Assembly: GCA_033439265.1 (NCBI GenBank)
Contig: JAVTVX010000012.1
Coordinates: forward strand, 4,081,001 to 4,145,000
DNA length: 64,000 nucleotides
Origin: Dillenia suffruticosa
Taxonomy: Eukaryota > Streptophyta > Magnoliopsida > Dilleniales > Dilleniaceae
Reading direction: 5' to 3'
Part shown: one piece after another, positions 1 to 64,000 of the stretch
Position numbering within the stretch: position 1 is the stretch's first letter
How the letters are laid out: each line of letters starts with the position of its first letter
Translations under genes and position numbers: made by a program
The notes under the pieces: generated by a model
Told to the model about the DNA's origin: nothing
Database searches by the model: none
Seen by the model: the letters and a program-made list of their open reading frames with translations, nothing else

Positions 1-189
1 GCCCCATAAGGTGTCACCAATTCCCATAAAAGCATGAAAGGAACAGCATTCTAACATACTTCATACTAAAAGCTCTTCGACCGTTACAAAGAAAAGAGGC
101 ACAACGGCATGGCTAGGTCATACAAGACAAAGCTTGGGAAAGTAGACTGCTTTGAGAAGCACGAATTAGTTAGGAGAAAAGTCATGGAA

Positions 190-3100
190 TCACAGTGAGT
201 TTGACTTCACCTGTGGTCTACCGGCCAGCTTCCAATTTTTACAAAAGTTGTAAGGAGAGCCCTGTACCTGGACTTGGCGTAGGAATTTGTTACATAGTAC
301 TTAATCCATGATAAAAGCTTGAATAATAATAATAATAACAATAACAAAATTAAAGGTGGCACAAGATATCACAGATTTGAATACATTGTACAATAAAACC
401 TATTTTAAGTGTTCCTAGTTGGCTGCTTTTCTCCCTGTAATAGCTTCCACTTGCTAGTTGTGCCTGTTTCATGGCCCCATATGAATTAGCACTTTGTGAT
501 CCTTCTAGCTGCATTTCTAATCCAAGGTAACAAACTGCATTCTATGAGCAACTTATGATTGATCCTTCTAGGATTTTTGCAAATAAAAAAGGAAGAAAAG
601 GAATGGCCAAAATAGCCAACATGCCTGAGCATGACCATAGCAACCTCTACTGAACCAAGGCCTAGAAGGACCAATGGAGCCCAGCCTATCCCCATGCGAA
701 CATGAGAGTGTAGGGAATACAATAGGTCCATTCACTTCCATGACTTGTAAAAAGAAGTCTGTTCATGAGTGGATAGAAAGGAAAAGGCTACAAGCTAAAG
801 CAGGTAGTTAAGCACAAAATTGTTCCCAGCCACATACCACGTTTTCTTTGGTTTTGTGCCACCCTACAAAATTGGATAACAATTGAACACCTGCATCAAA
901 TTTTTGGACCAGAAAATCTGCCCTGAATGCTTAGAATTTCCCAACTACAGTACTGCACCATTAGAATCTAGCCTGAATGTTTATAAAATCTGGCCCAAAT
1001 GTTTAGAATTTCCCATCAATTTTCTAGCCCATTCTACTGAAAGCCATATTAATCATCACACATGTAACATAAACAATCCAGAATGTATAGACCAGAAATT
1101 TAATTTAGGCAACATAATTTTGGCTACACTGTAATAGGGTAGCTACAAACCAGATTCTAAGCAAAATATGAATTGACGCACATTGAAATTCACAAGCCTC
1201 AGTAATGGGATGAAACAAGTACCAGAATATGAAGCACCTTCCAAGCTTCCAACCAAAGTCTTTTCCTTTTCTGGTAGCCTACTACAACTACCCATTTGAT
1301 ATAATCAAGTCACTATATCAAATGAGATCACAAGCACGAGCTTGACAATAAAGTTCAAACACAAAACATGGTGAATTGAATATTCTTGGCCAAATCTTTC
1401 ATTCTAAATTGCAGGGTATACCCTGCACCATTTATCAAGTAAAGAAGCCATACTAAGCAGAAATTAGGAATTATCATTGATGTGGCATTTTGTCTACCAC
1501 TTTAGGATTCTAATGGTTGCTCCATCTTGGCGCAGGGGATATTCCAGAAAGCTGAGTTCTGTGGCAATTATTCAAAGCATTTATTTATTTAATTATTTAT
1601 TTGTTTTGTTATTCTGTGGAGTGGGGAGGGAGACTCTTCTTTTCTTTTCTCAAGACAATAATAAAGAATTGTGCATGATTTAATGATTATTTTGTAAAAG
1701 ACAAAAAGGTTCCAACATGGCTTAACAATAGGAACTATATCAAAGAAGAAAGAAAAGGTCCAATCAGAATAGAACTTATATGAGGAAAAAATGGAAATGT
1801 GCAACGCAAAGTGAAAATGAGACAAATATGATATAATAATAAATAATAATTATTATTAGCCCTCTCCTTGGAAACAACTTACAGCTTTTGGATGAGACTT
1901 GAGATCCTGTGGACCTCTTACAAAGAAGCTATTGGAACCGCTTTCTGTATGACTGGAATTCATGTGGTTGACCTCCTTTGATCCACCCAACAAATTAAAC
2001 CCAGAGAAATGGTCACCCCAGATATCATACGTAAATTCGTTCCCAGTCACTGACTTTTCCTCCGCCAGAAGAGTCTTGTGATTGTAGAGTCTGGAACCAG
2101 GAGCTCGAGATTCTGGAGCAATTGTAGATGTTGAAGCCAAGAAAGGAGAGCATAGAACACCGGAGGCTGGTCTGGCAGCGAAAGGGAAAGTAGCACAAGG
2201 CAACGAAATAGGTTTTCCTACTGTTTTTCTTGGCATTGAAGGCTGATGCAGAGTAGTAGTAACCCCCCTAGTAGAGCAATACTCACCTGGAAATACATGG
2301 CCCATCACATCTGCCTTTGAAGGAGGCTCCATGACTTTGCTTTTGTTATATTGTTGCTCAGTTACTTGCAAAAAGGGACTACTTGCCTCAAAGGATTGCT
2401 CAACATCTGGAGATACTGGCCAGGTTCGCTTTGGTGGTACAGATGAAACAGGGGACAAGGGTGAAGGAGGTGTAGAATTTCCACTTTGACTACTTGAAAC
2501 TTCAAATAGTGCTGTAAAACCTGCACCTGCACCCCTCTTTCTTCTTCGCCGCCTTCCCTTCTCTTTTCCAATCCTAACTGTCAAGTTTCCAGGCTGTGAA
2601 GCTGCAAGTAAATCAAAGCCTTCCCCCGCCAGAGATTTTGAAAGTGAAAGAGAAGACTGGATGTCCTCCTTTGCACCATCCGGCAAACCAGTTTTCCATT
2701 TCTGATTTCCTGCAGTTGGCCGCACATCATGAGAATCAATCCCTTCTTCTGAGCCTCCAACTTGACTGCCAGGGTGACCAGAAGCTCCCAACATCAAAGT
2801 CTCATCTCTCTCAACTGAACTTAACAACCCTTCAATTTTTGCAGAAACAGCAACTTTACAGTTTCTCTTATTGCGACGCGTGCGCGAAGATTTTCCTGCA
2901 GTTCTTATGGAAGCAATGGAAGTGCTCTGATTCTTCAACGGGGAAACCACGGAAACCAGGGCCATAGCTTGGGGAACAATGCAACAGAATGCAAGAAGCA
3001 TAAAGGGCGCAGCAAAAAGACCTGCGGCAATTGATCTCTTCACTCGCATCCAGAACATTGATTTCTTGCAGAGGTTGACCATGTCTATAGGTAGAGTTGC

Positions 3101-6100
3101 TTTCATGGGCATCACAAGAATACCTGTGCATAGAGCCAGCTCTAGATCTCGGTGAACTATAGCAGCAGAAAAATCTGTCTGGTATGATATTCTGATTTCT
3201 GAAGACTCCCCAGGTTCAAGGGCAAAACCATTACAAGTATCTACCTTAAACCCATCTAGTCCACACTCAGTGCCAGAAACTCCAATCCTTCTTACCTCCA
3301 GAGGCATATCACCCACATTCTTTGCATGTAGCTCCTTTAACAAAGGCTGAGAACAGGCACGCGTAGTGTCTTCCATGTGATTAAATTCCTCTGTAGGTGA
3401 ATTATTAAATAAACTTGGTAACTCAATGTCAAAGTCTAAACTATGTACCTGCTTGGAACCCTCAAAAAAGACAAGGGAACCAGACCCTCCAACTCCACTC
3501 AACAATAGCCATTCCACACCAGAAAGATTGTTCCTTATTAGAGCAGAACTCCTCCATTGACACCGATCAGCAGGATGAAAGAAAATCGGCCCAAAATGTG
3601 CTATGCTATGAGGATGGACATAAGCCACTGTTATTGAATCCTCAGCTAATGAAAACCCATGATGTGCTCGTGAACTTGACTCAATGGAATTCAGCATAGC
3701 AGATGGAGGTTGCCCAAGCTCATCTGAGGTCCTACACTCATCAATAATTACCCCCGAGTTTAGAATGAGCTGCATTATGACTGGCTGCTCACTGGGGTTC
3801 TTGACAGTGATCAACTTGGGGTAGCGGGTTCCAACCTGAACCAATGGGAAGATTACCTCCTGTTCGTCCAGCACTGACAGGTAACTTGAGGTTCCCTGAG
3901 TTTTCCAGTTTGCCAGAATGAAGTCATCTGCATCTGCTGCCTCTATCACGCTAATCTAAAGATTCAAAAAACCAAATCAGTTTTGTTTAAAAGAAAAAAG
4001 AAAAAAAAAATCAAATCAATAATTTCCAAATTAATATGTGCTCAACTGTTGTCTCAGTTGTAGTGCTTCGCCGGTAAAGACACTTTAATAACACTGATTA
4101 TCCCAGGGAAAAAATATTACTTTACCTCCCTAATTAAAGGAAAAGGTTCTAATGCATGACATGGTAATGCATATTTAAGGGGATAAACAAAACATGATTT
4201 ATGTTCAGTTTCTTCATTGAACAGCCTAGCTTTCCAGACGAGCATTGTTTAACAAGAACTAAGTTGAAGGGTATTTTTGTCTAAATAATTTTCCAAGTCA
4301 AATTATTATTTTGAAGGGTAGGATTATTGAATTTCTTTTAATTTCATATCAAACAAAGAGTCTACTTGGGAACGGAAAAAACTATGCTGTGAGATCCACC
4401 CCTAAATAGAGTCCCCATAGATGCTCGAACAGGATTACTCGGAGTATAGTACCAGATACCGGTAGTCTGGTACCCAAAAATAAAATAAAATAAAAGATCA
4501 GACAGTTTTTCAACTCTATGAGAGAGTGACAGCATCCACTAGTCAAGTCCCTGGAGGCCTAGCAGCACCTACCCAGCCCTCTTGCCCACAAAGGGCTCAT
4601 ATTCCCTATTGAAAGGCCAGCTTTGCTCAACCAGCCTCCAGCATTTTGTACTGTTTTCAGAAAAGATAACGAGCTATGCACACAAAACGACTGTTCAAGA
4701 GTAACTGTACTGCTTTGGCACCAGCAAGAAACTACGCATAACCCAGAACAGAAGCCCTCCACTTAGTCTCACTTTGCCTTTTTAACTCATTGAAAGAACA
4801 GATAACAGAACAAGGAAGATGTCTTGGGAAGTCTTGCAACCTGATTTATGGCATCCATATATGTAGATCAAGATTTTAACCACTACATCTGACTAACATC
4901 TACCCTTTAGGCATAACATATCAGGTTAACAAGGGCCCCTATATCCATCCATAACTGAAAGAATCAAAAAGCTATCGAAGAGAGATTGCTATAAACTAAA
5001 ATTAGTCTTTATAATCAATTAATCAATTAAAGACCTAAGTAAAGGTATTGGGGATCAAAAAGCCTTCCCAGATAAAGACCACAGAAAATAACAACAATTA
5101 CAACAGCAAACTTAGACTTAATCCCAACAATTTGGGATCAGCCATTTAAGAGACAAATTTGGAGATAATTAAAATAATAATAAATAAATAAATAAATAAA
5201 TACAAAAAAGAAAGAAAATATATATATATATCTAAAATATATTGATTTAATTTGTGCGGATTTTTTTACGTCACTCATTTCTATCCAAGGTCATCTTCTC
5301 ATATAAACCCTTAACCACCGTGTCTTTATGAATAATTTGCATCCAAGTTTTCAACGGTCTATCTCTACATTTTACTAGATCTCATATATTTAAATTCTCT
5401 GTTCTTCTAATCGGGGTGTTCTTAGATTTTCTTTGCATATACCTAAATCACCTCAGACGGCACTCTTACATCTTCTCTATAATTGAACTAACTCCCAACT
5501 TATTATGAATCTTTTCATTTTTAATTTTATCTCTTCTAATTTTGTCACACATCCGTCTAAACATTTTCATTTCTACTACGATCATTTTTGTTTTTATTGT
5601 TGTTTAATATCTCAACACTCAATAGCATACAATAATGCACGTCTAACCGCGGTTCTATAGAACTTTCTGTTCAAATACATTGGTATCGTGCGATCGCAAA
5701 AAATTCCGGATGCCTTTCTCCATTTCATCCAACCCGCTTGAATCATTTGATTCACATCTCCGTCTATATTGTCATCATTTTGAATGATAGAACCTATATA
5801 TCTAAATCGTTTACTTTTGGGTACATCTTGTCCGCTAGTCTAATCGTTTCTTCATCATTCCGATAAGTATTGCTAAGCTTACATCTCATATACTCAGTTT
5901 TCGATTCACTTAATCTAAAACCTCTGAATTCTAATGTGACCCTCTATAACTCTAATTTAACACTAATATTCTCTTTAGTTTCATCAACCAACATTATATC
6001 ATTTGCAAAAAGTATATACCATGGTATTTCATCTTGAATGTTTTTTGTAACTTCGTCTATCACTATTGCAAAAAGAATGGAGCTTAATGTCAAACCTTTA

Positions 6101-9100
6101 TGAAACCCAATATTAATGGGAAAATTATCGTTCAAACTCCCGTAAATTCTTACATTGGTTACAGCTCTCTCATATATATCTCTAATGAGATTAATGTATT
6201 TCGAGAAAATCCTTTTTTTATCGATGCCCATCATAATATCTCCAGGAACCTTATCATATACTTTTTCTAGATCAATGAATACCATATGTAGGTCTCTCTT
6301 ATGTGCTCTATATGTCTCAATTAAATGTCTTAACAAGTGAATTATTTCTATGATAGATCCCCATGGTATAAATCCAAATTGATTTTAAAATATATTTATC
6401 TCCGATCTCAATTTATGCTCTATCACTCTCTCTCTCATAATTTCATAATATGATTCATAAGTTTAATTTCTCTATAGTTGAAGCAATCTTGTTTATCTCC
6501 TTTATTCGATACAATTATACTCTTCCTCCATATTTGGGGCATTCTCTTAATTTGTCAAATTTTGTTAAAAATATCCATTAACATTATTATACCAAATTCA
6601 GCTAAATATTTCCACACTTCTATAGAAATGTCATCCGATCCTATGACTTTATTATTCTTCATTCTCTTTAAAGCTTCCTTCACTTTATGTGGACGAATTT
6701 TACGTTTAAAATTTTTATTAATCTCTTCTATAGTTATCTCGATATTTCCTATATCTGTTGTACTCCTAACATCGAAGAGATTATCAAAATAATCATTCCA
6801 ATGATTTCTTATGTTCTCATTCTTTACAAATATATTTTGATTCCACTCTTAATACACTTAACACCATTTAGATCATTTCCCTTTCTTTCCATTAACTTGA
6901 CAATTCTGTAAATCTCTCTTTCTCCGTCTTTATTCTCCAATCTCTTGTATAATTCATTATACACCTTATTTTTTGATTCTTGGATAATCTTTTTTACCTA
7001 TTTTTTTCACTTTTGTATTTTTCATATGGATCGCTGTTATTATTATCTTAAGGTTCCTATAACACTCTCGTTTGGTCCAGATAGTAGTTTGTATTTTTTC
7101 GTTCCACCACCCTGATTCCTCACCTACTGGGGCCTAATCCTTAGACACACCAAGAAACTCTCTACCTATATTCTTAATATTAGCGGACATCTCTTTTCAC
7201 ATTGTTTCCGAATCATCATTAGTAAACTAATTTGCTACTTGAATTAATTTATCTATAAATATTGTCACATTTTCTCCTTTTAGCTTTCACCACTTAATTC
7301 TTGACTCCACAAATAAGACGATACATCTTTTGGCTTTTAGACACGTATATCTAAAACTAAGAGTTTATACCGAGCTATCACACTTTTTCCCGATATAATC
7401 TTGCAATCCTTATAGGTCATTTTATCACCTCTTCTAGTGAAAAAAAAATCTCTTTAGCTAACATTAGACCCACTTCTATATGTAGTTAAGTGCGTTTCTT
7501 TTTTCTTAAAAATGGTGTTTACAACTACAAAATCAAATGTTGTGACAAACTCAAAAATGATACCTCCTGTCTCATTCCTACTACCAAAACTAAAGTTTCT
7601 ATGTACGAGTTCAAATCTTTCGTTCCTCTCTCCTACATGTCCATTTAAATTTCCTCGGATAAATAATTTCTTTCTACTATATATGATTTGTATAAATTCA
7701 TCTAAATCCTCCCAAAATTATTTTTTACTTATTGCATCTATACCTATTTGGAGTATATAAACATTGACTATATTAATTACGTTTTCTCCATCTATTATTT
7801 TGACAAATATAATTCTATCACCTTTTCTTCTTATCTCTATTACATCATTTAATAGATCCTTATGTTCGATTATTGCTACTTCATTCTTAGTTCTATCTCT
7901 ACCTGTGTACCAAATCTTATGACCATAAACCTCTACTACTCTAGCCTTCTTCCCGACCCACTTAGTTTCTTTAAGACACATTATATGAATTTTTTGTCTA
8001 TTCATTGTTTCTCATATCTTTCCTAATTTACCGGTCAAAGATTCTACGTTCCAAGTGACTAGACGAATCTTATTTTCATGGACTAAATTATTTACCCACA
8101 CCCTAAGGTCCCTTGTTAACTTATCGCTACATCCGGGATTTGGTGTAACGCGTCGCTGAAGGAGAAACACCTTAAAAGTTTTTATATATTTGTCTCTCAT
8201 TTTTTCATTTAACAAAAGATTTTACGCTGTTGTCATCCTACCGCAATGTAGGAGGCAATGAATGTCATATCCCATGAATTTGGTTCTGTCTAGGATCGCA
8301 ACAAACCAACAGATACCAAGTTGGAGCACATATAAGACACTCAAACATTATGCACGTATGCACTCACAAGGATAGAAAACTCATAAGACATCTATTGATG
8401 TGCTTATGGTAAAAAAGATGGTTCAACGGGTACAGGATCACAGTAAGAAATATGACAGCTGAAAGCAAATTTATCATCTAGTACTCGAAGGTCACCCCAC
8501 CAGAATGTACAATAGGATCATGAGCAGTAATAACCTCTAGATGATATGATAAAGTAGAAGGCATACAGAGAGGGAAAAAAAAAAGAACAACAAAGAAACA
8601 AAGAAACCAAGGGCATCAACAAGGAGACATAATAGTTGAACTATCTGTACTTAAATTCATGCAAAACATTGCACCAACCATGTTTGAGAAACAGAATATA
8701 ATATCAACACACCTTGATCTGTGATTGTGACTTCAAATTATGGTCTACAGATCCCATAATTTTGTTGCCAAATTCAACCTTTCTCGAGCGATATGTGTCC
8801 CCAATATATGTATCCAGATTATCCTTTGAACAAATCCCAAGGATATCCTCGCAAGGTATCTCAATCCGAGAATCACTTGAATCATTTGTCATTATGTGTA
8901 TTGTACAGTTCATGTGCACATTGTGAACTTCATGGGGAGGATCGGGCATCTTAGCCGTCAGGGAAGAGTAACTAATGATAGCTACTTGTGTTATGGTGCC
9001 TGGAAAAAGTATCAGGCCTCCCATGAACTTTATCTGAAGAAGCCCCGGGGTTTCTGTGACTTCACTAATCTTGACAACGGTTAAAGGATAAGGAGTACCA

Positions 9101-11815
9101 TTACTCAGGGACAGGGCAACAAATACTTTATCGCCAATATCACATGCCATCAGAGCCTCAAGAGATGCTGCAACAGAACCTGTGCGATCATAAGATGCTT
9201 CTTTCCTGTCCACATCAGCTTCAAGAGGAATCATTACTATATCATTCCTCTTTTGCAAATCCATTAACACTCTCACACAGACAGAACCCGATAATTTTCC
9301 CTCAATATCAGATGAGACATCTATCTCTGCAATGCTTCCACTCTGAAGAGGATTGATTTCCCAGCTTCCATGGGGTCTTAGTGCTAGAAGTGGAAACCCA
9401 ACTTCACTGGTGTCCACAACAGGCTCACTCTTATAACTAAGCAAACTAGAGTCATCATAACCATCATGATTTTCTAGGCTACATAAAACTTCTGTTGAAT
9501 GAAAACTATTTCCAGAAGAAATGGAGATTAATGCAGTCACCTCTTCTATATGGAGGGTTTCATCCAAAGAATTAAAAAAAGACAAATTCTTACTCCACCA
9601 CCCACTAGAAGAAACATTTAGATCCACTAAAGGGTGTATACCAAAAGGGGACTCAACACCATAGCCTTTTGCCTGGACTAAGAATCCACCGGCACTTGTC
9701 TGCAAGATCAGCTGTGCAGAGGACAAACCCAACCATATAGGTAAGAAGACAAAACACATTGAAACAACTTCACCAGGTCCCAGTAACATCTCACTAAAAT
9801 TACAAGGATAAAACTGTGTATTGCAACTGAATGGTTCATAAACTCGTAAAACGCTGTCCTTGTGGGCGTTTTCAACTGTTAGAAAGACTATCGAAGGAAA
9901 ATATAAATACTTCTGTCCCCAATCCAGAATAGGAGGGCTTATTTGCACATGAGCTGATAAAGTACCATCAGAAAAGCCCAATTCTACTGTCTCATTGTTG
10001 TTTTTGAGGCCAAAATCTGAGCTCTTTTGATTGAGCAAGTGTCCTCCACAAGAAGAAACATCATTTAGATCATTGCCACTACTTATACTTGAAGAAAAGG
10101 CATGGTCTCCATCTTTGGAGCTCAAAGAACAATACACAGACTTTCCACTATATAACTTATACCTGGCTTGGTCAAGCGTCTGGCTGGAGCTACCTGGCTT
10201 AGTACTAGTGTCAAATGGTCCTTCAGAAATATCATATGACTGACGATTAGAAACTCCTGCTTCTGTTCTATGCTCCCTAGATGAAAAACCAGGTAAAATC
10301 GAAGGAAAGCAAAATGTTCCTGTGTCTCTACATATATTCTCTATGTTGTTGCGTGTTGAAGAATTGTCCACAACATAGTCTAACTTAATATCACCATCAT
10401 ATGAGTTCTGGAGTCCTGCATTACCTATTGAAGAATTGTCCACAACATAGTCTAACTTAATATCACCATCATATGAATTCTGGAGTCCTGCATCATAGTC
10501 ATCTCTCAATGATGCACATGCATCATAAACAACTGAATTAAGCATCCCACTTAAGGCACAAGCTCCAGGTGCTGCAACATGAAAAAAGGTGCATAGAAGA
10601 GCCAACAAATAGAATCCTTTGACTACGTGATAAAAATTCCTGAAAGAATAAAAAATAAACAAAAACAATCAATCTAACTGCAGAGAACCAAAACAAACAA
10701 TGAAAATGACAGTATCCCGCAGTCACAAACACCTCCACAGTTACAGAGATACAATATACATGATGCTTGCAAAATAATATTTGAGAACTTAACCAATTCA
10801 TGAAATATGGAACATATGACATGGGTTCAGGACATTGAAAAGGCAAAAAGAACTACATATAACAACATTGACTACCTTCTTTTGATAACACAAGAAGACA
10901 ACTAAAGGATATCTTTTGGTGAGTGAACGCCAAGCCAGAATAAGTTCTAACAGACGTAAATTTGCAGTGGGAAATGCCTCCCACTTGTTAGGAACATAAA
11001 CAAAGGGATGCACTCTGAAAAACCAATACATGACACCATACCAAAAAGGGTGGATAGAACAAAAAGTACAAGATTGAATTTTCGTCTTGATTGTGCCTAA
11101 AAAGGGAAGAAATTGAATGTAAAAGGAAAGAATTCTATGAAACCGTTTAGACAAATGATTAACGCGTGCAAACGTGAATAATTAAGTGAAGGGTATAATT
11201 GCAACCAAAGAGAAGCACCAAAAAGAATCTCAATGAAAACTTTCTTAGATATAGCCTCATCTCTTCTGAAACTCCAAACTAGACAACAAAATTAACAAAC
11301 CCCAGTTTAATTAAATGCAAGTATTAACTTTTCCATCATTTTTCTTCTCCTTTTTTCTTTTTACAATCTACAAATTTTCCATTAATTAAACTCAAAAACA
11401 CAACAGCGATAACCAAAGTTCTGATTATGGTAAGTAACAAAGACATGAACCCAAAAACGGTACTAAAAAAATACATTGCAACACTAATTGAACCAACAAA
11501 CATTTAATAACTCAGAAAATTGCAAAACACATATAAAAAATAAAAAATAATAAAGAGCAAATAAAATAGTGAAAAATGACACCTTATATCAAGTAATGAA
11601 AACCCAACTCAATATCCTAACAAAGCTAGAGAGAGAGGGGAGGAAGGAAGAGAAACGATGATCAGATACAAGAAACGGGAGATAAAGTCGATGAAACCTA
11701 TAAAATGGAAACAAAGTAGAGAGAGAAGGAGAGATAACCAAGAGAGGTGTTGTTGAGGTTGTTGACGACGACGTAGTTGGTGTTGCAGAGTTGTCATTAG
11801 GTTTTGGAACTCCAT
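190..11815 (-). CDS. TMEM131-like transmembrane protein, four-exon model
   Basis: Exons on the minus strand: 11815-11739 (tentative start), 10639-8713, 3955-1883, 267-190 (tentative end). The phases agree and give about 1384 residues. The two long exons are secure: acceptor TTTCAG/G, donor AAG/GTGTGT, acceptor TTTAG/ATT, donor GCT/GTAAGT. The N-terminus has a hydrophobic stretch ending APGACA, like a signal peptide. The block around PPILDWGQKYLYFPS, at about residues 265-350, matches the TMEM131-like N-terminal (PapD-like) domain. A transmembrane helix follows at about residues 976-1002 (AAGLFAAPFMLLAFCCIVP), then a long Ser/Pro-rich, basic tail. In animals the family helps secretory-pathway cargo such as collagen; the plant role is unknown to me. 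The start exon was chosen because its ATG and TG/GTTATC donor restore the frame, but that donor is weak. A 72-bp duplication lies near the N-terminus. Confidence 0.8.
268..1882 (-). other. Putative last intron or 3' region of TMEM131-like gene
   Basis: AT-rich sequence between the GTAAGT donor at 1882 and a possible acceptor CCAG at 268. I see no convincing coding segment or complete mobile element. If the 78-bp terminal exon is wrong, the frame read through the donor stops at TAA about 25 bp further on and this stretch is the 3' UTR. Confidence 0.5.
4375..4480. repeat. Short dispersed repeat, intronic copy
   Basis: The stretch around 'cctaaatagagtccccatag' resembles stretches near 22107-22216 and 28634-28756. 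All contain a 'cYtaaatagRRtctc' core followed by an 'actaattggagtat'-type segment. It looks like a degraded non-coding repeat family. No terminal structures are visible. Confidence 0.4.
5090..8225 (-). mobile_element. Decayed RTE-type LINE in intron 2 of the TMEM131-like gene
   Basis: The minus strand encodes two non-LTR domains in order. An apurinic endonuclease region (about 8150-7720) contains VTWNVESLTGK and the KETKWVGKKAR motif. A reverse transcriptase region (about 6336-5830) contains HMVFIDLEKVYDKVP and a palm motif read as FAND rather than FADD. Conserved C-terminal text continues below 5944, out of frame. Many stops and frameshifts make it inactive. The 3' end at about 5090 has a TTG-rich tail and the 'tttgggatcagcc' signature also present in the two other RTE copies of this window. 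Target-site duplications were not found. The intron between 8712 and 3956 is otherwise unremarkable. Confidence 0.85.
10357..10492 (-). repeat. 72-bp in-frame tandem duplication in TMEM131-like exon 2
   Basis: Bases 10357-10420 recur at 10429-10492 with one mismatch in 64. The period is 72 bp, exactly 24 codons. The protein therefore carries AGLQNSYDGDIKLDYVVDNSS twice, near residues 65-115 of the model. The near identity suggests a recent duplication. Confidence 0.9.
10640..11738 (-). other. Proposed first intron of TMEM131-like gene
   Basis: AT-rich, no convincing coding exon. A second possible donor lies at 11582 (ATAAG/GTGTCA). It is a better splice consensus, but it leaves the N-terminal hydrophobic segment without an in-frame ATG. 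Confidence 0.4.
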
Positions 11816-11967
11816 TCGAAGAAGACGAAGAAGAAGACAGAGACAGAGAGCATCTGATGAAAACAGACTTTTTGAATGATTGATTGTGTGTTTTAGGGCT
11901 TAGAGAAAAGGTTTTCGGCGATGAAAAATGGTCAGTGCTCTTGCATTGTATGTGCGCACACCACACA

Positions 11968-11969
<2 letters not shown>

Positions 11970-12007
<38 letters not shown>
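11970..12007. repeat. (CT)n microsatellite in the TMEM131-like promoter or leader
   Basis: About 19 CT units on the plus strand (GA in the gene sense), some 155 bp upstream of the proposed ATG. Similar runs precede other genes of the window. Confidence 0.9.
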
Positions 12008-12011
<4 letters not shown>

Positions 12012-12235
12012 CCCTCACCTGAAAAAAAAAAAATGAATGGCCTTGAGTGTACGAACGAGGACAAGACGGAAAGAGGGAGAAAAAGAGAATATAACCATTC
12101 CCCATTTGTTAAATCTCCAAATTAGCCCTTCCATTTGAATTTTTTCGTCTTTGTTGTGGGGAGTTCCCATAGCACCCACCCATGCCCAGAAACTCACTTC
12201 TTGGTCCATTCTCAAAATATTTTCTATTTTCAAAA

Positions 12236-13355
12236 TATTTTAAAACTTTAAATTAATTAATATTTATATAATATTTTTTAATTTTTTAATTTTTTAATTT
12301 ATAAAATTTTCTTATTTAATCATTTTTTATTTTTATAATTAATAATTATATATATAATCATCTTAGAATTTTATTATTAAAGATATTTATTCTATTATTT
12401 TCATTAAATAATTTATATTTATATATAAATTCTTTTATTTTTATATTTATATATTTATTCACGTTTTATTTCCACTATTTTTATAAATTGTTGTTTTTCA
12501 ATATCATTTTGTATCTATTTTTATTTTCTCATTTTTATTTCTGTGACTCCAATTGGTATCAATTTTTAGCGGTTATCGACATTTTTGCATACAAATTTTT
12601 TTATCCAAATTACCCAAATTGCATATATTTTAGATCCCTGGCCAAAAGCAAAAACCAGCATTCAATGTTTAATCTAAATCTTTTATAGATAATTATGACA
12701 TAAATTTATGAAAATTGATTAAATATAGTACAAAATGAATACTACTTCAGTTTATTAAAATATAATTTCAATTAGATTTGCATTTAAATTTTAGAAAACA
12801 TACAAAAAATAGCATCTTCCTTTTTAATTGTTTTAGGCCGAATTTAAAAGAATATTCTGTTTGACTTTAATATAAAAAAATACCAATTAGTTAAAAAAAA
12901 AACTTATTTTAGAAAATTATTTACATATTTGTTAAAAATTTAATTGACAAATGTTGCAAGTAAATCATATAAAATAAAAAAGAATAATTGTAATGTTTTC
13001 AAATATTTCAACTAAATTTGCCATATGTCATTTTTTAGAAATTTATTTATTACCGGGCAAATTTTAAAATTCAAACTTTTCGATGTTGTATTGTAGAATT
13101 TTACTGGGGTAATCTGTGTAATTAAGGAATTTTGCTGGGGTAATCTGTGTAATTTTCGGGTAAGAGAACCTCGATTAACTAAGCCCGAAGACTTTTGTGT
13201 TGATATCTTTTAGCACCGCTTTTTTTTTCCTGTTACGAATGCGACAGTCCCGGTGCTCTTATATTTATTAATTAAACAAGCCTAGAAATTTTAATTTCCC
13301 AAATTCCAAAGGGAACTCAAAAAGTCCATTCTACCCTTCATTTCTCTTACGTGGC
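12236..13355. other. Very AT-rich intergenic stretch
   Basis: Nearly pure A/T with short homopolymer and ATTT runs. No ORF, RNA gene or element boundary seen. A short direct repeat 'attttgctggggtaatctgtgtaat' type lies at about 13097-13155. Confidence 0.6.
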
Positions 13356-13359
13356 AGAA

Positions 13360-13663
13360 AAGCGGCCCACAGAAGTGCTTATTGGCGTGGGCAGGAGCCA
13401 GAACGTGCGTCGTGGTCCGAACCAATGGCTCGAGCACCAAGGGACTAGTGCGCTACCTCTTTGTCCTTTTCTGTGAAGCTAAGGGCATTTCGGGAGAATG
13501 GAGACAAGTGCCGGACGTCGTGTTTTGGTCTCGTAGTGGACCGGCGATTTGCGTTTATTCTTTCTCTTCTCTTTTTTTCCCACCCTTTTCTAAACTCAGA
13601 GTCAGCTCCACGCGCTCCAGTAGTCGTGCTTTACACGTCCCCCGGAAGGGAACAATCCTAATG
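13360..13663 (+). other. GC-richer island ending in ATG/GTAAGT; possible orphan first exon
   Basis: This 300-bp island is much richer in G+C than its surroundings. It ends 'cctaatg' followed by a consensus splice donor gtaagt at 13664. It opens near an ACGTGG (G-box-like) motif at about 13350. A plus-strand frame is open through the island, but its product is not recognised. It could be the 5' exon of a diverging gene whose other exons are lost or outside recognition, or a non-coding transcript start. No downstream exon was found. Confidence 0.3.
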
Positions 13664-14439
13664 GTAAGTTTCGTAATTTTTCTTTTTTTTTTTTGGGATA
13701 AAGGCAATTTCTACTACCATCCAATAAGTAGAATATAATAATAAATTTAAAAAGTGTATAATATAGAAGAAATTATATGTATTAGACAAGATTATGAGCA
13801 TTTCATAGACTAGTTTATGTCTAATTTTAATGTTAAACTGAATAATACAAGTTTTCAGAATTTTTATATAAATTAAATTCAGTAAAAATACAGAATTTTG
13901 AAACATTAAAAATAGTGAAAATTTTTATTCAACACAATTCTGTATTACCTATCGAAAGTTTTTTATTTTATATTAAAAATAAAAATAAATTCTAAATTCC
14001 AAACGATTTAACTAAAATGATAAAACTATTTCATGTGAACCTATCCAGAGGCGATACGTCATTTAGTTGATTTTGTTCTTAGGATTTTGATAAATATTTT
14101 ATAATTTACAGATTTTAATTTAAATTTAATTAAGAGAAATCATTAGTGTGACAATATTTCAAAATTTTCTATAATTTGAAAAGGCATTGGAAGTTCTTAT
14201 TGTTTCGATTACTCGAATAATAAATATGATTGAAATCGAACATTTTTAATATCTATAAATTTTTATAATAACAACCCAAAATAGGCAATCATGATCAAAA
14301 TGTCTTAGCACTATATCCATGAATTAGGGTTTACAATAATTTCTCTCTAATTTCAATAGCAAAAAAATATAAATTATGATAATTTAATTTGGATTTCACT
14401 TGACATTCGTTTAAATTTGAATGGTTAGAGTCAATAGTG

Positions 14440-14910
14440 AGCCCGTTTGTTGACCAAACCAATCACGGCCAAGTGTAAGTCCTCTCTACTATAACAACAG
14501 CAAGTGGAATGTAACAGCTAGGAGTGGACTACAAGGAAGTTAATAGAAGGTAGTTAGCTGCAATCGAATCAGTTGAATAGTTAGGTAGTTAGAGTATGGT
14601 ATATTGTAATAAGATGTAACAACTGAGACAGAAGGTAGTAAATGAGTATTCTTGTCCGACATTCTTCTTCCTTCCTCCTCTTTCTCCTCTTCTTCTTCTT
14701 CTTCTTCTTCCCTTACTTCTACATATTGCTACTCTTGTATTCTGCCATACTACATTAAACATTTATACCATTCTTCATCCATATTGTGAGTAGGTGTCAA
14801 GTGATAGTTAACTGACTTTAGTGTTATCAGTTGAGTGTCTGCACGCCAATATTCATTCTTGTTCTTGAACCAATTCATAACATCTACATGGTGGGCATCC
14901 TCGACCTTAC
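14440..14910 (+). mobile_element. Possible solo LTR relic
   Basis: A moderately GC-balanced segment in AT-rich DNA begins 'tgttgaccaaacc'. It contains a CTT-rich run (14660-14712) and ends 'accaattcataacatctacatggtgggcatc', which recalls a Copia LTR end plus a decayed Met-tRNA primer site. There are no coding domains and no second LTR. Weak call. Confidence 0.3.
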
Positions 14911-15599
14911 CTATTTATCGACCTTGTTTTCATAGAATTTTTGCTTAATTTTAAATAAGACAATCTAAAAATTTTCATATAAAACTAAAATATTTAATCA
15001 AACGTTTTGAAATTTTCATTGTCACGATCATTTTTTAATTCTAATTTAGCATATATGGGACAATATGATTGTACCCATGGTCTGTCACTCTAGTCTAAGG
15101 AATTTATTTAGATAAGCAAATGGGGAAGCAAAATTTTATGCCCCCTACTTGTGTAAAACGATCTACATGATTGTGAATATCTATGTTAGTGAAAGCTAAA
15201 TATACACACATACACGCACACAAAAAGCTGAACTTAGATAAAATACAATTGACAAGCAGAGAAAAATAAGATATTATAATTTTTTTAGAAATAAATAAAA
15301 TTAAAAAATATTTTAATGATATTTTTAAGGATTTTAATGGTTTTTATATGATTTTAAAGATTTTTTATGATATATTTTTTAAATAATATTAAAAGTATAT
15401 ATATTAAAATATCTTTTCTTGAAATTTCAGTGAAATGTTGGCCACTCAACGCACGCATTTCGCGCGTTATTATTTTTTATTTTAAATAAGATTACAAATA
15501 AATTGAACTAGATCGAATAAAAATATATTAATTTGTAATAAATTTTAAATTAAATTTATATTTAATTTATTTAATTAAATAAATTGATTATTCACAAAC

Positions 15600-16180
15600 G
15601 ACTACCCCTAGAACAATGATGTGACACCTCACCCTTTTAACACTTCTGCCAACGCCCTGAATACACATTCCTCAAAACCAACCCGCAAAATTGGTTAAGC
15701 TTTAATTATGGTGATAAGGGAGACAAATGACGCCCTCCATCCACGTGGCACAGCATTTCACGTCCGCCCAACCCACCAATACGCACAAGCGCGTGATTTA
15801 CCAAATCTAAAAATAATTTATTCTCGTACAAACGACAAAAAATTGCTCCCAAGTTAACGAAAACGGCGTTATTCAACATACGGACAACAACAAAAGTCTC
15901 CGTCAAGAAAGATTCGCGTAGCCGTCAAAGACCGGCGGTTGGGAGGGTTGTGAAGTCAGGGACGGCAGTAACGGTGGGGGCCATAGAGAATGGGACAGTT
16001 GGGTTGTATGATCGGACGGTGATGGCGGAGTCTGATTGGAAAAGAAATTTTGGCGGCAAATATAATGTGGGACCCATATGGGGTAGCGAGAAGAAGAAGG
16101 TAGGAACCAGACACGGCCCAAAACAAACATGTCCTTTTGGTGGGTAGGCAAACACGTGTGAGCCTTGGCCTCGAAACCTA
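15600..16180. other. GC-richer island, function unknown
   Basis: This island stands out between AT-rich flanks. Both strands have open frames of 65-76 codons in 15925-16155, but neither resembles a family I know. An ACGTGG motif occurs at about 15743 and ACACGTG at about 16152. It may be a promoter or exon of an unannotated transcript. Confidence 0.3.
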
Positions 16181-19100
16181 TATACATTTTAGGAATTGAG
16201 TTACAAATATTTCCCGAGCATGAGGTGAATGTTTTTCTTTTTCCATTGAAGTTGGGTTTTCTCCTCTTTTCCAATTTGGTTATGTGATTTTTTAAAAATT
16301 TTAATTTCAAATCTGAGTATGATTTAAGGTTAAGAATCAAAATTAAATCAGTAATTTACGGTCTCTCCGTATCCGTTAGTACATTTTAAAAAAATTATTT
16401 TTATTAGTATCAAATGGACTCTCATCAAAGAAACATTAACCAAGGAAGAGGTTCCCCTCAATTTCATTTTCCAGAATTGTTACATATTAATTGGTTCCTT
16501 AAATCAAGATAAATAAAATTATCTTTTTATTATTAATTTTCTTTTCCCACTCGCTCACGTGAAAACGTAAAAACCTCGTGAAATTCACGAGCCCGTCCTC
16601 GAAAATGGATTGACTAAAAAATCTTCATCTGATTTGTCACTTCAAATAAAGCCAAATTTGATGTCAGGACAACAATTGCATACTAAATTAATTTGATTAT
16701 CACACGTATTCCAAACCCTAATCTTTATCCACTCAAGAAATTTGCCTTTTTTCTTTAAATAATAAAAATAATCAAAATTAAGTACCCAAATTATTCTTTT
16801 TTTTTTAATTCGCTATAAAATATATAAATTGAATTAAAAATAACCATATTATTAATTTATTTATGTAAAATAAAACAAACTATAAATTGCTATAATTACA
16901 ATATAAAATAAAATAATACATACAAATATGAGATATAGATTTTGGACAATACAATAAATTGTTTTTCAAAATTTATTTTTCATATATATTTTACTTTTTT
17001 ACGTGGTAAGAAAATCCATAGACACAAAAGTTTTATGCCTAAGGGTTGGTCTTCGCAAATTGGGAGTCATTGCTTTCTCACAAGTCACAGGGGAAAGGCT
17101 TTCCTTTATTTCCTATTCTTGCTCATCAAAGTCTTTGATATAACAATTGGTCTAAGGTCATTATATTAATTCACTGAAAACTCTTATGAAAACGTATATG
17201 ATAGTTTTTAATTGACCGGAGTAAAGTCATTTCCTCGTTGTTATATTTTTATTTATTATATAAAAATCATAAAAATTATAAAAATATACGGATTCATGAA
17301 GGTTAGAATACTAGATCTTAGAGAATACATCTGAGTAAGGGATCTTTACCACTTGGGTGTCTTTCTAAGAGCAATCATGATTAAGACGAGTGTTTGAATA
17401 AATATCAAATGAGGGCACCGATTTTCCAATTAAAATAACAAAAAATTAAAAGCATTTGATTGGCTAGATGGAGGTCAAGAGCCCGGGAATCAGACATATC
17501 ACACCCCATGAAGTTCCAAGAATAGAAATGGGCCCAACATGTGAAGGGACAAGACAAGAGATGTCATTATTTTTGGATGAAATAGATGTCCAATTATGAT
17601 GTTGGGTCGCATTTACAAGTAAGATATATGCACAGATATTTCAATAAAATCACGGGCATCATATATGATTTTATACAAATATTTAATTCATGTATTTGGT
17701 ACTCAATGTACAATAATTTTATGTCTTCTTCAGCCCCCCATCAAGATTTCAAGCCTCTTTTGATCATGGACATTAGTGGGACACATGCACATCACAAGAT
17801 GAAACCTCACACTTTAAAAAGAGAAAAAAAATGCCCAACTTGCAGCTAAAGAGTGCCTTATATATATATGAACTTCATCCATCATTAGATGACTATCTAA
17901 ATTAATCATTTCTATCAGATTCCATGCCCCTTTTTAAGCAAGAAGATTCCATTAGATATTTTGCGTTTTAATTAATGAGATTCAATTGGGAGAGAGAGAG
18001 AGAGAGAGAGAGAGAGATGTTGCCTTAAGATCTAAGCAATGTGGTAAAAGTGCCCTATAAACGGTCACAATCATGGAAGGCAAAGCTTGGGCATTTGGGA
18101 ATTGTTAGCATCCACACGCACAAAAAAGACGTCTCAACAAAATGGTTAGTTGGTAACCAAGATGTTGACAACGAGAAACTCAAAATTTTACAGCACTGCC
18201 AATGAATTTGCAAGCTTTTTGTTTCTTCACCTTTATCCTTTATCCTTTTTCTTTTTTCTTTTTTTTTTTTTGGGGGGGGGGGGGAACCTATTTTGTACCA
18301 CCAAAGAGTCTCCATGCAATTTGACAGTTTTATGTATGGATAATTTTATATTATTTTTTTAGAATTTAGGATAAGAAGGGGAAAAAAGAATGTATCTTCT
18401 TGGAAAGGTTAGTGTAAGTTAATCTCCTCCGCTTAGCCACCAATCCAAAACTACATGGGAAAAATGGGTCTGTATATGTTTTCCTTCTTCCCTTTCTGTT
18501 TTCAAAAGAAATAAAAAAGATAAAACTCGAGCAAAGAAATTCCTTAAACAATCTTGGTTAAGGTTTTTGATCAGCAGTTGTCAACCAGTATTAAAATGTG
18601 GTAATTTTTGATTAAATGTTATGAGTTGTTTGATTATAATACTTCAATTCTTTTAATATTATCTTGGCCATCCCTTCAAATGCATCTTTTCCCAGCAGAA
18701 AGAGGGAAAAGAAAAGTCATAGTATAGGGTATCTATGGTTATGGAAATTATTATTATTTTTATTGGATTTGAATTCTATATCTCAGAATTGAGGGAGAAG
18801 AATTATGACCACCAAACTGTTCTCTTAGGGACATGGTTATAAAAAATTATATATCTATTTGGAATTTTAATAAGATTCAGATATTTTAATTCAATTTTAT
18901 AACTAGCATACTTATATTTTCTCATAGCATAACTAGTCTCGGTTGATACAGAGATCAATAGATGGAGACAACCCTAAAAAAAATAAAACAACTAAACTCT
19001 TGTGTACGTAAAAGTAAGATATTGTAATTCCTTAATCTTAGGTTTTGGGTAAGTCATGAAAATGGAGAAATGAGATTTAGGATAGGTAATTCCTCTTACA

Positions 19101-19380
19101 GTAATCGAATTGAATTAGTCAGGTAAAATTTGAATACCAATCGATGGTGATAAGAAAAGTCAGCTAACACAAAAAAAAAAAAAAAACCATAAATAGTTAT
19201 TCGACTTAAGTGCTTTACTGGTCCAAAATCTAGAATTGGGCCCGACATTTTATACACATCCACCAAGCTGAGGATGCCCAACAAAAACTTTGAAGGCCCA
19301 TGGACTAAAAAGTCCTTTATCCACATCATCATTTTTTTTTGGGTAGAATTATCCACATCATTATAAAGAGATACAAAGCG
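16181..19380. other. AT-rich intergenic DNA
   Basis: No supportable gene. It holds a (GA)n run at 17991-18016, a T run followed by a G run at 18256-18285, and scattered short AT repeats. Confidence 0.5.
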
Positions 19381-19408
19381 CTTTCTCTCTCTCTCTCTCT
19401 CTCTCTTA

Positions 19409-19616
19409 GTACCATGTCTTAGACAACACCCTGTATCCGAGATTTCGCTCTGACTAATCCAGACCGACCGCTGCAGTGGCTACTTTAGGAGGACGGGTCT
19501 CCTAACAGGGAATGCTCCATACACATGAGGGCTCGATACTCCCAACGGGAGTCGAATCTCGGTCATATTTAAGGGTACTCAACCTCACATCCAGTTAAAC
19601 CAACCCACGTCGGTTC
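19409..19616 (-). mobile_element. tRNA-derived SINE inserted in a (CT)n run
   Basis: On the minus strand an A-box-like segment (GGTTTAACTGGATG) is followed about 40 bp later by a B-box-like GAGATTCGACTCCC, the layout of a Pol III promoter from a tRNA. About 150 bp of unique SINE-like body follows. Both ends abut CT runs (19382-19406 and 19617-19630), consistent with insertion into, and duplication of, a microsatellite target. Confidence 0.65.
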
Positions 19617-20074
19617 TCTCTCTCTCTCTAACTTGTCCAGAGAATGCAACTCGAATCCTTCAAGAAGAGATGGATAATTTGAAATACAGACTGTAGGTAC
19701 GTAAAATTATGTTGAGGAGGGCAAGACCAGGGGAAAAACGTGGCGTCTTAGGTTATAAAGGGGCCCATCTGGCGGATTTAATCAGCAGGCCCAGCTCTAA
19801 GCCGATGGATGTGTTTCCAATGGGGAAAAATATTGGAGGCCCAAGGATTCGACCCACTTGGGCCCAATGCCCCTGAATATAAATAATTTTTAGATCTAGA
19901 TACCAAATCATAGATATCATTTGATAATTGGGTTACTAAATCTAATATCAACGTATTTTGATCGATTTAAATTGACATTTCATTGATAAGCTGATACCAC
20001 ATTAAAAAAGGTTGCTTATAATTTTACCATAATTCATCAATCAGACTTTGATTCCTGTCTTCTTTGTAATCAAG

Positions 20075-20215
20075 GATACAGTGATACGAGCCTCTAGAAC
20101 AGATCCTGTTCAAATAAGAAAAGGATACAAAGGATATAGAGGAACGAGCCTATAGAACATGATACAGAGGTACGAGCCTATAGAACAGATCCTGTTCAAG
20201 TAAGAAAATCAACAG
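20075..20215. repeat. Imperfect tandem repeat
   Basis: The phrase 'acgagcctatagaaca' (with variants) occurs three times, and 'gatcctgttcaaRtaagaaaa' twice. No coding role is visible. Confidence 0.7.
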
Positions 20216-20642
20216 AAGAATAAGAAAAGAGACATCTATTTTGTGTGAGATTAATTTGACTCAAAATTGATTGATCTAAACAAGAAAAAATGACATTGGG
20301 AAAACAAATAGCTAGCATATAATGTTCATCATACGTGTTGAGCCGAGCTAGCATTCTTGCCCATTGTGGCCCTCTTTTCTTTTGATACTTGATTATTGAT
20401 ATTTAAAAATTTGATTGATTCAAATCGAACAATTTTGTGACCCCTAATTTAAAGGTCGGTTCTTCTATTATCTATTTTTCTATTTTCAAAACTCAAATTC
20501 GAGATTTTTATTAACATATATCACGCTTATATCACACACAATAGGATGTTTCAAGGTTGACAATGCTACATAAAGATAGGGTTCTAATAAAATCATAACA
20601 GATAATGATACATTAACATCTTTCTCTCTCTCTCGCTCTCCA

Positions 20643-20907
20643 GTTGTGATCTCCAAAATGGCCTACACCAGGGCTGTGACCGGGAGTTGTAGGCCTTATT
20701 TCGTCTCTTCTTTCACCTACACCATGAACTCTATAATTCTTCCTCAACAGAAATTTTCTTGTATCATCCCGGCCCTTCATTTAATGCCCTTCAATGCCAA
20801 CCTCCAGATCTTTGCTCCGTACCATGATATCATGGGAGATGAATGAAGATGTTGGAACTATAAGAGAAGAACATATTGCTACAACCAGGAAACATCTTAA
20901 TAGCCAT
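20643..20907 (-). pseudogene. CEP precursor pseudogene with intact peptide motif
   Basis: The minus strand keeps a perfect CEP domain, EIRPTTPGHSPGVGH (20702-20658), followed by FGDHN. In the same frame upstream there is a signal-peptide-like hydrophobic run (FLVVAICSSLIVPTSS), then a basic variable region. Three lesions are seen. The only ATG at the expected place is one frame off, so the hydrophobic run has no start. A TAA stop falls in the variable region at about 20783. The stop expected after HN reads TGG, so the frame runs on about 14 codons. A short in-frame ATG just after the TAA could still start a leaderless 45-residue peptide, which would not be secreted. It is the lowest-coordinate member of the CEP array. 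Confidence 0.8.
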
Positions 20908-21809
20908 AACTAGCGAACTACTAGGTTTACATACAAAATCTAGTACCCGCACTTCACCACTTATACACATGTACACTGGTCATACAAATGAAATAAATTC
21001 AACTAATTTTTAAGTACAAATTATAATTATTAATTTATTGGAGGAATGGGTAATGGTCAAGTGGGTTAGTCAATTCCTAAGTGCAATCAAATGGGCCAAA
21101 AACAATTATTATTATTTTTTAAATATCAATAGGAATCTAAGCTATTTATTAATTAAGATCATCATGCTATCCAAAAGTGATAGCACGAGGCACTGTCTAC
21201 AGGTGCGACAAACCCTTAGAATAGAAAGGTAAAGCATTTAGAGAAACCTACAAAAACACTTTGTGGGGGTATCTGAATTTAAAACCACAAAAGGTATCAT
21301 TGTCAAGGTATTGAAAAGGATCAAAGTGGGGTTTAATTTTTAATGATTTTTTTTCTAATATTTTGAGGTTTAAACTAACTTAACTAACACTATGCATGTG
21401 TGGTGCACGTGGGGGCTAAATAAACTTTTAGAGCTTTTCAAATTTTGAATCGGCATTGCAACTTTAAGATTCCAACTTTACGGCGTTGAATTTATATTAT
21501 ATTTTATTACTCAAGATAATTATAAATTTCTTTATATAAATTATACAGTGATAAATATGCAAATAAAGAAGAAAATATTGTTATGGTAAAATAAAAAAAA
21601 ATGTGAAATTAGGCTGATTTGAACTTACTTTGTGATAGGTGTTTTTACGTTAATTTTATTGCAAAAATTTGTATTTGCTATAATTCATATAAGGGCTGCA
21701 TGTCTTTTCCATTCTCCTTTGGCCTTTGCACAATTCTCTTTGTCCCTTATATTTAATTTGTGCTTTCTGTACAATGTTGGGGCTTTTGACCTCGAATTTT
21801 GAAACTCTC

Positions 21810-21846
<37 letters not shown>

Positions 21847-22723
21847 GAGTCCAGATACATTGATAAGGAGTAATCTTCGATGCCTTTGCATTCAAGGTTC
21901 AGAAAAATGGTATATGCTCCAAAAATGCTAAAAGGGCCATAAGATCAACTTATGAAATTCGCATTGGTGGTCTGTAGTGCACAATCGTACCACATACATG
22001 TGACCTTTTACAAGCAAAAAGGGTTGAAACATATGAAAACTAATACATACGTATATATATTTTATCAACGGATATTCGATTTAGTACAATACAGTATTAA
22101 ATATTTTAATCAAGTCTCGAACTTGAAATTTGAGAATAAAAAAAACTATGATGGAATAGCCATTCCCTAAATAGGGTCTCCACCATGTTTAAACTGGACT
22201 AATTGGAGTATAATTCGGATATTGGTGGTAGAAAAGAAAAACATATGTATATTAAAATACTTTTGGCAGAATACCTTTTTAAGCATGTAATTTCATTCAT
22301 TACAAGTTCAATAACACAAAGATACTTATAAGTGGGAAGAAGCATATGCTTTGGTATATGGCCAATTTGAGGGACATTTGGCCACATGCAACCACAGAAT
22401 ACATGACAATATCACCTGTTGTGGACTCGCAATAGACTTCTCATTGAAGTGCTATTTTGTAAGGAGTAAAATCAATTTAAACTTAATTAGAAAAAAAATT
22501 AGACTTAGAAAGAGTAAGCTAGTGCATGAGACTCCTCACCTTCTCATTGAGAGGGCGAGGAGCTAGGGAAATAGAATTAAGTACTAATTCAATAAATTAA
22601 TTACATTTTGCTGGAAAAAATATATATATATATATACTTTTTACACTCATAATGGAAGGTAAGACAAGGAGTTTTGCTTTAATTTCTTTCACCTGGCTAC
22701 ACTACATATACAAAAGAAGGGAA
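20908..22723. other. Intergenic DNA between CEP loci
   Basis: AT-rich. It contains a (CT)n run at 21812-21843 and a copy of the dispersed repeat at about 22107-22216. No gene seen. Confidence 0.5.
22107..22216. repeat. Short dispersed repeat, copy in the CEP cluster
   Basis: It shares 'tttgagaataaaaaaa', 'cctaaatagggtctc' and 'aattggagtataattcggat'-like segments with 28634-28756, and in part with 4375-4480. No coding capacity. Confidence 0.45.
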
Positions 22724-23005
22724 TTAGTTGTGAAGAGAGTGGCCAACACCGGGACTATGACCAGGAGCTGTTGGTCGAAAATCATCCACATTTCCTTCCT
22801 TAATATAATTAGTTCTGTTGCTTGTATACTCTTGTTGTGAGCCATTCTTGTTTAGCTCACTGCCCTTTACATCGCCCAAAGATTTGATATCTACATGCTT
22901 TGGACATGCCTTGCATAACCTTGGCTTCAAATGCTGTCTTCCCTCGGTTGATACAATTTCATGACACAAAATTATTATAAGAAGAAAAACACCAAATTTT
23001 GACAT
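22724..23005 (-). CDS. CEP peptide hormone precursor, single domain (93 aa)
   Basis: An intronless ORF starts at ATG 23005 with a hydrophobic signal peptide (FGVFLLIIILC, residues 4-14). A variable propeptide follows, and a C-terminal CEP domain DFRPTAPGHSPGVGH (22783-22739), then SLHN and stop TAA. In the CEP family the precursor is secreted and cleaved to a 15-residue peptide. Prolines 4, 7 and 11 are commonly hydroxylated, and CEPR-type LRR kinases perceive the peptide. The propeptide is unusual in having a basic Cys pair (CKAC, near residues 31-34). A TATA-like TTTAAATAC lies 100 bp upstream. Expected roles, by family, are nitrogen-demand signalling and root architecture. Confidence 0.93.
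   Translation of the reverse strand: MSKFGVFLLIIILCHEIVSTEGRQHLKPRLCKACPKHVDIKSLGDVKGSELNKNGSQQEYTSNRTNYIKEGNVDDFRPTAPGHSPGVGHSLHN
22739..22783 (-). other. Mature CEP peptide region DFRPTAPGHSPGVGH
   Basis: Fifteen codons in the minus-strand frame. All invariant CEP positions are present (F, R, P, T, P, G, SPGVGH), with Ala at position 6 and His at 9. Confidence 0.9.
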
Positions 23006-23104
23006 ATTAGAGAGAGTGAGGGGTTGGGGGGCTTATGAAACTTCTACAATACTTGCCTAGCGATGTAAGAGAGAGGTTGCTTGAAAACTCTTTGTGCCAC
23101 TGTA

Positions 23105-23113
23105 GTATTTAAA
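23105..23113 (-). promoter_or_regulatory. TATA-like box of the 22.7-kb CEP gene
   Basis: TTTAAATAC in sense orientation, about 100 bp before the ATG. Matching boxes occur at similar distance before the three other intact CEP genes. Confidence 0.5.
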
Positions 23114-23119
23114 GTTTCT

Positions 23120-24634
23120 ATGCAGGAGAAGCACACATTTGCAAGGCCCTCAATAGTGGGAAGATTCCCTAGGGCAATAACATGATAGATATACTAAAGA
23201 AAGAGAGGAAAAAAAAAGTGATAAATAGAATGGCTTAATAGTTTAAAGCTTTCAAAGCTCTACATTCCAAAAAATTTGAAGATTTAGTCAAGCCTAGCTA
23301 GTTGTAAATATTCTCATGCCTCATGCCTCATGCCATATGAAAACTACATAAATCACCCTTTCATTGAAATACTATTTTTTAAATAACAAAGTGATAATGC
23401 ATTTAATCTCTTTGTTAAAAGAGTTTGAATTCAATTCTTCCCATTAAAAATAGGGTAAGTAGGCAAACCGTTATTACAAATTACGCCCTTATATCTGATT
23501 GATATTTGAAATAGTTGTGTAAATTTATTGAAAATAACACTTTTTACTGACCAAAGATCATGCCTTTTTTTATCTTGCTAATGTTTTAAAACACCCACAA
23601 AAATTTCTTGAAAATATCACTCTCTCTTCTCAGATTTTTCTTGCATCCAAAGAACAATGTGTCATGATTTAATACAAAGTTATGAAAAGAGAAATCATTG
23701 TTTAAAGCTTGACCTACAACCATTCACTTAAACAATACCATTAAATTTCAACAGACCTCCAACGCCATTGCATATCTTCGATCAAGATATCATTCAAAAG
23801 TTTTTCAAAGTCCTCTTTCACCTTTCAAAGGCTCAAAGGTTGCAAATTAGTATATTATATAAATCATGAGATCGAGAGCTAAGTGTATTAGTAGCTTGCC
23901 ACTTACTCTGTAATGCACGCTTTTCTGCCACCAACCGCAAAAAATACTGCTTAGCTAGTATTTGGACGGTTCCCTGCAAAAGGTTTAGACCTTCTTTAAC
24001 TTTTTTTTTTCCGAAGTCGACAGTCGAGAAACCTAACTTTACAACCAAATGTATGCAAAAAAATGTAGTAGGGTCCAAACATAGAATCAGTAGTTTATTT
24101 TCAGGCTCCAAAATGATCATTAGCCCACCAAATGAAAGCACCCAAAGACTGCTCGCTGTTAAAGTTATGAATTATAAAATAACACGATCAAAATAGGGTT
24201 TTTCCTAGCTTGCCGAGGCTAGTGGGGCACTGCAGCTATAAAGGTTAATACAAATTAGTGCAAAGTATTGTGTGTAGTACAAATGTCTCAGACAAAATTT
24301 AGTGAGCCACAGCATTCATTTTCTAGTTCACTCCAGTCTTATTCCATTGTGATATCTTTTTGTATTATAGGGCGGTTGATGAAGGACCTTTTTCTTTCTT
24401 AAAAAATAATAATGATAACAAATCTTGGTAGACATTTGTATGCCTGGGATGCATTGCAGGACTTAAGAAAATGAGTTATGCTTATCTTCTCTTCCTATTC
24501 ATCAAACATGGTTATGATGCATTTTAATTCACTAGATCATTACATAAAATGGCAAAACGCCTAAATCCGCTCTAGTAGAAATAAGAGTAAAATGGCTAAC
24601 AAGAATGTAAGCCAAGCTTGTTTTGGAAATCAAA

Positions 24635-24670
<36 letters not shown>

Positions 24671-25991
24671 TCTCTCTCCCCACAATTTTGAAAAGCTTTA
24701 TCGTTTTCTATTTTGGAACTTAATAATATTTTTCAAGTGTTAAGGTTGAAAGGAAACAAAAAGCTAATATGGGAGGAAAAAAAAAACTTGTAATGATTTT
24801 CATATTTTATATAAGAAAAGATTGCTACGTAGAGAGGGCAAAAACGTCTGGTTACTTTTGGTGGCAAATTGTTCCTTTTTATCGTCCTGTCCTCCATCCA
24901 TCTTTCCAAACAATAGGTAGCTTAAAGGAAAATGAGGTACTTTTTTTTTTAAGTCGAATAATTTTTTTTTTTTAATTTGAATAATTTTAAACTAGTTAAA
25001 ATATATTTTAAATTTATTAATAAAATAAAATATAGTAAGATAAATTATCTCATAAAGATTTACTTCATAAATAATTTAATTCATTTATTATTATACTTTT
25101 CGGACCATATTACTCTTCCATGGGGCATGGGCCATATATGGAAACTAGTAAATTAATAATTTAAAAAGCAGGACATAGGGTCGGCCCATGATACCAAACG
25201 CCAACAAAAAGCATGCTCTCTCTCTCTCTCTCTCTCTCCCCAACTGGTTCCATAGTCTGAGGAACAGCTCCCTCTCTATCACGTTGATTACGAACTCAAA
25301 AATGTAGAAACGTAGCTGGTGAATAATTGTTAAGATTCTCCCGCAGACATTTAGGTCAGAAAACATGTGCCTGCTGTTTTTTTTCCCGCACACATTTTAA
25401 CTTATCATTGGGAATATTATGAGGTATATAGTTTGTATATATATGGAACAATTTTTATAATGTTATATCAAAGAAGAAAAGAAAAGGCAAAAATTTCTTA
25501 ATTAATGTCTTGAATTTGAGTTTTGAAAATAAAAAATAGATATCGTAAGAATTAATTCTTAAATTAGACTTCACTGTACTTGAACTTGATTAGTCAAATA
25601 ACACGAATACCTATTAATTAATAAAAAGAAAGATAGTAATTTGTCATTTATTTTGTAAAACTTGTAAAGGTATTTTGCTTTTATAATTCTTTCATTTCTA
25701 ATAAGTAGCTCTTCTTATTCTCTTAATATATTCTCATACAAGCACATTTTGGTCAAATTGGCAAATTCTCATATTAACTTCGAGCTATATGGTCTATATA
25801 GGTTTTATGCGTGCATGTAAGCGTGTGCAGGAGCCTCAGAGAGAGAGAGAGACACACACAAAGAGAGAATAGTTTTACTTTTACATTACAACGTACTTAA
25901 GCAAATAAAAAATGACCTTGAAAATGAAACATTCTCTCGCATAAGGGGAAGAAGAACAATTTTACAAAGTGCATGCATGCATTAAGTTCAC
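23120..25991. other. Intergenic DNA between CEP loci
   Basis: AT-rich, with (CT)n runs at 24638-24660 and 25215-25238. A 102-codon minus-strand open frame at 23833-24141 resembles nothing I know and is probably chance. No further CEP motif found. Confidence 0.5.
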
Positions 25992-26255
25992 TTAGTTGTG
26001 AATGGAGTGGCCAACGCCAGGACTGTGACCGGGTTTTGTGGGTCGAAATGCATCCTCACTTCCATTATCTGTTGATTCAACTTTTACATGGAAGTGACTT
26101 GAGGCACCTACATTATTTACTTTGCTACTTTTGGGTTGACGAGTCGTGCCTTTGTCATGCTTCTTCCTAGACCTTAAACTCCTCCCTTCAAGACAAAGGA
26201 CATCACTGGATAGGATTATAACTAGAAAAAGCAAACAAGCACAAAGTTTGGCCAT
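25992..26255 (-). CDS. CEP peptide hormone precursor, single domain (87 aa)
   Basis: An intronless ORF with ATG at 26255. A signal peptide at residues 1-22 (ACLLFLVIILSSDVLC) is followed by a basic Lys/Ser-rich propeptide. The C-terminal CEP domain is AFRPTKPGHSPGVGH (26051-26007), then SIHN and TAA. Lys at position 6 and Ala at position 1 distinguish it from its neighbours, so its mature form is more basic. A (GA)n run at 26306-26329 (CT in sense) lies in the presumed 5' UTR. A TATA-like CATAAATA is at 26390-26383. Length and layout are typical of the family. Confidence 0.93.
   Translation of the reverse strand: MAKLCACLLFLVIILSSDVLCLEGRSLRSRKKHDKGTTRQPKSSKVNNVGASSHFHVKVESTDNGSEDAFRPTKPGHSPGVGHSIHN
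26007..26051 (-). other. Mature CEP peptide region AFRPTKPGHSPGVGH
   Basis: Fifteen codons ending just before SIHN-stop. Residue 1 is Ala where Asp is usual, and residue 6 is Lys. Confidence 0.9.
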
Positions 26256-26382
26256 GGCTAGTGAACGAGTCTAGGAGAAAAAGTTAGGCAGAGAGATTGA
26301 GAAAGAGGGAGAGAGAGAGAGAGAGAGAAACCAAAGGGGAGCCCGGAAGATACTTGCACTTCCACCCCTTCAAGCCATGGGG

Positions 26383-26390
26383 TATTTATG
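26383..26390 (-). promoter_or_regulatory. TATA-like box of the 26-kb CEP gene
   Basis: CATAAATA(CC) in sense orientation about 130 bp before the ATG; compare TATAAATACC before the three-domain CEP gene. Confidence 0.5.
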
Positions 26391-26394
26391 GTGT

Positions 26395-29300
26395 TCAAAA
26401 GGTAAGTGCCAATTCCCAACGCATGTGAGGTCCCAAATGTCAAGGAAGATTCCGCACCTTGAGCTGCAATTTCATATATTGAATAAATGCATGGGCTAGC
26501 TGGTTAGAGAGGAATATGCTCATCCATTTTTTTTTTAATAATAATTTGGAGTTAAGGGACATGATATTTGGAGTAAAATGTATAAGATTAAGAATATGTT
26601 TAAAATATTAAAATTTCAAATTTCAAATAGAATTCTAAAATTATGTGATATGGATATATTTAAAATTTTGTATAATTCAGGTTATGATACAAATGGAATA
26701 AAAAATATGATTCTAAAAAAACTAGTGTATGAAAAAAAAATAGAAGAAAAAGCTACTCTTAGGAGTCTCTCCAAAGCTTCATTTTCTATTTTTTTTTTAT
26801 AAAAAAAATGCTATTTTTAAAAATAAGAATTTTTGTTCGACAGAATTTCCTTTTATAGAAAGAAGAGAGAAGTTAAAAAAAAAAATTCTATCAATTGGAC
26901 ACTGAATTGGAAAAACCTAACGAGAATTCCTTACTTTTTCTTGTTTTAAATGCACACTTTATGGAGATATGATTCAAGTGCGCCCATTCACACGCAACGG
27001 GAGGGGAATAGAGGCAGCTATCCTGTTTCTTGAAATTTTAAGAAATAATTTTGACAAATACAATTTAAAAAAAAAAATTATAATTTTATATATTATTTGT
27101 ACTTTTAAAAATTTATTACTATGTTTTGTTCCCCTAAAGAGAAAAATTATAATTTCTCTTCGACCCTGCTTTGTCCCCATGAAGAACAAAACTTGCCCCG
27201 TTAAGGATTGAATTTTTCGCCTCCCCAAATAAAACCCTTTTAGCTTTGCTCTTAGCTCTGTTGCTATTACTAAAAAATTTAATTACCGGCAAGCAAATAT
27301 TTCTGGTTATTTTTTCTTATTTTCATCATTGATATTTAGATTTTATTCGACTAATCCGATTCGAGTACTATGAACTCATTTTAGAGATTGGTTCTCCTAA
27401 ATCTTTTTTCGTCATTCCTAAAACTCGAACTCGAACTCAAAATTTCTGATTAATAGGGTAGAGTGTCCAATTGCTCAATTCAAAAGAATCTTATGACAAG
27501 CAAATATTTTTCACTGTTATATGATATAAAGCTGTTATTTTGTTTTTAAGAGAACAGTTTAGTAATCACAATTCTTCTTCTCTAATTCTAAGATTCAGGG
27601 ATTCGAATATTTGTCTAACAATAAAAAAGTTGTCATTTTTCTCCCAGAATCAATTCATAATTTGATTTCTTTCTAGTGTAATTCTTTTTTAAGTCATTTA
27701 TCTTTCTACCCTTGGTTCTTCTTTTGTTACTTTTTTTTTTTTAATATTATTCCTATTTGTTTCTATTATTTTCATTTGAGTATATCGCAGATCCTGGGTC
27801 AGTCACATTCTCTCGATTATTTTATTTTATTTTATTTTATTTTATGTATAACCAGTTTGGCCGATAAAAGAACATTTTTTTTTTCCTTTGTATTTCTATT
27901 TGATTAACTCTATTTTTGATTTGTGATGATAGATTTGTTTGCGATACGTTGAGTGTGTTTCAACTGGTAGAGAAAATGTCAGTTCAACTTTCATTATTCT
28001 ATATAGCCTTTACATTTTGCACATCTAAACAAAAACCTTATTTACTAGAATTAAAAAAAAATTGTTTTTTATTATTTATTTATATAGCCAACGATACATA
28101 TAGAGAAATCCCTTCTGGGCATTTTGGACCAGCTCTATAGTTGGCCTGAATTTTATATATTTCGTGAAATTAAGCAAAAGCAAGGGCGGGTGACCCAATA
28201 TCTTAACCTCCTTCCACAGTATAAACAAAATAATACAATATTAGTAAATAATTAATATTTAAGAAAATTAAAAAAAAAAACAAAAGAAAAAGTGGGGGAA
28301 AAAAGTGAAGGGACAACAAGTGGGTGCTTTCACTGTGCATAGCTGACCCAAAGAAAACACAAGAGGGCAGGATCCTTCAGGGCTTTTGCTCCTTCTCCCT
28401 AGTCCCCACTATACCACATGCCCTGAAAAAAATAATTATAACTGAACGGTCTTCCTTGGAGATTTGAATCAATAGTCAAATTTATGGGCATTTGGACTCT
28501 AACTACTTAAGATTCCTTTTCAGTTGATTAAATACTAATTTCACTTTATTTAAATAAGTTTATGACCTCTGCCCTTCACTGGAATCCCCAAAATACAATA
28601 ATGGATGGTGGGCAGATAAAATATTAGATTTTTTAATCAAATCTTATATTTAAAACTTGAGAATAAAAAAAATTACATTATGAGAGTTATCTCTTAAATA
28701 GAATCTCATAAATAATCAAATCGTATTAATTAAAATATAATTTTGGATACTAAGACAAAAACACACATCATAAAAAGGGACAGCTGAAAAGGGAGCTGCA
28801 CATGCCCTGCCAAAGGACCCAGACCGGCATATGGGCCACCCTCAAGTTTGTTGCTTTGGGTGTGTAATATTTTTGGTTTACTATTAATATTTGGTCAAAC
28901 AAATTAAATTTTATGTATTTCATCTGGAGTTAAGTATTGCTATACGAAGCAAACGATTCATAGATCTATTGAACTAAATCTTTCAAATTTAGATAATTTT
29001 AAATTAATTAAAATATTTTATAGATTAAATAAAATGATTTTAAAAATATATTAAAGTAAACTACAACGCACCATGTGATCCACGATCCATTACAAATCGA
29101 GGATTACTTATTTAGAAAATAAAGATAAAAATAACTCTATTCTTGTCTTGAAATATGGATTCCATAATTCTCGAATTGGATCAGTCTGATAATCCAAATA
29201 TCAGTTAATCGATATAAAAAAAATTATGGCAATAACTTCTATTTGATAAAAATTTACTAATTAATCTAAATCTACCACTAGAGTTTAAGATAGATTGAGT

Positions 29301-31996
29301 TGAACCAATTCTAATAAAAAAAATTAAATATTAAGAATATAAGAGAGTAATGTGACTATTCAATCAACATGCATCACATTTAACCCAAGAAGCAAGTTAA
29401 AACCATTTTCACCTTGGTCGATAATATCAAACACAGACAGAACATGTAGGCACAGCAGATTTCTATAATTCTCGTGGATATCGATATTCATGCAATTTGT
29501 GAACTTAGATACACGTTCTGTGGTCATTAACTTTTTATGAATAGGAATTAAAAAGCTCCATAAAAAAAATAATATTCATAATAATTTTTAAAATAATTTA
29601 AACGACTCGTCGACCATAAAAGAAGTCATGAGAAAGAGGAAGAACTGTCAACTGCCAAAATAAATAAATAAATTAGTAAATGTGAATCCAGTTAATTCAT
29701 GAGAAGGAATCCTGGGTAGACTAGAGAAGATGAAATGGGGTCGACGAACCCTTACATGATTCAAAGGGTATATACCCAACTTTTTGCTGTTTAAATTTCT
29801 GCGGCTGAATTTTTTAACCTGTTTTGCCAGCTAAAGCATACAAAAGGGTTTTGGCTTCTTTAGCACATCACTTCGTATCCACTATTAATTAAGAAAAAGG
29901 CCATGGAATCTCCACATTTGTAAAATGCTAAATTAAAGATTTAATAGTACGAGGAGGAATCAATGTTCACTTGACTTTCAATCTCACATGTGGAAAAGGG
30001 TTGGACTGGTCGAGAACCTTTCAAGTTGTATGCTAACCATCCACTATCTCAGCAATGGATAGTTGATCTATTAAAAAAAATATTAAAATTTTTAATCAAA
30101 ATTCAGTTTTAAATTTTAATAATAGAAATAATTACGTTAGGAGAACTCTTCCGATAAATAATTTAACAGTAATTCAAATCAAATTAATTTAAATATAATT
30201 TTAAATACTAATTGCGTCTAAAAACCATACCACATTGGACCAACTCTTCATCCTAGTTTTATTTATACTCAAGTGTTCACTTCATTTAAAGAAGTACGTT
30301 GTTTAAGAAAAGAAAAAAAGTCATTATTGGGATTTATTTGTTGTCGGAAAATAAATTATATATAGACATAAATGAGTTGCATTGGAATCTTGAAAGCAAT
30401 ACATTAAAATTATCTTATTTGTTTGTAAATCTAGCTAGGTATGTCCAGATTGTAAATCTATTAGATCAGACCTATAAATAAATTTTAATAATTTTTATAA
30501 CTCTTATCCTAATATATATAATTAACTATATGATATAACTTATATTTTAAATATATTTTATATAAAATTAAAGGATGCCCCCAGTTTGGTATGTGATTTG
30601 TGTAATAAATTTGGAGTAGTTAATAATGATCTTTCAACGATGCCTTGGCACATTGGCCTTCGCTTACCTAAAATATTAGGGCCAACCCCCTTGGGTGAAA
30701 TGGGTAGAATCAAGTTTTGGGCTATAACAACTTTATAATTGAATATTTGATGAATTTAGCAAAGTGGTGACAACACCTTAAGGAGGTCAATCTTGTGGGA
30801 TTAGCATACTTGTAAGTTAGGCCTCCGTAAATATTTCCCTAGTGTAAGTCAACACTTTGGTGTTGATCCTTGTGGCATCGACCTAGAGACACCAGTTGTT
30901 ATAGAATAAAAGGATTTCCGTCAATGAGTTAAAATCCTTTATTATCCCTTATGTTTTTGCAGATTTTGCTGCTTACAATCTCATTTAATTATATTTATTG
31001 AGGGAACAGGCAATTTTGGTGAAAATCCGAAGTTTGGATCCTCGTGGAACAAAAATTTTCTAGAGGTAGAAAATTACCAATATTGCCTGAACTTGAACCA
31101 GGCTGGGAGCCTAGTACAGTGCCAAATTCTTAATTACTATCTCAATATGATAGGTAGCCTGTGCTATACAATCCCAAATTACCAAAGCACCTCTGACAAT
31201 CTGGATAAAAAAGTGCAAGTTTATGCTAATATTTCCCCATTTGTTTCCCTCCTTTTCTATGCATTCATCTATATTTCTTCTTCAATAAAAATTAACACGT
31301 GGAAACACTTTATTTAAAGAGAAAGAGCTATTTATCACTAGAAGATCAAATCGTAATATAATTGAAATATCAAGGATGAAATGACTTGAGATGTTACAGT
31401 TCACTTTAGTCTTGCATCAAAAGAAAGATGAATGATCACATGATATAATAAATATGCCATCCTGGTCACGTGTAGCATGGTTTTGCATGCATCTATTCTG
31501 CATAAAAGATACTTAATTGTACAGTATCATAACAACAATGCTCCTGCACAAAAAACTATCTAAGATATTCAAGGCACATAAACAAAGCATTAATAGAATA
31601 AAAAGGAAGAAAGAGGATGAAGGAGTCCAAGCTTGTTTTTATTTCCTAAACTCCGGGTTGCAAGAATGACAGAGTCAAAGTTTGTTTTTCCTTCATAAAT
31701 TCTATGTTGCCATAAACTTGATGGATTTCCACAAGCTTTTGACACACACATACACATACATTTATGTCTGGATACCAGCTTATGTACAGAAATACATGAG
31801 AGAGAGAGCAGTTTAAAAGATATTTATTTCATTAAATAGGCTTGAAGCAGACAGTGACTTATACAAGGAATCAGTTACATGGACAGGAAAACTATGGACA
31901 TGGAAATACTTGTCTGCTGGATATCCTATGGATCTAAAGAATGAGAATACACAAGACACTAGCGGCCAACCCGTACATACTATATTCTATACACGC
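26395..31996. other. Intergenic DNA between CEP loci
   Basis: Long AT-rich gap. It holds another dispersed-repeat copy (28634-28756) and a more decayed one (about 30093-30210). A less AT-rich block at 30560-31100 has no recognised coding content. No CEP relic was found by eye. Confidence 0.5.
28634..28756. repeat. Short dispersed repeat
   Basis: It shares 'cttgagaataaaaaaaatta', 'cttaaatagaatctc' and 'attaaaatataattttggat' segments with 22107-22216 and about 30093-30210. Confidence 0.45.
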
Positions 31997-32668
31997 CTAT
32001 GGATTCATATCTGCAGATGTGGTGGGGAGTGAATGACCAACTCCAGGGCTATGACCTGGTTCAGTGGGTTTGAAATCCTCTGCATCTCCTGTAAGAAGAC
32101 TTGTACTAGAGCCATTAACTAATGCCTTGGATTGATGAGTTCCTATGGATCCTACAAAGGCGTGGCCAACACCAGGACTGTGACCTGGTGCCGTAGGTTT
32201 AAAATCTTCTGTAATTCCTGCGACAGAATGATTATCACCAAATCTATTACCTTGTTCTTGTGTTATAGTGTCTTTTACAAAGGAATGACCAACACCAGGA
32301 CTGTTACCTGGTGCTGTTGGTCGAAAGTCATCTGTATCAGCTTCAGGCTTATTGTCAAAGCCGATGACCTCTTTTTGTGCATCTTGGAACAAAGTTTCCT
32401 CTTTCTGAGGAGTTAATTGAACAACACGGGGAATGTGGTTTGAGGTGGTGGGTGGAAGATCTTTTTGTCCTGCTGGGTTATGGTGGGAGTTGATAGGTTT
32501 GGTTTCAGCTTCCATGGATACAAGCTCTCGCTTGTTCAATGACCTTATAGGCCTTGCCTCAGCAAATGGAATGTCATGGTGGTTAACTAGTACAAAAAGT
32601 AAGGCACAGAAATGGATTTTGGTTATAGCTAGTGAAGGGCAACTGTGGAGAGATTGAACTTTGGCCAT
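31997..32668 (-). CDS. Three-domain CEP peptide hormone precursor (223 aa)
   Basis: An intronless ORF with ATG at 32668. The signal peptide occupies residues 1 to about 38 (FCALLFVLVNHH, then a likely cut after FAEA). A propeptide of about 75 residues follows, then three CEP domains in the C-terminal half separated by 26- and 28-residue spacers: DFRPTAPGNSPGVGH (114-128), DFKPTAPGHSPGVGH (155-169) and DFKPTEPGHSPGVGH (198-212). Each is preceded by an acidic D or E and followed by a hydrophobic or Ser-start spacer. Multi-domain CEP precursors are known in the family. Here the three products differ at positions 3, 6 and 9. The terminal tail (SLPTTSADMNP) is longer than in the neighbours. A TATA box is about 120 bp upstream. 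Confidence 0.94.
   Translation of the reverse strand: MAKVQSLHSCPSLAITKIHFCALLFVLVNHHDIPFAEARPIRSLNKRELVSMEAETKPINSHHNPAGQKDLPPTTSNHIPRVVQLTPQKEETLFQDAQKEVIGFDNKPEADTDDFRPTAPGNSPGVGHSFVKDTITQEQGNRFGDNHSVAGITEDFKPTAPGHSPGVGHAFVGSIGTHQSKALVNGSSTSLLTGDAEDFKPTEPGHSPGVGHSLPTTSADMNP
32033..32077 (-). other. CEP domain 3, DFKPTEPGHSPGVGH
   Basis: Lys at position 3 and an acidic Glu at position 6. Followed by a Ser/Thr-rich tail to the stop. Confidence 0.9.
32162..32206 (-). other. CEP domain 2, DFKPTAPGHSPGVGH
   Basis: Lys replaces Arg at position 3. Followed by AFVGS. Confidence 0.9.
32285..32329 (-). other. CEP domain 1, DFRPTAPGNSPGVGH
   Basis: The only domain of the cluster with Asn at position 9. 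It keeps Arg at position 3. Confidence 0.9.
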
Positions 32669-32788
32669 GATTCAGGAAAGGGAGAAGTAGCTTTGTTATC
32701 AGACACAAGAGGAGTTGAAGAAGGATGTAATGCAAGAAGGAAAAGGAAGAGGTGTAAACACAATGATGTCTTCCTTTCCTAGGCTTGG

Positions 32789-32796
32789 TATTTATA
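32789..32796 (-). promoter_or_regulatory. TATA box of the three-domain CEP gene
   Basis: TATAAATA(CC) in sense orientation, about 120 bp before the ATG. The best consensus box of the cluster. Confidence 0.6.
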
Positions 32797-32799
32797 AAC

Positions 32800-35700
32800 T
32801 CTGGACCTCACACAGTGAACATGATTATTAGAGTTTTTTATTCATTCATATATCCCTGACCATGTTCTATTATCATTTGAACCGCAAATTGTAACATAAA
32901 GAAGATCTTTAAATGTCATATTTGGAAAGTCAAGAATGCCACACTTGATGATCTTAACATCACACGTCCTTGTCATTCTTTCCCCTGTTATACTCTGTTT
33001 TTGTTTCATAATTTTTGTTTCCCTCCCAGATATTTGTTTTTTTTTTTTTAAAAAAAATCATAAAATAATGTAGTCATGAACTGATTCAATATATTTTGTA
33101 GCATAGTAATCATTTGAAGCTTGAACTTGATCATTGGTTGTGTAGTGGCCTTTCATTTTTTTGAGATGCTGCTTTAGTGTTCAAACATCATAAGAGTGAT
33201 AATCAATTTACTGCAACTCATTTCCCTAGATGGAAGATCTGAACCATGGTTGTTTTGAATAACGAAACTGAGCCACAGTGTGCTGGTTGTCCCACCACTG
33301 AGATGTACCAGGATTCCTCCCACTTACGTAGTTTTTCTACTATTCTATGTGGATGGTTCATAGCAAGCTTAGAACTCTTTTGGTCAACAAACTGAAGTGA
33401 TATTCATCTGTCTTTGCCCTGTAGCTTACTTTCAAGGTTTTAAATGAGCCGCACAATTGCTTAGCGGTTGGCTGAAAACATCAGGACACACCTTGTAGTT
33501 AGTGAGCATCAAGAGAATCTTCCTTTTATAGCACTATTACTAGCCCCTGAAATTTCAGTTGACTCTTATAGATTTTCATTACAGGGCATTAACAGTGTAG
33601 CTAAACTAGTTATTCTTTCTTTTGAGGATCACCGTCCAGCAGAAAGCTGTACTATGCTTAAAACTTGTTTAAGCCGAGTTCTTCTCATATGTGGAGTATG
33701 TGGAGCATAATTGGGAAAAATAATCATTACCTGTCAGATTATTAAACACTTGCCCTTCCATGTTTGAGGCAGGGAATAAAGCACTTTGTAATTTTCTGAA
33801 TTTTAAATGATCAATCTTCCGAGTATTGGGTAGAAAAAGTCTTAGCCATCTGCCTCTGTTCATCATTTTAGTTTTTTATTTTCTAATTGTGAGTTGCATT
33901 TTTGTTTCACATTATAGAATTCCTCATTATTTTTCAAAATGGACTTTTATTGTCCCCTTTGCTTTCAACCCAAAATCATTTAATCACTGCTGCTTAAAAT
34001 GCGTGTAACTTGTTCCCCGTGATTTTGGATGCTAGAATATAGCTTTTGTTGTTAAATTGCTTCTCTTCACATGACCCTCTTGTGGTTTGATTCAAAAGAA
34101 TTTATTCCCTTTGTGGTTTCAAAAATATCTCAAATTGCCCTCTTTGCTTTTTGTGTCTCAGTAAATGACCCCCTCAATCGGATCCTTCGACCAGTAACAA
34201 AAGCAGAGGGCTCACTTTTCCTAGCAGAGGCAAGCATAGTGGAGGTGCTGCCTCCGATGTGCCTGTACCATGGTCAAAGCTCCACGATCTTGACACATTG
34301 TGAGCCGCAGGTTGGTTAAGTGATTTTGGGATAAAGCACAGGGGTTAAGCGAATTTTCCCCCTTCGAAATTGATGAAGACTTAACACATTTTCTACGTCA
34401 TTTTGAGAGAAAAATTGTAGTCTTGTGCTTGGCCTATTAAATAGATTTCAGTCGGTGCTATTCAGTGTTGGAGATGCATGAATCAGCATCTTGGTGGCGG
34501 ATCTGCAACTCTATATCATGGTAAGTGGTGTTTTTATTTCAAAACTTTGAAGTTTGAATGATTATTTAAATTTCTAGAGCTAAATTTACCATTGTTGCTT
34601 GATGTGAAATATAGGTTCATTGAATGATGCTTTAAATTTCTACTGCCAAATTTACCATTGTTGCTTTATGTGAAATATGCAATAATAGCACCAGTACTAC
34701 ATGCTTAGTTCAAATCTGCACTTTGAAAATAATAATTTCAAATCACAATTAAAAACTACCACTGAATGGAAAAGAACACCATGTTAGGAATGGATGGTTT
34801 ATATGACCCCGCCGATGTTTGACCAAATTTTGGTTTTTTATGCTTGAAGATACGAATGATACTTTTCAAGCTTTCGTAATACTAAATATTGAACCCCCCC
34901 CCCCCCAAACGAAAAAAGTTTGAGAAGAATTTTGCGGTTCCAATACGTCTTTGACCATATTATATTATGGGACCTGCCAAAAGAAGTAAACCCTCAGGAG
35001 GAAGTAGCCTCCAAAATGGAGTGTATAACTAAAAGAATTACATTTAAGTCTTTTAGGCAAATGATTCGGTGGTATATGCAATCTGGGCAGAAGAGCGTAG
35101 GCTTAAACATGGACATTGCCTCACTGATACACTTGAGCCCTCTTTGTAGTTCCAAACTAAAATCCCTTCATCCTATCTACTTCAAATTTTTGCATGTGAT
35201 TTCAATCGCAATAGTTTCCAGGATACTGTGAGAAAAGGGTACTCGAGCCAACACTTTGTACCCCGCAGTGGTGCTATATGGTATGAATTTACTTCGTTCT
35301 GTATTAGTGAAACGCATGACCAAGTGGTAACCAGTATTATATGCAGTGAGTGATAAAAATGAGCATGCTTCAGAGTGCCTCTCTGGTGATTGCAAGCCAA
35401 ACATAGTTGATTCAAATGCCGGGTTCATTATGCGTTTTTTTCCAAAATATAATTGCCCACAAATGTCGAATTGCACCAAAGCCACCAACTCCTTGAGGGG
35501 CCCAGCCACTCATCTTTATCACAAATTAAGTCACGAATATTCAATTTCTACCAGGTCAAATGAAGCTAATGATGAACCTGAAACTGCCGTGCCTCAACCA
35601 TCTTCTCTCTCTCTTTTAGGGCATAATAAAAATATGTAGATTCTTTTCAAAAGTACGGTCTCTGGTTGGCTCCTCAAGTTGGGGAACCCTCTCCCCAGCC

Positions 35701-37200
35701 TCCTCCCACTGAAGTTAGTCATAAAAAGAAAGATTCCGCACTACACTAGAGAACAAAGTGAATTTGATTCTCTGTTGTGCTAGCCTGTAGTGCACAAATA
35801 TTTGTTTGTAATGATTATTATACTAGGACATTATGTGATAGGAGTTGGGTGATGGCTGCTTTGCAGCGTGACAAGTATCTTACTAGTGCCTTTAGAATCC
35901 AAGTGGTCTGAGATAAAATCTTTACTTTTTGGTCTAGGGGCATTGTAGTTTGTGACGGTCCATACAGTTTATGTGAATTATGATAGTGAACCTGCAGTAA
36001 CGGGGGCATATCAGCTTGTTGAAGAGAAAAACTTTATAGTAGGAGGAATTCGGAATTTAGTACATTGGTTTTATTTGGCAGCCAACGAATAGTGTCTGGT
36101 TATCAAATGCAGAAAAATAAATAACCTGATTCATGTTGCCCCAGTAGATAGTGATTGCTTAACAACATCCTTTACGGAAGAAACCTAATAAGATGTATCC
36201 CAATCCCTTGTAGGGAATGGTATGTAAATTTATAAGATAAATTTTGCCTTTATAGTCCGTGAAATTTTAAAGGATTTTTTTTTGGGTTATGGATTAATAG
36301 GCCAGATGTTGATCTAATGGACAACAAAGTTCATAAAGATTGAGAGGGATGCCTGCTTGGCTGCCCTATAAAAATCAAATGATTTCATTTAGTTTGTAAA
36401 TATAAATACTCAAAGAAATAATACAATTGGAATTCAATAGCTAAACTATTTGGTAGGAGCAAACATTTCTTGCACAGAAAATGGTTTATTCTAACAAAAG
36501 TACCATAATTCACATTGCTACTTGCTTTGTGATAAGGCCACTTATAACAATAGATTTGCATGCAAAAGTGTAGCATAAACCAAAGTGAGTTTAGATTTCA
36601 AACATCGCCTATGATCATTACATAGTTTGTTGAATGATTAGTTCTTGTGGAAGTGCGGGTGATTGGGATATGTTCTCTAATCTTTCTTTAACATACACTA
36701 TTGAGTATATAATAGAACTTTGACACATTTATTCTGCTGGAATTTTCACAGAGGTCACCTTACAGATTTCGTGGGTAAGAAAATTTGGCAGTGCCTTACT
36801 TTCTCTATTTCGTCCAAGTTTATGAAGATAAAAGCAGTAATCTGTTGAGGTGATTGATATGGTATTGTTCATTGAATCTTCTAGAAGGCAAGTGCAATGG
36901 GGTAGCAAGGAAGGTACGGGCTGATTTAACAGTCCAACAGTCTAAACCCTGCTTGCAGTATAACTAGGGCATGTTCTTGTGCAAAGATGCTAAATATAAC
37001 CTGGGAGAAGGCAGTTTTCTGCTCATGTTCTTTACTGTATTTATGTCCATAGCTAGGGCATCAGCATAACGAAGATAGTTTTCTGCTCACATTCTTTACT
37101 ATATTTTATGTCCATGGCTAGGGCATCAGCATAATGAAGATCTCTGCACAAAAGAATTCTTGAAAGCAAGCAGTTGGAGATCACTTACAATAGTCGTTGC
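32800..37200. other. Intergenic DNA, less AT-rich, no recognised gene
   Basis: Several plus-strand open frames of 60-103 codons occur (for example 34920-35231 and 35346-35639), but none resembles a known family. A small direct duplication sits at about 34567-34680 ('aaatttaccattgttgct' twice) and a C run at 34893-34906. The 34003-34350 stretch begins 'gtaacttgttccccgtga' and ends 'agcacaggggttaagc', an imperfect inverted pair that might mark a decayed MITE. Confidence 0.4.
37015..37143. repeat. Tandem duplication, 64-bp unit
   Basis: Two adjacent copies of a unit from 'ttttctgctca' to 'gcatcagcataaYgaagat' with a few mismatches. It lies just downstream of the 3' duplication of the 37.6-kb CEP gene. 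Confidence 0.85.
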
Positions 37201-37220
37201 TTTCATTAAAACTTGGACGC

Positions 37221-37568
37221 AGTACACAATCTGTTGTTTTAATGCCACTTATGAACAGAAGCTCGACAACACATACAATACTGAAATCATACCACCACAG
37301 TAAGCAAGACACATGAAATCATACAACCACAGAAGCAAGACACATACGATACTGCATGCTAGTTGTAAGCATAAATAGAAGGCTGGTCCTAGTTAAGGGG
37401 CACTGAACGCCTTACACAATCTGTTGTTTTAATGCCACTTATGAACAAAAGCTTGACAACACAAAATACTGAAATCACGTCACCACAGTAAGCAAGACAC
37501 ATGGAAGTAAAAGCATGCTAGTTGGAAGTATAAATAGTAGGCTGGTCCTAGTTAGGGGGCACTGAATG
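37221..37568 (-). repeat. Tandem duplication of the 3' end of the 37.6-kb CEP gene
   Basis: Copy 2 (37412-37568) spans the last codons, stop and 3' UTR of the CEP gene. Copy 1 (37221-37411) repeats 'acacaatctgttgttttaat', 'gcatgctagttg' and 'ggctggtcctagtta', ending in a decayed version of the terminal codons and stop (37389-37411). Copy 1 has a further internal duplication of about 30 bp. Confidence 0.85.
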
Positions 37569-37889
37569 CCCAACACCAGGGCTGTGTCCCGGGGTTGTGG
37601 GCCGGAAGTTGTTAGATACTGATGATGGTGGCTGAGCGACCTCGGTGACGTTACTTGGTTCTGTGGTTGAAGAGACGGTAGCATTTGCAACTCTACTTGG
37701 CATGTCAACCAGCAAGTAGCTGCTGTTCTCAGCCGGTTCCCTTGTTTCAACTTTTATGACATAGTTAACATGGTTTTTTGGTGTTTCCTTCTGTTTTAAC
37801 TTGATATGCCGTCCCTTGGTTGGTTGAAGTCCTAGGGACAGAACCAACACAAGGAAAACAAAATTGAGAAGAAACTTCAATGAGGCCAT
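37548..37889 (-). CDS. CEP peptide hormone precursor, single domain (113 aa)
   Basis: An intronless ORF. I take ATG 37889 (MASLKF) as the start; the codon two upstream is GTG, not ATG. The signal peptide at residues 1-26 (FLLNFVFLVLVLSLGL) is followed by a longer Ser/Thr/Val-rich propeptide with possible N-glycosylation sites (NSS, NAT, NVT). The C-terminal CEP domain is NFRPTTPGHSPGVGH (37610-37566), then SVPPN and TAG. Asn at position 1 and Thr at position 6 are its own variants. A (GA)n run at 37895-37926 (CT in sense) forms the leader just before the ATG, and a TATA box lies about 90 bp upstream. Its 3' end has been tandemly duplicated. Confidence 0.93.
   Translation of the reverse strand: MASLKFLLNFVFLVLVLSLGLQPTKGRHIKLKQKETPKNHVNYVIKVETREPAENSSYLLVDMPSRVANATVSSTTEPSNVTEVAQPPSSVSNNFRPTTPGHSPGVGHSVPPN
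37566..37610 (-). other. Mature CEP peptide region NFRPTTPGHSPGVGH
   Basis: Fifteen codons just before SVPPN-stop. Thr at position 6 is shared with the 20.6-kb pseudogene. Confidence 0.9.
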
Positions 37890-37891
37890 GG

Positions 37892-37894
<3 letters not shown>

Positions 37895-37926
<32 letters not shown>
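37895..37926. repeat. (GA)n microsatellite in the CEP leader
   Basis: About 16 GA units on the plus strand, CT in gene sense, directly before the ATG and downstream of the TATA box. Confidence 0.9.
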
Positions 37927-37930
<4 letters not shown>

Positions 37931-37977
37931 TGAGTTTTAATGTTAAACAAGGTGCTGGGCGCTTCTAACACTGCAGT

Positions 37978-37987
37978 TATTTATAGT
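37978..37987 (-). promoter_or_regulatory. TATA box of the 37.6-kb CEP gene
   Basis: CTATAAATAA in sense orientation, about 90 bp before the ATG. Confidence 0.6.
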
Positions 37988-38454
37988 GGTGGAGGGTCAT
38001 TCAAGGTCTTAACCTAATTCTTATTAAATTGGACTTATTCTTTTAGATGAAGGCAACCATCCATTTCTTTCTTCCTCGTGCACAGACACACTCTACACAT
38101 GCTCCACTACCATAATATAGGTGCATAGCTTATGGCTGTAAAATTTCTGTTAATGACCTTCTGCATGGCCCATGCAAATGGAGATGTCCATAAGATTCTT
38201 CTCTCTCAGTCTTCTTCTTTTTTTTTTTTTTTTTTTTTAAAAAAGGAGAAATTGGTGGATTCAAATTTATTAGGTACATTCTTCATTCCTAAATTCATCA
38301 GGTCCACAATGTGAATACTGTTTAGTTGTGTATGCTGCATCAATGCAACCGTGAATGTAAAAATTGTAACCAAGGGAAGCAAGTTATTTTGAACACAAGT
38401 TGGATACTTCTTTTCACATCACTCTTGTTACTTGTACTGTTGTTATGATTGCGG

Positions 38455-38560
38455 TGAGCCATACTACCACCGCGAGGTTGACCGTGGTACTAGGAGGCTG
38501 TGAGTTCAAATTGTAGAATACTATTTCTGCCAGTTGGGGTAATGCTGCTTTTCCCCCATA
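38455..38560 (+). mobile_element. Au-type SINE fragment
   Basis: The text 'gtactaggaggctgtgagttcaaattgtagaa' followed by 'ctgccagttggggtaatgctgc' matches the B-box region and the 'ggggtaa' body of plant Au-like SINEs, as known from that family. The A-box half is decayed. Confidence 0.55.
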
Positions 38561-38569
38561 TCACACAAC

Positions 38570-41500
38570 AGCAAGAATATTGTGCACTAGACTTCCTTTT
38601 CTATTGTTATGATTGTGATTTATGAGCCCAAAACGGAGGAAGCCTAGTGCACTATGCTTCTGTTTTCCTTTCTTTATTCCTCTTTCTTTTCTTTGTTAAT
38701 ACTAATCTTTATTTATTTATTTATTTTTTCTGTTTCTGTTTTTACTTGATATGCTTGGTTTGTTCTTCTACATGAAATGATAATGTTCAATTAAAAAACA
38801 CTGTCATCTTTCCGACTGGTATCTAGTGACCATAGGGTGATGAACCTGTTGTGCCTTATTGTACTATTTGCAGTCTTTCAGTCTCTGTGTAATCTATAGC
38901 ATACATTTTGGTCTCTAACACACCAAAAAGCAACTCTAGAGGCTTTTAGATGGCTTTACACTAATGCGTGGATTAATTAGAGGAGAATCTGCAAAGTGGA
39001 TTTTGCACTACTTCATATGCATATGCTTTTACTTTTGACCCTTGTCTTCATCTTTTCAAATACTGATTCAACAGTAACTTCTTAAACTCTCACAGGTCTC
39101 AGTATGGTTCCTAGATCAAACTAACATGTCAAATGGATAAACCTGAATTTTTCAAACCGAGCGTGTGTAGTGGCCTCTCTTTATAATATCACCATGTATC
39201 AAGGAAAAAGTCCAAAATGCCACTAATAGGTATACTAGTTGGCTAACATTTTTCTTTCTTGTTCAGGGGCTTACTGCAGCCACTGTCTATTGCAAAAGGC
39301 CAGCCTGAGGCAGATGCGTTTATCAGACCCAAGGACATGGTTCCTTTCGCACTATCTCTGTGTGTGTGATTTGGGACCCGGTTGCCTGGAATCAGTAAAA
39401 TCCTAATCATCTGTTGATTCTATCTAGCCAGGGCTACTGCCAAAGTGATCATGAACAGAGGCAGAAAGGCACCAGATAATGCTTTGGCAATAAGCATATG
39501 CATGTCCAATAAGAACCAATATTCAATCTATCAGGGAGGCCAACAGCTTTGATCTGGGGCATGACCAACTCTTGTTCGTTGAGGGTGATCCAAGAAACAG
39601 GAGAATGCTCGTCATTTTGCCATTGATTAATGTAACAGGGCAAAATAATATACCTCATTTTCATTTTTGAGATATGTGACTTCAACTGCATGACATGAAT
39701 TGATGGGGGACCTAGTGCATCTTGGTGGATTTCTCTGATTGAATCTTTAGATTCATCTCATTCTTTTCTATTATGTACTGCTCGAGTATCCAATACAGTA
39801 TCACTGAAATCATTCAAGGAATCTTATGACAGCCTTTGAGCATGTAAGTGGCTCCAATTTGTTTCTTTCTGCATAACACTATGGTAATGCTGAAATTGAA
39901 AACAGAATCTAGAATGCCACTGTCATGGTGGGACTATACGCGTGTCTGACAGCTTCTGTTGCAAGTCCCAAAATGGTGTTCTGAAACCCCCAAAGAAAAA
40001 GAATGAGAAGGGTGTTTGGCCCGAAAATATCAATGATAAAATTAACAAATTACTAATCTGACCAAGTTTCATTGGTGAATTTTACAAAAAAAAAATCTTT
40101 GATCTATTTTTCTTATTTTTTGATATAATCAATCGATATTCGAAATTATATTATAACTAATCATATTTCTATCAGATCCAGTTTATGGAAAGTTCTATCA
40201 ATATAATTTTTTTTATTTTTAAATTTTGAATTCAAAATTTAATTAAAAAATCTAACACTTTTATTCACCGAATTTATATTAATTTTTTTATCTACGTTTC
40301 AATAACAATTGAGTGATGGGACTCACTTTTGTTCGGATATTGTACAGAAGGGAAACAAAAAAGAAAAGAAAAAAAAAATCTCTCATCTGCTTTTCAATAA
40401 CTAAGATCCTTGTCACCTCAGATTTTACTAATTTTGCAATTTGCCAATTAACTACTCAAAAAAGAACATATGCTGCGTTTACTGGTAATCAAGATGCGCC
40501 AGTACAAGGCCCAACTATGACTCATATTGCTTTGGAAATCCTTTCCTGTTGGCCCAAGTCCTTTTTTTTCTGTGGGTGACTTGGAACCCATTTGAATCAC
40601 AACTAGTCTTAGGATATGGACCAATTCCACCAGATACCCAATAAATGGAAAATCCTGTTGTTTTACCCCCTCTCTCTTTGTGTCATGCCTTTCATCCAAT
40701 GATTCAGTCAATCTAAGTGCACCACGTTACCTCCAAGCAGATGTATTATGTAACTTTTTCAAAAGGATATCACGGTTTATTATTTTGTTCCATTGTCTAT
40801 ATTTAGAAAAGAGCAATATTTTTGTTTTGTTGTTTTTTCTTAAAGATGTTATGCTTTTCTTGTTTAACAAGTGATAACGGGTAACTTTTGGCACGTTCAC
40901 CTTCAAAATGTCCACAAATCAACTGGCTTTGAGGAAATGGGAAACGTTAAAGTTAAGGTTTACACCCACTGCAACGCATTTAATAGAAAGGTAGAAAGAA
41001 TGCCAGCGCCCCCACGACATGTCCCATTCAAGCCCTATGAAAGAATGCTATGCTAGCTGTCAATTTCCTTTGGAGTCTTATTTCAAGACCTGCCCATTTT
41101 ATTTTATCAACATATGCAAAATCTGGGTAAAGTTGCTCAAAAGTCATTTTCAGTTCTGTCATGGGATTAATTTTACCTAGTCTTCAACTCTTGATGATGA
41201 AGTGACTTTTTAAAGTGAGCAAACAAAGTTACGGAGCAATCCAAATGGCAGACGGATGATTCGACACAGTTACATTGATTTTTGAGGTTGCATTCTGTCG
41301 ATGCAACAGTTGGTGAGAAAGTAATATCAGAGGAAAGTATCTTCTTGAGACATATACTAGGTACAACTTGCAAATTTCGCCAAACATGATGTAGGAGAAT
41401 ATCTGACGTGATGCGACATGTCCATCATCAATATTAATTGAGGTGATCATTCTTGTAATATCAAACCAAGTCATCTGCGGTATACACTTGAGAAATGGAA

Positions 41501-41800
41501 TGAAATCGAGCCACGAAGGAAAAAGGCCGTCTGTATTTCCATTTAGCAATTTCTTCGGTTCACCAGATAAGTGACTAAAAACATACATAACATTTACGCA
41601 CCCAAATAAGACTACAGATACAAAACTTCGGAGAAGAAAGAAAATGACGTGCAGCCGGAGAAGAAAACAAATACCAAGCCACCATGCCTAAATCCTGACC
41701 AAAATTTTTCGCAGGATCAATCAATCCTGTCATCTTTTGTAAGAAATTAGCGGGAGGTCTATTATTTACACTACTGCAAATTGTTAGCAGAATATCACAC
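38570..41800. other. Intergenic DNA between the CEP cluster and the sulfotransferase-like gene
   Basis: No supportable gene. The part nearest 41808 probably holds the 3' UTR of the sulfotransferase-like gene. The longest open frames (about 41229-41588 on minus) look like chance. Confidence 0.5.
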
Positions 41801-41807
41801 TTTGTAC

Positions 41808-44800
41808 TCAGTAATCACTATGGAGGAAGCTCTCATACAGTGTTCCCATTAGAGTCTTATTTACATCTTCCCAATTCGCGATGAGTTCAGCTAATGGTCC
41901 TTGGTGGATCTTTACTTGACGACTTGTCAGGCGCATGTGAGGAAGCTTTAGAAAATCCTCGACTTCTAAAAGTTTCTGCTGCAGACAAAGTCATAAAGAT
42001 TGCAATCAAGAAAAGGCTGGCAGGGTTAACCACTATGATGATCCCAAAATTGAAATAAGAGTAAGAAATTTTAAAATAATATATATTCCTTACACTGCGA
42101 TCCTTGACAATATCCTCGTAGTACAACACCATGTGCCTTGTGCTGTTAAAATATTCCAAAGCTTTCATTACTGTCAACTCCACATCCTTAAGATCAGTTA
42201 ACAATGATGATGAATTGATTGTAGGTTTGTATCTGGCTAGTGCATTAGCCTACAAATAAGTAATAAAGAGTTCAAAATCATCCCAAACTTCACAAAGAGG
42301 AGGGGGGTTGAGAAGTCAAGGAATGAGGAAAGTACCTCCTCAATTGAATGCACGTGCGACTTATGGGTCCCATTCAATTGTGGTGCATATCGATCATAGG
42401 AGTTTGCAATCACAGAAAGCATCCTGCGGAGAAGGTTTCTTCGGAAGAGAAATATTGCAAAAACACCTCTTTCATTGAAGTACTTTGCTATTGACTCATG
42501 GTGTTCCATCAATCCCTGAAGTGAACAGAAAGATCAAATTCTACTATTTTGCACCCCAAAAAATAATAATAATAAAAACACAATAATTATCAGTTTTAGC
42601 TACTAGACCACACCAGCAATATACCCTTATCAGACAAAAATGTAACCAGACCAGAGAACTCATTATCTGCAACATTCAGTACATCCATGGTGTAAACAAG
42701 TGCTGAAATTCACTATCAGAATATCCTCTTTTATTTCCATAGAAAACAGCAAAGCCAACCAATTTACTTTACAGATCCAACCAATATTATACTACATCAG
42801 AGGATGAGATCATGAACATCAAGAAGCTAATAGGGAAGCTATCTCCAATATGTAATTATGGCTTCATATTCGCAATCTTATAAGTTCACATGGCCAAAGA
42901 GCATTTTTCTTTTCTTTTTTAAGTCAGGTTTCCTCCATTGCAAGGTCTAGGGAAGGGTAACCTTCTCCCTGCAGGTAGAGTGGCTATTTCTAAGGTGATC
43001 TCCCAGTCACTAAGGTGATCTCCCAGTCACTGTTGCGCCAAGGCTCATCCTTATGAAATTGAAGTTTGCATTTCCTTCCCCACAAAGGACTGTCTTTTGT
43101 TGCCTATTCCCTCTTATTTCTTTATCCACTCTCTCACACGTGCCCTCGGGTGCACGCACACACAAAAGTTTCTCTCCTCCCCTGTGGCTTCTCTTCTTTA
43201 CCCTCTTGGCTAGCTCCCTCACTCCCACATGGTTGACTCTCCTTCCCATTGGCTCCCTTATCTCCAACATTCTGAATCCTTCTGGCCTATAAACCAGCTT
43301 TTAAAAGAGACTTGTGTATCATCTATATCAGTGGCTTAGAAAATCTACAAACGCTAGAACAACTTCAAAATTGCTCTTGTTATTTCCTTATGTGTAAAAG
43401 CCTTGTCAGTCCAGCCACTAGTAGAGCAGCAATATCCCAACATTTCCAAGACAACCATCAACAATTAATCCAGCAAAAAATACCATCTTCTGCAGGGGGG
43501 TTGATAGGGAAGGGAAAGGTCAAAACTCCTTACCGTTTGGAAATCTTTTTCCCTCTGCAAAGAGGAGGGAAGTGATGGGAGGGCTATAATATATATATAT
43601 ATTTTAATGATGTTATTAGTACAATTTTTTTTTTTTTTTTTGGCTTGAAAATGGAAGGGGTAAGATTCAAGCCCAAGTCCTACATCAAAGGAAACTATTT
43701 CAACTCACTTGCACAACCTTTATTACTACAAATCTAATTTCAACGATATGCCAAATATCATTTACTACAATGTGATTTGAAGCAGTCCTGGAGCAATAGA
43801 AATGTAGCCTTATAATTAAAACTCCATTCTTCTATCTAAATGCAAAGAAGATATACAACTTCCTTCCATTCAAGTTTTTAACTAAGCATCTAAACAAGGA
43901 AAGGATACCATATAAATTTTAATTCCCGTTCCATTCTGAAAAAATTCCATAAACACCATAAAAGGATTTTCTATTGAACCATTGCGGGACCAATTATGAG
44001 GGCAAGAAGTGGTACTCCACATACAATCATTGAAGGAGTTGTTCGTATTGGAAGCACTCATGAGATTTATCTTTAATGGTAAATGCATAATCCCATTATT
44101 TGACTTCCTAGATATGCAATGATGGATTGGATCAAGAGCGAAGCCAAAAATTTATTTTTGTGGGGGCAAAATACATGCATGGAATAGTGGGGGCGGACAT
44201 ATTTGTGAGAATAAACATTCTAAAATATTTAGTGGTATCTTTAGGACCTTGACTGCATTCTTATGATTTTTTGTGGCGTTTATAACTTTTAGCAATATTT
44301 AAAAAAATGTACACATTAAATTTTTTCCCAAAAATTTCAGCAGCGGTGGCTGCCCCCCACTGCCCTGATTGTGGCTTCGCCCTTGGGTCGGATCCATGTG
44401 GCCATATTTAGTAACAAGACATGTTAGAACAAACAACTACTGTGGAGCAGGATAAAATATATTCCCTACCTGATTGAGCATCCACTTGAAGCCAATGGCA
44501 GCTAAGCACTGATTCTTGGAAGCACTGGTGAACCAATCCAAATTATAAACTCTATCCAGAGTACTTATAATCGTAGAAGCATTTGCCCTTCTACCTTTGA
44601 CAGAGAATATCTCACCATTGGAGCTAACATTGATATGACTATTTAAAAGTGTCTCAAACCAACCACTTCCAGACCTTTGCATCGACAAAATGGCAAAGTA
44701 TCGGACAGGATTACAAGCACATTCAGCCCTAGTATACAAAATCACGTAAATCAATTTCAAGTACCGAAAACAACTCTAAACCAAGAAAAAAGTATAGCAA

Positions 44801-45689
44801 ATAGCAAATGACACCTGCTAAAAGTTTCCGGTTTGGGATAATGCAAGTTGGGAATTTCGGATTCTTGGACATTCAACTTCTGACAAGGCCTTTGAACAAG
44901 TCGCATACCAACTAATGGAGGATTTTTGTAAGCGTTAGCCTGCTTTAGACAGATTGAGCAGATATAGATGCCACAGGCCATTGCAAAACCTAAGACAATC
45001 ATCCTTAAAAACACCGAGGATGATTTCTTAGGAGGCTTTATAATGATCGTAGCATCCTGAGACCCATTATATAGACAGGGAAAGGTATCAACAACAGGAA
45101 ATCACCAACTGTATATCTTAATAAATTGCAACCTCATCAGGGCTAAAAACATAATAAAGCACTTATTTCTCAGTGGAGCGGCACAGAATATAGAATCTAA
45201 TTATATCATGAACCGAAAAACAAAAACACAAAAGAAAAATCCATTCTGCAGCAAACCCTTACCACCCCCACACCAAGAAAAGGCAAATAAATAAAGAAAA
45301 AAAACCATAAAAAAGGGATAGAGCAAATTCAAGAAAATCCAATGCGGGTTTTCCTGGGAGAGAAAATTATAAGCTTGAAAATCACAAAAAAAAAAAAAAA
45401 AATTCTAATCAAAGTTGAGGAATTTATCAATCCAAAAACTACGTGTGTGAGTGAGCAGCTGTATAATTATCAAAATCAGGAAAAAAATCAAAAGGGGGGA
45501 AAGCAGACATTATTCTTCAAAACCATCTAAACACATTAAACACCCAGAAATTGAAACAACCTGAAATCACTAGAATCTCAAAAAAAAATCTTCAGAACAC
45601 AAAATATCGGAGGGAAATAAAGAAGAATAAGGAAATAGAATGAATCAGAAAGTGATTACCTTGTGGAACAGACAAAGATCTTCGGCCAT
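41808..45689 (-). CDS. Membrane-anchored sulfotransferase-like (NodH-type) protein, six exons, 345 aa
   Basis: Exons on minus: 45689-45660, 45056-44815, 44728-44470, 42515-42336, 42249-42094, 41978-41808. All have GT-AG borders and matching phases. The N-terminus has a short cytosolic head and one membrane segment (VLGFAMACGIYICSICL, about residues 29-45), implying a type II Golgi-type anchor. The P-loop-like motif for PAPS binding is ILSMQRSGSGWFETLLN (about 103-119). A second PAPS-contact region, AIFLFRRNLLRRMLS, lies near 195-210, and the C-terminal half (YYEDIVKDRS, then the VEDFL region) is typical of the family. Plants have a small group annotated as P-loop or nodulation protein H-like. 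The substrate is unknown. The intron between 44469 and 42516 holds a SINE and a MITE. Confidence 0.92.
42930..43055 (-). mobile_element. Au-type SINE in intron 3 of the sulfotransferase-like gene
   Basis: On the minus strand it begins GAGCCTTGGCGCAACAGT, the characteristic A-box start of Au SINEs. A truncated body and the plus-strand 'gggtaaccttctccctgca' segment follow. An internal duplication of 'ctaaggtgatctcccagtca' is visible. Confidence 0.7.
44125..44393. mobile_element. hAT-like MITE in intron 3 of the sulfotransferase-like gene
   Basis: Terminal inverted repeats CAAGAGCGAAGCCA (44133-44146) and TGGCTTCGCCCTTG (44372-44385) pair at 13 of 14 positions. They are flanked by gattggat and ggtcggat, an 8-bp duplication matching at 6 positions. 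The 253-bp interior is non-coding and subterminally G/C-rich. The TIR start resembles the C-A-rich GCGGAGCCA type of hAT elements. The transposase source is not in the window. Confidence 0.75.
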
Positions 45690-46840
45690 TGAGACAGCGC
45701 GACAAGGGCATCCACTGCTTAAAAATCTTTCCTTTTTAACTTCATAAGCCTTCAAATTTCAAAACCCTTCTTCCAAATCACTTCACCTACAGAGAGAGGG
45801 AGGGAGAGGGGGGAAGGGAGTGGTCCCTCGAGAAGAACATCGAACAGCTAAAACCCACTTTTCTTAATGACACACCTTTTTTTAATTTATTTTAATCCCC
45901 TTGTTAGAAGACGAGTGCTGCCATTTCACACTCTTGTCTGGTTTTTTGAAATTTTCTTCTGCTTTCAAACAATTTCAATTATTTTATTTTATTTCATTAA
46001 CTTAATTTTGTTGGGGTTAAGGATCTAATCAAACATGGTTATGATTCATAATTGTCTGTTGTTTTCGCCGACCGGTTTGGTTTAATTTCAATATCAATAG
46101 TAAAAGTTGGGATTCAATGAAAGAAGTGGGACCCGCCAATACGATGACCTTTGACATCGTATTCTACGGACTCGTCGGGCAAAATCCGCTTGAAACGGGT
46201 ACAGTCAAGTGGGTCCCACCCTTTTCGAGAATTTGACTCCCGTTTCTTTGTCTTAATTAATTAATTAATTAATGATAGTTTGGTCTCATCCGCCAAGAAT
46301 TATAATTTCTAATAAATAATTTTTAAAAATAAATAAATTACGAATAAAAAACTACTAAAATATAACTAATAAAAATTTTCAAGATATGCTATGGAAAATC
46401 AGAGAGAAGATTTAATTATAAGTTTCAAGAGTAAAATTTCCCCATTTTGGATACCTTATAAATTATTTTTAATTTTAATAATTTATCTGATCATTTTATT
46501 GCTATATTTAATTAATGATTTAAAATCGTTATCGTAAATATGATTGTTTTGACAACTCCCCATTTAAATAAAAACATTTAAAAGCCCTTTAAAAATATTG
46601 TTTGCATCAAGTAAAAAAGAATGATTATTCAAAAAATAGTTTGTAGAAAATCTTAAAATAAGAATTATTTTATTTTTAATTTTACGAGGAGGAATACTCC
46701 CATGTTTCCATTTTTCTAAGAATCAGGTCAAATGAAACAACAACCCAATCTTGTTTTGGTTTTGGATTTTGAGACTCCTCTTTGATATATATGCGGATAG
46801 AATGAAATCCGTGACCATTTGATAGTAATGTAAATTCAAT
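45690..46840. other. Upstream region of the sulfotransferase-like gene and AT-rich spacer
   Basis: A purine-rich (GA/GGGA) run at 45791-45820 lies in the presumed 5' UTR or promoter. Beyond it is AT-rich DNA with nothing recognised. Confidence 0.4.
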
Positions 46841-46855
46841 TTTAATTAGGTTGGT

Positions 46856-47462
46856 TAAAAATATAAAATTATATTAATATAAAAAATAAATGAAAATAAT
46901 TATGGTATGATGTTAGAAACGAAAAACAATATATAATATGAAATCTAATATTTAATTGTGTTATTGAATAATTATAATATATTAAGTTTATATAAAAAAT
47001 TTATTGTGATAAATATAAAAATAGTTATTATAAATATATAAATCTAGATATAATACACTGCGCTCTGGCTCTAACTCTGTCTTTGGCTCTGGAATTGACT
47101 CTGGCTCTTGACTCATGCAGGCTTAGAATCTGGCTCCTGGCCTAGACTCTTGACTCTTGGCTCTTGGTTCTTGACTCTGACGTTGGCTCTAGCTCTGGCT
47201 AATCTGTTCTAACTAATGGAAGTACGTGTGGGTGCATAGATAACTCTTTCTGTAAAGAGAACTCTGATATCATGTTAAAAATATAAAATAATATTAATAT
47301 AAAAGATAAATGAATATAATTATGATATTATATTAGAGATAGAAAACAATATAATAATATAAAATTTAATGATCGATTATCTCATTAAATAATTATAATA
47401 TATTGAATTTATATAAAAAGTTTATTATTATAAATATAAAAATAGTTATTATAAATATGAAA
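46856..47462 (-). mobile_element. TRIM-like miniature LTR element
   Basis: Two direct repeats of about 190 bp (46856-47046 and 47275-47462) share long stretches such as 'attattaatataaaaRataaatgaa' and 'aaaaatagttattataaatat'. They flank about 230 bp without coding capacity. Read on the minus strand, the upstream repeat ends TTTTAACA and is followed by TGATATCAGAGT, close to the Met-tRNA primer-site consensus TGGTATCAGAGC. The internal part (47066-47202) is a degenerate TGGCTC-type hexamer array. Size and layout fit a terminal-repeat retrotransposon in miniature. Confidence 0.6.
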
Positions 47463-50400
47463 ATTAAAAAATTAAAAAATTAAATATATATCAAAATCAA
47501 ATCAATAATTAATAAATTTAATATATTATATATTTTAATTAACGAATAAGAACTTGATAATAAATTTTGACTTTGAGATTATTACTCTTTTTATTAATTT
47601 TAAATCCTTTAAATTACAATTTTATTTATTTTTATGATCGCAAGTAACTAGAATTATTAAGTTCAACTCTAAACCTCAAACTCACTAAAATTTTATTTTA
47701 AAACTCACTTTTTAGTTTGGACCCAAAATTCAAAAGAATAAGTTTTTTTTTTTTTAGAAATTTGATTTAATAATATTTGACATTTTCTAATATTTTACAA
47801 ATAATATAATCATTTTAAGGTTTTATATTATTTGTTTTAGTAAAATAGATATATTATTAATTATAAAAATAAAACGAGTTAAGAATAAGTTTTAATATGA
47901 ATAAAAGAATAAAATTTCATATCAATTAGTTAAGAAGACAAACACTCCAAGCCCCACCCCCAGGTGACCATCTATGTCTTAATCTTAGACGTAGGTTTTT
48001 ATAAGGTAGAAAATTTTGCTTTTTTAAAAAAAAAAATTATGTACTGCATTACCATATTAAGTAAATTACATGTAATTTGTAATAATAATTTGCATTTAGA
48101 TTTGTTGTTGTGGTCAAAGATATTCATCACATACTTTCACTAATTATTATGGAGGGTATTAATAGGAGTATGGTCTCATAAATTTTATTCCTCTTGAATA
48201 ATGTAAATCATGGTAGGATACTACTTGTTATTAGTTAATGGTTGTACATTGATATCTCTTAAAAAAGTTTTTGGATTCAATGTGATTACTGAATATGGTG
48301 TTTTTTTTTTTTTAAAAAAAAGGATTCACTAGGATTGAATATGGTACCTCATAATTGAGGTATGAGCTTGTTTGAAAAAATTAAAATTATATTTAAATAA
48401 AATTAGGTAGAAATTTAATAAATTAATTATTGAAATATTATAAAATTAGATGTAATTTGTAATAATAATGTGCATAAGTGATCTCATTGAAGATTGCAAT
48501 GCATGGCAAGATGAGTTCTTTTTTCTTTTCTTTCTTTCTTTCTTTGTTTTTTTTTTTTTGGAGGGAGAGAGGGAGGGAGAGAGAGAGAGAGAGAGATGAA
48601 ATCCTACTTATGTCTTTACAACGAACCTTAGCAAAGCCAATAAAAAGAGAAAAAAAGGGAGCTTTGTTTAGCATAATCTTTGTTAATATCTAAGGGTAGT
48701 TGATGTTTGGGGGTGAATTAATATGTTGATTATGGAAATATCCACCTATTGGCGAATGCAATTATAGGCCTTCATTGACCTGGGGCTCCCCCAAAGTCAC
48801 GTTGGAAGAAATAAGAGAAGATGATTATAGTTCCTCCAACTGCCTTCAATAAACATTACTTCAGATTTGTCAAAATGGGGATTAAGATGGCACTTTCACA
48901 AGAAAAGTATGAAACAATCTTTCTTCTTTCATAAGCAATAAAAAATTTTAGAAATAGTATTAGAGTCAAAAAAAATTAATTATGGGCAGAGACTTCTCTC
49001 ACATCTTTATTGACTTAAATACCCATAAATATAAAATTTCATATTTAAAAATATTAATTTGATATAATTCATTTCAATAGTATTACACATCATTGAATGG
49101 CATATAACTTAAAAAAAAGGTAAAAGTTTTGAATTTGTTGAAACAACTATCTTACTATGCAAGCTATTTTATTGCTATTCTTTCCTACGTCAATGCTGAG
49201 GACAAGTCCTCACTGGAAATTTCCCTGATTGAGAATGAATGATGGGAAGCACCCTTGTTGGGTAGGATTGAATTGACTGCTTCCATTTCTTCCCGCCTTG
49301 TTTGACCAATTTAAATATCTTGGATCAACCTGGGATGTTTCTCATGGATATCTATTCTCTGTTCCAATTTTTCTTGCAAAGAGCAAAGAATTCTTTGTCC
49401 CCTTTGAGGGGTTTGAAGGTTCGAAGTTTTTGAAAATTGCATACATTTATTTCAAATCATCTTTTCTATTATAATTTGGTCATCACCCAATATTTAAAAT
49501 TTCATCATTATTATTATAGTTCATTTTGCGAGAACGAATATCTCAATATTAATTTTTCAGTACCTAAAGAGAGTCAAACTTCTGATCTAATTAAGAGACA
49601 AAGATACTCATCCCATCTATACCAATAAATATTGATATTTATTTCAATCATCATCATCCTTATTATCAGGGGTAACATTGGGTCGACTCATTTCAAGAGT
49701 GTACAATCTAGATGAATTAGCTGATCTTCTCCCTCGACCCTTCTCGGTAGAGAGAGGAAGCCGCATTACTTTTTTTTTTCCTTTTTAAAGTGTCACAAAA
49801 ATATTTCTATGTTGGAAAATTATAATATAGTATGCCAAATCTGGGGGGTGTTCTCGATGTGGTCCACCTACACCGTGCCGGCCACGATGGCCCAAAGTTT
49901 GTACACTTGTGTGGGCTCTTCCCCATGCAATATTCTGCACCAACTGTACCCCACCTGCGAGTGACAACAATTTTGAGAAAAGGGGTCCAAACAAAATATA
50001 AGAAAATAAAATAGAATAAAGTGTTCACAAATTTAGACCATGTAGGGGACTAGCCTGATCCATTTAAATAAATCCAATTTTTTCAAGCACACCGCCTTCG
50101 CTGTAATGATAACCTTTGTCATCAAAGGCACAACCTTGCTCCATTTAAAATTGTCAGCAAGGCAGTAGCATTGTGCGGATAGCTCATTACGATAAAGTGA
50201 CATTTGTGCTGCGGTTGCCACAATAATAAACCACACCTTTTCTCCTAGGTAGGATGATGCGGCACCTGCATACACCGTCACTGATCACTTGTTCGTTAAC
50301 TCACTGCCTACCTCCATGCACTTTCATCTTTACTCCACAATCTATCAAAAGTGGTTAGAGGGAATCGTATAAAAAGTAAAAGAAGAAGAAACCTCATTTG

Positions 50401-50714
50401 GAGGTGAGAATTCTCAGGCAGAATTAAAGCTGAATGCACTTGAATCAATTCAATTATTATTTCTCTGTGTAATAAATAATTCTGGAAACAAAGCAGGACG
50501 AACATATATTTTTGTACAGAACTGGAAGTGTACTTCATAAAAAGAAAATGGAACGGACTGTAATTTTTGACAGCCTAATACAAGGAAGCCTCTCCATGTG
50601 GAATTTTTTTCTTCTATCTACAGGAAAAATCTATGGCACAAATTGAATAAAAAAATCTTCTGGAAAAAAAAAATGATGAAGAGATAAAGCTAAGTTACAA
50701 TTTACATTTCTAGA
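47463..50714. other. Intergenic DNA
   Basis: AT-rich to about 49.8 kb, with a (GA)n run at 48567-48596. A GC-richer patch at 49830-50290 has open frames on both strands but no recognised protein. The last few hundred bases before 50714 are probably the 3' UTR of the CTLH gene. Confidence 0.4.
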
Positions 50715-53700
50715 CTATGCAACTATTTGCTGGATTACAGTCTCCGCGTTCCCGTTGTATTGTGCAACAGCAGCCCTTGGCAGAGCAACAAATTCCTGCA
50801 TCCATGCAGAACATTTAATGTGTGGTCACAAAGATATATATATAGAGAGAGAGAGATAGAGAACTCTTAAAACATCATTAAAACCCAATGCATCTGATTT
50901 AAATTGGTTATCCTGTTAATGAATAGAGTCCTCACATACAGAAATTCTTAAAAACACAACACGGATTGACAAAGAAAAGCACAGGACTCATAGCAGGTAT
51001 CGGAATGAAGAACATGATTGCTACAAGAGCAGTTCTCTTTAGAAAGCATTGGCCAGCTTTGCAAAATCTTAAATGCCCCCAGTAAATGAAAAGTAATGAA
51101 AAAAGCCATTGTTTTTGGGGAGGTTTTGAAACCATCAATATTCCCAAATAAAGCCACTTACAACAGCCATTTGGACTAAGCCCCTTGGTCTAATACAAAA
51201 CCTCATACTTCTACTCAATACCTCGGATTTTATGAGGCAAAAATAGCATTGTCCATAACAAAGAAAGACAACATTAATTAAGGAACACAGATGAATCACA
51301 AAATGTTGAATAAAGAAACCCTATGCTCATAAGCTAGACAAAAATTGTCTGTGCAATCATCTACGAGTGTAGATCTTTAGACAGCAAGCAAAATTTTATG
51401 ACCTTGAGGGGTTGTAAAAAGGAGGAACTCACCATTACTTTAAGTATAGCATTTTCGTCGCACAAATCTGAAGATGATGCCTGAATTGTACTGCCACCAT
51501 CCTCAGGGGTTCCATTGTTCGAAAATACTGTAACTCGGGAAGACCCATGGGTGGAGTTATCTGCATTGGACTTGGATGCTGTATCAGCAGTCAAGTTTGA
51601 ACTAGTTTCTTTCAAGGAGTCAATCCTTAAAAGACCTTCAAACCGATCTTGGCACATCTGAAGTTTGAACCATTCGGTATGAGTGTAAAGTGTTGCCCTC
51701 ATTATTTTCATAAGCTGAGGCTCTTCAATCCCAAGCCTCCTACCAACAGCAACCTGCACAAAGGAAGTGTATTTAGTCAAAGGCATCTATAATGAAATTA
51801 TATTCCTCTCATTTTGGTCAAATATTGAAGTCTGACATAAGAGAGATTTGTAAACCAGGTTCTTTATGTAGCTTCTGTATAAAGGAAGGCTGGGACATTC
51901 TAGTGGACTGTTTGAAGTTCATTTCTCATGACAACATTTGGCATAACAAGATGAACTTCCAAACAGCTGGCATGTACAACGTTTATTGAAATTCAATGCT
52001 GTCTCCCTTGCATGATCTTAACTCCAACTTCCAAGATAAATGTCATTGTTAGTACTGCACAGAAACAGAGTCCTTTTTTTCATTATCTTTGACAAAAATC
52101 CTCATGTTCCTGCTCATAATGAGAATTCAAATATTTTTACATGCTATCTTGATACGATTAGAATTATTCATTTTGACAGCATCCTCTAATGTGGTTCCAT
52201 CAGAAGTATAAGAACAAAATTTTCCACAAAAATGGGTTTACACTCTCTCAACACATAATATTAATTAAGTGTAAAAAGAAATGGGCTAAAAGTGCACTCA
52301 TTTAGGCAACCCTTTGTTCTTTAATCTTTTCAAAATAAACAAGTCACTAACTGCAACATATTACTTTTTTCCTTGATGGAATGTTGTTTCACAATCTCAA
52401 CCAAATCCCTCTGAAGATTGTGTATCACAAAATAACATAGAAAAAACAGAAAATCAAGAAAAGAGGATATCAAGTAAACTAAACATATGGAAACGCACAT
52501 TTAGTAGCACAAGGAATAAAAATGCAAATGAATGTGTGCAAATACTAACGTAGGGCTTTAAATTGACAAAGCACCACTTCAACAAGAACATTTTCCAATG
52601 ACATACCTGGATAGAAGTTGCAAGAGCTTGTAATGGCAAGCCTTTTCCAAATGCTTCTTCATTGGGCCATAGCAATGCCAATAATGTTTCCTTCAGTGGC
52701 TTTAAAAAAGCTGGATCGCTGGCTGCCAAAGGACACAAGTGAGCACAGGCAACCCTTAAGGCGCTTGAGTAATCACCAGAGCTGACCAACTTAAGAAACT
52801 CGACCTAAATTCACAAAGCAGTCATCATTTCCTGCCTCAAACTTAGCTTTTTTCTATAGAAAACAATAGGAGAGATTCTTAATTTTTAGAGGCTTTGCAA
52901 AATATGACTCCATTTGCCTGCTTAAGCTGGAACAGCAAAATCGGATTTTGGACAAAGAAGTTAGGATCCAAAGCATTTATTTCTTCAACAACCTCCGCAG
53001 CCATGCCTCGGTCAGCAAGTTTCTTCATCCCCCGAAAAATCTCATATTTATCCTCAGTATGCTTGATAAATTCTAAACCAGGAGACTTTTCTGAGGCCTA
53101 GAGAACAAAAGTTTACTTATAAACAATACTAGAAGAAAATTCCAAGGTGAGTGGGAGAGAAGACGGAGAGACTGAAAAATACCTGTTGCTTCTTCGGGTT
53201 ATCTGCAGTGGGAGCAATGTCACATTCTTGCTTACCCATTCCATACAAAGAAATATCAGGAACAAAATCTAGGTTATCCTGTCTTCCTCTCCATCGCTTG
53301 CGTCTGCTCCTTTCACCAGATACATAACCTCTGCTTGGTACAACCCTGGAAGTATCAAGCTGATGTGTCCCAGCGGTGCTACAATCTTCATTCCCATATT
53401 TTGTCCCAGAAGGATATTGCACTCCAACATCAGTACCACACTTGTTCACTGAATCAGCCACAACCTCAGGAGAGTAATCCATATTGGTATTGCCAACAGA
53501 AGTTTCACTATCGGAGTGTTTACTGGTTTCGCAGTCTACTGAGGAAGAATCACCAGTCTCAGGTTGGCTTCCTATTGATGATCCATAAAAGGTCCGAGCC
53601 CCTGAAGATGAAAGGAAAATGTGCAATGATAGTTGTCTCAGCAAATAGAATGCCATACCAGAAAGCAGCGAGAACAATAAGACAACTTTCAAGCATCAAG

Positions 53701-56700
53701 AAAAGGGAGAACAATACCAGAGTCCACAATTCCCCTGTAAAGGCAATACTCCCGAACAAGCTCATCAAGCACAGGAGCATCAAACCTCATCCGGCACAGT
53801 TCATTCTGCAACCAAGCAAGCATCGGAAGCAACTAGAATTTAAAATTGACCTAATCTTACATCCAGAGAAATGGACAAATGCCAACATCATTAAAATAAA
53901 TAAATAAAGGTCACGTCACCACCCTTGGGTATTGAAAAACTTAGTCCTAATATGTTTTATCTTAATATCACATGAACTTGTGATCACAAGTTCTCCTACG
54001 TCCCCTCAATCTATCTATTCCTTTTTCTCCTGAAAATATAGACAAGATGATGAGCATGGCTTCTATGGGGACAGCGTCAAGTTCAAGCAACCTCAATCTA
54101 GTTTTTTGATAAGATTGTTCCCAGCTTCTCATACTATTTTTTCTTGCAGTAATTACGGGAGGTTTGCCCAAAATTAAAACATTTTGGCCATCATTCTGAA
54201 ACTCCTTTCTCAAGATTGAATCAGCCAACCGAACCTCTTCAAGAAAGCCCTCATCATCTGTTTCACTTGTGATATCATTCCCAAGTTCCATAATTTCTTC
54301 CAAAAGCATTTCATTTTTGGACCCCCCCCCATAAAACTCTGTAAATCACTCTCCAATTCACTATCCAAACCAAGCCTGTAGACCTTTTCAAACTCATGCT
54401 CTGCCCCTACAATTGGATTCATGAACACATTTTTTTTCCCTTGATTCAACTGTTGACTACAAAGAGGGCAATGATCAACACTTTTAGACAAAAACAACTT
54501 CTTGAGACCTTCCATTCGGGAACCATGTTTTAACCTTCACAAACCCGCTTCCATTTTATCAATTAAAGCAGGCATTACTCTTTTCACGAGTCCAAGGTCC
54601 TCTTTTGTCCTCTTTGTATTCGGAACACCTGCAGCAATTAAACCCGAATCTTTGACCAGTCTTGATGTCAGAGAATCCTCCATTAGAAGACCTTCACTTG
54701 CACCCTTTTCTAGCACCTTCAACTGCATTTCCACTCTAATTTGAGCCTCACATTGAACCTCAACAACTTGCACGCCATTCCTATCATCAGCAACAAGAGA
54801 AGACTGATCCAACATCAGCATCGCCACTTTGGATCCAGTCGAACCCATCAAAATAGAATGCTCATCAGAAGACTGATTAATCTCCTCTTTGGATGAATAA
54901 TCTACTGGAACCAGAAATCCATTCAAACTCAACAAAAAGAACCCTATTGCACCTGTTGTATCCTCACCTCAATTGTTATTGTTGGGAAATCCGCCATTAA
55001 GGGAGAAAAGGCGTTAATTGAACTCATAATAGGTTCAGATGGAGAAGTCGGCGTATGTTTCTTTGTTGCAGGACTCTCAGCGGATTCAGAAGCTAATTTC
55101 CAAGTTTCCATGGATGTTAATGGCAGCTGCCTGTCACCTTGCAACCATGAAGCTTTGTTCCCTACTCCGTGGATCGCAACTCCACCCTGGGATCCCCTTT
55201 CACCCACTGGATCATGACCCGGATTCATTGAGCATAGTGGACTTGGCCTGTTTTTTAACCCAAATGAACTTGCCCATTTTATCAACCCTGGGTTCATTAT
55301 TGACCCAGGAATGTCAGCCGACCTTTTCCTTCGCCCAGACAACCAAGGCCAATCACCATTTAAACTAATCTTGAGCCCAAACCCATGTATGCTATGCATC
55401 TTCTTCTTTGATTGCCTCCAGAATTCACACCTGAACTGCCTCTTTCGCAAAAACAAACTGCGACCAAAATGCCCAACATCCTTAAAATTGAAACTTGAAT
55501 TAGAGTTCCCAATCCATCTCCATGTTCCGGCCCTTGATTTTTCCATCCATCCAATCACCCTTCCTTTCCCAGTGCACAGTTGCCAAAATCAGAAATAACA
55601 AGTTCGCCTTCCTCCGCCATAAAAAATCTCATTCCAATAGTCACCTTTCACCACATCGACCCATGATCGCCACATATTTTTATAATGATTGAAGTTCTGA
55701 TAGCTAAAGACTCGCAACAGAAAGATTTTCTAGAACTCCATCATGCCCCTGCCATCTTCTCCTTCTCGGATTGACTGCAATGGGGTCCCAAGACATTCTG
55801 CCTGAATTTATGTCATGAGTAGGTTCCCAATATTTTCTACCATTCTCAACGTCAAAGCAACAGGGATTTAACTTCCAACTTGATTCCAGACTCCCACCAA
55901 ACAGAAACACCTTCAAGAAATGCCTCAAGTCAAGCCAACCTCTGTGGTCCACACCACAAGGCAGACAAACTTTACTGCTAACCTTACCTCCCGAGTAACA
56001 GATAATCTCCAAGAAAGTTCCACTATTATTGCTTTTCCTACTCACCCAAGTAACATAATTCTGCTCTCTAAACACCTCCACTTGAAACTCATTAATCAAG
56101 TGGCCTAAGATTTTATCCAACAGGCCACTCAACCAACCAACAACAACAACAAACTGAGCTTTAAACCCAATAATTTGGGGTCGTCCATTTGAGAGATAAA
56201 TTTAAAATTGATTAAAAAAAGAAAAATAAATAAATAAATACAAAAGTAAAATATAAAAATAAATAAATAAATAACCTAAAAGTAAATATATATATAAATA
56301 AAAAAGAAAAAGGGAATAAAAAAATAGATAAATAAATATATATCCAAAATATGTTAAGTTAATTTGTGCGGATTCTTCTACGCCACTCATTCCTATCCAT
56401 GATCATCTTCTCGTCTAAACACTTAACTATCGTATCTTTAAAAATAACTTGTATCGAAATTTTCAACGATCTACCCCTACGTTTTATTAATTCTCTTATA
56501 TTTAAGTTCCCGGTTCTCCTAACCGGTGGTTCTTGGGTCTTCTTTGCATATATCCAAACCATCTCAGACGACACTTTCGCATCTTATCCACAATTGAACT
56601 AACTCCCAACTTATTACGCATCTCTTCATTTGTAATTCTATCCCTTCTATTTTTACCATACATCTATATAAATACTCTCATTTATGTTATGATCATTTTT

Positions 56701-59700
56701 TATTTTTGTTGTTGTTTAATAGTCCAACACTCGGTACCATACAATAATACTGGTATAACCATGATACTATAGACATTTTCTTTCAAATGCATTGGCATCA
56801 TGCGATCGCAAAAAATTCCGAATGCTTTTCTTCATTTCATCCAACTCACTTAATCCTATAATTCACATCTCCATCCATATTGCCATCATTTTAGACAATA
56901 GAATCTAAATATCTAAACCATTCACTTTCGAGTACATCTTGTCCATCTAATTTAATCGTTTCTTCATCATTTCGTTGATTGTTGCTAAACATACATCTCA
57001 TATACTCAATTTTCGATATACTCAATTTAAGCCCTCTTGATTCCAGTGTGACCCTCCATAACTCTAATTTAGTATGAATATCCTCTCTAGTTTTATCAGC
57101 TAAAACTATATCATAGACAAAAAACATACACCATGATATTTCATATTGAATGTTTTTTTGTAACCTCGTTTATTACTATTGCAAAGAGGAGAGGGTTTAA
57201 TACTGAATCTTGATGGAGTCCGATATTAATGGAGAAACTATAGCTCAAACCCCCGCAAGTTTTTATATTAGTTACAGCTCTCTCATACATATCTCGAACG
57301 AGATTAATGTATTTCGAAGAGATCCCTTTCTTCATCAGCGCCCACCACAATACGTCTCTAAAAACCCTATCATATGTTTTTTCTAGAACAATGAATACCA
57401 TATATAAGTGTCTCTTATGTGCTCTGCATGCCTCAATCAACTATCTTAACAAATGGATTGCTTCCGTGGTGGATCTCCCAAACATAAATCCAAATTAATT
57501 TTAAGATACATTTATCTCCAATCTCAATATATGTTCTATCACTCTCTCCCGTAGTTTCATGGTATGACACATAATTTAATTCCTCTATAGTTGAAACAAT
57601 CCTGTATGTCTCCTTTATTCTTATATAACGGTACAATTATACTCTTCCTCCATATTTGGGACATTCCAATAAGCCACTCAACCACCGAGTAAAATCTAAC
57701 CCTAAAGAAACAAGGCCAGTACATCAGTTCCCCTTTATTTCCCACTAATTGGCGGCAACTACAGGCAAACCTCAAATACCTTTGATTCAATATTAAAAAT
57801 TGGCATAAAATCACGCACATAAGCTAAAACTACTAAAACTCATCATGAGAGAGAGAGAGAGAGTCCTGAAACAAGATATTATCTATGTGAGGAATCATTA
57901 ATGATGGAATAACACTAGAAGGGAGAAAGGGGAGAAAATACACACACACACACACACACATCTTATTCCAATGAAAAGGGCCAATGGCTTGACTTCTGAA
58001 AATAACACATCTCCAAAGTAAAGAGGCATTCTTCTGCCAGCCAAAACCTCTGAAGTCTAAACTTAGATAACAATAAATCGTGAAGTCTTTTAGGATAAAC
58101 CAAATTCACATTTTTATTCGGCTATAGCTCGCAGAGTTCCCAAAATTAAAGATGCAACAAGTGAATGTAGCAATGGCTCATACACAATGGAAGAATAATT
58201 AGTATTGCACTTACATTATCAGTAATTAATCTTAGCACTCAAAGCAGTTGAAAAATATCATCTTAATTCTACAGCAGCTATCATTAACGCATGATTGGGT
58301 CAGTTAGCATGCACTAACTAAATCATAGCATCGATTGTCAGGCAAAAGCAAGGATGGAGATGGACATTGTAACAAGGATTGCAATTTTGGCTATTATTCA
58401 AAGGAAAAGCTAGACAACAATGTGTAAGTTGATAACTTATATAATATGTATAGGTATAGTTTTTCTAGCTAAGCAAAAAACACCTCTCTAAGTTTCATCA
58501 GTGTCCGCATGTGCACTACAACCACATAAATATCAAAATATTAACCACAACAAGCTGTGTATTCAAACACCTGGTCCAAATATCATGCTTGCCACTAAAG
58601 TTAGAGACACTGCTGTGAGATAAAAACCATGCGTAGAAAGGAAGTAAGAACATTCACCAGGACAGAATAATAACCAACAAATATTTGTTACCTGAAATGC
58701 CTGAAATAGATCACCCCTGGCAAATTTCAAACTATCTACTGCCCCTTGTCTTGTGAGCTCTACAGCATGTGCTAGTGCTTGTATATCCACCTGAAGTTCA
58801 AAACTAAACACAATTAATCAAGATCCAATAAGAATAAAAAGAAAAAATCGGAAAAAAAAAGACCCAGGTCAATGCATGGCTTTGCACCCAAAGCCCCAAC
58901 GCTAGAGCACAATATAGCCACATGCAAGCCTATAGAGAACTAAACCCCTTCAGATCTAACTCACCTCATCAAAAGGTGGTGCTTCATAGAAAGTTTCCTG
59001 TGGAGTTGCTGCTGGATCACGTTCCTCTAGAAGCAGCCTCTCACTAAGATCAGATATAGGAGATGACATTCCCTGACACAAACAAAATCCTTTGTGTATG
59101 CTGCAAACGTAAGAAAAAAATATCAAGAACTCAAAGTAGGCTCACTGAACTTGTTTGGAGAGAGAGAGAGAGAGAGAGAAGATCAGACACAATTGAAGAA
59201 TAAACTTATCAAATATCTCAAAGCCAGAGTGAAGACTGGATCATAAGCATGTAACTGAGCTCTCAAAACAGAGGACATAAGTCCAGCAATTTCAAACCTC
59301 CTCCTTTCAGACCACTGAGGAATATAGTTAGTATTAATCTCCAATTTAACACTGGAATTCCATCGAAGTAAGATTTAAAGAAAACATAGATTTCTACAAG
59401 TGAACATGCTGCAATATGAAAACTATAGACGGCCTTCATCCGTTGAGGAACAAAGAAATCCCAATCATTTGGAAAGACAGTATGGCCAGAAAGCAAAGGC
59501 TACTAAACTTGGAATTATCCAAACAAGAAACAAACTCAAGATTACCATTAAAACCAGGGGGGAGGGGGATTTTCACAGTAGTGAGCATGCATTTTTTGAC
59601 AAGAAAAAAGACCCACAGCACCCAAGAAGGCAATGCAGCAAAATAAACAAAACTAAATACAAAAGAAGCTCTATGAAACCTATACTATGGATAGCACTGC

Positions 59701-62700
59701 AAAGAAGTCCAACAATTCTGTTTAATAAACCACTCAAGATAAACAAGGTTACTCTCAAATCTCAATAAAACACTTGCTACTGTACTCTTTTCAAATCCTG
59801 GCAGGCAATTTGTTTTCATTCTAGGTTCTTGTAATGTCAAAAGTTAAGTATATGAATTACTACAAACATGCCGCAATTAATGAGCAATTCATGTCAAAAA
59901 CCATGCAAGAACCTAGCATATGCAATATATGGATAACAACACACAAAACAACACGAGGGACAAGAACCCAATGTCGTCTTACTTATCATGGCTAGGCTTC
60001 TACAGCCTCAGGTTACTGGTACAGTCCCATATAAATACAGTCCCATGCTACCAATCCTTACCATAATCAACCACATCCAGGTAACATTAGTGGAGGCGAA
60101 TAGAGTTAAGGATCATGTACCATGGATACAAATTTTTTGATCATACCAGTTAACTAATAAATGCTTTCCTATAACCAGTATAAAAGGGCTCCAAAAGAGT
60201 TGAAGTTAAGTATGTAAAGATAAAGCATAAATCCATCCTTCAATAATCATGGAATGCCCCCTAGAGTCAGAAAGATAGACCACGAGTAGAAGTGCAAGAG
60301 AAAAGATTAAAATATTTTCCAAAATAGCAATATCCCATCAGATGCAAATATCCCTGATTTAGTATGATAGTAAAATTTTCCACGAGCCAAACCCACATAA
60401 CTCTCACCTCTTTACTATGCGGCTACAAATGTTTCATCACAAACAAGCATGCAGTGCCACCAGTGAAGGATTAACAAATGGATATGCAGTACCTAAAAAA
60501 GTATATTGCATCACACTTTACTGTCTTTCCAGAGGGATTAAATATTGCAGCATACTTCATTTGCGACCGGTGAGGTATGGTCATCTTTGTCATAGATAAA
60601 CGCCAAAAGAACATGCTTAAATTCCTCATATGCTTCCTTCACCACAGTAAAGACATATGTTAGAAAATTTGAAAACAACATTCTTAAATTTCACCATTTT
60701 GAAAAAAATCATTTCAGAAGCATTTTGTTGAGACAAATAACTGTCCATATAAAACAACAACAACAACAAACCGAGCCTTATTCCCAAGATTTGGGGTCGG
60801 CCATTTGAGAGACAAATTTATATAAGATAGAAAAAAGAGAAAAACAAGAATAAAATATATATAGAAAAAAATAAAAAGGAAAAGAAAATAAAGAAAATAA
60901 AATAAGAGAAAAATAAAAAAAAATAAAATAAAAGTTAATAGATAAATATCATAAGTATATTGATTTAATTTGTGCGGAATCTATTACGCCATCCATTCCT
61001 ATCTAAAACCATTTTCTCTTCTAAACTCTTAGCTTCCATGTCTTTACGGATAACTTGCATCCAAGTTTTCAGTGGTTTATCTCTACGTTTTATTAGATCT
61101 CCTATAATAAATTCTCTGTTCTCCTAACTAGTGCATCTTTAGGTTTTCTTTACACATGTCCGAACCACCTCAAACGATATTCTCGCATCTTATACACAAT
61201 TGAACCAATTCCCAACTTTTTACGAATCTCTTCATTCCTAATTTTATCTTTTCTAGTTTTTTCACACATCCACCGAAACATTCTCATTTCTGCTACAGCC
61301 ATCTTTTGTTCGTGTTGTTGTTTAACAGCCCAACACTCAGTACCATACAATAGTGTAGATCGAACCGTGGTTCTATAGAACTTTCCCTTCAGGTGTAATG
61401 GCATCGTCCGATTACAAAGAACTCCGGATGCCTTTCTCCATATAAAACAAAGCAAAGTACAGGAAATGCACCAGTTAGTATAAAACAAAGTGAAGAAAAG
61501 GTGAACCCCAGAGATGACAAGTACATTATTAACAAAGCAAATGCACATCTTTTCCCAATTAATAACATAGAAAATGTCATTAGAACATTAAAGAATAATA
61601 GCAGTGCAGCAAAGTTACAAACAGCAGTTACAGGAAAGGGAACTTCTATGAAAAATAAAAGTAGAGACAGAGGTGCAAAAACAATGCTCATTTTAAGGTC
61701 CTTTACACAACATATTTCAAATTGTACTACTGCACAGCATGTTCTTCAGAATATATATGTCTGGATATGCAGCATCACAAACTTGTGATCAGGCTTTTGA
61801 TAGACGTGTGATAAAAATAAAAAAAAATCAAAAATCAAAAAATAGATTCTATTGAGATCCATTTCTTGTTTAGAATATATAATACATGAAGAGGCAGTCC
61901 TTGTCAATTGTGCCAATTTCTCACCTCACTCTCGCCTCCTGTCTGCAGGGACAGATCTTGACACTATTGTGTTTTTTTTTTGGGGGGGGGGGTGGGGGTA
62001 AGGGTGGTGCCCTGGGATCAGTCCCTTATGTCTGATAATGTATTTTGCCATCTCTCTCACTCCCTTATGTCTGAGTAATGTATCTTGCTCGCAATGTTAA
62101 GACCAAATCTTCCTCTAGTTTGTCCCGTTCTCAAGATTTGTGCTTTCACCAGCTGCCTCTCTTCCCAAGCATTCAGACTTTTATCCCCAAGGCAGAGCTT
62201 TTCTATCATCTTTGTTCTTTTCCTTTTAGATTCTCATCAATTAGAAAAAAAAAATAATCAAAATCTGCTGGTTATTCTTAGTAATTAGCTGCTTCATTTT
62301 TGCTGGCAATTATCAGCCATCACAAAGGATAAAGTATGTTTTCTCTCTCTTTAAACACTGGTAAGTAAAAAAGATCTAAATGTAATGTTTCTTGCCACTC
62401 ATATTACCAACAGCCAAACCTTTACATAGAAACAAATTTCCACATTAACTGGCTCTATAGGGCGCCACTTGTTTTCTCTCAAACAGCTTGACAATGGTGA
62501 CATTGTGATCCACATTCACCAAACCAGTGATGAAAATGTTTTCTCTCAAACAACTTAATGCCACCCTCTTCATTAACTTAGGCTTGGGACAGGATCAAAT
62601 GACAAAATCCTATATGGTTGGTTATTGTGAAGTACATCACAGAATCTTTTTAACTCTAAATAACCAATGCCACATAAGATTTTGGCATTAGCAATTTACT

Positions 62701-63373
62701 ATACCTCAATTAACATATAATGATGTATTATAACAATGAGACAGTGAATAATAAAGGAGGCAATTATGCATTCAAAAAAGTTAAAACGTCAAAGTTCCAT
62801 TAAATTTAGAACATAATTACCTCAAAACACATCAGAAGTGTAACTTAAATTGGAAACCAAAGAATGCAGTCGCAGTATTAAAATTGTTGACAAAGAAGAA
62901 AATAGCAAATTACCGGATAGGCATCGAGAGCGCAAGAAGCAAAGGCATTTCTAACGCACTCAATTGCACAATCACGATCCTTGGCAGTCCCTCCCCTCAA
63001 TAGCTCAATAAATTTCTGCAAAACCAAAACCAAATTTCACATCTCAAACCCTATTCACCGGTTCCGATCCCAAAAAAAAACACCGGCAATATACCTGCTT
63101 TTGCAATCGGAAGAGAAGACGATGGACGTCGAGAATGAAAGGAGCGTGAATACAAAGAAGACCGATGGCGTGGTCTATGTCGCCGAGTTCTATATACTTT
63201 CTGATCTGACGAATGAGAAAACGAGAATGATAGGATGACGACGAAGATGCAGAAGACGACGGAGAAGACGGCGGAGAAGGAGAAGAGCGGAAGTTCTCGA
63301 TTAGGTTTTCGGATTTGGCGAAATCGATTACCAGAGAATCCAATGCTTCCCAATTCACCGACGTTGATTCCAT
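50715..63373 (-). CDS. CTLH/CRA-domain protein (RanBPM/GID-related), twelve exons, 697 aa
   Basis: Exons on minus: 63373-63095, 63015-62914, 60636-60556, 59314-59205, 59100-58965, 58790-58692, 53805-53718, 53601-53183, 53097-52918, 52804-52607, 51753-51433, 50795-50715. All phases agree. After a Ser-rich N-terminus, a first CTLH/CRA-like module covers about residues 50-190 (RFLIRQIRKYIELGDIDHA). A second canonical CTLH-CRA module covers about 445-545 (GMAAEVVEEINALDPNFF, then VSSGDYSSALRVA). The linker has a basic patch (SRRKRWRGR, near 405) that could be a nuclear signal. Such proteins usually act as scaffolds in E3 ligase (GID/CTLH) or RanBPM complexes; the role of this subgroup is not known to me. 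Two odd splice sites: a GC donor after 52918 and no GT at the exon 4 end (59205). Confidence 0.92.
53960..56123 (-). mobile_element. Degenerate LINE-type ORF1/gag-like remnant in intron 6 of the CTLH gene
   Basis: A run of long minus-strand frames (56132-55704, 55558-54944, 54935-54537, 54515-54210, 54309-53968), broken by a few stops and shifts, spans about 2.2 kb of intron. Features such as SWVDVVKGDYW and a CPLC motif recall the gag-like first ORF of plant L1-type LINEs. No reverse transcriptase follows. The identity is inferred from general character. A captured host-gene fragment is the alternative. Confidence 0.5.
56136..57672 (-). mobile_element. 5'-truncated RTE-type LINE, copy 2, nested
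   Basis: Reverse-transcriptase text on minus (about 57440-56890: HLYMVFIVLEKTYDR, then KLELWRVTLESRG) ends in a TTG-rich 3' tail at 56136. Perfect 12-bp target duplications GCCACTCAACCA flank it (56124-56135 and 57673-57684). The palm aspartates are lost (YDIV with a shift), so it is inactive. It sits inside the older LINE-like ORF, which continues beyond 57684. Confidence 0.88.
57690..58691 (-). other. Rest of CTLH intron 6
   Basis: About 57690-57820 probably continues the older LINE-like ORF. Beyond it are a (GA)n run (57846-57862), a (CA)n run (57942-57960) and plain intronic DNA. Confidence 0.4.
60758..61436 (-). mobile_element. 5'-truncated RTE-type LINE, copy 3
   Basis: This copy keeps only the 3' third. 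The minus strand encodes the conserved C-terminal region (RSTLLYGTECWAVK, then MRMFRWMCEKTRKDKIRN and RLRWFGHV) and ends in a (TTG)n tail at 60758. The sequence TCCATATAAAACAA occurs at both borders (60744-60757 and 61437-61450). This gives a 10-14 bp target duplication, its edges blurred by microhomology with the element. It lies in intron 2 of the CTLH gene. Confidence 0.88.
61451..62913 (-). other. Rest of CTLH intron 2
   Basis: No exon found between 60636 and 62914. It contains a T run and G run at 61971-61995 and a short direct repeat 'cttatgtctgaRtaatgtatYttg' at about 62025-62090. Confidence 0.5.
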
Positions 63374-63384
63374 TTCTGGGGAGA

Positions 63385-63387
<3 letters not shown>

Positions 63388-63419
<32 letters not shown>
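63388..63419. repeat. (GA)n microsatellite in the CTLH gene leader
   Basis: About 15 GA units on plus, CT in gene sense, 15 bp upstream of the ATG, so in the 5' UTR. Confidence 0.9.
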
Positions 63420-63421
<2 letters not shown>

Positions 63422-64000
63422 AAGGAGTCGTAATTTTGGGGAGGGGGGAGAAGAGCGAAAGAGAGAGAGAGAGCAGGCGGCGATCTGGCGGGGAGAGAGG
63501 GCAGCGTCTGGACCAACGTGGGTGGCTAAACTGAACGTGGATTGAGCTTTTTTAAATATGATCATTCTCATTTGTATCGAGTACCGGAGTGTTCCCCGTC
63601 GGGAAAGACATGGTAAAAAAAAAAAGAAGAAAAAAAGTAGTGTCTGGAACGCCAAATGTCACGTTTCCAATTTGAGGAAATGTGCAATTATGATCAAATA
63701 TTTCGTCACCCCCACGCAAACGGGCAATGGCTTTTCTTTTTCACTTTTCGCTTTTCCCCCCTCCTAATCCAAGCACAGGAGTGATGCTAAATAGACAAAA
63801 AATTCAAATTAAATTGATTAAATTTTATCTAATAATTTATATCAATAAAAAAATTTAAATTAATTAAAATAATTTCTAAATTAAGTAAAAAAATCTTAAA
63901 ATATAATAAAGCATATTTCATACTTCTCAAATTTTAAATTTCTTATTTTGCTAGGTCCAGAATTTTAAATTTTAGAAATTATGGGCTGGTTAAGTACAAA
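63420..64000. other. Promoter region of the CTLH gene and AT-rich end of window
   Basis: GC-richer to about 63540, as expected of a 5' UTR and core promoter, then AT-rich. No further gene. Confidence 0.4.

Follow-up and report, generated by a model that had tools for sequence, protein, structure and literature searches.

CEPs are long-distance nitrogen-demand signals, and the crowding of CEP-like frames in one 64,000-nucleotide stretch of Dillenia suffruticosa DNA (the window) raises the question of whether they form a true gene cluster and, if so, whether its members supply different hormones or more of the same one. The cluster is real and well preserved, with an arrangement already known from other plants. 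As the original prediction stated, it comprises four intact precursor genes (A to D) and one pseudogene (E) within a span of 17.3 kb, on which open reading frames and motifs agree (Table 1). The motif search recovers all six intact domains of that prediction, each canonical and 15 residues long, together with a seventh, EIRPTTPGHSPGVGH, that belongs to the pseudogene; all seven lie on the minus strand, as had been claimed for every locus. Genes A to D appear intronless in the sense of an open reading frame only, as judged from sequence. Very probably this is a tandem array of canonical (group I) CEP peptide-hormone genes, the tandem duplications being far older than the copying of the region to a second contig, C27.

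Table 1. Features of the window; coordinates of genes A to D run from ATG to stop
Feature	Position	Strand	Basis
CEP gene D, 113 aa, single domain NFRPTTPGHSPGVGH at 37566-37610	37548-37889	minus	ORF, motif, profile (36.0 bits)
CEP gene C, 223 aa, three domains	31997-32668	minus	ORF, motif, profile
Gene C domain DFRPTAPGNSPGVGH	32285-32329	minus	
Gene C domain DFKPTAPGHSPGVGH	32162-32206	minus	
Gene C domain DFKPTEPGHSPGVGH	32033-32077	minus	
CEP gene B, 87 aa, single domain AFRPTKPGHSPGVGH at 26007-26051	25992-26255	minus	ORF, motif, profile
CEP gene A, 93 aa, single domain DFRPTAPGHSPGVGH at 22739-22783	22724-23005	minus	ORF, motif, profile
CEP pseudogene E, domain EIRPTTPGHSPGVGH at 20658-20702	about 20640-20907	minus	motif, profile
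TMEM131-like flanking gene	1859-10668	minus	two long exons seen (1859-3955 and 8707-10668)
Sulfotransferase-like flanking gene	41811-45101	minus	exon ORFs
CTLH/RanBP9-related flanking gene, several exons	51364-63658	minus	Pfam CTLH

The six domains of genes A to D (36.0-39.3 bits) all have the 15-residue form xF[RK]PTxPGxSPGVGH near the C terminus, with P4, P7, S10, P11 and G14 retained in every one. Retention of Pro4, Pro7 and Pro11 in six of six assigns them to group I; group II CEPs are described as lacking Pro4 and Pro7 (PMC9739355), and S10 and G14 are reported from apple to be necessary for CEP activity (PMC6387203). The domain of gene A is given in a survey as the most prevalent CEP domain, occurring in 53 genes across rosids (PMC4197245). 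CEP precursors are small and usually intronless with a poorly conserved variable region, and A to D are open frames of 87-223 aa in which pN between the window paralogues is 0.44-0.55 before the domain vs 0.03-0.15 among the intact domains. On the Kyte-Doolittle scale (10 residues), strongly hydrophobic cores of 2.7-3.6 lie in the N-terminal part of all four precursors, as candidates for the secretion signal of the family. By analogy with the known family, each precursor would enter the secretory pathway and lose its signal peptide, the prolines would be hydroxylated, and cutting would release 15-residue peptides, three from C and one each from A, B and D, which may act via CEPR-type receptor kinases as root-made nitrogen-demand signals.

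PIP/PIPL peptides, whose core motif is given as SGPS (PMC4526919), were rejected as an identity for these genes, the domains reading PG[HN]SPG rather than SGPS. CEP-like sites at 4.82 Mb on the same contig (C12) were rejected as CEPs, being SGPSPGVGH genes of the PIP type. No CEP model in Pfam-A matched the precursors; A, B and D had only matches below threshold, and C had no match at all. Gene C found nothing credible among PDB sequences (best E 0.23), and in the bacterial/archaeal and viral collections it gave 30 and 11 pattern matches, respectively, and zero relatives by tblastn; its patterns came mostly from the variable region, so this null result says little about CEP domains in those collections.

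A six-frame profile scan of the whole window, proposed with the original prediction as a check for missed members, returned the six domains and that of the dead copy with no further member. The seven matches score 36.0-39.3 bits and the runner-up 6.3 bits, and the best matches in 20 Markov-randomised control windows reach 4.0-9.2 bits. Across the 596-Mb genome, 17 sites match a degenerate DNA pattern for the domain core, 7 of them in this cluster, and the reversed pattern matches 0. The expectation that no other recognisable gene lies between the CEP loci agrees with the ORF, Rfam and tRNA searches. Pfam-A matched none of 18 non-CEP ORFs of the interval (8 at E up to 1 and 10 at E up to 0.01), these being a subset of the listed ORFs of 75 aa or more, and no Rfam match or tRNA was found at 20-40 kb of the window.

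Among the flanking genes, the TMEM131-like gene exceeds the Pfam cut-offs for TMEM131_like_N (81.4 bits), DUF7579 (143.9) and Ig_TMEM131L_5 (83.1), and its exon at 8707-10668 matches the genome at two places only, on C12 and C27. The CTLH gene scores 39.8 bits against Pfam CTLH (cut-off 26) with a query of ORF pieces joined by eye, and among solved structures GID8 homologues come closest to it (E 0.005). The sulfotransferase-like gene has sub-threshold matches to Sulfotransfer_3 (22.6 bits, cut-off 27) and Sulfotransfer_1 (19.3 bits, cut-off 22) and is presumably of the SOT19/20/21 type.

The window is colinear with C27:4189161-4259812 of the same genome, where A, B, C, D and E are all present in order. 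This segmental duplication, probably of the whole genome, has a dS of 0.16 and 0.19 in the two TMEM131-like exons and an intergenic JC distance of 0.157. Pre-domain pS between the window paralogues is 0.64-0.83, and the array therefore predates the duplication. The reading frames of the duplicates A', B', C' and D' are all open, with protein identities of 83% between D' and D and 77% between C' and C. Pro4 is lost in two of the three C' domains, which depart there from the group I pattern, so retained frames need not all make active hormone. The fifth member died twice, independently, since E and E' are broken by different lesions. The frame of E breaks near 20892, within the signal peptide, and has an in-frame TAA at 20781-20783, the domain being readable still; E' is free of these two lesions and is disrupted instead by a 5-bp deletion within its domain. 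The possibility that E is a live gene with two exons was discarded on the grounds that the corresponding stretch of E' is open.

The array most likely contributes dosage and control of expression for near-equivalent ligands, and not a set of ligands that differ in specificity. The original prediction suggested divergence of the paralogues in ligand specificity, which is not supported: a number of the positions that differ also vary between the duplicates of one gene. Positions 1, 3, 6 and 9 vary among the intact domains, and specificity has a precedent in a review stating that CEP ligand specificity affects the lateral root/nodule balance (PMC10773996) and in the Medicago CEP7 hormone, described as raising nodule number with no cost to lateral roots (PMC10022606). 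However, changes at positions 1, 6 and 13 also separate duplicates of one and the same gene, B having K6 and V13 and B' having T6 and I13. The D domain is NFRPTTPGHSPGVGH and the D' domain is DFRPTAPGHSPGVGH, so that the D' peptide is now identical to that of gene A, and the A' domain is identical to the A domain. Position 6 is described as highly variable in every angiosperm family analysed (PMC4197245). In Medicago, seven CEP peptides are reported to act alike in wild type and to have no action in the receptor mutant cra2, and the same report describes MtCEP1/2/12 as redundant (PMC8096600). Divergence of the paralogues into hormones differing in receptor specificity is accordingly considered unlikely.

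It is very improbable that the CEP genes are mostly relics, only drifting, with frames open by chance. Compared between copies, A (0.98) and B (1.31) have a whole-gene dN/dS near 1, and the values for C and D are 0.73 and 0.34, D being the only gene constrained along its whole length. The coding identity between copies of A-D (86.7-90.1%) resembles that of E (87.0%) and does not separate live from dead genes, E is dead in both copies, and the C' domains are degraded. Against this, pooled dN/dS between copies is 0.29 in the hormone domains, with 0.72 in the variable regions, and the domain is depleted of non-synonymous changes relative to the rest (Fisher P 0.005, only P 0.03 excluding C). Under neutral decay by stops and start codon alone a duplicate would keep its frame open with a probability of 0.12 (A), 0.21 (B), 0.04 (C) or 0.11 (D), and in the simulation with frameshifts, taken at an intergenic indel rate that may be too high for coding DNA, with 6e-4, 1e-3, 1e-7 or 2e-4; for all four frames together the values are about 1e-4 and 1e-17. 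Conserved promoters were suggested by fixed 300-bp flanks, an effect that is gone on alignment against the intergenic background. The upstream 300-bp regions, at 87-92% identity, lie within that background (mean 85.3%, SD 4.3, maximum 93), and promoter conservation is thus not claimed.

An assembly artefact with collapsed, misplaced or falsely duplicated copies, of which the first two had been named as the case against the original prediction, found no support and is extremely improbable given a second whole cluster on C27 with the order repeated at about 86% intergenic identity, precursors that are about 28-36% identical to one another in the longer alignments and so too different for confusion, and a window containing no N.

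Published tandem CEP clusters exist for Arabidopsis, cotton, tomato, soybean, Brassica, Medicago and pea; one report describes such grouping as a feature that may be typical of the family and states a tandem array of CEP5-CEP8, on chromosome 5, for Arabidopsis (PMC11050269). As here, several CEP genes are reported as tandem or clustered in cotton, tomato, soybean, Brassica rapa, Medicago and pea; these reports also describe introns in none of the tomato CEP genes and in only one B. rapa gene, some cotton clusters in homologous chromosome pairs, and a tendency of cluster members toward shared expression (PMC11050269, PMC9562649, PMC11056954, PMC8920145, PMC8096600, PMC9739355). Owing to the shortness of the genes, sequence trees are described as giving poor resolution of CEP relationships between plant families (PMC4197245), and conserved neighbours may offer a way past this. 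Taken by itself, the locus is an unremarkable and well preserved CEP cluster, and its position is the less obvious result. The four retained pairs, the member lost twice and a C' lacking Pro4 in two of three domains form a natural experiment on dosage vs specificity in redundant hormones.

The neighbours suggest an ancestor of two separate Arabidopsis loci, CEP5-CEP8 and CEP9, and the published synteny scans do not show such ancestry. There is about an even chance that this is an ancestral eudicot CEP hub, in which an array with a multi-domain gene stood between a TMEM131-like gene on one side and a sulfotransferase gene and a CTLH gene on the other, and of which the two Arabidopsis loci are halves left after duplication and loss. 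We take At5g66820 to be the TMEM131-like gene and At3g50610 to be CEP9; the CEP5-CEP8 array differs in that it is not known to have a multi-domain member or a sulfotransferase gene inside it. A segment of contig C17 contains a CEP-like gene (3261138-3261497, domain VDRTTDPGHSPGVGH) and a sulfotransferase exon (3285221-3285505) with strand and order as in the window, and if the hub existed this would be a still older remnant of the same region. On the same reading, position rather than a too-short sequence would give CEP orthology between plant families. Three facts speak against the hub: C17 has no TMEM131-like or CTLH match, the contig of a CEP-like gene on C20 that resembles the C17 gene has no sulfotransferase match, and a tomato-Arabidopsis scan is reported to have given only one syntenic CEP pair, SlCEP9-AtCEP3 (PMC9562649). 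By gene numbers, the array that includes CEP5 (At5g66815; PMC4983111) adjoins At5g66810, which is RanBP9-related (PMC4871855), as is a neighbour here. CEP9 is described as a multi-domain precursor with five motifs (PMC4526919), compared with three domains in gene C, and by gene number adjoins At3g50620, which is SOT19 (PMC4199319). Here a distance of about 9 kb, with D in between, separates the sulfotransferase-like gene from the multi-domain gene C, a member of the array, whereas CEP9 is a separate Arabidopsis locus.

The arrangement of CEP-type domains in six-frame translation shows seven copies, all on the minus strand, carried by four open ATG-to-stop frames of 93 (gene A), 87 (gene B), 223 (gene C, the three-domain member) and 113 amino acids (gene D) and by a broken copy termed E. 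A profile made from these seven domains themselves scores them at 36.0-39.3 bits, with the next match in the window at 6.3 bits and the best matches in 20 first-order Markov randomisations of the window at 4.0-9.2 bits. The search of the window for missed members proposed in the original prediction was run with this profile and gives no additional member. Because the profile is built from its own hits, the independent control was taken genome-wide using a degenerate DNA pattern of the domain core, which has 17 matches in 596 Mb compared with 0 for the reversed pattern.

CEP-type domains and LINE-type retroelement-like fragments located in the window
Feature	Position	Strand	Evidence
CEP-type domain (in E)	20658-20702	-	six-frame translation
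CEP-type domain (in A)	22739-22783	-	six-frame translation
CEP-type domain (in B)	26007-26051	-	six-frame translation
CEP-type domain (in C)	32033-32077	-	six-frame translation
CEP-type domain (in C)	32162-32206	-	six-frame translation
CEP-type domain (in C)	32285-32329	-	six-frame translation
CEP-type domain (in D)	37566-37610	-	six-frame translation
LINE-type fragments	5615-8011		RVT_1 48.5 bits at 5947-6384, above cut-off
LINE-type fragments	56894-57823		RVT_1 weak, 21.4 bits at 57144-57440
LINE-type fragment	61153-61587		no RVT_1 match

In the genome of 596,357,000 bases and 37 contigs, positions 1-63985 of the window (C12:4081001-4145000) align in order with C27:4189161-4259812, forming a second colinear copy, interrupted only by insertions in one copy or the other and by a small number of inverted or off-diagonal pieces. 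The counterparts A', B', C' and D' on contig C27 are open frames of 93, 87, 223 and 115 amino acids. Between the copies dS is 0.16 and 0.19 in two long TMEM131-like exons and 0.07, 0.16 and 0.20 in three shorter exons, with an intergenic distance of 0.157. As the colinearity was examined over about 70 kb, whole-genome duplication is put forward as the probable origin of the C27 copy. This duplication is far more recent than the tandem array, since 64-83% of synonymous sites in the pre-domain part differ between window paralogues. The LINE-like fragments lie mostly in stretches without a C27 counterpart and are thus probably post-duplication insertions. Gene C contains the domains DFRPTAPGNSPGVGH, DFKPTAPGHSPGVGH and DFKPTEPGHSPGVGH, and C' contains DFRPTAPGSSPGAGH, DFKTTAPGHSPGVGH and ELKSTEPGHSPGVGH in a frame that is still open with Pro4 lost from two of the three; as Pro4 is present in every window domain, the change most likely occurred in C'. 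Directly 3' of gene C, a 120-bp piece (31835-31951) has an inverted match to C27:4219024-4219143 at 93%, above its surroundings, and C27 has imperfect inverted repeats at this site. The 3' end of gene D in the window (37214-37576) carries a tandem duplication spanning the last codons and 3' flank with pieces about 76-92% alike; as C27:4224100-4224900 shows no such repeat, it probably arose after the segmental duplication.

With substitutions as frequent as in the intergenic DNA (identity 0.858), the calculated chance of a duplicate frame keeping its start and gaining no stop is 0.12 for A, 0.21 for B, 0.04 for C and 0.11 for D, and about 1e-4 for the four jointly. Adding intergenic indels gives 6e-4, 1e-3, 1e-7 and 2e-4, respectively, and about 1e-17 jointly, at a rate that may overstate that of coding DNA (348 gaps opened over 14,928 aligned intergenic columns, 82% not multiples of three). 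Pooled dN/dS between copies for the four pairs is 0.29 in the domains, 0.72 in the variable regions and 1.16 in the signal regions, and non-synonymous changes are scarcer in the domains than outside them (P 0.005 over the four pairs, P 0.03 if C is left out). Over the whole gene, dN/dS reaches 0.98 in A, 1.31 in B and 0.73 in C, values that count against a simple selection story; D, at 0.34, is the one gene that is low throughout. Coding identity between copies does not set the live genes (86.7-90.1%) apart from E (87.0%). The upstream 300 bp are 87-92% identical between copies for the four live genes and 86.9% for E; the live-gene values fall within the range of the intergenic background (mean 85.3, SD 4.3, maximum 93.0 in 41 bins, with 31 of 72 bins left out at <150 aligned bases each), and promoter conservation, hinted at by a cruder comparison, is therefore withdrawn.

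In E the hydrophobic stretch FLVVAICSSLIVPTSS is in one frame with the start codon in a different frame, the pre-domain part is interrupted by TAA at 20781-20783, and the domain EIRPTTPGHSPGVGH remains readable. In E' on C27 the signal peptide and pre-domain part are open, and there is a 5-bp deletion within the domain. The lesions being different, the simplest reading is a gene intact at the time of the region's duplication that died independently in each copy.

The original prediction had the paralogues as ligands of diverged specificity, a reading in line with a review holding that the balance between lateral roots and nodules is influenced by CEP ligand specificity (PMC10773996) and with a Medicago study that reports nodulation by CEP7 without a lateral-root cost (PMC10022606). 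It is weakened by differences inside duplicate pairs of one gene: domain positions 1 and 6 are not the same in D and D', the D' domain being identical to that of A, and B' departs from B at positions 6 and 13. A single gene lineage tolerates changes of this kind, and position 6 is described as highly variable in every angiosperm family analysed (PMC4197245).

The 17 strict pattern matches are divided among the window (7), C27 (6), C17 (1) and C30 (3), and with one mismatch allowed the count rises to 26 (1 for the control), through nine further sites on C2, C5, C8, C11 (two), C12 (two, PIP-type), C20 and C30; these genome-wide counts are lower bounds. In protein searches D has two full-length relatives on C11, separated by about 2 kb (41 and 46% identity), and one on C30 (38% identity), with weak domain-only matches on C5 (E 0.87) and C2 (E 2.2), and the C11, C8, C5 and C2 sites are known as pattern or protein matches. 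In these searches canonical CEP genes are most concentrated in the window array and its C27 duplicate. The CEP-like gene at C17:3261138-3261497 (VDRTTDPGHSPGVGH) is without Pro4 and Phe2, and its close CEP-like relative on C20 near 3525452 (ADRPTGQGHSPGVGH, in a gene ending ADRPTGQGHSPGVGHVIGTGS) keeps Pro4 and is without Pro7 and Phe2. C30:10027400-10040235 holds a degenerating multi-repeat CEP gene with a gene D-like N-terminal part, two in-frame FRPT-type domains, decayed domains past a stop and further decayed repeats 9-12 kb off, and the intervening ORFs resemble hAT-type transposase as judged by eye only. Some 0.7 Mb away from the window array on the same contig, C12:4820799-4834109 holds another tandem cluster, made up of four small precursors whose SGPSPGVGH-like motifs are of PIP/PIPL type.

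The named flanking genes share their strand with the array, a TMEM131-like gene (exon 8707-10668 matching C12 and C27 only) lying downstream. Upstream are a sulfotransferase-like gene, whose Pfam scores fall short of the cut-off, and a gene related to CTLH/RanBP9. The TMEM131-like coding sequence has a 72-bp in-frame tandem duplication at 10356-10493 (24 residues, GLQNSYDGDIKLDYVVDNSS...), and alignment overlap suggests that the unit is single-copy on C27. The CTLH exon ORF (52457-52804), which extends beyond the likely exon end, is 70% identical to C27:4246529-4246852 with two internal TAG codons. The CTLH and TMEM131-like exons tested have no genome match outside C12 and C27. The sulfotransferase exon has five (C12, C27, C17, C8 and C21), and the C17 exon is 24 kb from the CEP-like gene with strand and order as in the window, which supports an old CEP-sulfotransferase linkage; C20, holding the close relative of that gene, has no sulfotransferase match on the contig. 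We take At3g50610 to be CEP9 and At5g66820 to be a TMEM131-like gene. In Arabidopsis, At5g66810 is RanBP9-related (PMC4871855), At5g66815 is CEP5 (PMC4983111) and At3g50620 is the sulfotransferase SOT19 (PMC4199319), with At3g50610 listed beside a CEP among secreted-peptide precursors >200 aa (PMC4526923) and CEP9 having five motifs (PMC4526919). From the adjacent numbers At5g66810/At5g66815 and At3g50610/At3g50620, each Arabidopsis locus retains part of the neighbourhood found in the window, which makes a common ancestral locus a possible reading. A published tomato and Arabidopsis scan gives one syntenic CEP pair only (PMC9562649), a pea study gives no collinear blocks among the pea CEP genes (PMC9739355), and no description of the combined locus was met in the part of the open-licence literature covered.

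The window locus is a further example of the tandem or clustered CEP arrangement already published. In cotton, more than half of the CEP genes are clustered with expression tending to be common within a cluster, and the same paper records AtCEP5-8 as tandem (PMC11050269). Reported clusters contain 4, 4 and 6 genes in tomato (PMC9562649), up to 8 in soybean (PMC11056954), and 3 and 4 in Brassica rapa (PMC8920145), and CEP genes are clustered on chromosome 8 of Medicago (PMC8096600). The six-gene cluster of pea is microsyntenic with Medicago (PMC9739355).
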